NCBI GenBank assembly: GCA_037043015.1
Contig: CM073322.1
Location: forward strand, 24,580,364 to 24,644,363
Reading direction: 5' to 3'
DNA length: 64,000 nucleotides
DNA from: Bryum argenteum
Lineage: Eukaryota > Streptophyta > Bryopsida > Bryales > Bryaceae
Part shown: piece after piece, positions 1 to 64,000 of the stretch
Position numbering within the stretch: the stretch's first letter is position 1
How the letters are laid out: every line of letters begins with the position of its first letter
Notes under the pieces: model-generated
Database searches by the model: none
Told to the model about the DNA's origin: nothing
What the model saw: only the letters and a program-made list of their open reading frames with translations
Program-made: the position numbers and the translations under genes

Positions 1-628
1 ACTTATTCCATTAGCAGCAAAACGCGATGAACATTTGTAGGAAACCCAGATATTTTATTATTGCTCCCTACACTTTATAAATCTTCTGATTCGGAGTTCT
101 AATCTCGAGAGTCAAATGATGTTTATTCTTTAATAGTTATTACCTATTACCTTTAATAGTTGTTTTAGATTGTTTTAGATGTGTACGGTTGGTTGTGTAT
201 TTGAATTCTGTAACATATCAGAACAAGACTTCTGAAGGGAAATGTCCTGAGCTATGTTTAGCCTACTAGAAGTAATACCTGTTAAAGTATCGTAGATGGT
301 AATAATGGTATATTGTTTGAATCTCAACCATAAAGTATTATGTTGGATTTTTTGTAGGACATGTGTATCAAATTGTGATTGGTGAGGCCTTGTATATTCT
401 GAGATCACGAAGTATTTGTATTGGAAAAATATCACAAAATTTCACCACCTCTCATTATTAGGATGAAAAAGGTGGACTGCGAAAAGTTACCAATATAAGT
501 TTTTGAATTTCAGGAGGACTAATTTTTGAAAAGATTTCAAAATCTCGAATTTTAACAATTTCCAAAAGAGAAAGATGTGGAAGCACAAAACATTTGTATC
601 ATGTTGTGGTAAAATTTGAAGTCTACCC

Positions 629-950
629 TCAAAGAGTCGGTAAAAGCTTGAACTTGGAATTTTTTGAAAGTTTGAGTAATAGTATTAACATAGTTGTGTT
701 CTTAAAAAAATAAGAAAGTAAATAAAAAATTAAAATGAAATGAACACTAAATTTACTTTTAGATACCCTATTTGGGCTTGAAGATAGAAATTTTCCATTT
801 AAACATCTAGAATTGGAATGTGACTTTTCAAGATTTTCCACATACATCTTGTATGTATTACCACACCCACACCAAATTTTAGCCCAATTTATTGACTTTA
901 GATCCTCCATCTAGGCTTCTTAGACCTTTAGGGATTTAATTTCAACATCT
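629..950 (-). repeat. Diverged dispersed repeat, copy 1
   Basis: Read on the minus strand, this segment shares short similar blocks with the plus strand at about 6520-6680. Both have a tract around TTGGTGTG(A/G)GTGT and, ~100 bases later, TCAAGCCCAAATA(A/G)GGTAT followed by a T-rich run. This looks like an old dispersed repeat. The similarity was judged by eye and no ends were defined. Confidence 0.35.
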
Positions 951-1090
951 AGAGCATTTTGAAGTAGAATCTTGTTGGAACTTCCCAAAGGTCTTTCAAA
1001 CTCACAATCTATGCTTTTTCAAAGGTGAAGTGTGCCTTTGGAAATCAAGATATTTCCGAAATCACAATATTCATTGTTGACCACTCGTTT

Positions 1091-1312
1091 GGCATCCCAC
1101 TATTATTATGATAATTAAGATCATGATAGTACATAGAAAATTTGAGGAGAGAATCAAACCTTAATATTTTAGCCTTTACCTCTTAGAGTTTGCCCTTCTC
1201 ACCCTTCGTTAAACGAACCTTCACATTCTCATTATCATGATATGTACAATTCACAATAACGCGTGAAAATAGAGGTTCTCCAATAATTATGGTATTTTAT
1301 TATTGGGATGCC
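1091..1312. mobile_element. Possible small MITE with GGCATCCCA ends
   Basis: The left end reads GGCATCCCACTATTATTATG. The reverse complement of the right end reads GGCATCCCAATAATAAAATA. This gives an imperfect terminal inverted repeat of about 16 bp around 220 bp of AT-rich DNA without coding potential. No convincing target duplication is visible, so the assignment is tentative. Confidence 0.4.
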
Positions 1313-2635
1313 ATATGCAACCTAATTCTTGATGATGCCATTACCACAATCGTGCTGGCCCAAACTCCTGATTTGATAAGGATAGCTTGATTAATTTCTC
1401 ATCTGATTATTTAACACCAAATGATCAGTTCATGATTATTAGGTCACTTCTAAAAACTCAATTCTAAGCTCTTATTTATGGTCAATAATGCTATGAGATT
1501 AGTCTCATATTAAGTGTCTCTAACTTGATACAAATCATGTAAATTTATATTAGATGAAAATCTAAAGTCTAAATATGTATATAATGTCTCAAAGGGTGTA
1601 TTTCTAACCCGTAACCCAACTCCTTTAATTTATAATCTATCTTCTTCCAAGGTGATCAATTTTCAAGACTTCTAATAATTGCAAGATCCATCAATGTTTG
1701 TCTGTATCGCTTACTAAATACCTACCCGGTATATCAACCATTTATAGTTATTGTCATAGACTAACAAAACTTGCATGTTGTTGTCTATTTTGTGCTACAA
1801 GGGGTTTATCAAAGGGCCATTTGTAGTGTTTGATGTACAAGTCTGTACCAAATTATATGCTTTTAAATCTGCTCCCCTATCATAGTATATATATTTGGTG
1901 GCTAAAAAGCGAGGCTACCATTAAGATATCATGGCCCCCGATACATTAATTGTTCACAAGTTGACTAATAGGGTTGGAGCATGATGGTGGTAACTACACC
2001 AATTGTCATTCAACACTAAATATAATTTTTAGTGTAGTGTCAATGCCCTTTAACTCTCAATTGATGTTGCATTTGAGACAGTATTGAATAAATTGTAACT
2101 GGTTCTAATATTTTCTACAGTGGAAACAAGCATGACTGGCTTGCCATAGTTGGGCGAAGAATGGTGGTATTATTGCACACAATTCTTAGAATTGATCATT
2201 TTGGCGAAATAAAAGACAACTTTATCAGAAGTCCAGCAGACGAATTCTGAATGCAGACAAAGACTGCCGGAAGCTGCCGAGAATAGGCTTGGGCTCCAAA
2301 TCCCACTTTGTGCCTGCCGGACCGTAGCGGACGGCCCGGATCTGCTCCCAGACAAAACGCGCGTTCATCGGAGCCGTCCAAATGGGTAGCCGGTGGTCAG
2401 CCGGTCATCCGGTCGGACAATCACGGGTGAAGCCTGGTCAGTCCTTTCTTCCTGTCTGCACTGGAAGACGAACCAGAGACCCCTGGAAGGTGCTGGAAGG
2501 CTTAGTTAGGGTTCAGCATCACACTTGCATCTCGCCAACCGAGCTTTCTTCCTATTGTCCCTCTCATCAATCGACCATCTTCTCTTCCCGCTCTTCACCA
2601 CTTTTTCTGCATTTGGGTTGGAACATTTAGCAACC

Positions 2636-5253
2636 ATGTTCGGGCGTATGCCATCGAAGAAGAGCGACAACTCTAAGTATTATGACGTTCTCGGCGTCTC
2701 GAAAAACGCTTCCCAGGATGAGCTTAAGAAGGCATACAGGAAGGCGGCAATCAAGAACCATCCCGACAAGGGTGGCGATCCGGAGAAGGTAGGGTGTTGG
2801 AAGAATTTGCCGGATTTAGGGCGGGTTGTCTTACTTGGATTGTTGTGTCGGAGCATGTGTGTGACAGAGCGTTGGTGTGTGCAGTTTAAGGAGCTTGCGC
2901 AGGCTTACGAAGTGTTGAGCGATCCGGAGAAGCGGGAGATTTACGACCAATATGGAGAAGACGCGCTTAAAGAAGGGATGGGTGGAGGAGGGGCTTCACA
3001 CAATCCGTTCGACATCTTTGAGTCGTTCTTCGGCGGTGGCAGCAGTTCGTTTGGGGGTGTGTGTTGAGTTGTGGATGTGGCAATCGCCGTTTTAGGTTAG
3101 TCTCTGGAGGGGAAATTTTTTCTGACTGTTACTTTTCTTATGTCTGTTGTAGGAGGCAGCAGCGGCAGGGGTGGCAGGCGACAGAGACGAGGAGAGGATG
3201 TTGTACACCCCCTCAAAGTTTCATTGGATGAGCTTTACAACGGAACGTCGAAGAAACTGTCTCTGTCGAGAAATGTTATTTGCTCGAAATGCAAAGGGTA
3301 AAGCTCCGAGACTTTCATTTGCCGCTCCTGCACTTCTGACTGTCCTTTATTTTTCAGATTCAAATTTTAGAGAAATTGGACGCACTAGATTGTACGTTTG
3401 TGTGTAATTTAGCATATGCTTGGTCATTTGTAATTCGTCCACGGGCGGAGGCAAATTACGGCGTGAGTTGCATGATTACGCATGCGAATGGAATTATAAT
3501 CTTTGGATTGGAACCCAAGATCCTTTCGAAGTGCGAACACAACTGGTCGAGTTAAATCGAAATAGATAAAGTTGTCACTTGACAGGCTTTCCGACTGGGT
3601 TGATTGTTTCTCCTCCTGGAGATTCTTTTTGTGGGAGTGCCTTCACATGTGACAGTTCTCTTCGTTTAGCTTGATCGGAAGTTCTGTGAGATATCTGCGA
3701 AGATGAGGAATTTTTTTTTGGTTGCGACAGGAGTTACGTAGGGGGTGGTAACGTAGGGAATTGTCATGTAGGAACTGTCGATCGCGCAGGATCTTCGAAT
3801 GCAATTCTCTACGAAACCCCGTTGCACACTGAGACAGTTTGAGTTTGTTTTGTTCGCACATGCTGCTCGGACACATTGAAAGTCCCTCGGGAAGATGTTG
3901 CTATGTCTGTTGGTCAGATTAGCTATTGGCTCGAGAATCAACTGAGTGTACGGCGATTTTATGGTGGAAAGCTCATGCCTGAATTGTCCAGGTATGTTGT
4001 GCAGAGGGTTTCCTTCTGAAGAGTGTGTGCACTGGATTATGCAGGAAAGGATCGAAGAGTGGCGCATCTAGTCGGTGCGCAGGGTGTCAAGGTTCAGGAA
4101 TGAAGGTTTCGATCCGGCAGCTGGGCCCAAACATGATTCAGCAGATGCAACATGTGTGCTCTGACTGCAGAGGCTTAGGTACTTGAACTTCAACTCAATT
4201 GCCGTCTGCACTTCCTGGTCCTTCAGTTGGTGAGCTCAAAGTCCGGTTGCATGCTTGTGAACTTAACAAGTGATTATCTGCGTGCAGGCGAGACCATCAG
4301 CGAGAAGGACAAGTGTGGGCAGTGCAAGGGGCAGAAGGTGGTGCAGGACAAGAAATTGTTGGAAGTTCATGTTGAGAAAGGCATGATGCATGGGCAGAAG
4401 ATCACGTTCCAAGGCGAGGCTGATGAGGCGGTACGTACTTGGCTATGTTTCTTAAGGGCCTGCGTTTTCTAGCAAAAGATGCCCTGAGCTTGAATGGGAA
4501 GCAGAAGATGCTGATATCGGCCGTTGTGTGCGTTGTATGCAGCCTGATACGCAGACGGGAGACATTGTATTCGTGTTGCAATTGAAGGAGCACCCGATGT
4601 TCAAGAGGAAAGGGGACGATTTGATCGTGGAGCACAGCCTGAGCTTGACAGAAGCGTTGTGTGGATTTAAGTTTATTCTCACGCACTTGGATGGAAGGCA
4701 ATTGTTGATCAAGTCCAACCCCGGGGAAATTGTGAAGCCAGGTACTGCTCATCGAAATTGCCCATCCTTTGATATGTTGTCAGGAGTACTTATAGAAGGT
4801 GCTTAACTTTTCTGAGCAGGCCTGTCCTAAAGATTTGGCTCGAATTGAGTAAGGTCTTAGAGATAAAGGACGAGGTATAAGCATCAATTGGATGGCATCG
4901 ATATGCTGACCACTTGATTTTTGCGAGCAGGTCAATTCAAGGCTATCAATGACGAGGGAATGCCGCACTATCAGAGGCCTTTCATGAAAGGTAGGCTGTA
5001 CATGCATTTTGCAGTCGAGTTCCCCGAGTCAGGTTCAATGACACCGGAGCAGTGCAAGATCCTGGAGAGTACTCTACCTCCCAGACAAACGAGCCAGTTG
5101 ACGGAGATGGAGTTGGACGAATGCGAGGAAACAACAATGATAGATGTCAACATTGAGGATGAGATGAGGAGGAAGCAACAGCAACAGCAGGAGGCTTACG
5201 ATGAGGACGACGAAGATTCTTCTGGACCTCGCATTCAGTGCGCTCAGCAATAG
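2636..5253 (+). CDS. DnaJ/HSP40 type-A co-chaperone, farnesylated class (ANJ1-like)
   Basis: This is a co-chaperone that stimulates HSP70 ATPase activity and delivers unfolded clients in the cytosol. My spliced model is join(2636..2788, 2885..3056, 3153..3297, 4045..4178, 4288..4430, 4543..4741, 4931..5253), 422 aa, with all junctions GT-AG and in phase. Domains in order: a J domain with HPD at residues 42-44, a Gly/Phe linker ([13 protein letters not shown]), and a zinc domain with four CxxCxGxG-type repeats ([32 protein letters not shown]). The C-terminal client-binding region then ends in an acidic tail. The last four residues are CAQQ, a farnesylation box known from plant ANJ1-class DnaJs, which implies partial membrane association. 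The start was chosen at the first ATG giving [20 protein letters not shown]; an open frame continues upstream without homology. Length is normal for the family. Confidence 0.95.
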
Positions 5254-5829
5254 ACACATGACATCTTGCAATGGTTTTGAAAGTTGGGATGGCCTTTTCT
5301 TTTCTGATTTTATACTGACGACATTAAGTCATGCCTGCTGCCGGTTGGTTTTTGAGGTGAAGTGACCGGCGTGATTGCCGACATTCCTTGAGTATCACCA
5401 TCGGATCTCCACTTCGATGGTGTACTTTGTAGATTCGGAGTAGTGCGATGGTCGTTATGATTTCGACGATATCTGTGGGAACTCACAGAATTCATACTTT
5501 GTGGAGTGAACTATATAGAAATTCTTGTAAGAATTCTACTAATCAGCATTTTCATTTGTTGAGTACTTCTGTTGATTGTAAAGGATTCGATTCCAATGTT
5601 GGTGTAGTAGTCTATCCTCCGGTGTATGTGCAATTCACGTATTAAGCACTTTTAGGGGCTGTTCATATCGAAATACACATGTATTCATTTGGAAATATCC
5701 AGGTAGTTCTCACTCTTACATCATGAAGTTGTTTTTCAAACCAGGACACCAGAACCTGTTCTGGTTTGCAGGCTCTTGAAACCTGGTTTGATTGTTTGTG
5801 CCATGAAGTTGATATAGTAAAAGTGCCCA

Positions 5830-6000
5830 GAAATGGCTCAGTTTTCAGCACAGGAAATCTATTTGGATGTCTAGAAATGGCTCAATTTTCAGCACAGGAA
5901 ATGGCTCAATTTTCAGCACAGGAAATGGCTCAATTTTCAGCACTTATTTGGATGTGAACAGGAAATGGCTCAATTTCCAGCACTTATTTGGATGTGAACA
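5830..6000 (+). repeat. Minisatellite, ~24-bp units
   Basis: The block GAAATGGCTCAATTTTCAGC recurs about five times. Three copies are directly adjacent (period ~24 bp) and the outer copies are separated by a second recurring block, TTATTTGGATGTGAACA. It lies about 600 bp downstream of the DnaJ stop codon and has no evident function. Confidence 0.85.
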
Positions 6001-6820
6001 GTGGAAGCAATTTCTGTGCATGTGGTAGATTAGTAGATGGTAGATTAGTAGATAGCAAGTGGAATCATCATTTTTGGACTCTACTTCTCTGAGTTATGAA
6101 ATTTTGAAGTTGAAAATATAGTGTGCCCCAAAGTGACCTCAAAATATTGCTGTGAGTACATTGAGTACATTGTAGCTTTGTATGACAAAGCTATTATGTA
6201 CCTCTAAGTGAAGATTACTAGAGCTCCATTATGGAACCTTCTCCATTTTAGCCCACTCTACTATACATGTATGGGGAAATTCTTGAGTGAGTTGGTTCCT
6301 AAATGCAGTTTACAAATCTCTACAATCCTCTGTGTGTATGATGGTCATTACGACAACTAACGAGCTTCAAGAAGTGGCATCCCATGAACAACCCCTCTAA
6401 GTCACCCCTTGAATTGTTTTCTAAACGATCAATGAGGGTGAGGAACACTTGTGATTACTTTGTTGGTTCCCAACTTTTGTAGTAAAAAAGGTGTCGGTAT
6501 CTCAAAACTCGACACTTTCCCATTTACAAATATGATTTGGTGTGAGTGTAGAAGGTGTATGTTGCACAAATTACAGAGTCAGAGTCCAAGTTTTGAAATT
6601 TTAAATCTAAATATTATTTCTCAAGCCCAAATAAGGTATTTTTATTTTATTTTATTTAGTACGTTCATGACTTTATTTTGGAGTTCATATTTAAAATTAT
6701 ACCAAGTTTTAGAAACACTTAAGTTGAAATTTTACCAATTCTACAAGGAGAACCTTCAAAATTTACAAGGGCAAGCTTTAATTGTTTCTATGATTCTATG
6801 TTTTTTTCTTTCAAAAATTT

Positions 6821-6853
<33 letters not shown>

Positions 6854-7580
6854 TCTTTTTCATTTTTTAAATTTTTTTCTTATCTAAAAAGATCATAGAG
6901 TTTATTTTTTACCGCTCACTATACACTAAACCAAAACATTTGAACCATTCAATTTTTACCTTCTTGTGGTTTTCGTACCTTCTTCTCAAACATAATTTGT
7001 ACGACGGTCAATTTTTTTTTACTATACCTCAGTTCGCACAAGGTGGTAGAAAATTGCAATATTTTGGTTGCAAAGGTAAAAAGAACACTTAGACCTTTAA
7101 AAGTTAACCTCAACTTTTAGAGTCTTCATCTATTTTGCACCCCTTATCCAACTCTCAACCCAAAAATTGGATGCTATTTTGGATTGACTCATATGGTGAT
7201 TTTTTTACAATACCACAGCTTCTTTGTTGTAAGCACTGATGGCGCTTTCAATCATTTATGCTATGAGCAGAAAGATTATTGTAATGGTATGTCCATGACT
7301 TTCTTTGAAGAGGCTTGATTGGTCGACCTTTCAAGAGGTGATTTTTTGACCATATGTACAATCTCATATACATACATACATACATACATACGTACAAACA
7401 TACATACAATTTTATCATAAATCTCGAAAACGGCTTCTCTCTGAATCACCTAAGTTTCAAACAATATAATTCTGTTCCTTCCTCTTCGTCCTTACCTTCT
7501 GATGGCCGCAACAATCGATCTCGGGCTTGTAAGTCTTCTCTTCGCAAGCCTTCCTTCCACAGTTGGTCGCGTTCTACCTC
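6001..7580. other. AT-rich intergenic DNA with homopolymer and tetranucleotide runs
   Basis: No gene is recognisable. The stretch holds a second copy of the diverged dispersed repeat (about 6520-6680), a run of 28 T at 6825-6852, and a (CATA)n microsatellite at about 7368-7410. Open frames here are low-complexity. Confidence 0.55.
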
Positions 7581-7588
7581 GCTTTCTA

Positions 7589-9015
7589 ATTGGGGCTTGT
7601 CCATGGAAATAAGGAAGGTGGTGTTGGTAGGGGTGCACTAGAGAAATACCTGACAATCGATGCAAGTACTAGCTCAACACCTATAATCGAGCTAGCAATG
7701 AAAGAAGTTCTTGAGAGATTTTGGAGGTTGAGTACGTACTTGCTGTGCCGTGCTCCTCCGCTGCGAGTCATACGCAAGCATATGCTGAATAAGATCCAAG
7801 CAATCCTCAGTCGCATTAAGGAGCACTTTGCTCAAGTATTAAAGAGGACGATACTCCATCATTCTCCTCACATTCTGACTGTGATTGCGATTTTCTTGGA
7901 ACTAGGAATCTCTTATATATTTGTTGGAGTTGACTGGCCTCTTTGATACCACGTAGAATCACGCATGTCGAACCATGCTCCGCATACAAATTTGAACTTG
8001 ACATCGATAATTCAAAACTGTAATCCACTGTGAAAAATACAAAACTGTAACTTATCGTGAAGAATGAATGACGGAGAAGGAGTTTGGCATAGATGCATAC
8101 AACATCCCAGATGTCAACCAATGGTCCGTACAATCTGAAACCCCTCAGCAGCTCGGGTGCACGATAACTGGGTGCAAATACCTAATTTTCAAAAGCCATC
8201 AACAGTGGAAGGGGTGAGCTAAACTCATCATGGACTTTGAATTCACATGGACTTTCCAAGTAATGACTCGGCTTATACTTGTTGAGGTGAAGTCGTTAAT
8301 ATCCTCAGAGAAGCAAGAAAGTCCAAAATCCGCTAGCTTGAGTTGTCCATCACGTTTCAACAATAGATTGTCAAGTCTCAGATCCTTGCAACATTCAAGC
8401 AAGTGATCAGTACATGAGTCAATTGATCAACAAGATGCTGTATTGAGGATCGAAGTATCTATGAAGAATGGAGCTGTGGTGCAAATATGCAAGTCGCTGC
8501 TGAAACGTCTGCATGTAGAACTTGCAGTCAAGTGGAGAAAGACTAATGCTTCGGTCTCAGATGAATTTAAGTAAATCGGTATCCATCAGCTCGAAAACAA
8601 TTCTGCATGTAGGACTTGCAGTCAAGTGGGGAAAGACTAATGCTTTGGTCTTGGATGACTTTAAGTAAATCGGTATCCATCAGCTCAAAAACGTGAGGAG
8701 CTCAATGATATTCGAGTGATCCAACATAGATAGGATTTGAATTTCTGTCACATTCTAGGCTCGAATGATCTTGTCTAAGTTCATGCTATGCTCTTAAGAA
8801 TTCAACTTCTTAACGACCACTAATCTCCGATCTTGCACAAAAAAATTCCATACACTGAGCTACTACAAGTGCTGAGAAATGCGTAATAAGTCGGAATGAA
8901 TGAGCAGAGTCGAAGATGTTACCGAAGATGTTACCACTTGGTCGATATCCTTGTTAATGGCGCCGTATATGCCGGTGCCTAGGCAACGACCCCGGACATA
9001 TCTGTATCCTCCTGC
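7589..9015 (-). pseudogene. CDK7/CDKD-like (CDK-activating kinase) pseudogene
   Basis: Read on the minus strand, pieces of a cyclin-dependent kinase appear in correct order but in different frames with stops. There is a glycine loop (GRCLGTGIYGAI) near 8960-8990 and VKKLN with a CDK7-like segment TEIQILSMLDHSNIIELL near 8690-8830. A DTDLLKVIQD block follows, then a catalytic-loop and activation-segment stretch (KDLRLDNLLL, DGQLKLADFGLS) at 8310-8400. Next come APELL and [20 protein letters not shown] near 8060-8160. The tail YFSSAPLPTPP at about 7610-7650 is characteristic of plant CDKD kinases. The HRD motif is altered to CKD, in-frame stops interrupt the N-lobe, and a 94-bp segment is duplicated (8509-8692). 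No continuous spliceable frame was found. It is most likely a decayed duplicate of a CDKD gene. Confidence 0.75.
8509..8692. repeat. Tandem duplication inside the kinase pseudogene
   Basis: Two ~90-bp copies (8509-8598 and 8603-8692, offset 94 bp) both run from CTGCATGTAG(A/G)ACTTGCAGTC to CATCAGCTC(G/A)AAAAC with a handful of differences. On the minus strand each encodes the same D-T-D-L kinase block, so the duplication breaks the kinase frame. Confidence 0.9.
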
Positions 9016-9092
9016 TGGAGCTTACAGTGCCATGTCTATATTGTAAAAGTAAGAGCGATGAAGATACAAGCTCGCTCAAAGAGGTGAAAGGC

Positions 9093-9110
9093 AGAGAGAG
9101 AGAGAGAGAG
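9093..9110. repeat. (AG)9 microsatellite
   Basis: There are nine consecutive AG dinucleotides just upstream, in minus-strand terms, of the kinase pseudogene's N-terminal coding block. Confidence 0.9.
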
Positions 9111-9640
9111 GCCGTACGAGAAGAAGTGATGAAAGAAATGAGAGACTATGCTTTTATGGCCTCTTCAAGGAATACACTTGCACGTCTGGGGAGTCGGTAA
9201 GTATGCTTTTCTTCTCTATCTATACATCTTTGGTTGGTAGGGAAGCCACCTCAAGTTTACTTTTGTATGTTAAAAAGTAAAAGAAAATAGGTATACCACC
9301 GTTTACATTTATCGCTTCATCCCGTGTGGTATAAACTCCACTCATCAAAGTGAACCACCATTCTCCAATCTTTGAATTGAGCATCAATCCGAGCCTTCAC
9401 CCATTTCGGATTTTTCTTTATAGTAGACTAGCATACATACTACATATTAATTGTATATAGTCGTTTGTATTTTGAAACCATATGTTTCACGAAATGAAAG
9501 CATTGATTTTGAACCTATTAAGGTTAGAGTCTAATTCTGTTATACTAATTTTAGGCTAATGTAAGACCCTTTTATTCAACATGTCTCGTTTACGGAGCTG
9601 TCACGTTTACGGAGGTGTCAGATTTTGGCATACCTTACTA

Positions 9641-9943
9641 AGGTAGACCATGCTAAATCCGTGCATTTAAGGACTACACTACAATTGGAAAGTTGGAATA
9701 TGTGAATTAATATTTTTCAATTATAAATACGATAAAATGAAGAAGTTTCCATATTTTCTGATATTTTTAAAGCCCTTATAAAAATAAATAAAATATTTAG
9801 AAGTGACATGTGCCACATTACCTAAGACCGTTCACATGCTCCATGTGCACACAAGGCACATTCTTGTACATGAATCCTAGAAAGTAGGCAAGAATCTAGA
9901 GTGGGTGGTTTAAGAAGATGCACGGATTTAGCATTGTCTACCT
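9641..9943 (-). mobile_element. MITE, AGGTAGAC family, copy 1
   Basis: Terminal inverted repeats read AGGTAGACCATGCTAAATCC (left) and AGGTAGACAATGCTAAATCC (right, reverse complement), continuing through CGTGCAT. The element is flanked by TA on both sides (9639-9640 and 9944-9945), so the target duplication is probably TA. The interior has no coding frame and matches the copy at 46372-46673 along its full length in opposite orientation. TA targets suggest a Tc1/mariner-type transposase acting in trans (inference). Confidence 0.85.
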
Positions 9944-10458
9944 TAGTTCCACTGTAAAATTGGATCTTGGCATAGTTAACAAGTTCAACTACAAAATTGG
10001 ACTATGGCATGGTTTGCATCATTCTAAATTGAAAGCTCTATCTCATGGCCATGATTCTCTTTCATATCTTACAAAATTCAAGGTGCCTCTTAATTTTGCA
10101 AACTAGACTCAATAAAAGATTCAACTCAACAAATTTCGTGAAAATATGCCATATTTAACTTCATTTGTTTTTGATTTGGCACAAAAGTCGATGTGAAAGA
10201 TTTATTGCTTACGATGCCAAAGACCGAGAATGACCCAAGTAATCACGTGCAATAACCGATTGTTTGAACGATGCTAGGAGACAAAATCAACATAGTGTTG
10301 ATCGTACCATAGCAGAAGCAATTCCTACATGAAGCCAATCAAGAGTTCATCTTTGAGTGCCGAGCCCATGGAACACATGTCCGTGGATTAAGCCAAGCCG
10401 AGAAAGACTATTGTATGAAGCATGATGTTTGTTGTTATTGCGGAGACGAGGAGATTCA

Positions 10459-10683
10459 CCCTTAAAAGTCCCTTGGGGATAGTATGTACGCTGTCGTATA
10501 ATTAGGATTGGCTACCAACAAGAAACTCTAAACTGGAATTGTAATAGCTCACTAGAACCGCATTAATTCAAATGCCAACTTCTTCTTTGAACTCAAACCC
10601 ATTAAAGGTGTGCATTCACTCCAAATACAACCAAAATACACCGTATTCTACTGGTCGCCACGGCACGCTCAGACCTTTAGGGG
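10459..10683. mobile_element. Possible TTAA-class MITE with one degraded flank
   Basis: The left end CCCTTAAAAGTCCCTTGGGG resembles the ends of the TTAA-flanked elements at 26 kb. The right end, reverse complemented, reads CCCCTAAAGGTCTGAGC. TTAA follows on the right (10684-10687), but the left flank is TTCA, one mismatch. The element is non-coding and about 225 bp. Assignment rests on end similarity only. Confidence 0.45.
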
Positions 10684-10687
10684 TTAA

Positions 10688-11849
10688 GGAGAAACATTTT
10701 GCACGAGACTGCTCATGTTTACTAAAAAACTAAATACACAAGGTACGTGTTGTTTTCAAGAAAGAATTGATGTAGAGAAATCGGAAAATGCGGATGTTCA
10801 GCTACAGTAGGGGTCCTGCGGTTGGGCACCTCTACATCTCTGCCTAACTAAGGTCTCATCATATCTTTACTACAACAAAAAATAAGTTAAAGTAGTTTTT
10901 AAATTTTTTTAAATTTTGTATTTTTTTTAAAAAATTCCCTCAAATCTCATAAAGATATTGATAATAAGATTATGTTCAAGCTCTTATGGATAGTGGAGCT
11001 ACTTTGTTTTTTATCAATATAGATTTTGCTAAGTTGCATACTTTGAATTTTATAAAGAAAACATTTTTAATACTAGTAGAGGTTATAGACGGATGTCCAC
11101 TAGTTTCACAATAAGTACCACATGCGTCAAAACCTCTAAAGGTGGTATTGGAAGATCTTGTATCACACGTTGTTTTTAATATTATACGTTCTCTACCAAC
11201 TTGAGCAATTCTAGGCTATTCTTGGTATCATGATTGATCCTACAAAATCAAAATATCAAGAAATGAATCAATCACTTAAGAATGAAGCAAAATCATTCTT
11301 AAGTGCTACAAAGGACGATGATAGGATATTTATTTATTTATGCTATTCTAACACCTACTATTTTTGAAGATATTACTCAAGAAATTTTAACTTCATATTC
11401 AAATTTTAGTAATGTTTAATAAAAACTGTTATCCATTGTCATTAATACAAGAAGCCAAGATATTTACGAAAATTTATTTGAGAGGAGCTGTTAATCTTGT
11501 CCAAAGCAAGGAAGAAGAGGAATAGAAAACAACTTTCAACAAAGTGTACGAAAATCTTGAATAGAATATCATGCCTTTTGGTCTTACCAATGATCCTCCA
11601 TTTTTCCAACACATGATGAACGATAGTTTTCATGAACCTCTTGATACTTTTTTCGTCAAATACTTACATGACGTATAAAATATCAGCAAAAGAATATCTT
11701 GTCTCAAAGAGTAAAATTGCAAGGGTAAAAACTGTCAAAACAATCACAAAGAAAAAAGAGTCTAAAACTTCACCCCTTGCACTCAAATCCATGCGGTAGC
11801 TTCATAAACACTTTGCTTGAAACAAACTGTCTCTACTAGAACTAGTTAC
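10688..11849. other. AT-rich intergenic DNA, no gene recognised
   Basis: There is no convincing open frame. Fragments such as a short LAxYLHDV-like reading near 11.6 kb (reverse-transcriptase-like in flavour) are too broken by stops to call. I see no defined repeat ends. Confidence 0.45.
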
Positions 11850-12290
11850 TTACTGGAATTCATCCCAATGAATATTTCTGAAATGGAATGGTGGACAAAG
11901 GAGACATAGTTCTTAAAACTAATATATTCTTCACTGTAAAAGCATCATTGCAAATCCAATACCGATAATATTTGGATCAAAAATATATAACTATGAAGTT
12001 TGCTATGGTTCATCTTAAGATCATGAATGCACATAAAACATTTCTAAGAAACTAATCTTGATTTCACATAATAGGCTTTCAATTGTAAAACACGCCCAAT
12101 GTTTCAAAGCTCAAAAACAAAAGCTACCTTTACTAAAATGCATGCCTTTACTAAAATTCATTCATAATTCATTGTAGTTTGCAATTTTGTACTACACAAA
12201 CGAGACTTGATTTGGGACCCAACCCAAGTGATTTCATCCAAATCGGACTTTCGACAAAGTAGTTATGGCTCTTCAAAGTTGTTGCTTTCC
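11850..12290 (-). repeat. Dispersed non-coding repeat, copy 1 (relative of the element at 27931-28537)
   Basis: On the minus strand this segment shares with three other loci a block containing CACTTGGGTTGGGT, then ATGCATTTTAGTAA and a downstream TGTTTTACAATTG stretch. The other loci are near 14.1-15.07 kb (+), 27.93-28.54 kb (+) and 51.2-52.6 kb (-). It is truncated and has no clean ends. Confidence 0.6.
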
Positions 12291-13043
12291 ATTCCAAATG
12301 TTGATTTTCAACATTTGGCACGTTTCGGAGTTAAGGGTCATACAAAAAAGTCACCGTTTCAAGAACTTTTATAGTTGTGCACTAGTAGTACAATGTACTC
12401 ATCTTCATAAATAATACTTATCAAGAGAAAATTTGAGGTCTTGAGTCTTTTCCTTCAACAACTCTAAACTAAAATGTGACTTGAAAAATCACAAGTTGAC
12501 AATATTTTTTTCACATTATTCCCATGCAAATTTGGATCCTCTTATGTTGGTTTTAGGAAATATCATATCTAACCATTCCTCATCACAGAGGAATGATCTC
12601 TTTACACATGATCACCAAATCCACAGAATGCGATGATTCTCAAATGCATGTGTTCTCAAATGACTCCACTATGAACATTTATGTTCAGAGTATTCAAGGT
12701 AGATTTGAGAGAACCAATTGGACAATTATAATGGGACGAATGAAGGACTTGGTACTTGACTTTCTCATCATCATGCACTTATGATAATAAAATAAATAAA
12801 TAAATATATTAATGACCTATGGAGCAAGTAAAGTGCAGATTCCATTTCCATCACCATCATTTTGGGTTCAGTTGGATATGATACATGACTCATAAGCTGC
12901 TATTGAGTTACTTTTTAAGTACTAATGATAAATTTTCTCCACCCTTTTCTAGTACAACTCCAGTCAAATTCAATGTTTTAGGTTTGAAACCAAAAGTTTT
13001 GACAGTAAGTATACATTTCTCTTTATGAGATTTTAACCTTTAA

Positions 13044-14087
13044 CCCCTAAAAGCCCAAGGGGGTAGGAAGCTTGAACTTCACCCTAGAAAGAGCAAGACA
13101 ATCAACATTTTTTAAGGATTTTTGAAATTAGATCTGAACAAATCCAACCGTAGGATCTTGTAGGATAGTAGTATGGAAACCTTCACAAAAAAATTCAGAA
13201 TTCTTGCCCGCACGGATTGGGAGATATATGCATTAAATGAAAAATATGCAAGTTTTGATTTTTCGGGCAGCAGACTTTGAGCAATTATTACGACTTCATA
13301 CAATGTTGAAAACGCAGCCTCTCTTGGAAATACATTGTCATGTGTAGTTCTATACCATTTTCAAAAAAAAGTAGAATTTTAGGATGTATACATATTTTAT
13401 AATGTGGCTTGCAATGGGCTGAGGTACACAAAATCTTGAAACATTGCAAAATTTCTCAAAAACTTTACACACCTTGGGGCACAAAGTGGAAAATAAAGGG
13501 TGCCGGATGGGCCCTTCACTACAGATTCAAGAAAAGAAGAATAATTGTTATAAAACACATTCAATAATAATAAAAATAGCAAGTAGCATGTGAGGTGGCA
13601 TGTGAGTTGTCGCATATGGCATCCACCCAAATCCTGTCTCACATAAGCAAGTCTCCTCCCCTTTACCCATAAAAGCAATCCCCCTTCCCTCTTATCCATT
13701 GCCCTTTTTAACATTTTGTAAGCATGTGAACAAAGGAGAGTGAGGGGAGGAATCATGGGTGACCCTCAAACCCTTTCTCGCCCCTCTCACAAATTTCAAG
13801 ATTTCCATTTTCAAGTCATTGCCCAATCAATGGCCAAACTCACACTTGATTGGCTCTAGATGCTGCCCACAAGCTGCCCAAGTCCAAATCTTTGCCCTGT
13901 TTGTGTTTGAAGCTTAGTAGAAAAAATTCTATGAATTCAAATGAGGTTTTGTAAATTGGATGTAGTTCTCAACTCACCAAACTCCTAGTAAAAAAAAAAA
14001 TACTTAGCAAAAAGTTACTTTTTTTACCCACTGGAGCCCCTCAAAAATTGGCATCGACCAGAATATGGTCGATTGGGCCTTTAGGGG
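13044..14087. mobile_element. TTAA-flanked MITE, 1,044 bp
   Basis: The ends are CCCCTAAAAGCCCAAG (left) and CCCCTAAAGGCCCAAT (right, reverse complement). TTAA lies immediately outside both (13040-13043 and 14088-14091). The interior is AT-rich and I see no transposase. Same end class as the elements at 25.8, 26.0, 27.9 and 53.7 kb. Confidence 0.7.
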
Positions 14088-14091
14088 TTAA

Positions 14092-15070
14092 CTGGGCTGG
14101 ATAAGGATATTTTGGATGGAAGTCAACAACTCTGAAGAGTCATAGCTTCTTTATTTGGAGTTTAATTTGGATGAAATCACTTGGGTTGGGTCGCAATTTT
14201 AGTCTAGTTTGTTTGGTAAAAATTGGAGATCCACACAATGAAGTATGGATTAGTGACGTGCATTTTAGTGAAGACTACCCTTTTTTTAAGGGGGTTTCAA
14301 ACATGGGTATGTTTTACCACTGCAACCAATTATGTGAGATACAATATAGTTTTTCATGATCTTTAGTTTTTTATATTTTTTCTAACTTTTTGCATAAATA
14401 TGATCTTATGATAGAAACTCAACAACTTAGTAGTTGGAAGACTTTGTTTTGAATATTTAGGTTTGGGATTTACAAGGTTTTTTCTAATCTGAAAATAGTG
14501 AAAAATACATGTTTTTTGAAAAAAATAAAATCTCACTATTCCATTATTGGATTTTAATTTAGTTTGTTGGGTTGAATATCAATTTGGATTTAGTTTTTGT
14601 AGTAGAAAGCTTGATTCCATCCAAGATGTGAGGAAGTTATAGCATTTATTTTTGTGCAAGAGGCCTAGTTTTGGAGGTTTTCTCCTTCCTCAGTCTTAAG
14701 GTTGTTTTTACCATTGTAAGGCCACTATTTGCGCCAAGAAATTTTTATCATGGTTTTCTTTTGTTCAAGGGTGTTCTTGAGATGAAGACGAACATTTTTG
14801 TAGTTGAAGATTTTTTGCAATAAGTAAATTGGTAGCTTTTTCACTTCAAAGTGAAAATGTTGAGATTTTGTGATGTCTTCCAAGTATTAATATGCTACAA
14901 TCTTGCAATCTATGAGGCCTCATAACTCAAAATTTGACCCACATAATGTACCATATATCTTTCACAAAATCGTATGGTTGAGATTTGAATATCTCACCTT
15001 TGTATCCACTTTATGATACTTAATGTGTTGTTTTTGCTACATATGAGTCAAACTATTTAGGATTTGAAAT
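14092..15070 (+). repeat. Dispersed non-coding repeat, copy 2
   Basis: It is collinear with the TTAA-flanked element at 27931-28537. Shared blocks include CTCTGAAGAGTCATAGCTTC-like and CACTTGGGTTGGGT sequences, a GTTCAAGGGTGTTCTTGAG-like block, TTTTCACTTCAAAGTGAAAA (a short palindrome), and GAGTCAAACTATTTAGG at the end. The right terminus is degraded: GGATTTG stands where GGGGTTAA would be expected. It abuts the element at 13044-14087. Confidence 0.7.
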
Positions 15071-15617
15071 CCAACTTGTCTAAAATCCAACCTTTAACTC
15101 TTAATAACATTTGCAAACAATTTTGAAATCACCCATTCATTAATGGATAAGAATCCTCTCTCACTTCTTACGACAAATAATACGAAAATCTATTATCTGA
15201 AGGAGGTACTTTGTTTTGTGCATGTGTGAGTGAGTGACTTAATGATCTCGGGGATCACTGGTCAAACTGGGGTGCACAAGGTGTTGTTGGAAGTCAATTT
15301 TTACATTAGGGTGGATACAACAATCATGTTGCAAAATCAAGGTCGACGGAATCCAAGATATTGAATTTCAAAGTGATTGACTTCACTAATTTTGAAAATT
15401 ATATGTATGAGCGTGGCAATCGGGTGTCGGCAAACTAATTCAACATTAAGAAAAGAGAGACACACAAGAAAGAGGAGGCATTTTAGAAGAGAACATGACT
15501 GATGAGAGGGAGGGAGAGGAAGGGTGTGATATTACAGAGCGGGGGGGGGGGGATGGAGGGGGTGATCGGGCGGCCGCGAGGAGGGTAGGGTGGGCTATCG
15601 AAGGGCACGGGAGAAGA

Positions 15618-15654
15618 AACGTGGCACACAATTGCAATCCGAAAGAAGATAATG
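15618..15654 (+). promoter_or_regulatory. Possible light-responsive elements upstream of RbcS
   Basis: AACGTGGCA (15618-15626) matches the RbcS G-box CACGTGGCA except at its 5' base. GATAATG (15648-15654) is one base off the I-box GATAAG. They lie about 180-220 bp before the RbcS start codon, a plausible promoter position. The call rests on short motif matches only. Confidence 0.35.
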
Positions 15655-15836
15655 CAATCAGAAAGCACATGTGGACACGATGAATCGAGTATTGAGCACC
15701 TCTCATGCAATCGCATCCTTGCGATTTGGGGTCCCAGCGATCCTCACTACATAAGCCTATCGCATGCTCCTCCCTCCTCAAGCCAATCTCTTTTGCATCT
15801 CTCGTATTCTTCTGTTGCAATCGTTGCCTGCTAGCA

Positions 15837-16508
15837 ATGGCTTCCGTTGTTGCTGCCTCCGCTGTGGTGGCCCCCGCTGCCTTCGCCTCAGCCTCGGCTG
15901 TGTCGACCGTCTCGGAGTCCTCCTCCGTGAAGGCCTTCTCTGGCCTCAAGAGCAACACCTTGTTCTCCAGCAAGGCCCAGACCTTGAGCTCCGTCCAGAA
16001 CGGCAGCCGCGTCAACTGCATGCAGGTGTGGAACCCCATCGGCCAGCCCAAGTTCGAGACCTTCTCGTACTTGCCCCCTCTGACCGATGACCAGATCGCC
16101 AAGCAGGTGGACTACATGATCCAGCTGAACCTCATCCCTTGCCTCGAGTTCGACGTGGTGAGTGCTCTACCCTACTAGTCCTACCCACATTGTGCATTGA
16201 TTGCCAGGAATTTCGCTGCATTGTTGCTGGTAAACCCCGATGATCTTTGTTGATGAAATTGAGTGCTGGTTTTGCAGAACCAGGAGGGAGGTGTGTCCCG
16301 CGCGAACAACAGGAGCCCCGGGTACTATGATGGCCGCTACTGGACCATGTGGAAGTTGCCCATGTTCGGGTGCACCGACTCCGCTCAGGTGTTGAGGGAG
16401 ATCGCGGAGTGCAAGAAGGAGTACCCCAACTGCTACGTGCGCGTGTTGGGCTTCGACAACGTCAGGCAGGTGCAGATCTGCGGTTTCTTGGTGGCCCGCC
16501 CCAACTAA
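15837..16508 (+). CDS. RbcS: Ribulose-1,5-bisphosphate carboxylase/oxygenase small subunit
   Basis: This is the small subunit of RuBisCO, assembled with eight large subunits in the chloroplast stroma for CO2 fixation. The model is join(15837..16157, 16278..16508), 183 aa, with one 120-bp GT-AG intron in phase 0. The N-terminal ~60 residues are rich in Ala, Ser and Val and form a transit peptide containing the FSGLKS-type motif. The mature protein begins MQVWNP and contains [21 protein letters not shown], then after the intron [20 protein letters not shown] and [19 protein letters not shown], all hallmark RbcS segments. The intron follows CLEFDV. Strong G/C third-position bias contrasts with the AT-rich surroundings, as expected for a very highly expressed gene. 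The start is the first ATG of the transit peptide; a longer upstream frame lacks homology. Confidence 0.97.
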
Positions 16509-16647
16509 ATTGAATGTCCGTGATTAGTCGATATTTCTGCAGAAACAGTTGAAGAGCGTGTATTTGCAGACTGTAGTTTTGCTGTGTCTCGTAGAGTGGA
16601 GATTCTTCTCGGGTATCTCGGTTCAGGATTCTGGTGGTTCCGTTTTC

Positions 16648-16653
16648 AATAAA
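16648..16653 (+). terminator. Polyadenylation signal AATAAA of RbcS
   Basis: An exact AATAAA lies 140 bp downstream of the RbcS stop codon, at a typical plant 3' UTR distance. Confidence 0.5.
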
Positions 16654-17638
16654 AATGGCTTCCCCGTTTATTCCACACCTGCCCCCGTTTCTGAATGCTA
16701 CATTGGTTCTGTGCAATGCCTCCTTACCTCATTGGTGCATTGGCCTAGCATCTCCTGACAGTTCTGTAGTTTGCAATGTAGCCTTCTGCATGTTTCGGTT
16801 GAATGGCTCTAGTTCCTTCGTTCCCTTCTCCTCTGTTTTGTGCGCGTATAGCCGATGACCAATATTACTGGCATGCTCATCTGGGCATATGCTTGTCATA
16901 TTATAGAAATCAGATTAAATCACGAGTGTGAGACCCAATATGTTGCTATTACGACCTGAACAGAAGCTTGGAAGACGTTTCCTCTGAGTCGCATTATACC
17001 TGACCATCGAAAAAGGAACGGTGGATGGATGCTGTCAATCAAACGACGTCGACTTTACTCAATTCTGGAGGGAGTAGTCGAAGGTGATTATCTTTAGCCG
17101 CATGATTAATTTCGATGGAGGGTTAAGTACATCCATTTGGCGGTGAAGATATGTGCTGTTGGTGTGGTATTCTGTGAAACGTGGATGACATGTGAAGTAG
17201 TCGGCGTGCATTTTTGGAAAAAAGTGATTGTCATTGCGTTATCCTCTCATGTGGGCTACTGCAGGAAAGCACGTTCGATGTAGAGTTGCATGTATTTCAG
17301 TTGCTTTTTGTAGATTCTCCGTTCATCCATGATTGTGGATATCATATGATTGAAGGCCTATCTGTGATACAGGTTGCACACGTCTTTCAATACATTATCA
17401 TTGCGAACTTTTAGAGGATTTTAAATCGGCGAAGAATGTATAAAATGGATACTGTATGCAGAAAGTCAATGAAGAAAATGGATACAGATATAAACTAAGC
17501 AAATTTTTATCATATCCATGGTTACTTAAAAAAGAGTCAATAAAGTCTATCGTTTAAAAAAAAAAGCTGATTAATTCTCTTCTTTAAAAAAAACCAAGGA
17601 TCTTGTAGGGTCCCAAAACATCAAATCCTTTCATTTTA

Positions 17639-18016
17639 GAGCATCTACACCAGTTGCGTGCCTGCAAGCATGCAACTGGGGTATTTTGAGGGCCGATTGG
17701 AGTGGCCTGGTCTGGTTGGGCGGGCGCTGTCCACACCAACCGCAACTGCGACGCATCTCACTTTTACTATTATACTTTTATTATCTCACTTTCACTATTA
17801 CTTCCCACCAAAGCTTTCGGCTATAGTAGATTTGGATGGGCTACAGTTGCATAAGGAGGCACGGAAGAGCCCACCTCAAATTCCGTGCCTTCTCATATAC
17901 ATGGAGGCCCTTATCGTTGAGGCCGCGCCAAATGGTCCTTGGTGGGAAGCCATTGGCATGAACAGTTGCCCGCTTCTCTTTTCTCAGTGCGTGTGGCCTC
18001 ATTGGTGGAAATGCTC
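17639..18016. mobile_element. Tourist-like MITE with TTA target duplication
   Basis: The left end is GAGCATCTACACCAGTTGCG and the right end, reverse complemented, is GAGCATTTCCACCAATGAGG. TTA flanks both sides (17636-17638 and 18017-18019). A 3-bp TTA duplication and short imperfect inverted repeats fit PIF/Harbinger-derived (Tourist) MITEs. A 144-codon open frame across it shows no domain and is probably incidental. Confidence 0.65.
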
Positions 18017-18019
18017 TTA

Positions 18020-19466
18020 CAAATTTGAAAACTTGGCATTTGATGGAACATCATGCACTTGGATTTTCCTCATGCACCTTGGCCTATCTTGAGCTCAAGA
18101 TATGATTTTCATGCAATGTCGATGTTCACATTCTCTCTTTAATGTACTTTGCAACATAGAGTTACTTGGTGTTTTCTGAATTCTTGGAATTATTGAAGGT
18201 CAACAAGATCAAACACCATGTACATAAAATTGGGGAAACTTACATTCTGACATCTCATCCTAATTTAGAAGTATAGCTTTACTTTAGAAGGGATGGGGTT
18301 GGAAAGGGAAAATAGGGACCAAGCCCCTTTCACAGTCAAAGAAAAGGTAGTGACAAAACTTGAATGAGCAAGAATCTCATCCCCACCAATTTCCTTAAAT
18401 TACACTACAAGCTTGCAACAACTACCATCATCTTGCTTGATTGCAAACACTCCACTTTGTTAAAACATGCTTTGAACTCATAGCAACAATAATCTCATTT
18501 TACCCACCTCATCGTGTCAATTGTACATCGGAAAGCAATCCTTAAAAGTAGAAAACAAGTTTTCCCCTTTTCTACCCCAAACCCAATCCAAGCCAATACA
18601 CCCATGTCCATCAGTTTTGAACCCCTCTAGTTGCTTGCCTTACTTGTATTGTTGACCCCTCTAGTTGCTTGCCTTAATTGTATTGTTGACCCCTCTATTT
18701 GCTTGCCTTAATTGTATTGTTGACCTCCGCTATTGATTAGAAGGATACTTGGCCACTCTTTATACAAGGATCAAACCTTATGATAATTCTTTACACAACA
18801 ATGGCTACAACATCCCCTTCCAATTCTCCTCACAACTCAATGTCAATAACAAAAGATCGAATTATTGATCATGTGATGAGATGATAAGGTGCAACAAAAT
18901 GATAAGGCAAACCAAGATGTAACATCTTAAAATGAACAATCTAGAGTACTCACTTAAGCCACTAGGAGGCCAATTTGTAACAAGTACATGAAGTTTTTTG
19001 GAACAACTTTAGTAAGTTCATCTAGGCAAAGTTCTACCCAAACCAATATGAGACTACACTTTCAATAAATGATAACACCATTTTTATGACGAATCACACA
19101 ATAACACCAAATTAATCACAAATCACACAAAAACACCAAATTAACCTAATCAAATAATTCATGGTGTAGCCAACAATTCTTTGCCAATTCTTTGCATGAG
19201 CAATTTTTTTAGAACGAAAGAAAGTCCGAGTATACATGCTAACATATAGTCAACAACAACAAGGAACTAGCATCAATTGAAATGAGTATGAGGCGTTTGC
19301 TCTATCACATTAACTTTCTAAGTTAAGAAAACAAGAGAAAACTGAACATGATTAGATACTCTCATCTTCAACCCCGAAGGAGTAGTCTCAGAGAATGAAA
19401 TGAACACATGAATCAGTGCAAGAAAGTATTTCATGCACGCTGCCTGGAATAAAGCAAACCACAATC
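18020..19466. other. Intergenic DNA with a short minisatellite, no gene
   Basis: No recognisable gene. Apart from the 34-bp tandem repeat at 18.62-18.73 kb, the sequence is AT-rich and unremarkable up to the end of the PPAT gene. Confidence 0.5.
18621..18725. repeat. 34-bp tandem repeat, three units
   Basis: The unit ACCCCTCTAGTTGCTTGCCT plus TTAATTGTATTGTTG recurs at 18621, 18655 and 18689 with one or two substitutions per unit. Confidence 0.9.
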
Positions 19467-20880
19467 TCACGGATCTGCTTTAGTCCGCTTTGCTTCCAAT
19501 TCTCGTAACTGAGTGGAACTTACTTTCTCCGCATTTCCTTCCTCGTAAACCAGGTCAACCACCTCCACCTGAGCCCACCGAACCCAGAGTCAGGCATCCT
19601 GCTCACAAACCAGCAATGCTACGAGTCAATTGAAAGGGATGATGAAATACCTGCAGTTGCGAGAGGCCCCTTTCAGCTCTTTTCTTGTTGACAGCTTCTC
19701 CTCCTTTCAGGGTCTCCTTGCTGTAGCCACCACCGAGATGTGAATGTTTAAGAAGGAAATGGATTTCGCAATAAAATGGGGTGGCAGATCGTGCTTACCT
19801 TACGACTATGGCTTCCAAATCTGGATCAACGATCGAGGGACCATAGGGATCTTCGATTGGCTCTGTTAGCACTTGCAGTTCAGGCTTTACAGACTGCCCT
19901 GCACCGAAGCCCACATCGCTCTTAGAAAGTAGACCATTTACAGGGCACTCGTACAAATTTTACTCATTACAATTATTCTAATGTCAGAGCATCGACAATC
20001 AGCATTTCAGCATTTGAAGAAGCCTGTCGTTAGAGTGGTAGATGACTCACTAGGCTTGTTCACTACTAACGTGATAGGGTGCCATTCTAGAGTACCATTT
20101 CAGAAATACTTCATTGATTCATAACAAGAGTCCAAACATGATTCCATTTGAAAAATTCCACTTGGTCTAAACTTTGCTCAAAAATTGCTTACACGGTTAA
20201 CTTCACGATAGATTTCTATGCTGAAATGTGAGCCATTATTGTGGATTACGTGAAATACACATATATGGTAAAGAGAGTATTGGCTTGGTACCTTAACAAA
20301 GACCTCCACCGCATGCCTGCGGACGTCCAGTGGTTCAATCAAATGTGCATACTGTACGGGATGTACACATGAGCGAGATATTAGACCACATTCGCCCACT
20401 GCTTTCTCCTATTCCTAATTCCGAGAAAAGAGCTACCGACACGATCGTGGATATCAGAACGAAGAATTTCCGACTCAACTCGACCCTGATTCATTGAACC
20501 CCAATACTGAAATGCTACAACTGATTCATATATAAGGGAAGCTTCAATCGGGTTGTTCTCTACCAAAAGCATCAGACACTCGTGAGAATGCCGCAAACGA
20601 GATTGTGAGGATTAGAATCTAACCTCTTTTTTGGTCAGCATGGGACCGGCGCTGACACCCACCACCACTCTATCCCGAGCTAGCTCGGCTGCTGCCTACA
20701 AAGCATCAACACAAGAATGAAAGTTCGGCTCACGAAGCAGAAGACAGGAACTAGGGTTTCAAGGAATTGCACCTTTAAAAGAACATGATGACCCGAATGC
20801 AGACGGTCAAAGGTGCCCCCGAGCACCACAACAGAATACTTGTTTGGTTGAATCGTATTCATCATCGCCGTCGCCAGCAT
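19467..20880 (-). CDS. COAD: Phosphopantetheine adenylyltransferase (CoaD-type)
   Basis: It transfers AMP from ATP to 4'-phosphopantetheine, the penultimate step of coenzyme A synthesis. Minus-strand exons from a conservative start are 20880..20773, 20695..20624, 20351..20292, 19893..19799, 19720..19651 and 19568..19467. They give 168 aa, close to the ~176 aa of plant COAD. The nucleotidyltransferase signature [16 protein letters not shown] starts at about residue 20. It is followed by [60 protein letters not shown] and the C-terminal [12 protein letters not shown] (family motif ISSSTLR). All junctions are GT-AG and in phase. The start is uncertain. The first exon stays open to an acceptor after 20904, and a further exon 21719..21477 splices in phase 0, adding about 89 Arg/Ser-rich residues that could be an organelle-targeting extension. 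The gene is head to head with the dehydrogenase gene at 22017. Confidence 0.9.
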
Positions 20881-21476
20881 GTGCAGCTCCCGATGATCTT
20901 GAGCCTGGAAAAGATGAGCCGTTAGACCAGTGTTCAAACCTTGCTCATTGATGATCAGACACCGATTTGCTTCCGAAAGAAGAAATGCATTCGAGTCACA
21001 AGACTTCAGTACCAAAAAAAGTCAGTGTCCACTCCACCAGATTTTGGTACACAGATAACAAAACACTAAGCTAGAAGATCCAAGCACAAGAACGCACTAG
21101 GTTCGTCTTCTCATGTGCATCACGGAAGAACTGTTGTACTTCAGAGCTGCGCGTAAAACTTTGACGTCAAAAGCTTCAGCAATCCGGTGCTATACTTTCA
21201 AATTTAGGTCAAAATATGACTTGAACACTTTGTTCATTTTTGATTTGAACACAAAGCACAACGAAGAACTAACCCTCAACCCGAAATGCAGATCGATCCT
21301 CCGCAAGACGAGTATATTTACAGTCTCACCATCTCAATAAGAATTCCTGCGACACACGTCTAAGTCTAAAACGCGGACAGGAGCTCGGTTAGGTCATACC
21401 CTAGTTTCATGGCCATTATAAGAGTTCCAAAATTGATAAGCTACAAACTAACTTGCATGGAGGAGAGGACGCACAC

Positions 21477-21719
21477 CTGAATGAAAACTCTGGTTGCGAA
21501 GCAATCGTCGAACACGCCAACGCTCCCACAGTGATCGAAGGAGCAAGGCCGCTTCGCAGTTCTCAGTAATAAATCGGACACTCGTAGGAGTGAAGCAACA
21601 ATTGTCGATGCCCCTGAATTTAATACGGTCCCAAAGTGATAAATCAGAGCGCCTGTCCTCCTCGTTTCCGATAGAGAGCAATCGAAGTTGGAACGACGTG
21701 CTTTTCGTCGAAAGTTCAT
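21477..21719 (-). other. Candidate 5' exon of the PPAT gene
   Basis: This is an 81-codon open stretch starting with an ATG (MNFRRKARRSNF...) and ending FIQ before a GTGTGC donor. It is in phase with the acceptor at 20905-20907 of the PPAT gene. It is basic and Ser/Arg-rich with few acidic residues at its start, as in targeting peptides. It could equally be 5' UTR or the start of an unrelated transcript. Confidence 0.4.
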
Positions 21720-22016
21720 CCAACTACACAGGCTCTGTTCATCGACGGTCCAGAAACTGGCGCTCCCTCGTGGCGCTGACAAGGACTCACGCCCTTGAAC
21801 CCATCTTCCGAAATTCGACTTGTCGATCAGCGCAATCGGGCGTTTCCCGAATTAGAATTAAGGTAGTTACAACCTCTTAGTTTGATTGCAGAGTCCCTAG
21901 ATTCGTTGTTGAATTCGGAGATGGAAGCTGATGAATGATCAGTTGGGGAGTATTAGCCCGAGAGTGCTAGTGATTTTTGGGACGGCCATTGAATCTGGTT
22001 GATTGTTAGTCGTAAG

Positions 22017-24017
22017 ATGGCGAGTAGTTCGATTCGGGTGGTGGGCGTGGTGGGCGCGGGGCAGATGGGGTCGGGCATTGCGCAAGTGGCGGCCGCGGCG
22101 AAGATGCAGGTGATCATGGCGGATGTGGACGACGCCGCGCTGAGTCGCGGCATGAAAGCCATTTCGTCCTCCCTGTCGCGCTTCGTGAACAAGCAATTGC
22201 TCTCCCAGGTCTTCGCTCCTCTTCCCCTCTCTCTTTCAGACAGGATCGTGTTCCATAATGCTCGCTGCTATGGCGTAGCATACTCCTCCAAATCCCAAAT
22301 CGCAGAAATTAAACATGGGATCGATATAGTTACCGAGTATGTTCACTTCAATCTTCGATGTCAGACTGTCGGAATAAGGACCTCGTCCATTTTAGCGGTT
22401 CTGGTAGTTGATACGGAGGCTTATTGTTTGACAAATCGTTTTACGTCTTTGACTATCCATGCCATGAGATTTCGGTGATCAAGCAAACCTCAGCCCCTTT
22501 ACTTCCACAACGAATTGGCCATGAAAGAGCTATGTTTCTTCGGCAAGTTGAATTTGAGTGTGATCCTCTGAGTCCAGAGTGCTTTTAGTTGCCTTATTTG
22601 AGGTTCGTGTGCTGATGCAGGAGGAAGCAGATGCAACGTTGTCAAGACTTCGAACCACGACGTCATTACAGGAGATGCACGACGCCGATGTGGTGATAGA
22701 AGCCGTGGCGGAGAACGAGGGCTTGAAGACGCGTATCTTTGGAGAGCTCGACAAGTTACTCAAGCCGTCCGCGATTTTGGCTTCTAACACCAGCTCCATC
22801 TCCATAACCCGTCTCGCGGCTTCCACACAGCGTCCCAAGCAGGTAACTGAACTTTCTTTCTCTCAGCCATGAGACCCACTCCTGCACTCACGGATTATCC
22901 TAATTCTGCTCTAGTGTTTGATGTTGGCTTGCCGTCATGACATAGAGCCTAAGACTTTTGCATCATGTGACAAGAATGCTTAGGAACTTTCACAGCCATA
23001 CCATTGGGCTCCGACATGAGTGACATCGCAAAGAGCCATTAGCTAATGCTTGGCTGCAGGTGATAGGGATGCATTTCATGAATCCACCTCCGTTGATGAA
23101 GCTAGTGGAGATTGTGCGTGGAATTGCAACGGAAGATGAAGTGTTCGATACCATCAAAGACCTGGCTGAGAGGTACTGTTCAATCAAGTGATTGTCTTGT
23201 AAGTCCAGTAAGTTGCATGCCTCAGTTCCGGAGCGGCATTGCCCCAGCACAGTACAACCTTTTCAACTTTTACGTTTCTCCGTTATTTCTGAAAATCGTA
23301 AAAACTGGAGCCCTTCTTAGCCCTAGTATCACATTGGAAATTAGTATGAAGAAGTTCAAGAGCTGTAAGTGGGTTTTAGACCACTCGCCTGAGTCAGTTT
23401 GAAAATTCACCCAAAAAGAGACCTGTATCCATCGCATCTCTCCTTCCACCATACCTTCCACCTATGTTTATATGTAAGTTTGAATCTGGAATTCAGCTCC
23501 AAAGAGTGCAATCCTAATGTCGATTTGACGTGCAGTGTCACAAAGCTGCAGTATCTATTGTAATTACGTGACATCGATGAGAGGATGGTGTTGATGTAAG
23601 AGGGCGTCACATTTGACAACTTGTCTGGAAAATCAGGCCGATTTTGAGAACGCTCATTGATTGATCTTCTGCAGGTGTGGGAAGATTGTGAGCTGCTCGA
23701 AGGACTATCCTGGATTCATCGTCAACCGGGTGTTGATGCCCATGATAAATGAGGCGTTCTATTGCTTGTTGGAGGGGGTCGGCACCCCGGCGGACATCGA
23801 CACAGGCATGAAGCTTGGCACCAACCAGCCCATGGGACCACTGGCGCTGGCCGACCTCATCGGGCTGGATACCTGCCTCGCCATCATGCGCACCATCCAC
23901 TCCGGGCTCGGCGATTCCAAGTATCGCCCCTGCCCCCTTCTGGTTCAGTATGTGGATGCTGGCTGGCTCGGACGCAAGAGCGGCCGCGGCGTTTACCACT
24001 ACTCCTCCAGTTTGTGA
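22017..24017 (+). CDS. 3-hydroxybutyryl-CoA dehydrogenase / 3-hydroxyacyl-CoA dehydrogenase family
   Basis: This is a predicted NAD(P)-dependent oxidoreductase interconverting 3-hydroxyacyl-CoA and 3-ketoacyl-CoA. The model is join(22017..22208, 22621..22842, 23060..23172, 23675..24017), 289 aa, the usual single-domain length, with all junctions GT-AG and in phase. Visible motifs: the Rossmann dinucleotide site [13 protein letters not shown] (residues 11-23), [11 protein letters not shown], and [10 protein letters not shown]. The catalytic His-Glu pair lies within [17 protein letters not shown]. The family signature [19 protein letters not shown] and the terminal [11 protein letters not shown] follow. 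The protein ends Ser-Ser-Leu, which fits a minor PTS1 peroxisomal signal ([SAC][KRS][LM]); this is inference. The first intron is 412 bp. It is divergent from PPAT, with about 0.3 to 1.1 kb between starts. Confidence 0.93.
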
Positions 24018-25770
24018 AGTCTTACTCTGAAGGTCAAAACATGTAAATTCCGTAAAATTTCGTGAACTCAAGGCAGCACTGTTTGAACTTTCCTCGGCAG
24101 TCACTCGAGATACTGTACCTTGTGACTACTAATTGTACATAAGGGGAGAAAACACATGAAAACTGTTCAAAAACTCCCTGCTGACACTCAAGTATATAGC
24201 TAGGTAAAGAATTTGTTTTAGGTGACATTGAATTTATGCTCATTATGCGGAAACGACATCGATTGTGATGTCACTCCGCCTTCAACGTGCTCTTCAACGT
24301 GCCTTCAACGTACGTTTCAAATACTTTGTAATCAGATCATGAATGATATCTGAACGAGAATAATGAGTGCCTGTTCTTCATTTTTTGCACTTTAGGTGGC
24401 GGCGTTCACCGATGTATTCCTTGGGCATATCTATGAGCACCCAAGCCTTACAGGTTTAGCAAGGTGCGAAGAAATTCCCAGCAATCCATGTCATACTGAA
24501 ACCCTTCAATTTCAGCATTGCCCCACGTTTTAGAACTAGAAGGAACTGAATCATGTAAGCCCGTCAGGTTCTAGTCTTGCCGAATTTAATAAAGAGAATA
24601 TAGCCATACTGCGTTCAGACAAGAAATCATTCGTGTATGTTGTCGATAACGAGCATTAAAATCCAAGCGTGCTGAAGACATTCATAATATTCCAGTAACT
24701 GCGGAGACCAGTCAGTAGGAGGACATCTTATATTTCTTCAGCCACCTTGATGATGGAAATCCACCAAAGTAAGGAAGTTCACCTGCAAGGTGGAATGCTA
24801 GATGCCGATAGCCACATCAAGTTGATGGCACATCTGAATCGATGAGAAGTCAGCCAAATACGTCACAGCCACTCTCAAAACACGAACTGGACGATATAAT
24901 CAAATTAACATCACTGAATGAGATATTGTCTAAATCATAGAATCATCCAAATTGGCGAAAAAGAGTAGAATGGACAATGTCTGGAAATGTACTGTCGGCA
25001 GCGTAAGAACATGATCGAGCAAAGCGAGCTTTGACAAGTCGTGCCTAAGTAAATACAGCAGAGTGCTAAAATTATCTGGCGACGAGCAATGGCAGTCGTG
25101 AGCATGCAGAAACCCTTTCCCCTTGTACCTCAACAACAAACCTTGCCAATCGCACTCTAAACCTTTGAGGGGCCCGGATGTCAATTTCTTCACAAATCGC
25201 GTGCTATTGAGCAATCAATCTCAGCCCTGCTGCCACCACACATACACAATTGGTGAATTACTGCAACCAGATTCACAAGGACACGACGTGTATTAAACTA
25301 CAGTGGAACTGCAGTGACGGAATTGCTGTTATAGGAATGAACTGCGTGTAACAACAAAATAGAAGTAAGCGCAATAATTTCCCGAGCTTCAATCTTTCCC
25401 GGAAGAGGCGCAAATCGCCTGCTCCTCTACTACCAGCAGCCCGTGGTGTTGCAGTGAGCCGCTACCAATACACCTACTTCGATTTAAAACGACGATCACA
25501 CGACATGTATCCAAGTACCGTACCTGCAATAGCCAATTCGGTCAAAAATTAAACTGCCCAAAATTCCAGAAATTCTAATTCAGAGAAAAAGTGATTTATG
25601 GTACTCAATAAAGCCGGAATTGCGACAAAAGTGTGTTTGCCATGCACGCACAGTATAAGGAATCTGCACTTACTGTATGAGAACAAACAGCGTCAATTGC
25701 AGATCCAACCGAGCTATGAAAGTTGGTATAGTCGAAGGCTTAAATGACGGGGGAAGTGCAGAATATCCGC
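24018..25770. other. Intergenic DNA, no gene recognised
   Basis: Composition is less AT-rich than typical intergenic DNA here. A 94-codon minus-strand frame (24930-25214) exists but shows no domain, homology or splice support. It may contain untranslated or non-coding transcribed sequence. Nothing firm can be assigned. Confidence 0.45.
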
Positions 25771-25774
25771 TTAA

Positions 25775-26008
25775 CCCTTAAACGTCATATGATTTCTTGA
25801 TACCACACCCAAAATATCTTTTAAACTCCATTTTTAGCATTATTCTGTTTTTAATTTGTTTGAGCTCTATTCTAAGAAAGTATAGATCTCTTTAAGGTGC
25901 TCAGTTTGGAATTCTAAAAATTCCATTTGGTATAATGGAGTGTAAGTTATGAGCAAGATTCTCTCCAAAAAAAACCCAACCCCTCGGGTTGGGTCTGACA
26001 TTTAAGGG
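25775..26008. mobile_element. TTAA-flanked MITE A, 234 bp
   Basis: The ends are CCCTTAAACGTCATATG (left) and CCCTTAAATGTCAGACC (right, reverse complement), with TTAA outside both (25771-25774 and 26009-26012). The interior is non-coding. The right TTAA is shared with the next element. Confidence 0.8.
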
Positions 26009-26012
26009 TTAA

Positions 26013-26374
26013 CCCTTAAACGCCCTTGGGGTCTAAAACGGGCGGCCCAAAATTGGATCACAGCATCTTTTGGATTTGGGCATCATGAATAGTGCACTTT
26101 TTGAACTTGGGCATCATGAATGGACCAAGCAATGATGAGCTTGCAACCTCCTACAAGGTTATGTACCACCCCAACCTACCTACCACAATCCTTTCAAACC
26201 ACAAAATCATTCATACAAATTGTGATTTGAATTGTGAAAATTCACTTTTTGAATACATCAGAAGAAGGTGACCAGTTTGACATCAAAATATAAGTGAAAC
26301 GTTGAGTACAATGAGAGCTACAGGGAAGATTATGTTGGAATCAAGCCCCTCGGGCTTGCTCGGGCGTTTAAGGG
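26013..26374. mobile_element. TTAA-flanked MITE B, 362 bp
   Basis: The ends are CCCTTAAACGCCCTTGGGG (left) and CCCTTAAACGCCCGAGCAA (right, reverse complement), with TTAA at 26009-26012 and 26375-26378. It is nearly identical over its full length to the element at 53737-54099, for example in GCATCATGAATAGTGCAC and GAGCTTGCAACCTCC. It is non-coding and abuts MITE A, sharing one TTAA. Confidence 0.85.
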
Positions 26375-26378
26375 TTAA

Positions 26379-27076
26379 CAAGCAATCCGGTTATGAAAGG
26401 CGCGCAGGCGTCGTTGTCCTTTTCTTTTTCTTGAAACAATCGATGTATTAGGTCCAAACCACACGAGAGGGGGAGAAGTTTCACAACTTCCTCTAACATG
26501 GCACTTTGCCTTCCTTTTTCTTGTTTTTCTCCTTACAATGTGGATTTCCAAGCATTAGTGCCTGGTAATTTTGGAATACATTTATTGTGCCATGTCACAT
26601 TACTTTATTGCCATGTAGATCCCAAAGCATTATCCAAAGCAAAATCCAAAGCTAAAATTTTGTTCCATGTCATTGTTACCACTCCCCATACTTCCTCTTA
26701 TGTAGCAACCACTTGCTCATTCGAACCAATACAATTTATTCAACTCACTTTCTTTCCTCTCATGTGGCTTCTACCTTAATCAATTGAGAGTATCCGGTAT
26801 GCATACCCTCTAAAAGTAAGTGGTTTTTGGCTCGGAAAGTGATTTTTGGCGTGCAGTATTGAACTGGTGGTAGTTGTGTCAATGGTGTGTGCCCCTCCAC
26901 ACCCATGCCTATTTACATCGTATGATTTTCTTCTCCTTCCTTGAAAGCTCATGTGATCAATCAAGCAAGATGGAGATTTGTGGTATATTTTGTGAATGTT
27001 GTCTTGTGGTCGATGACCCGTCAAGCAATATCGAATTGGTGTAAAACCACTCCATTTCCCATGTAGGCTTCTTCTT
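26379..27076. other. Intergenic DNA between transposons, no gene
   Basis: I see no recognisable gene. A 93-codon plus-strand frame at 26498-26779 is AT-rich and has no motif. Confidence 0.45.
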
Positions 27077-27084
27077 GTTTGTTG

Positions 27085-27510
27085 CAGGGATGTCAATATG
27101 GACGTCTTTTGAGTTTTTTTGGTCGGACGGACGTCCGTCCGTCCGGACGTCCGTCCGTCCGGGGGGGTAAAATGGAATTACTACGACAACAATAAAAATT
27201 TCAACCATTGAATCTTCTTGGAGCTCGCATCTAAGCCGTTTAAATTTGATCTTCTTTAGAGCGACCGAGAGAATTCGCTCCGACCAGCGCCCGGTCGAGG
27301 CGACCGAAGGTCGTGGTGACCATGAGATTTGATTCGGAGATCCACAACCGTCAGATCAATAATAGTTGACCGATCGGTCGGCGGTCGACCGGTCGGACGG
27401 CGGTCAACGGATCGGTCGGCGGTTGACCGATCGATCGACCGGTCGGACGGCGGTCGACGAATCGGTCGGCGGTCGACCGGTCGGACGGCGGTCGATCGGA
27501 CGGCCCGACC
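27085..27510. repeat. GGTCG/CGACC-rich subterminal repeats, left arm
   Basis: After the terminus come clustered GGACGTCCGTCC palindromes (27120-27160). From about 27360 there is a run of GGTCGACC, GATCGGTCGG and GGACGGCGGTC blocks. Similar sequences occur near 30.9-31.2 kb and 32.7-33.0 kb in the other arm and loop. The frames reading through them encode only low-complexity Arg/Asp/Ser repeats. Confidence 0.8.
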
Positions 27511-27524
27511 GGAATTTAAGGGAA

Positions 27525-27613
27525 AAAAATCTAAATTTAGAATCCGGTCGCTCCGTCCGATCGGTCGGGCCGACCGATCGGACGGAGCGACCGGATTCTA
27601 AATTTAGATTTTT
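27525..27613. repeat. Perfect 89-bp palindrome
   Basis: Two exactly complementary 44-nt arms flank a single central G at 27569. Each arm runs from A5TCTAAATTTAG through CCGGTCGCTCCGTCCGATCG to the centre. It sits inside the left arm of the foldback element and has an imperfect counterpart at 32599-32687. Confidence 0.97.
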
Positions 27614-27930
27614 ATTTATTTTATTTTATTTTTTAAATTTTTTTTTTAAAAAAAAATTTCCCCGGACGGCGAGGGCGTCTGAAGCCGCCTTGGCGGGGAG
27701 CTAAGGATGGCAGCCACTCCTCTTAACCCTAACCCTATTCTAATTTATTCCAACAACCATTTTGAATTTCTTAACAACTCCCTCCCTAAAGTTTTTCAAG
27801 ATCCAGATTACACTATTTGGGGTTCCCGCCCAAATAAGATTCTCCTTGCTTTGAGCATTACGATCTCACTAATGGAAAAGAATCAACGGTTTAAATTTTA
27901 CAAGTGACTAAAAACTCAAGTGAACTTTAA

Positions 27931-28537
27931 CCCTTAAGCGGGCCGAATGTCGAAAATCGACATTCTGGATGACAGAAACTTTGGAGAGCCATAACTTCTT
28001 CATCCGGACTCCGTTTTGGACGAAATCACTTGGGTTGGGTCCCAAATCAAGTCTAGTTCATGTAATAAAAATCTCAGACCCGTACAATGAAGTATGAGTT
28101 AATGGCATGCATTTCAGTGACAGCAGCCTAGTTTTAGACATTTTTTCCTTTGTAAAATTTAGGGCAGTTTTCACCATTGCAGGGCCATAATTTGCACAAA
28201 GAAATTTTTCTCATGGTTTTTTTTTGTTCAAGGATGCTACTGAGATGAAGGTGAACAACATTCTAATTGGTGACTTTTTCATTGCAATAAGTCTAATGGT
28301 AGCATTTTCACTTTAAAGTGAAAATGACGAAATTATGTGATCATTTTTGAGTATTAATACATTATGATCTCGCAATCTATGAAGCCTCATGACTTAAAAT
28401 TTGACCCACATGATGTTCAATATGTCTACGACAAGATTGTACGGTTGAGATTTGGATAACACACTTTTACCTCCACCTATGACAATGCTTTTGAGGATGT
28501 GTTCATTTTACTACAAATGAGTCAAACCATTTAGGGG
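27931..28537 (+). mobile_element. TTAA-flanked element inserted in the foldback left arm, 607 bp
   Basis: The ends are CCCTTAAGCGGGCC (left) and CCCCTAAATGGTTTG (right, reverse complement), with TTAA at 27927-27930 and 28538-28541. The opposite arm of the foldback has the unoccupied site, reading ACTTTAAGATCC on the complement with a single TTAA (32282-32285). This proves insertion with TTAA duplication. The interior is non-coding and is the intact reference for the dispersed copies at 11.85, 14.1 and 51.2 kb. Confidence 0.88.
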
Positions 28538-28764
28538 TTAAGATCCTACGGTTGGATCTTCTAAACATTGTTTCAAATGGGGCTTTATAAGCATGGAGAA
28601 TTTAGGCAATTTCGCATCAAGGATATCTAGGGATTAAGATCTCTTTATTTTATCTATAAATTATAACCATACTTAAGTTACTTTTGCGAATTGATTGATG
28701 ATTCATTTAATCTTATTATCATGGTCCGGGAGATGTTACTTACTTTGTACTACTTATGGCATGT

Positions 28765-29665
28765 TGATGTTTAACAACTTAAAAGAGAAAATAGGATGAT
28801 GTTCATGTGTTTTTTAGTTTAAATTACGTATTTTTCTTTAATTCCCAAATTGCAAACTTTAGGAACAAGCCTAATGTCTTAATTCACTGTGAAGGGCACT
28901 TGGTATTTTTGGGGTGTAAGTTCTTAGTGTCATTTGCCAAAAATACATAGCATCATAAGGGTCAAATAAGATTAAATAAAAAATCTTTACTTGAGAATAA
29001 GAAAACGCTTCCACAAAGATTATTTTTATTCAATACAAATTTTATTGCCATATAAATCAATTGGGGTCAATATCAACTAATCGCATCTTAAAATAATATA
29101 TCATTGTATATTTGATCATGTAGTATTATGAATTGCTATAATAAGATATTGAAGATACATCACTTTCTACAAAAATAAAAAATAACATATGCCATAAACG
29201 TGGACATGACTCATATTTATTCAAGAGTTATGAACATCTACCAAGATCAATTAAATGAAAAATCTATATTTACACATTACCACTACGTAACTTGTTAAAT
29301 GTTTAGGAGAGTCTTATAGAAATATAATCTTCATACTCACACATACACTTGAAAGACAAATATTAGCACATAATACTTTGTAGTATTGTTCTTTTAAATT
29401 TGGGTTGCATGAATTTGTATTGTAAGTTTTATGTTATATGTCTTTTTCCTTCACATATTTATATACTTATATGATGCTAATAGCCTTTCAATATAGTACA
29501 TGATTGGATATTCACTCTAACGCTCAACTACTAAAGGCCCAATCAACCATTTTGTACTCTATTCCAAATTTTGACAAGATGTATCTGATTTAAAAGGATT
29601 CTTGTTGGACTTATTTTTTACCTCCGAGATGTAAGATGGGTTGAAAACCTCATCTACATTACAAA
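28765..29665. other. ~0.9-kb segment present only in the left arm
   Basis: Left-arm similarity to the right arm stops after ACTTATGGCATGT and resumes at ACCTAGTTTGGAATCATG. In the right arm these flanks are only about 3 bp apart (near 32065). The intervening sequence is very AT-rich, without coding frames, terminal repeats or a clear target duplication. It may be an insertion in this arm or a deletion from the other. Confidence 0.6.
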
Positions 29666-30130
29666 ACCTAGTTTGGAATCATGTATTGTTCACACCAACC
29701 CTTCAATCACAAACATGACAAGGTTTGCATAATATTAAATAGCTTATTATAAAAGAAAACTAGTAGTATTCTTCATAGATAAGTATTGGCCTTTTTCATA
29801 TAAGATAAAATTTAAGGAAACCATACAAATAAATAAGTAATAAGAATAGAAATGAGAATTTTATTTTGCTATTGAAAGTTTAGGTGTCTTTAATCTATTA
29901 CAAGAGAATTATTAATTGTTATGAGGATTTCAACTACAACAATTTAATCTTAGAATTAAGGTTTTTATATTGTCTTTGGGAAGAAAGTTTACAAGAGTTA
30001 GAAAAATCACATTTCTTAACACATTTATTTTTCCTTCAAACCCCCCACTTTTTTAGGGTTAAATAAACAACCACCCATTTGGATTCAAATAAAATTTGCT
30101 TAGATACTTAGATCCGTAAATGGTTAGTAA

Positions 30131-30491
30131 GATAGATAGATAGAAACTCCGGTCCCTTTCTAAGGGGCCGGCGTGAATGAAGTGTCCGTTCATAATGCTA
30201 ATATCCCGATGGCCACCGGACAAGGGGAAATTGGAACAATACTACTTCCCCCTCTCGAGGGTGGACACTATAACTATGCTAGTTTCTAGCCTAGTTACTA
30301 GTGCCTTGAGGATACTTGACATAGTATCCCCCCAAAGGACTTTGAGGTACCCATACTACAAGGTCCAAGGACCCCCCACAATAGTTGGGTGGACTATAGT
30401 GGTGAGCACCATGCCGGCATGGGGAATGGAACCCACAACCTCCTCAATGGGGGCCATGAGCCCCAACCACCAAGCCAAGGCTTGTGGTGCC
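30131..30491 (-). mobile_element. tRNA-derived SINE, copy 1 (inserted in the foldback left arm)
   Basis: Reading from 30491 downward, the head GGCACCACAAGCCTTGGCTT is followed by GGTGGTTGGGGCTC (A-box-like) and GGGTTCCATTCC (B-box-like). The 3' end is a short (TATC)n tail. The element is flanked by a perfect 14-bp duplication TAAATGGTTAGTAA (30117-30130 and 30492-30505). The right arm of the foldback holds the unoccupied site at 31587-31600. It shares its full length with the copy at 47621-48031. Confidence 0.85.
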
Positions 30492-31002
30492 TAAATGGTT
30501 AGTAACTATAATATTTTTCATTATCATAAGTCAATGTGAATATATTGCAAATTCTATCAAAGCATGACATTGTACCCCTAAAGAATTCCAAGTGATTCAT
30601 GGATAGTTAAGATTCATATGAACAATGAGGGGTTATTTATAATAAGTTCTATTTTTCATGTGTGTCCAAGCCCATAAGATCTTTTGAGTAAAACATTCCC
30701 TTTTATGAAAAGAAGATCTTCCCGACATTCCCCTGACAAAATCGGCATGTGGATTAATGCCCTGATTTAGATTGTAGGTACAATGTCAGGTACCTAAAAA
30801 TAGACAATTCTTAAATGCAAGCAAGAGGAGGAAGAAGAAGGGAGAAGTGGAGAGATGAGGGAGCGTTGGTGAGTGAGAGAGGACGAGAGGAGCGCAAGAC
30901 ACCGACCGGTCGCTCGGTCGATCGGTCGACATCGGTCGGTCGCTCGGTAGGTCAATCGGTTGGTCCCTCCGTCGATCGGTCGCTCAGGCCATAAGCCAAA
31001 GT

Positions 31003-31082
31003 TTTTTTTTTCTTTTTTTTCTTTTTTTTCTTTTTTTTTTCTTTTTTTTTTCTTTTTTTTTCTTTTTTTTTCTTTTTTTTTC
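31003..31082. repeat. (T8-10 C)n tract in the foldback loop
   Basis: About eighty bases of T runs of 8-10 separated by single C lie at the symmetry centre of the foldback element. Open frames through it are artefacts of low complexity. Confidence 0.95.
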
Positions 31083-32598
31083 CTTGAATTCCGGTCGCGC
31101 CCTCCGACCGATCGGTCGGCCATCGACCGCGTCCGATCGATCGACCGAGCGACCGACCGATGTCGACCGATCGACCGAGCGACCGGTCGGTGTCTTGCGC
31201 TCCTCTCTTCCTCTCTCACTCACCAACACTCCCTCATCTCTCCACTTCTCCCTTCTTCTTCCTCCTCTTGCTTGCATTTAAGAATTGTCTATTTTTAGGT
31301 ACCTGACATTGTACCTACAATCTAAATCAGGGCATTAATCCACATGCCGATTTTGTCAGGGGAATGTCGGGAAGATCTTCTTTTCATAAAAGGGAATGTT
31401 TTACTCAAAAGATCTTATGGGCTTGGACACACATGAAAAATAGAACTTATTATAAATAACCCCTCATTGTTCATATGAATCTTAACTATCCATGAATCAC
31501 TTGGAATTCTTTAGGGGTACAATGTCATGCTTTGATAGAATTTGCAATATATTCACATTGACTTATGATAATGAAAAATATTATAGTTACTAACCATTTA
31601 CGGATCTAAGTATCTAAGCAAATTTTATTTGAATCCAAATGGGTGGTTGTTTATTTAACCCCTAAAGGCTAGGGGGGGGGGTTTGAAGGAAAAATAAATG
31701 TGTTAAGAAATGTGATTTTTCTAACTCTTGTAAACTTTCTTCCCAAAGACAATATAAAAACCTTAATTCTAAGATTAAATTGTTGTTGTTGAAATCCTCA
31801 TAACAATTTATAATTCTCTTGTAATAGATTAAAGACACCTAAACTTTCAATAGCAAAATAAAATTCTCATTTCTATTCTTAGTACTTATTTATTTGTATG
31901 GTTTCCTTAAGTTTTATCTTATATGATAAAGGCCAATACTTATCTATGAAGATAGTATTAGTCTCCTTTTATAATAAGTTATTCAATATTAAGCAAACCT
32001 TGTCATGTTTGTGATTAAAGGGATTGGTGTGAAAAATACATGATTCCAAACTAGGTAGTACATACCATAAGTAGTACGAAGTAGGTAATATCTTCCGGAC
32101 CATGATAATAAGATTAAATGAATCATCAATCTATTCACAAAAGTAACTTAAGTATGGTTGAATTTTAGATAAAATAAAGAGATCTTAATCCCTAGATATC
32201 CTTGATGCGAAATTGCCTAAATTCTTCATGCTTGTAAAGCCTCATTTGAAGCAATGTTTAGAAAGATCCAACCATAGGATCTTAAAGTTAACTTGAATTT
32301 TTAGTGACTTGTAAAATTTAAACCGTCAATTCTTTTCCATTAGTGAGATCGTAATGCTCAAAGCAAGGATAATCTTATTTGAGCGGGAACCCCAATTAGT
32401 GTAATCTGTGTCTTGAAAAACTTTAGGGGGGTGGGGGGGAGTTCTGAACAAATTCAAAATGGTTGTTGAAATATATTAGAATAGGGTTAGGGTTAAGAGG
32501 AGTGGCCACCATCCTTAGCTCCCCACGAAGGCGGCTTCAGACGCCCACGCCGTCCGGGGAGATTTTTAAAAAAAAAGAAAAAAAAAAAAAAACTTTTA

Positions 32599-32687
32599 AA
32601 AAATCTAAATTTAGAATCCGGTTGCTCCGTCCGATCGGTCGGCCCGACCAATCGGACAGAGCGACCGGATTCTAAATTTAGATTTTT
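32599..32687. repeat. Imperfect palindrome, right-arm counterpart of 27525-27613
   Basis: It has the same 44-nt arm design centred on C at 32643, with three mismatched positions between its halves. Compared with the perfect version, every change is CG to TG or CG to CA. Confidence 0.9.
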
Positions 32688-32699
32688 TTTTTTTTTTTA

Positions 32700-32782
32700 A
32701 ATTTTTTTTTTCTTTGGTCGGGCCGACCGCCCGGTCGACCGCCGACCGATGAGACGGCCTGGCCATCAGCCATCTGCCCTTT

Positions 32783-32817
<35 letters not shown>

Positions 32818-33060
32818 CTTTTCGGTCGGTCGACCGCCGACCGATCAGACGGCCACTGCTCTACCGATCGCCCCGGGTTGGGCCTGTCGGCGGGCCAGTC
32901 GCCCGGGCCAAAGACCGATCGCCCGGGCCGAAGACCGGTCGCCTGGGCCGAAGACCGGTCGCCCCTTTTACCTTAGGTAAACAGTCCAAAATCTCTAAGT
33001 CACGGACGCTCCCATAACCCCCTGCGGACGTCCGACGGACGTCCGGACGCTGTGACATCC
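32700..33060. repeat. GGTCG-rich subterminal region, right arm
   Basis: A long T run (about 32784-32817) lies between CGACCG-rich blocks. A short tandem of GGTCGCCCGGGCCGAAGACC-type units (about 32905-32965) follows, then clustered GGACGTCC palindromes before the CCCTG terminus. Confidence 0.8.
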
Positions 33061-33071
33061 CTGGTTTGTTG

Positions 33072-34597
33072 GCATGGTCTCAATTTGGCAGACTTTTTCT
33101 AAATCAGGACCGGATGCACCGGATGCTGTGAGAAAAATACAATCATGAATCTAAGTAGCGAAGTATGGTAAGGATACCTATTTTTTTTTTTTTTTAAGGA
33201 GGTATGCCTATTTCCAATGGCGTTTTGATGCTAATTATTCTATAGTTCATAGGCGAAAAAAAAAAATTAAATGTGAACCCAAGTGGAATTATGTTTTTCT
33301 CATTTCATATGAATTTGTTATAAATTTTCAAACTTTTCAATGCCTAGACTTCTATTCGTGTGCATAGACCCCTCCTAAAAGCGTGCATGAGAACAACTCA
33401 TTTTTTGGTGATTAGTGCTAAACAATGAGTGCCTCTTATTGAATATGAGTTTGTCTTAGGGCCGCTTTACATGAGGGGCCAAGCCTTTGATGGGGCCAAT
33501 TCATGGCAAAATCCTTTTTTGTAATTGGTCCACTTCTTGAAATTGGCCCTCAAAGGTTTTTATATGGGGAGTCAAAGCCAATTTTCTGAAATTGTATCAT
33601 AATGGGTGAGGAGTTATGACATACCATGCGTTCCAAAAATTGGGAGATACAAGGATGGCGTAATGGGCAGCGTTGGGTAGTCGCCTTTTGCCTACCTCCA
33701 GTCGTCTTTCACGACCGAGCAAAGGGTGACTGTCGGTTGCCCTTTGTTGAGTTGTTGAAGAAGACAACTCTCATAATGGGTGAGGATTTACTTGCGAATG
33801 TATGCATTTATAGAGATTGTTTTTAGGAAGAGGGCGCACGAGTATGGATGTTCCATACTTGGCGAGCAGTTTTTGTGATTCTAGTGATGAAGTAGTAGCG
33901 TTAAGGGAGCCGTAAATGAGTGCTACTAGCGTTTCTCGGAGCCCCTATCAGCCAATGGATTTCTTTTCTTGATATGACCTGGAATTTTTGATTTAGATCC
34001 CTGACACCCGATTCTGATAATTGTGAATTCAAAAATGGGACCTGCGACTCCAAATTCTTCATGGAACCTACTCCTCGGCATTTTAAGCCTCTGCATTAAA
34101 AATTTAGGGACTCTTTACCCTCTCCTCTCCTCCCCCCTTGCCCCAACAAACGCTCGTAGTACTGATTTACAGTGATCCGTCTACCGCCGAAGTAAAATGG
34201 GTCGGCAAGATCCATTTCCCCCTCCCCTTCCGAATGAAAACCGTAGAGGCTCCCACAATACAAAAGTGGCAATGGGGCAACTGACAAGCCGCCACAACAA
34301 CATGCCAACACATGAGAATCCGGCACATGACAACAAAAACCACGCACATGGCCATCAGCTACATGACAAAACACTAGTCACCTCCGCCACACGTGAACCA
34401 TGAGCCTACTCCCCTATCTTTACTCCCTTTGCACCCTACTGCACCGTCGACTACTAGAGGGGGGGAGGGGGGACTGTCTACCTCCTTTCACAGCTAACGC
34501 CAAAACTGTGCATGAATGCATTTTCCGTGTGGGAGAGAAAATATCCATCACTGTTCACTCCTAAATTTGCACTCTTGTGTTGGGGCGTTATTATCAG
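33072..34597. other. Intergenic DNA between the foldback element and the MULE
   Basis: No gene is recognised. Open frames near 33.63-33.83 and 34.1-34.4 kb are short and without motifs. I see no transposon ends. Confidence 0.45.
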
Positions 34598-34606
34598 AAC
34601 CTTTAC
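34598..34606. repeat. 9-bp target site duplication, left
   Basis: AACCTTTAC immediately precedes the MULE terminus and is repeated exactly at 46227-46235. Confidence 0.95.
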
Positions 34607-35050
34607 GCCGCTCACTAAATCCAATCCATGTTCCAAATGTCAGGCCCTATTTTAGTACTCTTTCCGCGAACCGCGTAATGGAAAGAAAGCGGATTTTGCC
34701 CCGATCGCGAGCGTCTTTTTCTTCCCGCCCGCGTCTTTTCCTTCCCGATACACACCATTGCACCTATCGTCCAGTAACACTATCGACCACCGATACCCTG
34801 GACCTCGCGTCTATCCCTATCGGCTCTGTGGGGCCCACTACCCGATACGTCCCTCTCGCGGACGCCCCGTTTCGCTCTCCGTACCCGATACGTACCACCC
34901 TAAACCAGATCCACTGTTCTCGGCCGGGTGGGGCCCGCTGACCGATACCACTCTATCGTCTAGCCGATAAGCCGAGCCCCCATCCCGCACGCGCATTTAT
35001 TGCCCCCTGCCCGATATGCCCACTTTCATCCGTTTCCACTGTTATCGGCT
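34607..35050 (+). repeat. MULE left terminal inverted repeat
   Basis: It is inverted relative to 45768-46226. It contains about a dozen TATCG/CGATA pentamers, mostly within CCCGATAC, CTATCG and CCGATAAG contexts. It likely includes transposase binding sites and the transposase gene promoter (inference). Confidence 0.92.
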
Positions 35051-35135
35051 ACATAGGATTCTCGATCATCTTGTCAATCGAATTCAACGCCGCATGCGGT
35101 TGTTTTTGCGTGGGTTGCCGCCACTGAGCTTAGCG

Positions 35136-38100
35136 ATGGAGTACCTTGACCTAAATCTCCCACCGGAAGTGCCGTCTCGCCTGGGATCAGCTCGAGATTT
35201 GTTTGTGTTCCGTGCGGAGAATGCAACAGTCTGCACACCTAGAAATACGGCAAGGTCGTCCAGAAGGTCGGTGTCTTGTGAGGGCATTCAAGATCTGGAT
35301 GCTGCTTTCCGAGAGGGACCGCACTCGAAATATCTGTCGATGCACGGTCACAAGCTGTTGAAGATACGCGAAGCCTTGCAGATTCCACCTCCCGGACCAT
35401 TTACATGGAAAGATCTCCGCTTTGGGCGTGGAAGGCGAGAGGTTTACGAATCCTCCACTACGAGAGTCCGAACATGTGCATAGGATCACCAATTCAAGAG
35501 GAAGCGGTCAAGCTCATGGCCTACATTCCTTGGGAACGCCTGCAGGATTTTATCAAAGGTGAAGAATCCCAGAGAAAAGACGTAGAAACAACATTTGTAC
35601 GTGACAAATTTGTCCCCACGAATGTTGGTGAGAAGACTACCTTTCGCTGGAACTGCCGCATCGAATATCACGGTATCATAAGTACTCTTTCAATTGAACG
35701 ATGTAGGAGAGGGATAGTACCAAGGACTTTGCCTCATCACTAACTCTAAGTGCGTCTATAAATTGCTAACACGGTATCGGGTATCATTTATCGCTAAGCT
35801 ATTATCGGTTATGTGCGTTCAACGTAGATGGTGTTGTCGATGCGGACCAAGACAAGAGGGACAAGGTTGTTCCTATCACACAAGATATGGCTCCTCGGGC
35901 AAGAGGATATAATCGGAAAGGAAAGCGGGTTTTATTCGGACGTGGTCGAGAGGCCCCTCGTGCGGCGGAGAACGAAAGAGGAGGCTCTATGAAGGTGGGG
36001 TGCCAGTGTAGGTTTAGTGTAGGAAGGTACTACTTCTTACCTTCAATTGCTGAGATATCGTACTTTGTGAAAGACCACGTTGATTCCGATGGTATTATCG
36101 TTCACGATAAACTGAATGTGCGTGTCGGGAGGCTTCGATTTCGTAAATACATATCGGACGAAGTTCGAGACTGGGTTCTCCGCCAATTTGATGAGTCTGT
36201 TCCTATGGAAGCAATCAAACAAAAGCATCAGAGATTAGTTCTGAAAGCACGCGATGAAGGCACACTTACTGCATCGCGAGATTGCTTCCTCAGCATGGAA
36301 GATATCCGTAACATATGCGGTGTTCGTTCCCAAGAATTGTACAAGAAGCATGATAATGATCTTTGAAAGCGTCACGAATGTGGGTTAGAGAGAATCCTGA
36401 CATGGTCTTCTACTACCAAGATCCTGGAACGAAGATAGAAGGGGTGATGAACTCCGATAACGTACCTTTCGTGATAGGTATTCAAACCCAATTCCAAAGG
36501 AAGATGATGCTCCAATACGGGCATCATAGCATCATCGCCATTGACGGCACTTTCGCCACAAACAACAAAAAGGTTAGCTCCATCTGCTGATAGAAGTGGC
36601 CAGTCTATGTCGATGTAATACTAAAAATCTCCTGACCTGCTCTATCTATTGTCGCGTACAGTATCCACTATTTACCATGATGGTGTTTGACGACTGGCGG
36701 AACGGGGTGCCGGTGGCATTTGTTATTACTGCCAAATCAAAACAAAGTGATTTGGCGCCTTGGATGCATGCTCTAAAAGAGAAGCTGCGCCTCTTTAACC
36801 CCGAGTGGAGACCCACAGCATTCGTACTAGATGACGCCAACAATGAGATTAACTCCCTCCGGTACGCATCACCTATTGACCTGTAAAGAAGATATGCAGA
36901 AGACCTGGTAGTTTAGTATCATCTCTCGGCTACTACTTCCGGCATAGTATCGTGTAACTGATATCGTATATCCTATATCGTGTACGTCTCAAGGGGATAT
37001 CGTCTAGGTGATATCGTGCACATGTCCCGCGATGAAAATTTACAACGTGTGATGGTACGCATCACAGCAGGGGAAGTATGGCCGAATCTTCACTCTTTTT
37101 ATGCTTATGGCATGTCCGTCGGCGTGGCGGAAAGAACGCTGCTAAAAACTAAAAGCAGATGGAGGGAGACGAGAGCCATTGCTCGAGAGAATGAGGGGAC
37201 CTCATGTACATTTCCGAGACCCCAAGTGATATAGAGGAACCATCCCGGAGGGGACCAGACTCTAGAATTTGGACACTACTAGAGTGGGTACAACATGTCT
37301 ACAACGAAGCTAAGGCCCGCCTTCCAGCCGCAGACGCGTATTGGAGGTATTTCGATCACGAATGGATCCCAAAAATCAAAATGTGGGTAGTAGGCGATAG
37401 GAGAATACCCCATGCTGGACAGGAAACTACAGCTGCGATTGAGTCATTTCATTCTAATATGAAGGCTGTACTACGGCAATCTAAGAAGAAGCTTATCGGT
37501 CGAAGGATGGACCGCTTATCTACGAGCTCACGGGAATGTTATTGAGAAATACGACTATTCGCATTGGAGCAAGCAAAACGGGTTTGTGAAGAACAAAAAG
37601 CTAAGAGAAGTGATGGTGAATTCTATCATCCAAGCGAAAACCATCCCGATAGGAATGTAGTCCTTCCCCTATATGCAGGGAGGTCCCGCCTTGGTGAGAT
37701 CATCCAAAAGAGGTCATATCGTTTACGCGATACACAATCCTTGTCTTGAGTGGGCGGTATGCGAGTGTGTTCACTCTCGAAAGGTAATATTTGCAAGCAT
37801 TAAGTCAAAGTTCTATCGTTAGCAAGACTGACCGGCCGAAGGCACGATAGCTCGATTTTTGGGCGGTTTACGAGGAACGACTCAAGGTGGTATGGAGAAC
37901 TCTGTTGAACATTAACCAAAGAACATCGAGGCTAGGCATGAGCTTCCTATCACCGACATTACGGATGTTAGGGACGAAATTCCGCCAACAAAGACATGAA
38001 GACTTAGAGAGAAAGTACCTATCGGAGATGCTCCACCGGGTCGAATTGGGAGAGGTGCTGGAAGACGATTACGACCGTATGCACCAAAACGATAATGAAA

Positions 38101-38355
38101 CTCCTAGACAAAGCATATCGAGAGCCTCTCCTAGCTCGACATGTTGATGCTGGTCTCCGGAGTTTGGATGCGACCGTATCAAGGTTGGAGGCCGAGATTG
38201 CTGCAGGAATGCTCCATCCCCTCCAGGAAATTGCTCCACCTCTCCGTTCTAACCGAGACGGGTTAGGGATGAGATCCCGGAGACTTACGGATTTCTTGGA
38301 ATCTAGAGGTTATCGGGTGAGATCCCATGCTCCTCCAGAGAACTTAACTCAATGA
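35136..38355 (+). pseudogene. MULE transposase gene, frame-broken
   Basis: It starts MEYLDLNLPPE (35136). An N-terminal open stretch is followed by a zinc-knuckle-like part GCQCRF...HVDSDGIIVH (35.99-36.11 kb). The DDE core follows: first Asp in IIAIDGTFATNNKK, then after a probable intron (36573-36661, GT-AG, phase 0) YPLFTMMVFDDWRNGVPVAFVI. The second Asp is in FVLDDANNE, and a Glu-bearing block ETTAAIESFHSNMK lies near 37.43-37.46 kb. A SWIM-like CxCx(n)CxH motif (37770-37802) is split between two frames and followed by a stop. Frame changes are also evident near 36.36 kb and 37.51 kb. The C-x-W-H block expected after VWPNL is degenerate. It is probably inactive unless unrecognised introns rescue it; the weak positions are not explained by GT-AG introns I could find. 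Confidence 0.75.
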
Positions 38356-38359
38356 CCTA

Positions 38360-38985
38360 GAGTTTTTCTGCCTTCAGTATCGGTCTCATCAGATCTTGAC
38401 TTATCGTCTAAACCGTCTTTAGTATCGGGCACATCCTCTCTTCTATGTACTATCGTTCAGACTATCTTGAGTCCCGGTTGCAGCCCTTCGTGTATGGACT
38501 ATCGTCCATACTTGTCTTGAGTATCGGCATGACCTATCGTGTATGTATTGTCGTTCCGGACTATCGTCCACATGGTTTCCGGTATCGGACAGATCCGTCC
38601 GTGTATGGATTGTCGTGAACGCGCTGTCGGATATCACGCCCACTTTGTTGCTTACGCACTCTTCATATACATTCTTCAGGCACATTGTTCAGCGAAACAC
38701 TTAAGTGCTCTTCAATGTCTGAATGCCTCTCGTAAACCCCCCATAATATTAGAATATCATTTATTTATACACGTGAAAAATGTACAATTTTACAATCTAT
38801 GAGTTTGTACAATCGTATCTGCACGTTAAGATAACGAGAAGGTTTCCCACATAGGTCCGTATCGAGTAACTCCTACGTATATGACCTATCGTGAACATTC
38901 AAAAACTATCGCCTATCGCCTATCCCATATCCTCTATACATAATCGCCTGTCCCCTATCGCCTAACCCCTATACACTATCGCCTG
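38360..38985. repeat. TATCG-rich spacer between convergent MULE genes
   Basis: Non-coding spacer with dense CTATCG and GTATCGG blocks, including inverted pairs such as GACTATCGTCCATAC. The last 130 bases are a degenerate tandem of CCCCTATCGCCTAT-like units (about 38900-39020), which run into the end of the Ulp1 frame. Confidence 0.75.
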
Positions 38986-38989
38986 TCCC

Positions 38990-40729
38990 CTATCGCCTAT
39001 CCCCTATCGCCTTTGGCCTATCGCGCGTCTTCTTCGACGACTTCGGCTTATCCCCCTGAAATACAATCTTCCTGGGCACTAAGTCCTTCCCTCGTAGGCC
39101 CTTCGGGTCCTTCACATTCGGTTTCGGCTTCGAAGATGGCTTTGAAGATGGCTTCGAAGATGGCTCCGTCATGGGTAGGTTATCGGGCGCGGTGGGTAAT
39201 TCTCCATCGGGTCGCTTTACGAGACAGGACTTCACATCGCGGGTTATCGTATCTCCGATACCCAGCCAGGGTTTTTGTAGGGAAATGGAACTCCTCGCCG
39301 TGTTGGGACTCAGTACGGTCAAGTCGCAGGGCAATTCCTCCTCCATCAACTCTGCGGGCCCCAACGTTTTAGTATCGTATAGGTAAGGTTGATCGAATCT
39401 TCCGCCGGGAAATACAATTTCCCTGTACAATGCCTGCATAAGCCACAGTCGAGCCTTCTTTCCGGGCCATTCCTGCCATTCGTAGCCGAACAACTTCTCC
39501 CTCGGCAACTGCTGATTATTTCCACGGAGGAGCACATACTCCCAAAACGCAAGGCTGGCGACGTACCCGCACTCCCAAAGTTCCCCCTGCATCGGAACCT
39601 TCAGCTTCACCACCCTCCGCTCTTGCCAGTTCTTCCAATTGCTTGATCCAACTTTCACATGTTGCGCCAATGCCCACGCCATGTGCACTATGAACTGAAA
39701 GTTGTACGCTCGAACGTCATTGTGCATGTTCAGCGTGTCGATGTGGTACGTCACAGTGTCCTCCACTATATAGATGCTCCAGTGTCCCTTATTTTGGTAG
39801 GGAACAACTAAAGTGTTCACCAGCGGTTCCGTTGTCCGAAGCGTTCTGAATATAGAAACAACCACAGAATCCCATGTGGCGTCCTTCTCTCTCAAACAAC
39901 TAGTGATAACTTGACCTAACCAATTGTGAGTTAGGTGGTACTGCATCCGTATCTTGGGGTGTGCTCGATACACGATGTGTCGGAGCATGAAGTCCATAAA
40001 CGAGCCGTCCAACTCTCGGCTATCGCCTGTGACGCAGGTCCAGCCCGATTGATCCGTTGGTAACCCTACAGCTTTCCTGGAATCGGGACCAAATACAATC
40101 ATCGTCCAATGGACATCGCCCACCTTCTTACCCGGCGGTCTGCGCAGGGAGGTGGAAATCAAGGAAAGCACAATTAGTACACTGCTCATTCGGCAATCAA
40201 TATCCAATAACCTATACGATAGTCTGTACCCGAAAGTCTACCCCTGAGTCTCTACCCGATAGACTACTCGATAGCCTGTACGCGATAGCCTACTCGATAG
40301 CCTGTACGCGATAGCCTACTCGATAGCCTGTACGCGAGAGCCTACTCGATAGCCTGTACGCGATAGCCTACTCGATAGCCTGTACCCGATAGCCGACACA
40401 CTAGTCTCTACCCGATAGCCTACAGAGAAGACAGTACACGATAGCCTACACAGAAGTTGATTCCCGATAGCATACAGGGTGGACTACACAGAATTTAGAG
40501 AAATGAAATACCTTTCTTTCAGAAGCCTGAGTATGAGTCCCATGTTGGCTTCCACTTCGTAAGCCGTATGCGTTGCTGCCTCAAAGCACAGACTTGGCTC
40601 GAAGTTCCAATACGGCAGATCGGAAGTGCGTTGAATGGCATGCTCACGAATCATACAAGTATAAGGAGGATTCGGCGAGTATGGCTTTAACTCAATCGTG
40701 GAATGAGTCCGGGATAGAATACTATCCAC
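38990..40729 (-). CDS. Ulp1/SENP-type (C48) cysteine protease exons of the MULE accessory gene
   Basis: This is a predicted SUMO/ubiquitin-like protein peptidase carried by the transposon. Two minus-strand segments join in phase: about 40729..40512 (ending GLILRLLKE) and 40139..38990 (RPPGKKVGDVHWTMIVFG...). The intron of 372 bp is GT-AG, leaving AG plus A as an Arg codon. The catalytic set is present in order: His in NKGHWSIYIV, Asp in YHIDTLN, and Gln-Cys in MQGELWECGYVA, the usual Ulp1 H-D-Q-C arrangement. The C-terminal ~130 residues are basic and Ser/Pro/Lys-rich with a short SSKP repeat. The intron holds a 26-bp tandem array. The upstream boundary near 40.73 kb is in a different frame from the long ORF before it, so either a frameshift or an unseen junction lies there. 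Ulp1-like genes are known cargo of KAONASHI MULEs; the role in transposition is unknown. Confidence 0.75.
40257..40388. repeat. 26-bp tandem array of CGATAGCCT units
   Basis: The unit CGATAGCCTACTCGATAGCC plus TGTACG recurs about five times with a 26-bp period, for example at 40283 and 40309. Looser CGATAG repeats extend on both sides (about 40205-40480). It lies within the probable intron of the Ulp1 gene. Confidence 0.92.
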
Positions 40730-42207
40730 GGTTCATTCCGCTCAACGCCTGCCTTTATCTCTGCCAACGTCTCCTCAATCCACTCCTTCGATACATTGGC
40801 CTGTTCAAAACCAGGAGGAACACCATCTGATTCAGACGGAGAATCAAGTATGATTTCATCCATGTAGATTACATCCGCTCCAGATAGCGGAAAAGCGTGC
40901 TCCGGTACTTCTCCAGTTATGTTGGTCGTGGGAATTACTTGGATGCGTCTGAACCCGCTCTCAGTCAAAGGCATTGGCGCGCATTGCGATAAATCAAAAG
41001 CAGACCCTAGACTGCAGGATGCTTTCGGAGTGCGCAAACCCTGCCCGAGAGATATGTCGTGCATTACCTGAGTCCAACCAATTGTCGTCTCGTCTACGCT
41101 AGAAGCAGCGGCGTCTGTAGGCGCTGAAGTAGGCGCTCGAGGTACATCTGCCGATGCCATGTCGGCCACGTTCTGCTGTGGGAGGGCACTATCGGGTTTC
41201 CCTTCGACCTCCCTCTCCGTAACGTTTTGGCTCGGCAGCAATATTTCCTCCAAACTCTCGGCGACTGGAACCGCCAAATCCGACTTCGGCAGCACATTAT
41301 CGTCTACCTTCTCGGGTAACCTCTCCGGCGATTCCTCCCTCTCCAGTACATCTGCCTCTACCCTCTCGGGGAACCCCTCCAAGAAGCCATCTTCCCTCAT
41401 CGGCACGAACGACTCATCTTGCCTATCGACCTCGTCAGCTGCACGCACATCCATCTCTGGCCTCTCCGCCTCCACCTCCATGGGTGTCACAGCTCCCTCT
41501 TGCCTCTCGGTTACCTCCTCACTTGGACCCACGACCTTCTCTGGCCTCTCGGCCTCCACCTCCATGGGTGAATGAACTCCCTTTTCTCCATCGGAAACCC
41601 CCGAAGTGAGACCCTCATCCATCTGTGGCCTCTCGGATTCCGCCTCCGTAGGTGTAACAGCTCCTTCTGATCTCTCAGCGACCTCCTCCGTCAGACCCAC
41701 ATCCTTCTCTCGCACGACGACCACCTCCTCCATGGGTGTGGAAGCGTCCTCTCCCGTATCCGCGGCCCCCTCCGCGATACCAAGGTCATCACCTGTGCTA
41801 TCGGCCACATCATCCGTTGATGTCTCGGCTTCCTCTACTGCTCTCTCGGTCACCTCCTCCGCCGGACTGACATGCTTCTCTGCTCCAGCGGTGCACTCCG
41901 TAAGATTAGGATCAGTCGAATCGGGAACATGAGATCCAACTTCGTAACCTCCATGCACAGCGATAAGTGCTTCCGCTCCTTCTACATCCCGCGTCTCCGT
42001 TGACATGTCCGCGGCTTTGTCCGCTACGGGTTTAAGTTCGAACCGATACCTTTCGTTGTTACAGAGCTTCGTTATCGCCTTCTTGCAATCGGTCATGTCT
42101 TGTTGTCTCGCGACCACTATAGGATGGTCGTAAACATGAGTAATCCCGTTTGGTAATTCGATCGGTTCCAGAGCGTCGGGTATATCTGCACATATCCGGA
42201 ACATCAA
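40687..42207 (-). CDS. Acidic repeat-containing MULE ORF, 506 codons
   Basis: A long uninterrupted frame with no known domain. The N-terminal part (ALEPIELPNGITHVYDHPIVVA) appears globular. The centre is Glu/Val/Ser-rich with degenerate ~30-residue repeats of the form TPMEVEAERPEMD / VTERQEGAV, strongly acidic and probably disordered. The true 5' edge is probably a splice acceptor just inside the frame (TGTGCAG before ATATACCC), so the first residues are likely intronic. It lies between the zinc-finger-like ORFs and the Ulp1 exons on the same strand and is probably an exon of one long gene. The junction phases I tested with its neighbours did not all agree, so the transcript structure is unresolved. 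Confidence 0.55.
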   Translation of the reverse strand: MMFRICADIPDALEPIELPNGITHVYDHPIVVARQQDMTDCKKAITKLCNNERYRFELKPVADKAADMSTETRDVEGAEALIAVHGGYEVGSHVPDSTDPNLTECTAGAEKHVSPAEEVTERAVEEAETSTDDVADSTGDDLGIAEGAADTGEDASTPMEEVVVVREKDVGLTEEVAERSEGAVTPTEAESERPQMDEGLTSGVSDGEKGVHSPMEVEAERPEKVVGPSEEVTERQEGAVTPMEVEAERPEMDVRAADEVDRQDESFVPMREDGFLEGFPERVEADVLEREESPERLPEKVDDNVLPKSDLAVPVAESLEEILLPSQNVTEREVEGKPDSALPQQNVADMASADVPRAPTSAPTDAAASSVDETTIGWTQVMHDISLGQGLRTPKASCSLGSAFDLSQCAPMPLTESGFRRIQVIPTTNITGEVPEHAFPLSGADVIYMDEIILDSPSESDGVPPGFEQANVSKEWIEETLAEIKAGVERNEPWIVFYPGLIPRLS

Positions 42208-42289
42208 AACTCAGCGCTTTCGTAAATGTATATCATAATAAGAATAGCCTAAACCCGAACATGATAAGATGATAAAACATGGACGATAA

Positions 42290-42706
42290 TTACATGTTGT
42301 GCTTCCAATGAAGTGGAGGTCGAGGTCTTCTCGTAGTAAGCACATATCGTCTAGTGTATGCCATGGCGAGATATGCGCTAGGAAGGCATCCGATAACCCA
42401 CTTCGCGGGACCTCGTTCTCGTGTCTGCTTCACCAAGTCGATAATTGCTCGGGCCCGAACATAAGAGATGAACGTGTTCGGGGCCACCCCACTATCGGGC
42501 ATACTCCCATCAAGTCGATCAAAGAGAGCCTCAACTTGAGGTTCTCCGTCACCATACTCGACCTCATTTGAACAACATCCATCCCCATCACTTATCGTAT
42601 AGGTGAAAGGCGCCTTCCCATCCGTTAATTGCCCTCTCCCGCAATTTCCCAAGTCGTTCGCGGCTAACTTTCGTGTTCGGGTGACACATATTGTTTCCAT
42701 CTGCAA
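42290..42706 (-). CDS. Probable exon of the MULE accessory gene (138 codons)
   Basis: The open frame contains FISYVRARAIIDLVKQTRERGPAKWVIGCLPSAYLA-type sequence without a recognised family. It is preceded on its strand by a good acceptor (CTTTGCAG, before 42700) and followed by a donor candidate (CAACAT before GTAATT, 42293). An overlapping second frame near 42.59-42.79 kb also looks protein-like, so a frameshift is possible. It is most likely an internal exon between the ORFs at 42.86-44.37 and 40.69-42.21 kb. Confidence 0.5.
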   Translation of the reverse strand: MQMETICVTRTRKLAANDLGNCGRGQLTDGKAPFTYTISDGDGCCSNEVEYGDGEPQVEALFDRLDGSMPDSGVAPNTFISYVRARAIIDLVKQTRERGPAKWVIGCLPSAYLAMAYTRRYVLTTRRPRPPLHWKHNM

Positions 42707-42854
42707 AGAACGGAGTACCCGATAAGTACAATGCTAGATATCGCTTATACGATAACCAACAAGGACAGACTTCGTTACACGACACATACACTCTCGTATC
42801 CGATAATCAAGAAAGTAAACCGAATGAATATCGGGTGCCCGATAGGAAGGAAGC

Positions 42855-44366
42855 TTACGGAGAATTAAAGCCCTTGGTGATGAACCAACACTTCGAAGTC
42901 TTGCCTCTCGCGGGCGATGCTCGATTCAACGCGCGCTTTCTTGAGCGTATCCACAATCGTTTGCGCCGCACGTCGTGTGTCCATGGCATTGGCGGGAGCA
43001 GCGGTCGAATGAGGTCATTTGCAGCGGTGTAGTGGAAAAGCATGTTATGATTCCAATGCAATGACTCCCATTCTAAACCATGAACAGCATCGTATGTAGC
43101 CATCCGCTCCCGGAAGACAGCTTCGCGTGATTCCAATGCTCGCCTGGCTTTCGCCTTACCCGATACATCCCAATCACGCAGATCAGACTCGCGTTCTAAG
43201 AATGCCCATGTGCTGCTTATGGAGTTCATCCAGAACTCCGGAGGTGGTTCCTCCCATGGTGATTCCACGTGACCGCAAATAACTTTGCACGCGTCCAACT
43301 CCCACTTCGGGACATCGGCAATGAACGCCTGCCCGATAGCAGTCTTGAAGGGCATTGCGTTCCTCCCCTGTCCCACTAACTCCGCGACCATGCGTTTCAG
43401 GTCTTCCAAATCCTGCACACTGGACAGCGCACCATCCGCAACTAACCCGTGCGTGAGGAGGATGTAAAGGGCAGTCCTTGGGAGAGGCTCCGGAGTCTTC
43501 ATACTATACCCGCGGAACACCTCCTCTCGTACACGCTCCATGTGTGTAGTACGTGCCGAATCCAGTTGTTTCGCCTTGAATCGGAACTGTGAGTCTTCCC
43601 ACCTTCTTTCCCCCACTATTCTCCTAAACTGCTCCAGGTACTCAGACACATCTTCATCCTCGTCACTGCTATCCGATAGCTCTTCTGCTGCCCTATTGAC
43701 TACCTTGTACGCACTCGCATCTGCTTGAGAACCACCTTCTATACGAACACCAGGAGAATTTGTTGCTTCCAGTTGGTCTCTCTGCAAGGCCGAGATAGTT
43801 CTCTCAGAACTGGAAGGCGGATGAGAGTCGTGGCCGAGAGCCTCGTCCTCTCGGGTATCGTCATGGACACCATCCGCATGACCATCGTCCCCGATAGGAT
43901 CCACATACTCCGAAGTATCGTTCATTGGAGCCGGTGATTGATGTCCGCCATCATCATCGTCGTTGTTCCCTTCGTCAGATGCATCATCAGCTTCTGAATC
44001 CACCCGTGCACGAGAGGCCGAACTACGCGTCTTGCGTGGGCGAGTACTGTCATCGGACCTCTCGTCCCGTCTCTTCGATAACACAGTCCCTCTACGCCTC
44101 CTCTGGGGTTTCTCTGATACCTCAGGCACACTCCGGAAAACCGCTATGGCTCTCTCCTCGTCTGACGCATCTTGTATGTCCTTCAGAAACTTAGCTACCC
44201 CAGGGATATCGAGGTTGGGGTACGTCTGGCATCTTACCGGTTTCTTAGGACACTTCGCATGAAAGAGATGAATGTTGAGTCTGTGCTTCTGGAAGTGCGC
44301 CTGGCAATGAGGACATTTGTACATCTTCACTTTGTTGTCGTGTTTGTCAATGACCGTCTCGCACAT
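42855..44366 (-). CDS. Zinc-finger-like N-terminal MULE ORF, 503 codons
   Basis: A long continuous frame starting MCETVIDKHDN. Residues ~15-45 contain YKCPHCQAHFQKHRLNIHLF followed by HAKC, a CxxC...H...(H/C) zinc-finger-like cluster. A long acidic Ser/Asp/Glu-rich stretch and a helical region (SEYLEQFRRIVGERRWEDSQ) follow. The C-terminal part is globular-looking (PRTALYILLTHGLVADGALS, EFWMNSISSTWAFLE, LEWESLHWNHNMLFHYTAAN). The frame ends just after a GTAAGC donor (42858), suggesting that it splices onward. I infer this is the 5' exon of the transposon gene that ends in the Ulp1 domain. Confidence 0.6.
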   Translation of the reverse strand: MCETVIDKHDNKVKMYKCPHCQAHFQKHRLNIHLFHAKCPKKPVRCQTYPNLDIPGVAKFLKDIQDASDEERAIAVFRSVPEVSEKPQRRRRGTVLSKRRDERSDDSTRPRKTRSSASRARVDSEADDASDEGNNDDDDGGHQSPAPMNDTSEYVDPIGDDGHADGVHDDTREDEALGHDSHPPSSSERTISALQRDQLEATNSPGVRIEGGSQADASAYKVVNRAAEELSDSSDEDEDVSEYLEQFRRIVGERRWEDSQFRFKAKQLDSARTTHMERVREEVFRGYSMKTPEPLPRTALYILLTHGLVADGALSSVQDLEDLKRMVAELVGQGRNAMPFKTAIGQAFIADVPKWELDACKVICGHVESPWEEPPPEFWMNSISSTWAFLERESDLRDWDVSGKAKARRALESREAVFRERMATYDAVHGLEWESLHWNHNMLFHYTAANDLIRPLLPPMPWTHDVRRKRLWIRSRKRALNRASPARGKTSKCWFITKGFNSP

Positions 44367-45767
44367 GTCCGATCACGCCCATGCATCTCGAGGATGAGAA
44401 GCCTTGCGTCCATCGGGGCCCATTCCTCCTTCCGAAGTGTGTTTTTTCCACCCCAAAGACTGCTCAACCTTCTTGGTATCCGGGTTGTACTTGATGCGAG
44501 TTGCCTTCAATTCGATATTGGATGCCGATAAAGCGGCCTTGCATGCGCATATTGATCCAAATTTTTCCCATATCTCTGCGAGTCTCTACGAAATCACACA
44601 TGGTAGAGATTTGCATACTGACTCGTCGATGTCGATAACACCAAAACCTAGAACAAAAGATAGACAACAGACGCGACACGAGATACGAGAGACGATCGTC
44701 ATAAGCGGTAGGCGATAGGCGATAGGCATTACGAGGTAGACGATACGTCATAAGCGTTAGGCGATAGGCGTTACGAGGTAGACGATAGGCATCACGACGT
44801 AGACGATAGGCGAAACATCGACCCGTTTCTAGACAACGGATGTTGCACAACATAATCTCCAACAAAAACAACAAACGTTGCAAAACATAATCTCCAACAA
44901 AAACAACAAGCATTCCTAACCATAATCTCCAACAAAAACAAGTATTAACGCTCTACAATCGGCAATTCTCCATTTCTCGAGTAAGCCCTATCGTGACGCA
45001 AAAAAAAAATCGAACAAAGACAAATTCAAGATACCAAAGACTACTTTTGTCAATCCATAAAATTCTGCTTCAACACCTATCGTGAATGCGACCTACCACC
45101 AACGTTAACTGAATTATGGAGATATGCATTCTCGTATGGGCGACATTCCTCGTTCTAACATGACGCCAAATTATTTGCATTCGACCACCAATAAACCAAA
45201 CTCTAAACCCTAATTGCGGAAGTGAGCTCCATGTCGCTTGTTCGATCGTCACAACTTAAAACGCTACACACCGAGGCGTAAACGACAATTCGAATAGCAA
45301 TGGCAACTCACCGGAAAGCGTCGGAATCGAAAATGTGGGAGAGTTTTCCGCAATCGACGAAGCGTAGGAGGAGCGCCACGGAATTTCCACGAGAATGCGC
45401 GAAGATGGCAAATGAAGTCGAGTTTGCCAAAGGCAAACGTTGCCATTCCAAAGATGCCAAACCTTGCATGGGCGAAATGACGCGAGCAATGATGGCGTCC
45501 ACTTCGAGCGCCGCCCTCGTCCTCGACGGCCGCCACTTCCAACATTTGAAGTGATAACTCACTAATTTTTTTATCATTTCACCATCGTGCATACCGATTC
45601 AAAAAAAGAATACTATCAAAACACTCAAAACCTCATCATTCCGTCTCATCGGACACCGGATTCGCAAATCTCACACATCGCATTCCGCTCAGCGCATCGG
45701 ATGTGACATGTTGGTTATGATATCATGGATGAATGAAAACTAGTACCGAGAACATATAAATGGATGA
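44367..45767. other. MULE non-coding region with short tandem repeats
   Basis: This is the interval between the 5' end of the minus-strand ORFs and the right inverted repeat. At about 44700-44815, units like GGCGATAGGC(G/A)TTACGAGGTA repeat. At about 44845-44945, CATAATCTCCAACAAAAACA recurs three times. Overlapping short frames near 45.26-45.59 kb have no recognisable product. It may hold the promoter of the accessory gene. Confidence 0.6.
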
Positions 45768-46226
45768 AGCCGATAACAATGGAAACGGATGAAGCCAATA
45801 ACAAATGGAAAGTGGGCATATCGGGCGGGGGCAATAAATGCGCGTGCGGGATGGGGGCTCGGCTTATCGGCTAGACGATAGAGTGGTATCGGTCGGGGGG
45901 CCCCACCCGGCCGAGAACAATGGATCTCGGTTTAGGGTGGTACGTGTCGGGTGCGGAGAGCGAAAAGGGCGTCCGCGAGAGGGACGTGTCGGGTAGTGGG
46001 CCCCACAGAGCCGATAGGGATAGACACGAGGTCCGTGGTATCGGTGGTCGATAGTGTTCTTTGGGCGATAGGTGCAATGGTGTGTCGGGAAAGAAAAAGA
46101 CGCGCGGGGAAGAAAAAGACGCTCGCGATCGGGGCAAAATCCGCTTTCTTTCCATTACGCGGTTCGCGGAAAGAGTACTAAAATAGGGCCTGACATTTGG
46201 AACATGGATTGGATTTAGTGAGCGGC
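45768..46226 (-). repeat. MULE right terminal inverted repeat
   Basis: It is the inverted copy of 34607-35050, slightly longer because of an extra TTCATCCGTTTCCATTGTTA-like repeat at its inner edge. The outer terminus abuts the duplicated AACCTTTAC at 46227-46235. Confidence 0.92.
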
Positions 46227-46235
46227 AACCTTTAC
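46227..46235. repeat. 9-bp target site duplication, right
   Basis: AACCTTTAC, identical to 34598-34606. Confidence 0.95.
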
Positions 46236-46371
46236 CATGGGGGAAAATATAAATAAATTAACGTGTGGACTGTTTGCAGGCTGAAATTAACCTACAGGAA
46301 TCTTCAATGTAATGGTAGATGTCGGATGTGGGAGCGGAAAGTTTCCTCAGGAATCTCTGGTCCTACAGTTA

Positions 46372-46673
46372 AGGTAGACAATGCTAAAACCGTGCATCTC
46401 CTTAAACCGCCCACTCTAGATTCTTACCTACTTTCTAGATTTCATGTTAAAGGATGTACCTCATGTGCACATGGAGCATGTGAACGGTTTTAGGTAATGT
46501 GGTATATGCCACTTTTAATTTATTTATTTATTTTTATAAGTACTTAAAAATAGTACAAAAATATGATATCTTAATCATTTCTTCATATTTATAATTGAAA
46601 AATACTGATTCACAGATTCCAAGTTTCATCAATAGCATAGTCCTTAAATGCACGGTTTTAGCATTGTCTACCT
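46372..46673 (+). mobile_element. MITE, AGGTAGAC family, copy 2
   Basis: The terminal inverted repeat AGGTAGACAATGCTAAAACC plus GTGCAT is present at both ends with TA flanks (46370-46371 and 46674-46675). It is full-length homologous to 9641-9943 in opposite orientation, including GTGCACATGGAGCATGTGAA. It is non-coding and 302 bp. Confidence 0.88.
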
Positions 46674-47620
46674 TACCGATGAGGGCCTGCAACTTTCATT
46701 TTCTGCAATGTTATGCACTTTCATTTACGGTTTTAATATACAATTCGAAGGTTATTTCGAATTCTGCCTTTCGAACAGGAACATCACTTCGATTGGAGAA
46801 ATTGAAGTTACCTATATTGACATTTATAGTTCTATCATAGACTAAGATTGAGTGGTTTGAGTTGAGGTGAAGAAAGAGTAAAATTTGGAAGAAAGTTTGG
46901 AATCCATACTTTTTGAGTAGTTCTTTAGAATCTTCTGGGAGTTCAGAATTAAGAGCATTTGTCGGTATATGCAATTCTCATGAGGGTACAACTAGAGTTT
47001 CTTTTTCAAGAGAATATCATTATGATATATGAGATGAGCTTCTTGTCATGAATATGTTCTAAAGCATGGGGAATTTTAAAGCTCAAATGAATATTCGGAA
47101 TGGTATAGAAAAATTCTACAATATGAAAGAACTTTCAACCTCATAAAACCTATATTTAGTAACAGAGAGCTTGACGGGAGTCAAATAGACCCTAGTAGGG
47201 CTCATTTCATCATTAGGGGTTAACGTGAAGTAAACAAAGCGTTTAAGTGGGAGTTGAATGGATATTACGGGTATGGCGCGAGTATGGCAGGAGTGGAGTC
47301 TCTCTTTGGGGCGGCGGCCAAATGTGACAAGTTGAATTCCCAATCCTTTGTGAAAGAAAAATTACATAATTTGCGTGAATAAATGTAGCCACTTTTGCCC
47401 CTTTAGCAAGTCTGTTGAGAATGCCTAAGTAACTCATTGTCCATAATCTCCTACTAGTTAACACCATTTCATCTTTGTTGAAAGCTTTGCTTTGGACACA
47501 CAAGATATTTAGACATTACCATAAAGACTTCCAGATCATTTAATCATCTTGTAGTGGTGCATCTCTATGATTGTTATTGTTTTCATATGGTCAAATAACA
47601 TAATCAGTTGGAGGAACTTA

Positions 47621-48031
47621 GCACCACAAGCCTTGGATTGGTGGTTAGTGCTCATGGCCCCCAATGAGGAGGTCGTCGAATCCTATTCCCCATGGCTATG
47701 TGGTACTCATGAGTATAGTCCACCCAATTATGGTGGGGGGCACTTGGACCTTGATGTATGGGTACCTCAAAGCCCTTTGAGGGCATACTATGTCAAGTAC
47801 TTCGAGGCACTAGTAACTAGCTAGAAAATAGCATATTCATAGTGTCCATTATGGTCAAGTATCTTCGAGACACTAGTAACTAGATAGAAAGTAGCGTAGT
47901 TATAGTCGGTCCATTCTCGAGAGGGGGAGCTCCAATTTCCCCTTGTCCAGTGGCCATCACGATATTAGCATTACGAAGGGACACTTCATTCATACTGGCC
48001 CCTTAGGAAGGGACCGGAGTTTCTATCTATC
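47621..48031 (+). mobile_element. tRNA-derived SINE, copy 2
   Basis: The head GCACCACAAGCCTTGGATTG is followed by GGTGGTTAGTGCTCATGG (A-box-like) and GTCGAATCCTATTCC (B-box-like). The tail TTTCTATCTATC matches copy 1. It is about 50 bp longer than copy 1 because ~62 bp containing CACTAGTAACTAG are tandemly duplicated inside it. No clean target duplication remains, so it is probably older. Confidence 0.8.
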
Positions 48032-48673
48032 TTGCAGAAACTTCAGATTGAAAGATTGGAGAACATCTTATTCCACTTGAGAAGGGTAAAACACAAAAGA
48101 GACAAGTAAATGAAACATTCCAGATTGATTGGCTAGCGAATAGGAGTAGGGGCTACAAGACATTGGTAAGTTTCAGCGTGCCCAGATGTAAGGGATAAAG
48201 CCTGCAGGGAACTAGGGTACGTGGGCAAGGCATTGAGATATTAAAAGTGTTACGCTCACTAAAAGTGCGATAGTACGATCGGCAAGCAAAAGTGCGGTCA
48301 AGGGAGACGCTTTACAGAGACGCAGCACGCAGCAGGGAATCAGGTTTGCATTACAGACATTTACAATGCAAACTACGTAAGGATAGCAGACGATGATGTC
48401 AGGTTGGATACGCATGGTCAGATTTCAGAGAACATCGATTGGCGATCTAGCGTGAGCCTCGATCACAATCTATTAATTACCTGTAAGTGGAACCGACTTG
48501 CTGCAAGTGGCATGGTGGTCGCGTTTCAAAACCTGGTGGGGCTATTAAGTGCGAGTGCAATCAACTTTAGCGGATTTGGTGGTATACAAGTTGCAAGATT
48601 CGATCAGAAGTAGCCAAAAACAATTCTCTTTGTTCATCTGTATATATACAAGTTTGTCTGCCATCTGTGGTAG
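48032..48673. other. Intergenic / 3' flank of the bHLH gene
   Basis: No gene is recognised. The part nearest 48673 probably includes the 3' UTR of the minus-strand bHLH gene. Confidence 0.4.
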
Positions 48674-49995
48674 CTATGTAATCATAGCTTCTTGTGTTTG
48701 GTCGCTGATCAGCGACCTCAATCTAGCTCCCACAAACTCAGCACTGATCGTTTCTCTTGCACTTCGTTGCTCCCCATCTACTTCGCATTCATCCTCCACC
48801 TGCAATGCAACTCCGATCAGCTCTCGGAACCTTTTCGATCGATTTCGCAAGCAGGTGCTATGACCGCAATGATCGTTGCCATTAGAGTACGTACCTCGGA
48901 ACCGGTACCATCGAGAATGAGTCGCTGATCCACACATTCGATATTGGCTTGGTCCAGACTTAAACCCCAGGACTCCAGCATTTCCATCATCCCCAGCATC
49001 AGCCCCGGCCGCGTCTCACATTCGACGTGCATTTTCAACCCTTCTTCCGTTCGCTTCACTTCCACCTACGCATTGAAAGCCACGGATATAATTATATAAT
49101 TATCAGGTACGGGTCCATCGCTGCAATGTACTGCAAGCAATTCAATGCATGTCCTTCCGCTTAGTTACCGTAGCTTGCGAGCAATGTGACCAGCAGTAGC
49201 TTGACGAAGCCTCCGCGATGGCATCCGAGTCCACTCTACAAGATTCCTGGTCGACACAGCCACTCACGCCTTCTCCCTCAGAGAACTCGATGTCCAGTTC
49301 GCACCGAAGCTCCGCCTCCAGCTTTTGGAGTTTCGCAATGTACTCGTAGGCACCAGTCAGGATCGATGCCTTCTCGATCGATGCCTTCTCATCCTGCATG
49401 ATTTTCGAAGAGACAGCCAATTTGCACGTACTTGGTTAGATGTATACGTACGCCGAGTTACTGCATATTCGCCAAAAACAGAAGTTAAACATGGACTGCA
49501 TATATATAGACCTGCAGTAACTCGAACACCTCAATCAGCGCAAGCGTCAAGCACAGCTGATTGTCTGCGACATGACGGCCCAAACTTTGCTAGCAGCTTA
49601 TGTTTCAAGTAATTGGGCTTATCCATGCACTGTTCATGAAGAAAAAAGAAAACGCTTGTGTTCATGAATTTAACAACGGGGAGAGACTTTCGGTTGCTCT
49701 TCAAAGAAAATCTCATGACGTTTCCACGAATACCACCAGCACGTCGTGAACTGGAACTTACGGAGCAGAAGTCGGGAACAACAGCCCGCAAAAGCTCAAA
49801 TTGTTCGTGAATCCTTCTCCGCGACGACGACTTCCATTGCCGAGTCGTGAGGCCAGCAAACGCATCGCTGTATCGCCGCTTATACCCAACCACTACACTA
49901 GGAATCTCCACCACCGCGGAAGTGAAACATTCGTCATCTTCACCGTCCGTCAAGTCGGAGAGAATTCGCTCTGATTCCTCCGAGGCGAATTCCAT
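48674..49995 (-). CDS. Atypical basic helix-loop-helix transcription regulator with ACT-like C-terminus
   Basis: A nuclear transcriptional regulator. The minus-strand model is 49995..49762, 49393..49169, 49065..48895 and 48799..48674 (251 aa). All introns are GT-AG and all exons are in phase 0. The bHLH spans about residues 52-105: RQWKSSSRRRIHEQFELLRA as basic region and helix 1 with AVVP, and KASILTGAYEYIAKLQKLEA as helix 2 after the first intron. Exon 3 encodes VEVKRTEEGLKMHVECETRP followed by GLMLGMMEMLESWGLSL, resembling the ACT-like domain found C-terminal to the bHLH in many plant proteins. The basic region lacks the H-E-R triad used for E-box contact (Ser where Glu is expected), so DNA binding may be weak or altered. 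The N-terminus is acidic. The start is the only upstream ATG in a long clean frame. Confidence 0.85.
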
Positions 49996-51239
49996 TCCAC
50001 ACCGCTCACCACAACCCTAGCCCACCGAAGGCCTAACTTACTGATTCCTTCCTGTTGACCACCTGATTCCTTCCTGCTTACTCACCCACTTAATTACAAT
50101 GCCGAAAGATCGTCCAACTCGCAACACCTCGACGAGGGGACTCCGTCGCGCCTCTGATCAAGCCCAGTACGGTATCGATCCATCATCAAGGTCTCTACAC
50201 CCAAAAAGCAAGCTAGAGGCTAGAGTGGCCGGGTCCGAGTGCGCTGGCTATGGTTGAGGGGGGGGGGGCGGAGATCTTTTGCAACAAGGAGAGAGAGAGA
50301 GATGGAAGCCGTGGGGGCTGGGTCAGATATCAAGCAGAGGAGTGTGTTGTGTTGTCACCCGTGCTACAGTGCATGCATGAACCTGCATGGAACTCAGTCA
50401 GCTTCGTGAATCTGAAGGTGCGCGGATTCGTGTATGTCTGTAGGATGTCAGGAGCGGCCCGCAATTCCCACACGACAAGTGGCGCCTTGTGGCGGATTCG
50501 CTGCCGTTGCAGGTAAACCCACTGCCTCGGCATTTATGGCTGAAAAAGTCGACTCTCCTCTCACTTGATGTACGTTTCCCTTGTGAAGCCCTTCTTCCTA
50601 GTCATTTGTACATCATCATACATGGCGACTCATGTCTTTGGGACTCTATGATTCTTCGGCTTTACGGCAGCTTCACAAAATGGCCAATAGAGATTGATCA
50701 GGACGTAACTTTTCACAGTTTTGTCTTTTTTACTAGATCCATATAAGTGGATTGTTTCAGCCTCCCCTCCCCCAGAAAAAAAATACTTCGGAACAGTGAA
50801 GATGCATTTTGAAGTATGGATCATGATATCTAGTGCCTAGCTTATACAACATGTACATGTATGCAGAATTTAAAATTTAGATTCCTCGCCATTTGTGAGA
50901 TCGTATGTTCAAAGCTGGTAGTCTTTTGTGGGCAAAGAAAACCATATTTAGAGTAGAGTATGTCCTGAGGCTCTTGAAACTTATTCCTTGGTGAGTTGCG
51001 AATTTGTTTATATGCTTATTACCCTCTTAGGACTTGTAAAACCTGTAGAAGTGCTTGGCTTTTCACATAGGTATGTTGAAATTCAAGTGCAAAGACTAAT
51101 TCTGAAAATAGAAAGTTCATGTAAAAGTATTGTTGGATTCATAGCATCATGCTTTAGTATCCACTTTACATGTACACATGAAAATATTTGAAAAAAACGA
51201 AGTAAAATTTCATATTCTTTTGAATATTGGACGTTTCTG
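49996..51239. other. 5' flank of the bHLH gene and intergenic DNA
   Basis: GC-rich up to about 50.5 kb, consistent with a promoter or 5' UTR. Short open frames (50250-50516, 50489-50746) carry no motif. From 50.8 kb it becomes AT-rich and repeat-like. Confidence 0.45.
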
Positions 51240-52610
51240 CAGTTTCACTTTTTTTGGGTAGGTTTTACTGCAATTTTGAGCAGATTTGAGCATGCCCTAA
51301 TTGCACTTTGGACGTTAGCATGCCCTCACGAGGTTTCATAAGTGTAATTGAAAGTGAGATATTCAAATTTCAAGTGTACAATCTTCTATACTAGTAGAGT
51401 GAATGTAAATATTTGAGATCATGTTTCGAATCATAATAGTACTTAACAAAGATCTTTGAATTTTACTAAGTTTACTCTGGAGGAAAATCATTGATAATAA
51501 ACCTTATGCAATCGCAAAACCACTTTATTAACTATTTCTTATTCTTGTCTTAAAAACACCTTAGTACCAAAGGAATCATGAGATTTTTTCTTGTCCAAAA
51601 TAATGGCCTTGCAAATGTGAATCATCTCAAAATTTTCAAGTGAAAAATAGTCCAATTATAGGGGCCTTGCACCAAAATGCATGCCATATATGTATCCCCA
51701 TAATATCTTAGATCAACCCCTGGAAAACTCAACCTAACTTTAATCAAAAGATGCATTTTCAAATAAAGTGTCTGAGAAGAAGTTGAAGGTAAATTATTCG
51801 GATTTTATCTATACAATCTTGAAGTAAACTTATTGTAGGTCATGTAGATAAAATTATTGTGGAAATTCCAACAACAAACCAATTGCAACAAAAAAATCAC
51901 TAACTACATAGTTCCTTCACCTTCATTCCAAGAACACCCTTGCACTAATAAAATTTGTCAAAAAGATCTCTTGGCTCATGTAGTAGCCTTGTAATGGTGA
52001 AAAAATACCAAAAAAATACCAAGGAAATATGGTCCATAACTAGATTCTTTGCATTCAAACTTATGCCTCATATTTAAAACATCCTTGATCTCAAAATGTT
52101 TCTACCACTAAAACTAAATGGAATCTATCCAAAAAAGTAAAGGTAAAATCCAATGGTGGATGAAGGAGATATAGCATCCATCAAACTTCATCTCAAACTT
52201 CATTCATTTTTTACTTTTTTATTGTAGAAACCTCATCGCTAATCCAATTCCAGAGTTATTTGAATCAAATATCTTCCAGCTAGATAGTTACTAAGATTCA
52301 TCTAAAGATTATAGTTAATTTATGTAATAAAAATTCATGAAACGCTATTTCTTGATTCCATATAATCACCTTGCAATGGTAAAACATGCCCCATGTTTAA
52401 AACCCAAAAACAAAAGTTGTCGTCACTCAAATGCATGCCATTAATTCATATTTCATTGTATGGGTCCAAAATTTTTCCACTCAAACTAAACTTGATTTGA
52501 CACCCAACCCAAGTGATTTTTGTCAAAAATAAAGTATAGATGAAGATATGGCTCTTCAGAGTTTCTGTCCTTGATTCAAAATGTAAAAGAACAATATTAT
52601 GGATGTTTAG
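51240..52610 (-). repeat. Dispersed non-coding repeat, copy 3 (probably two overlapping copies)
   Basis: On the minus strand the right part reads CTCTGAAGAGCCATATCTTC, CACTTGGGTTGGGTGTC and TGGCATGCATTTGAGTGACG. It is collinear with the elements at 14.1 kb and 27.93 kb. Blocks for a CTTGTCC/GCCTTGCAA region and the GTTCTTG region occur twice (about 51.5-51.7 and 51.85-52.0 kb), suggesting two nested copies. No intact termini are visible. Confidence 0.6.
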
Positions 52611-53732
52611 AGGTGAAGTTAATATTTCTACCACAATAAAAATTATATTTAGTGAACATTGGCAACATTAGATACGAACAACAACATCGATAGTCAACAA
52701 AGGTAGAAATGTAGCAAACTCTAATCGTCAATTGCAACACCAATTATGCACAATAGTAAATTTTGAAGTACTGAAAAATTAGGAAGTTAGCATTTAGTGT
52801 TAGATCTTAAGCTAAGCGCCAATGAACTTAGAGTTCTCAGTCATATGTTCCAACTCACTTAGCCTACTGATCCTTGTGATTCAATAAGCACAAATTCTGT
52901 TGGATATGTTGTTTCAAATTCAAACCCCACTACGTTGAAAACACTCTCTAGTGCGTCCTTCTAGTACAGGTGTACGTTCAGCAAAGTAGACTGTACCCAA
53001 ATTGCATGTTGCCCTACTTGTCACTCCAAAAGAAGCGGAAAGAGAATCCCTCCAAACCCAAAAACATAAGAAGTGTTGTGAGCTTTACAATTTGACTTGT
53101 TAACGAGCAAGCTGGACCGAGAACCAGGTTGTTGTTGCTAGAATCCTCACAGGTTGACTCCTAGTTGTTCGACCCCTAGCAGTCAATGACGATTTGTTAA
53201 GCGAAAGACCCTCAATCAGTTCGGCGGTCTCAAGCGAAGCTTACGAAAGGCTAAGAGAGGCCCTTTGGCTAAAAACAATGAGGTTCACGCAAGAGGCATG
53301 AAGAAAGCCTTATTGTCAGAGGGGCCTTTACTTTTGAAATTTGATATACCTCCATGTGAGAATTCAACCATTTCTACAGGTTTTATAAGTCCTATGGGGG
53401 TAAAAATTGTGCAGACATATTCTTAACTCATCCAAGATTTAGGATTTGAAGAGCCTCAAGTCAAATTCAAGTTTGAAATTGGTTCTTTTGGCTCACGAAA
53501 CACTTCAAACCTATTTCGCAACAAGGAAATAAGATCTTTTCTTCTCCAACTTTGAACAATATGATCTTACAAATGGTAAGAAATTTGGATTTAAGATATA
53601 GGACACATGTACATAGGAAGTAAGATACTAAAATCTAACAGTTACTTCACCCTAAATACATCAATAATTGCAAATTTGCACCTTGTATTAAAAGGGGTTG
53701 TTTTGAGGATTTTTGTACTTCGACTTCACGAG
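52611..53732. other. AT-rich intergenic DNA, no gene
   Basis: I see no coding frames, defined repeats or transposon ends in this stretch. Confidence 0.45.
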
Positions 53733-53736
53733 TTAA

Positions 53737-54099
53737 CCCTTAAACGCCCATAGGGTCTAAAACGGGCAGCCCAAAATTTGAATCACAGCATCTTTTGAAC
53801 TTGGGCATCATGAATAGTGCACTTTTTGAACTTGGGCATCATGAATGATCCAATCAATGATGAGCTTGCAACCTCCAATAAGGTTATGTACAACCCCAAC
53901 CTACCTACCACAATCCTTTCAAAGCACAAAATCATTCATACAAATTGTGATTTGAATTGTGAAATTTCACTTTTTGAATGCATCAGAAGAAGGTAACCAA
54001 TTTGTCATCAAAATATAAGTGAAATGATGAGTACGGTGAGAGCTACAGGGAAGATTCTGTTGGAATCATGCCCCTCTGGCTTGGTTGGGCATTTAAGGG
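53737..54099. mobile_element. TTAA-flanked MITE B, second copy, 363 bp
   Basis: The ends are CCCTTAAACGCCCATAGGG (left) and CCCTTAAATGCCCAACC (right, reverse complement), with TTAA at 53733-53736. The right TTAA (54100-54103) is interrupted by the next MITE. It is nearly identical in the interior to 26013-26374. Confidence 0.85.
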
Positions 54100-54102
54100 T
54101 TA

Positions 54103-54396
54103 AGGTAGACAGACCTATAACCGACACCTTAAGGATTTTAGCACATGATATTAAGGTATATATATTTTTTAGAATTTTTCATGTGTGCAAACATAAGGTT
54201 CTTGTTGAATGCAAAAAGTTTCGTGATTTTATTTGCATTATTCAAATAGTTATAATTGTTTGAAGTGAAAAGTTGCTTGCGACCTAAAACCGATCTCATG
54301 CTCAAATATACAAATGAGGTACATCTGTCCTTTCAAAATCTAGGAATTGGGCTAGATCGGTTATTGGTCGCCTGTCGGTTTTGGGTCTGTCTACCT
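54103..54396. mobile_element. TA-flanked MITE, AGGTAGACAGAC type
   Basis: The ends are AGGTAGACAGACCTATAACC (left) and AGGTAGACAGACCCAAAACC (right, reverse complement), with TA on both sides (54101-54102 and 54397-54398). It shares only the terminal AGGTAGAC with the MITEs at 9.6 and 46.4 kb, so it is a different member or subfamily. It has landed in the TTAA bordering the preceding element. Confidence 0.82.
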
Positions 54397-54944
54397 TAAC
54401 AAGATCATTCAACACAACTCGCAGTATCTCTTACCGATGGATCATATTTTTGCAAGTAAAGAAACAAGATATGAATGAGCGGGGTCAAACACAAAAGGAC
54501 GTCGAGTGCATAAATCATGGCAATTGTCAGCCACTTCCTCCGACATGCATGCACTCAACTCCGTCGTGCATGAGAGAAGCCACTTGACTATCTGAAGGCA
54601 CTGAAAACCATTGACTTTGAAAAGGCCGTATCTCAGACGGCAAACCATCTGTAGGCCCCCTTTCAGGCATCAATATTCTCACCATAATTGACATGTTCTT
54701 TATTCTCGAAACTGATAATAGAGTTCTTCTTCGAACGAGGACACGACACGTGAACGAAGATTCTTTCTAAGATATTTGTTTAGCAATAACCAGCGATACA
54801 ATTGTCGACAGCATCCTAAACCTTCATGTACGAGTACTCATACACTTATATTACAGACCTCGGTCTCTACCCATTATTTTATTACATGAAAACATCTCGA
54901 ACTGAAAGATGCTCGATCATGATCAGCAAACAGATACTAACGGT

Positions 54945-55199
54945 AACCCCAATTTCGTTAAAATGGCATTAGTCCGGTAAAATGGCACACCTCAACTTTC
55001 TGAACTGTAGTTCAAAAACCATGTGATATAACAGAATTTTAAGGTGATATTAGGGAAAATGAGTGACAATGTATATAAAGAAGTGATATTACAAAAAATT
55101 GTGATATTACAGAATATACCATTTTATATGAGCACAAATGTAAGATCTAGTGTGACAAAATGGCACATGGCATAGTGCCATTTTAACGGAATTGGGGTT
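54945..55199. mobile_element. MITE with AACCCCAATT ends
   Basis: The ends are AACCCCAATTTCGTTAAAAT (left) and AACCCCAATTCCGTTAAAAT (right, reverse complement), each continuing into GGCA. CGGT lies outside both (54941-54944 and 55200-55203) and may be a 4-bp duplication. The interior has repeated GTGATATTACA blocks. A related internal fragment lies near 56.73-56.9 kb. Confidence 0.72.
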
Positions 55200-55203
55200 C
55201 GGT

Positions 55204-57429
55204 GCTATCCTGAGGCTCACTAAATTGGAGTTTTGACAAAAGTACGCTAATCAGAATCTGGGTCTGAAACTGACGATGTTCAAACTCGTTGATTCCTTTT
55301 CTTACGGAAACTATGGAACAGTGGACGCCGTGTTGTTGCTCGGCCGAGTTCGATCTTCCAGCACCGGGATTCTGGAACCATGCACAGCGGCGCAACATTG
55401 ACGATGAACCCCAAGTGAGCCATTGAGGTTTGAGCCTTGAGGTGGATGTGCTTGACTGGCGCAACAAATAACTGAGCAATCGAGATTTGAGCCTCGAAGT
55501 GTAATTTGAGTACAGTGTCCTTGCGCAATGCATGAGCGCAGGTCGCAAGCTTCACGTCACTTCCCTCGATCTTTTCTGCTTTGTCCTAGCCTGGGTGTTG
55601 TAAAAATACACAACCCTATGAGCAAGTGACGTTTGATAACGGGAACAGGGATCATTCAACATAGTCTAGATTGTAGAAATGAAGGAAAGGTATCTTCAAG
55701 AAACTACAGAAGATCATTACTGAAGTTGTTTTTTTTAGTGTTCCTGAACAGTGGGTTCTCAAAAGCTGACCATTGTAATGAAAAGTCTTTTTGTGTATCC
55801 AACTCCATCTTCACTTTGAGACTTTCTCCATGAAGGGTATGTCTATCTTAGTAAAGGGTATGTCTATCTTAGTGATAATGGCATTGTGCACATATGAGTA
55901 TTGGATGACAAATAGTGTATTTACCTCAATCATGTTCACAACATTATTCATCACATAATGAACATTTAGTGTTGAGGACCATCGGTTATGACTGGTAGAA
56001 AGACATATGGAGAATAAATGGGCTAAAATTCCAAACAATGAGATTATGCCCCAAAAACAGATCTTGAAAAAAAATAAAAAAATAAAAAAAATAAAAATCT
56101 CAAATATTGCTAAATTTCCTAAGTTATTGCAATCTTACTATTTGTTTTTGGGCAGGTTTTGAGAATAAAAATGCATAACCTATACAAAAGTTTGGGTAGA
56201 TTCCAGTATCGTGTTTTCAAACTTTGAGAGTGAATATTTTCCTAAGTATGTCGAATTTTGAAGCATACATGGTCTAATTGGAAAAGATGAGATTTTTTTT
56301 ATTTTATTTTTTTTCCCAATATGCCAAAGTTGCAATTTCATTCATTATAAATTAAGTAACCAAGAGCTTGACTAAAGTTGAATCAACCACAATTTGGCTC
56401 TTTTTGTCTCTAGGGATTAAATACATAGAGGTTTTGCAGATCATTGCTCAACCCAAGAAGATACTGAGGATCCCTCTATGAGAACCTTGGCACCCTGGGC
56501 TTTGTATTGGTGATTTTCTAATCAATTCAAAAAGGGATCTCAAGAAGAAACTTAGAGATTCTGACGACATTGCTCTTTGACCCTTCTGTCTACTTCAATT
56601 CAATATAGTCTTATTCTTCTCAAGAAACTTGCCAATTTCCATAAAACATGCCAATTCAATTTTGTTAAAAGTAGTGATGTTCTCCAAGAACAGCAGGTAT
56701 ATGGTCGACATAGGAATGAGGTGATAATTTAAGGAATTTAGAGGCGATATGACAAGATATGGAGATTTTGGAGGTGATATTATAGAATCAAAGTGATATC
56801 ATAGAAAAAGAGTTATACTATAGAAGAAAAACAAGTGATTTTACTGAACATGTTATTTTGAGATATACTTAAAAATGATTTGGTGAGACGAAATGGCACT
56901 TGTAGTCATTACTGAATACAGTCATTTATTGTGTTGTTAATTACCCTCTCTAACAGACATAACATCCTTGCGTGATCAAACACGCCAAGGGAATCGGGCT
57001 TTTCTGAAAGCTCATGTCTCATTACCTGCCATCCGGGTTCTAGCTTGCCATGTCTGATTGCTTCACAGAGGGACTGCTCATAGCGTGCTAGAATCTTCTT
57101 GTGTTGGAAAACGGAGAATGGATTTGAGAATGGACTCAAACTCATACAATGGCAGGAGAGTCACGAAGGATACCGGTCAAGCTTTCCTTGAGCTTTTCCC
57201 ATCCCCCATGCTCTTATTCAGCTTCAGGAACTAGTAGACAATCCCTTTCGCACATTCCCAGATGCATGCTGCACAGTTTAGAAGAGTTTCTATGCTCTTG
57301 AGTGAATGGTGGAGGTGAGTTGACCACTGTAGTAGTTGCGCCAGTTCCATTTGTCGTCGGGCGACGTTCCAGGATGCTGAGGATTCGGCGATCGAGTGGA
57401 CGATGACCCACGAACATACAGTAAAATCG
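55204..57429. other. Intergenic DNA with short duplications, no gene
   Basis: No convincing gene. Open frames at 55.18-55.55 kb (minus) have no recognisable domain. A 23-bp unit around GGGTATGTCTATCTTAGT is duplicated near 55836-55872. Around 56.73-56.9 kb there is a fragment related to the MITE at 54.95 kb. Confidence 0.45.
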
Positions 57430-58050
57430 TCCAGTGCGCGACCGGGCAAAACCCTGGCTATGGCGGAGCAAGCCCTAGTCTTTTGCGAGTGATTCGTGTA
57501 TTGTCAGTTTTGTTGTTGTGTGCATGCGTGTTCTGATTGAGTTGCTTGGTGTCGTAGAGAGTGCGCTTGCAGGAGGGTGGATGTGGTCATCCAGAGTGCG
57601 ATCGGCGCAAACCCTGGCCATGGCGGAGTGAGCCCCGTCCGTCTTGTGCGAGTGATTTCGTGGTGTTACAAGATTGTCGGTCCTGTTCGCGAGCGTGCGT
57701 GTTCTGGCTCTGATTTCAGTCGGTGGGGAGTGGTAGAGGCTGCGCTTTGAGGAGGATAGACGTGGTGTCGTAGAGTGCGATTGGAGCGAGCCCTGGCTAT
57801 GGCGGAGCGACTTTCGTCAGTTTTGTGTTAGCGATTCCGTGGTGTCGTAAGATTGTAGTCTTGTTGTCTGTGCGCGTAGCGGATCTAGTCGCTTGGAAGT
57901 GGTAGAGGCTGCAGTTTGAGAAGGAAAGAAGTGGTCATTGAGAGTGCATCTGGACCAAACCCTGGCCATGGCGGATCGAGTGCTGTCGAAACTCGTGCTC
58001 GTGATTTCACAGGATTGTTAGACATATTGTTGTGTGTGCGGGTACTGGAT
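57430..58050 (+). repeat. Degenerate ~170-bp tandem array, four units, upstream of the TNL gene
   Basis: The block CCCTGGC(C/T)ATGGCGGA occurs near 57452, 57612, 57791 and 57959 (spacing 160-179 bp). Each is followed at similar distance by GCGAGTGATT-, TTGT(T/C)- and GTGCG(T/C)GT-like segments, and between units by GTGGTAGAGGCTGCG(C/A)TTTGA. Each unit contains an ATGGCGGA with a short open frame of 3 to 17 codons. Confidence 0.8.
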
Positions 58051-59881
58051 CCGATAGCTGGGAAGTTAGCTTAGAGCTTGGGATGCTGCGAGATCGTCAT
58101 ACTTGATTGAAAGGGTTCGTAGTCGACGTCGGTGCCAGTTGTTCAGCTGCTACTTCTGGAGGCAGCCGCGGCCAGAAGAAACAAATGATTATGGATTCGC
58201 TGCGGATGTGAGGGCGTCCTGGAAGAATGTGAACTGGCAGTTGTAGCAAGGCGGCAGAGGGTGCAGCTCTCTACATGACCAGCAACGAAGACGTGGCTGC
58301 CAGATCAAGAGTTTGAGAGATAAGCCGAGCCAGAGCTCGCTCTTCCAAGGTACGTAAATTGTCAGGGAAACCCACGTTTGTTTTCAAGCAAGAAACTGAC
58401 ATGCCTAAAACTCACCATTTTAATTTGAGTCACCGGTTATTCTGTTCGTTACTCCCGCAATAAGGCTTTGCCTTGGTTTATTTATGTTTGCTACCCATTC
58501 TCTGTACGAAAAGAGGCTAATATCATGGGTGATTGGAAACAGGTGGGTACTTTTAAGAGGAAACCGACTTTTGAGTTTGCGTCTGCGAACAAGCTGCCAC
58601 TTTTGATAGACAGCCTTGCTCGTCTTTGAGAATACCGTTCACAAACAAGTAAGTTACGCAGCCTGTTATATTGCTTGCCGAATGTTTTTCCTGATTTTGA
58701 TGCGGTTGCATTCTTTTGTATTTGTCCATGAAGTATGTCCATGAAGTAGACATGACTGATTTTGATGTTTATAAGTTTTCGGAAGGGTAAGTAAGCCATT
58801 TGTGGTGTTGTGATTTTCAGGTCCTCTACTTTGTGAGAGAGTTACAAGGGCTTTCAGAGGGCAGGTATGCATACATACAAACTAGTAGGTAATCATAGAG
58901 AGACCTCACAAACATCATTATCTATCACAGACTGAAGGATCATTGCTCACAGCGAAGAAATAGTGCATGTCCGGGATCAGAGAGCTTGTGTATACTGGGC
59001 ATGAAGTATTGTTAGAAGCATTTTTGAAGTAAGATACATGAGGTGGGTACGTAGTGATAGGATCTAAGTGGCTTCCTAGTTGAACTCAAAGAGCTTGAAC
59101 ATGTGAGATAGGAGCTTGGTGATAAGAATCAAGTGCCTTCTCAGTTGATCTTAGTGAGAGTTCACCATGGAATTGTGTAATGCGGAGCGCTATGAGTTAC
59201 CCAGAGTATAAGCCTTTCGAGGTGGTCATCGTGCTGATTTTTCATGAAAGATCAGTTTTCTTTAGTTGTTGATTTAGATTAGAGATCAATTTTCTTTACT
59301 TGCAGAGCCAGTGACCGTCAGACGAAACTCAAGTCGGAGCTCAGGGAGGACATAGTGACCGTTAGTCGGAGCCTAGGGAGTTTACCACGGACATCGACGT
59401 GGACATCTTGATGTTGTGATGTGATAGGTATGGTTGGTGTCATGCCTTGGATTCATTTGCTGTGGACGAAGTCCGCTTTGGGCATTGTACAGGAGACTCA
59501 TGACCAAGTTTCTTGCTTGTCAACTATCTTGATATCATTGAGTAGAATTCATTTTTGTAAGTAGAAGTTGGGCATGCAGGTCTCATGCATAGTAGGTCAT
59601 GTGTTCAGCCACTTGGTAGACTGCCTTTCAACACTTGTGTTTTTTCTATGTTTATGTGCAACGTGCTTTGGAGTATTTTATTGGTAGTGACTATGTTCTT
59701 ATCTAATGCCATGATGACTTGGGGGTAAGTTATCTCTATGGTTGATCAGGTTGAGAAAGTTCAAGGTAAATGCGGTTGTGGATATGAGAGTTGGTTTCTT
59801 TGTTGAGTGTGTTTGGTTGCTGTGTGGCAGGAGAATCTGAAATTACAGAGTGATTGTTATACATCTCGTGTGTCGGTGTAC
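58051..59881. other. Upstream region of the TIR-NBS-LRR gene
   Basis: No separate gene is recognised. The stretch probably contains the promoter and 5' leader, possibly with introns, of the receptor gene starting at 59882. Short repeated phrases such as TCGGAGC(T/C)(C/T)AGGGAG (59333-59380) occur. Confidence 0.4.
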
Positions 59882-62800
59882 ATGGCTGAGGAGAAGATGG
59901 TGATTGTAGACCCTCCTCTAGGGGGTGCTCCTCTAGAAGGTGCTCCTCATGTGGGTGCTCCTCTAGAAGGTGCTCCTCATGTGGGTGCTCCTCTAGAAGG
60001 TGCTCCTCATGTGGGTGCTCCTCTAGAAGGTGCTCCTCGTAGGGGTGCTCTTGGTGCAGGTGATTCTCCAAAGAGTGCTGGTGCGGTTGCTCCTCTAGGA
60101 AGTGCGAGTGCGAGTGCTTCTTCCAGCGGTGCTCCTCCAGAAGGTTCTCCTGCGGGTGCTTCTCTCTTCGTGTCAAAGTTGAGTGAAGGGCCATCGAAAC
60201 AAAGTGAAGTGCAACTAAATTCCAAACACATTATATTCTTGAGTCACAGCGGAGCTCAAAAGGACTTCACAAGATTCTTATCCATAGCTCTAAAAAAAGA
60301 GTGTTATTCGCCTTTCTTGGATGCTGATCATGAAAGTTTGACCCCCGGTGAAAAGTGGTATAATCCTTTGATGGAAGCTGCTCAACAATGTCGTGTTGCA
60401 GTCTTGGTGTTATCAGATGAGTTCTTCACTAGGACTAAGTGGCCAATGTTGGAGTTAAATGTGTTTGCCAAGTCAAAAAACCCTGACTTGAAAATATTGC
60501 CACTATTCTTGAAGATTTCATTTGAGAAATTTGACAAAGACAGAAAGGAGAAAAAGTGGTTGGCTGAATGGGAGGAAATGAAGCAAAATGATGATAGGAT
60601 CGATTTGAATGAGTGGGAGCAAGCATTATCAGTAATAAAAAAGTATGGTGCTTTGAGTTACAATGGCATTGAGGGGGAACCAGCCTTCATTGAAAAAGTG
60701 GTGGAGGCAATTTGTAATTTGGTGGAACCAGATGTGAAATTTAATGTGCCTGACAATGGGTCACTAACAAATCTGTGCAAGGTATGGCTCTCTTTCTCTT
60801 TTTATTTTGATTAACTTCATGCACTATTTGTAGTTGCGCATGTAATTTGCATACTCATTAAGCACCAAAAAAATTAATTTCAATATGTTGTGATTTTGTA
60901 AGAATGAAGGAGACCTACCTCATGTTTTAGTAACATCTATTATCTAGAATTCTAAGATTTACAGTAATTAGGTCCAAAAAGATGTATGTAAAATGTGTGT
61001 AAAACTGTGAAGTTTATAGCTTTGGCATGAGGTTTGTAATAATCCTCTAAAGTAGTTAGTACAGATTGATTCTTGAGGAGAGTTTATTGATGACTAGTAT
61101 ATGCCATGTTTATTGGTAGCCAATATTGCAAGAGTTGGAGAAGATTGTACCATCAACGACGTTTAAGGTCCGTGTGTTGGGTTTATATGGTATGGGTGGA
61201 ATTGGAAAAACAACAATCTCAAGAGCGGTTTGCAATGAAAAGTTCAAAGAATATGGTGGAAAAGTATGTCATATCGAGTTTGGGAGTAAGAATTCATTGG
61301 AGTTACAGAAGACCGTGCTTAAGGAGTTGACGGGCATGGATACAGAAACTCTTGATAGGAATCATGACAAGGTAAATAAACGAACATTGTTAAAAGTGAG
61401 TTTGAGGTATAAATGCGATTGGATGCTAGTATTGAAGCTTGAGTGTTTCAAATGTATATATGGCTTGAGCAAGATGTTTTTTGTTGTTTCTTTTGTTGAT
61501 TGAAGTTCTAATATGCAAATGGAAAATTTGGCAGCTCGACGACTATTTGAAGAATGGTTTAAAAAATCAACAAGTCTTTCTTGTTCTTGACAATGTTCAA
61601 GGACATGAAGTTGATGAAGTTAAGAAGTATTTGAATATTGAATACCATGAGAAAAGTGCGGTGCTTGTTACTTCACGATCTCTAGACATCTTAAACCAAC
61701 ATCTTCTCATTGCGATGAGTAATTGCATGGAGGTACCAAAATTGAACGAAGAGAGTGCGATTGAAGTATTTTCTTATTACCTTGGATGGAAAGAATCCAC
61801 CTTCAAAGATAAGAACATCATCAAGAAATATGTTGCAAAATGTTGCTTCATGAAGGAAGGAGGTGCAATTTTTGAAGAGGAGTCGAATAAGGAATATTTG
61901 CCATTGGCACTCAAGGTCTTGGCAAGTCAACTTCAAGGCAAGATTTCTAATGATTGGGACTTGGAGAATTTTATGGAAAAATATTTAGAGAAGTTGAATA
62001 TTGAAAGATTCAATATATTGAGGGAGAGAGTGCATCCTGTATTTTCTATTCTACGACTTGGATATGATGCATTGTGCTTGGAAGATCAACATATATTTTT
62101 GGACTTAGCACTCTTGTGGACACCTCGTTGGAGAAGTTGGAAATTTGAGTTGGAGTATATGTGGAAGTGGATGTGCGGAATTTACAGGAAATCAAGAGAT
62201 GATATGAATGATTGTGTAAGTTTTATTCTATAAATGCCGATCTCTCCAATGTCAAGTGAGTGTCATGTTGTAAAACCATATCCAAGAAAGTATGTGAATT
62301 TAAATTGAAACCTAATTGTAAGAATAACTTGTTAAATTCATAGATTCTTTTTAATACTATTGCTTTTAGCAAATGGGTGATGTTACTGGAAGTTGGTATT
62401 TTTGTAAATGCATAGATTTTATTTTTGAGATTCACATGTGTTTTATAAATTTAACTCGACAAGATAATATGTTTATTTCATTATGTAATTTTGTTGAAGG
62501 TGATTCTATGAAGTGATACGTTCTATGTAAGGAATGGCATGTCTACATTTCGGATGAAGGAATTGTACCATTTTTTCAATCCAACAAAAATGTTAAAATT
62601 ATTACATATGACTAACATTGACGTGCTTACAATGCCAGGTGAATGCTTTAAAGAGGAACGGGCTACTAGAAGTGGTTGTTGAACCAAATGGATTAAACTG
62701 TAATATTCATGATTTATATATTGACTTTGCTGAGGCTGAAGTCCAAACAGGGCCATTTGTGAAAAGGCGATTTTTAATAGATGAAGGAGGAATGGAGGTC

Positions 62801-64000
62801 CCTTTTGAACTTCTGAAATATCCACCAGGATATTGTTGGTCGTCCCTTGAGAGGCTTGTCATACAACAAAGTAATGTGGAAAGTTTCAGGGAAGCAAAAT
62901 TGAACCATTGCTTGAATGTGGAAGTGTTGTACCTACTTGAGTGCAAAAATCTTGTTGAAATTGATATTGGTACTTTGGAAAATCTGAGAAGTATGGAGAT
63001 TGTTGGTTGTGACAAGCTTGTTATAAATAATCAAGGAGTCGAGAGACTTAAGAATCTTACTTTCATATATGTTGGAGATTGCCATGTAAGCTTTGATCTT
63101 GACTTCCTTAAAGGTTCGAAAAAGCTTCAGACTCTCATCATTCAAAATTGCACGGGTCTGAAGACTCTACCTAGAGATTTGAAAGACTTGAAACAACTGC
63201 GGGACATTAATTTGCAACGATGTTGGGAATTGAGGACACTTGGAGATATTAAAGCAGTAGGGTCTTTGAAGGTGTTAAATGCTGAGAAATGCACCAACTT
63301 GAAGGAGTTGCCGAATGATTTGAGTGGTATGACAAATTTGGAAGTGCTTGATATTCGAGGGTGCAGCAATTTGGAGACGTTAGGTGATGTGAAAGCTTTA
63401 AGGGCATTGAAAATTCTGTATGCTTTTCAATGCACCAACTTGAAGCAGTTCCCGGATGATTTGAGTGGTTTGACGAATTTGGAAGAGCTCTATATTGGAA
63501 GGTGTAGCAGTTTGGAGACATTGGGTGATGTGAAAGCTTTATGGGCATTGAAAAGTTTAAATCTTGAGCTATGCACCAACTTGAAGGAGTTGCTGGATGA
63601 TATGAGTGGTTTGACGAATTTGGAAGAACTCGATATTGGAGGGTGGAGCAATTTGGAGACGTTAGGTGATGTAAAAGTTTTAAGGGCATTGAAAGAACTA
63701 TATGCTCATGAATGCACCAACTTGAAGGAGTTGCCGGATGATATGAGTGGTTTGACGAATTTGGAAGTGTTGGATATTCGAGGGTGCAGCAATTTGGAGA
63801 CGTTAGGTGATGTGAAAGCTTTGCGGGCATTGAAAAGTTTAGATGCTCAAGAATGCACTAACTTGAAGGAGTTGCCGGATGATATGAGTGGTTTGACGAA
63901 TTTGGAAGTGTTAATTATTGGAGGGTGCAGCAATTTGGGGACGTTAGGTGATGTGAAAGCTTTATGGGCATTGAAAAAACTATATGCTCATGGATGCACC
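59882..64000 (+). CDS. TIR-NBS-LRR disease resistance protein (3' end beyond the window)
   Basis: An intracellular immune receptor. The model is join(59882..60781, 61120..61371, 61535..62215, 62639..>64000), at least 1,065 aa, with all introns GT-AG and phase 0. Residues 1-60 carry four GAPLEGAPHV-type decapeptide repeats, followed by a Ser/Ala/Gly-rich linker. The TIR domain spans ~115-255 (HIIFLSHSGAQKDFTRFL; putative NADase Glu in KWPMLEL, residue 191). NB-ARC motifs: P-loop GMGGIGKTT (~324-332), kinase-2 VFLVLDNV (~398-405), RNBS-B SAVLVTSR, GLPL-like YLPLALKVL (~505), and an MHD-like NIHDLYIDF. From ~700 onward are LRRs of the form CTNLKELPDDLSGLTNLEVL, which become an exact 47-residue tandem. 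The start is the first in-frame ATG. The fused N-terminal repeat is unusual for a TNL. Confidence 0.93.
59920..60050 (+). repeat. 30-bp coding minisatellite in TNL exon 1
   Basis: GGTGCTCCTCTAGAAGGTGC plus TCCTCATGTG is repeated about four times in perfect register, encoding (GAPLEGAPHV)n. The copies are almost identical at DNA level, implying recent expansion or homogenisation. Confidence 0.95.
63291..64000 (+). repeat. 141-bp in-frame tandem repeat encoding LRR pairs
   Basis: GCAC(C/T)AACTTGAAG(G/C)AGTT recurs at 63291, 63432, 63573, 63714 and 63855, and its start reappears at 63996. The spacing is exactly 141 bp, or 47 residues, and each unit encodes two LRRs (NLKELPDDMSGLTNLEVLDI and GCSNLETLGDVKALRALKSL). 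The array continues past the window edge. Confidence 0.95.

Follow-up and report, generated by a model that had tools for sequence, protein, structure and literature searches.

MITE607, a TTAA-flanked non-autonomous element of probable piggyBac type in Bryum argenteum, and the transposase-bearing elements that share its left end

Which transposase moves an element that stands in one arm of a palindrome and is missing from the other? The question was raised by a 607-bp insertion, here called MITE607, in a 64,000-bp stretch of the Bryum argenteum genome (the window, i.e., the whole stretch that was analysed). A sequence-only reading of the window had attributed the insertion to a TTAA-specific, possibly piggyBac-related transposase, in part on account of ends that begin with CCC, as does the piggyBac element of T. 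ni. The latter, which came from an insect, is a standard transposon of genome engineering, and the piggyBac group, piggyBat of bats included, is known mainly from animals.

From its sequence, the feature is almost certainly a copy of a recently amplified, non-autonomous MITE of the piggyBac superfamily in a plant nuclear genome. The basis is threefold: there are several hundred copies, of which those sampled are about 1% apart, the TTAA target is duplicated, and transposase-bearing TTAA elements exist with an identical 46-bp left end. L-numbers below denote loci that were cut out of the genome, the window copy (M607_L001) being counted once.

The element and its surroundings in the window

MITE607 starts with CCCTTAAGCGG directly after one TTAA and finishes with CCATTTAGGGG directly before another (Table 1), and its terminal repeats have CCC next to the TTAA (CCCTTAAG / CCCCTAAA). 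The length of 607 bp, the high copy number, the short terminal inverted repeats and the flanking target duplications are those by which a MITE is recognised. In the right arm of the palindrome the element is missing and a single TTAA stands in matching flanks, so that both observations of the sequence-only reading, TTAA-CCC...GGG-TTAA on the left and one TTAA on the right, were borne out. The arms that flank MITE607 differ by 7.3% on its left side (11 mismatches in 150 bp matched) and by 5.8% on its right side (13 mismatches in 225 bp matched, with 3 gap columns), and the two flanks, when joined, align with window 32585-32060 at 90% identity over 533 columns, gap-free at the junction. The palindrome itself is imperfect, measures 5.4 kb (window 27383-32873) and has outer repeats rich in CGGTCGACCG. 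Two other MITE607 copies (L002 and L004) likewise adjoin inverted relatives of their own flanks.

Table 1. Positions of MITE607, its empty site and related elements in the window, with the three transposase-bearing elements chosen for a matching left end
Feature	Position	Strand	Remarks
MITE607, 607-bp non-autonomous element, almost certainly of piggyBac type, without transposase inside	27931..28537	+	Sequence, copies, flanks
Target site duplication, left copy, TTAA	27927..27930	+	TTAA on both sides at 18/18 distinct sites
Target site duplication, right copy, TTAA	28538..28541	+	
Empty site, single TTAA of the mirrored arm	32282..32285	-	Matching flanks on either side
MITE607 left end, 42 bp (46 with TTAA)	27931..27972	+	Same as left ends of L046 and L060; 41/46 bp in L045
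MITE607 right terminal repeat CCCCTAAATGG	28527..28537	-	Only 8-10 bp common to right ends of L045, L046 and L060
Palindrome GAATGTCGAAAATCGACATTC, MITE607 bp 15-35, centre bp 25	27945..27965	+	Putative site of the transposase C-terminal cysteine-rich domain
Second TTAA MITE family	26009..26378	+	Ends like L041 by eye; palindrome at bp 25 of the right-hand end
Third TTAA MITE	25771..26012	+	Adjoins the 26009-26378 element with a common TTAA; palindrome at bp 25 of the right-hand end
Further member of the 26009-26378 family	53733..54103	+	Palindrome decayed
1052-bp stretch with TTAACCCCTAAA at both ends	13040..14091	+	Palindrome at bp 25 of one end
L060, 5809 bp, TTAA-flanked	Genome locus		Left end 46/46 bp as MITE607; intact 1331-codon open frame
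L046, 6036 bp, TTAA-flanked	Genome locus		Left end 46/46 bp as MITE607; frame broken
L045, 5887 bp	Genome locus		Left end 41/46 bp against MITE607; 1226-codon open frame

Ends of this kind are more frequent in the window than expected by chance, as TTAACCCYTAA is found 13 times against 0.06 expected. Among the further elements, the stretch at 13040..14091 would be one element, which may be compound. Sequences related to the MITE607 interior but diverged from it (67-80%) lie at window 14117-15061, 12132-12334 and 51336-52569 and point to an older and wider family in the window. The coding content comprises a Rubisco small-subunit exon, which matches chains of the chloroplast small subunit, together with exons for TIR and NB-ARC, all of which mark the host as a plant. 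Several long frames also follow one another on the minus strand (415, 507, 147 and 505 aa) at window 38990-44372 and are possibly another mobile element; the one among them that was tested (38990-40237) gave no Pfam match.

Copies, TTAA flanks and empty sites in the genome

The 615-bp stretch made up of MITE607 and its two TTAAs is present in at least 40 full-length copies that are 99-100% identical to it (40 scored of 5702 first-look candidates), and the right end of the element was found at 590 sites genome-wide at two or fewer mismatches, the reversed control giving 0. All eight loci of the first search had TTAA at both ends. For a flank-blind test, TTAA was then dropped from the left-end search pattern. 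This gave 385 sites at two or fewer mismatches against 377 with TTAA in the pattern, a comparison in which mismatches may fall inside the TTAA itself, exact sites being the cleaner measure. Twelve loci from the flank-blind list were cut out, and every one had TTAA at the left; nine of them were MITE607 copies, with TTAA at the right in 9/9, and the other three were the left end of the L046 element (L049), another place with the same flank (L050) and a deletion derivative (L053).

The sequence-only reading had allowed that most copies might turn out to lack TTAA on both sides. The reverse was found: of the exact left ends, 97 among the first 100 listed directly follow an exact TTAA (the others being C3:17298460, C5:12594767 and C8:12488439), and all 18 distinct MITE607 insertion sites among the loci cut out have TTAA on both sides. 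Empty relatives with a single TTAA were found for four of these 18 sites, i.e., the window copy, L002, L004 and L059 (its relative being in L048). The target duplication is thus the 4 bp TTAA, with two TTAAs at filled sites and one at empty sites. Self-matches of w26009, L006 and L045 were put down to neighbouring elements or local repeats and excluded from the empty-site table as artefacts, the rows for L047 and w13040 fell below the cut, and L008, L056, L061, L051 and the second and third rows of L059 were left uncounted for want of a clean single TTAA in a well-aligned relative: the relative of L051, at window 30251-30500, reads CCAA, and one relative of L056 has TTAA, but within A/T-rich sequence.

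The length of the duplication bears on the idea that MITE607 is a Tourist-like MITE of the PIF/Harbinger group, in which the duplication would be the 3-bp TWA and the TTAA would be TAA plus a conserved neighbouring base. TTAA does include both TTA and TAA, and Tourist MITEs with TAA/TTA duplications are a class named for angiosperms (PMC10004981). Against this, filled sites have two full TTAAs and empty sites one, and the long elements that share the left end, described below, carry PF13843, so that the idea has next to no chance of being right.

The empty sites also bear on the claim that the palindrome proves the TTAA duplication. The duplication stands, and is supported by the three further empty sites; "proves" is too strong for the palindrome alone, since one arm pair is compatible with seamless excision from the right arm. 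The right arm could once have borne MITE607 and lost it by such a piggyBac excision, the insertion then predating the palindrome; piggyBac excision can restore TTAA free of any footprint (PMC7351741), and an empty arm would look alike either way. The 18 copies differ by a mean pairwise divergence of 0.98% (maximum 2.1%) against 5.8-7.3% between the arms, which makes the burst look younger than the arm duplication and this order of events improbable, although gene conversion or differing constraint could bias the comparison. Given arms that differ by 5.8-7.3% while the MITE607 copies differ by about 1%, insertion into the left arm probably followed the formation of the palindrome.

The end motif TTAACCCYTAAA occurs at 23,184 sites genome-wide, against 401 for the same pattern backwards, while the TTAA-scrambled control TATACCCYTAAA gave 51 sites, or 77 when read backwards; these figures count motif sites, as distinct from intact or paired elements. 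The motif looks like the plant telomere repeat, which is CCCTAAA.

Transposase-bearing relatives and the origin of MITE607

A profile search of the genome with PF13843 gave at least 116 loci (777 first-look candidates, of which 116 were scored and 116/116 were over the cut-off, with a best E of 7e-82) and none in 14 named control genomes. Thirty of the 116 loci were compared and fell into six groups at 45% average-linkage distance. Three transposases were found 3.2-3.3 kb downstream of left ends of the MITE607 type, among 100 of 602 and 100 of 377 left-end positions listed. Three loci (L045, L046 and L060) were chosen for the matching left end upstream, two (L061 and L047) for a nearby MITE end, and six (L039-L044) for transposase diversity, regardless of ends. 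In this last set, both TTAACCC ends lie inside 7 kb in one of the six (L041), one end is visible in four and none in one (L044), the sole visible end of L043 being the variant TTAACCCCTCAA. L041 measures 5199 bp and L061 6141 bp, and by eye their ends look like the ends of the MITEs at window 26009-26378 and 53733-54103.

All six translated frames of L041-L046 contain PF13843 (E 1e-63 to 1e-82) with no other Pfam match, zinc fingers included, and the assignment of L060 comes from the genome profile search, in which it is a row among the 116. The frames of L045 (P0001) and L041 (P0002) match the T. ni transposase 6x67 at 4e-26 and 2e-29 and that of piggyBat, 9c0f, at 2e-21 and 8e-24, respectively, with three D aligned in each case. 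Counted along the alignments, D268/D346/D447 of 6x67 face D888/D975/D1092 of P0001 and D572/D651/D764 of P0002, and the intact L060 frame has the same DDD motifs (D993, D1080 and D1197) and a cysteine-rich C-terminus. A C-terminal cysteine motif is found in four of seven frames (P0001, P0002, P0005 and L060) and is missing in P0003 and P0006, which are cut by stops, and in P0004. Ahead of PF13843, some 330-850 aa in the frames have no Pfam match. Stretches of at least 700 aa upstream of PF13843 were seen in L045 (1346-5023), L060 (914-4906) and L043 (3151-6711); in L045 and L043 they match nothing in Pfam. In a protein search with P0001, for which at least 58 matches were listed once 38 of 1018 candidates had been scored, segments of the N-terminal extension (about residues 173-466) recur between loci with some 28-53% identity, which makes it probable that the extension is coding.

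The sequence-only reading had called for a DDD-type PGBD transposase with matching ends. Such genes, with PF13843, are present in L046 and L060, whose left ends are identical to that of MITE607, and the DDD triad is present in the intact L060; the match holds for the left end (46/46 bp) and fails for the right (only 8-10 bp). A non-piggyBac transposase such as Harbinger in the matching autonomous element had also been envisaged, and the long elements with the same left end instead carry PF13843. The TTAA flanks and these elements together support the reading of a TTAA-specific, piggyBac-related transposase.

The superfamilies Kolobok and Sola3 also use TTAA. One of them could move MITE607, its likeness to piggyBac ends being incidental, and the right end of MITE607 is indeed not identical to that of any transposase element examined. 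This would leave to coincidence both the identity of 46/46 bp, palindrome included, with PF13843 elements and a palindrome position equal to that of T. ni piggyBac, and it is judged highly improbable. Under the favoured piggyBac assignment, a transposase of the L045/L046/L060 clade would bind the left tip of MITE607, its C-terminal cysteine-rich domain would dock on the palindrome at bp 25, and the element would be excised via a TTAA hairpin and reinserted at another TTAA. Because no more than 8-10 bp are common to the right end of MITE607 and those of L045, L046 and L060, the mobilising transposase could also be a clade member outside the loci examined, or belong to another clade.

The origin of the MITE can be followed in part through two longer relatives. 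L102, a TTAA element of 978 bp, aligns with MITE607 at 74% in two blocks (MITE607 1-344 and 175-615), which makes MITE607 look shortened, and L103 (981 bp) is likewise akin to it (73-79%); MITE607 thus looks like a shortened member of a 0.98-kb MITE lineage. Over the 46 bp of the left tip, L102 is 80% and MITE607 100% identical to L046. The elements L046 and L060 are 73% alike over about the first 650-680 bp and identical in the first 46, so this tip is probably under constraint, and MITE607 would have either gained it by recombination or kept it by constraint. A plain internal-deletion derivative of L045, L046 or L060 was considered for MITE607 and dropped, the match being the 46-bp left end only. 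The deletion model does fit L053 (921 bp), in which a left part of 302 bp and a right part of 625 bp, both of L060 type (96-97%), are joined. Two other candidates were rejected: L061 as right-end parent, where the MITE right end close to a transposase (C2:22527926) belonged to a separate MITE relative (77-79%), and L047 as a transposase element, where the left end near the transposase proved to be a MITE607 insertion.

L060 (194-6002) and L053 (613-1533) are each inserted in a TTAA inside the end of another element (TTAACCC-TTAA-ACGCCC), and the end of the host element, TTAACCCTTAAACGCCCAAGC, reappears when their flanks are joined. With a TTAA inside it, the terminal repeat provides its own target and permits nesting.

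The palindrome at bp 25 and the piggyBac group in plants

The left end of T. ni piggyBac has a palindromic repeat at bp 17-33, in which the minor groove is narrowed around bp 25; in the solved complexes the C-terminal cysteine-rich domains bind it as a dimer, and do so at just one of the two ends (PMC7351741). In the present elements, a palindrome centred exactly on bp 25 was found at one end in 9 of the 11 tested. MITE607, L046, L060 and L053 have its sequence in common, and the window elements 25771, 26009 and 13040, L041 and L061 each have a distinct one of their own; in L045 the stem is interrupted and in 53733 it is decayed, and neither has a clean stem at bp 25. At the opposite end, the best palindrome had the same centre in 0/11 (in L046 it was at 25.5, with a 5-bp stem that was as long in 72/200 shuffles). 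The palindromic end is the one upstream of the transposase gene in L041, L046, L060 and L061. Taken singly, the palindromes at bp 25 vary in strength, the number of shuffles out of 200 with an equally long stem ranging from 0 to 12 (the latter in L041).

The same position stood out when ends were averaged. In a set of 41 representative ends taken from 66, mean symmetry peaked at bp 25.0 among the centres tried (0.412, the mean being 0.257), and bp 25 was again the top centre in 40 unselected ends (the first 40 listed, 29 of them independent), at 0.402 against 0.273, a symmetry that 0/500 shuffles reached at any centre. At least 6 of 9 positions about bp 25 pair in only 9/40 of the unselected ends, and single ends scatter at other palindrome centres. 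In L053 the centre is at 32, a 7-bp offset that comes from nesting. Two ends of the TTAACCCCTAAMGTCGAAAAGAGCCC form, in L061 (end at 7552) and L039 (end at 708), have the centre at 30, not 25.

From its position, which equals that of the cysteine-rich-domain site in T. ni, the palindrome would be the site for the C-terminal cysteine-rich domain of the transposase. It could alternatively be a by-product, e.g., a foldback that makes a hairpin in single strands, with no protein bound to it, and it is able to form a hairpin. Yet its centre coincides with the dimer site described for T. ni (bp 17-33, groove narrowed near bp 25; PMC7351741), it is one-ended in 9/11 elements, and frames P0001, P0002, P0005 and L060 finish in a cysteine-rich motif, so that the by-product explanation is unlikely. 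Elements like MITE607 are of a known kind; what looks new is the family-specific palindromes at a fixed position, the scale and the plant host.

The likeness to T. ni piggyBac (PDB 6x67/6x68; PMC7351741) extends to the TTAA target and its duplication, the DDD triad, the asymmetric ends, the left-end palindrome centred on bp 25 and, in four of seven frames, the C-terminal cysteine-rich motif. The differences are that the proteins are only distantly similar (94.5 bits for P0001), that the open transposase frames run to 897-1331 codons (P0001, P0002, P0004, P0005 and L060) against 594 aa, that the two-ended elements measure 5.2-6.1 kb, that the palindromes differ by family, and that the host is a plant. 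The transposase of piggyBat is likewise of piggyBac type and, despite the matches given above, distant in sequence. Short, non-coding, piggyBac-related elements of animals, among them MITEs of coral and elements of vesper bats, presumably depend on piggyBac transposases acting in trans; the likeness is by description only, and the hosts, unlike here, are animals.

For plants, the record of the piggyBac group looks thin. A list of seven superfamilies for angiosperm MITEs includes PiggyBac (PMC10004981), alike in name and presumed superfamily, in a passage that only names it and gives no ends or transposase; in the C-fern, the piggyBac repeat class makes up 0.00% with 1230 hits (PMC6890710); and piggyBac is said to have been isolated from plants too (PMC10813416). 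In the literature surveyed, mostly outside subscription journals, no plant piggyBac transposase described with its ends was found.

A wider picture is offered tentatively, as one possibility: a native piggyBac world, recently or perhaps still active, in which the palindrome at bp 25 would be a swappable address, one per transposase clade, and in which MITE607 would have burst after an older 0.98-kb MITE took the 42-bp left tip of the L046/L060 clade. A plant with at least 116 piggyBac transposase loci, long open frames and near-identical non-autonomous families would be a source of plant-native TTAA transposons, and its family-specific palindromes at one position would amount to a natural experiment on the co-evolution of a DNA-binding domain and the end sequence.
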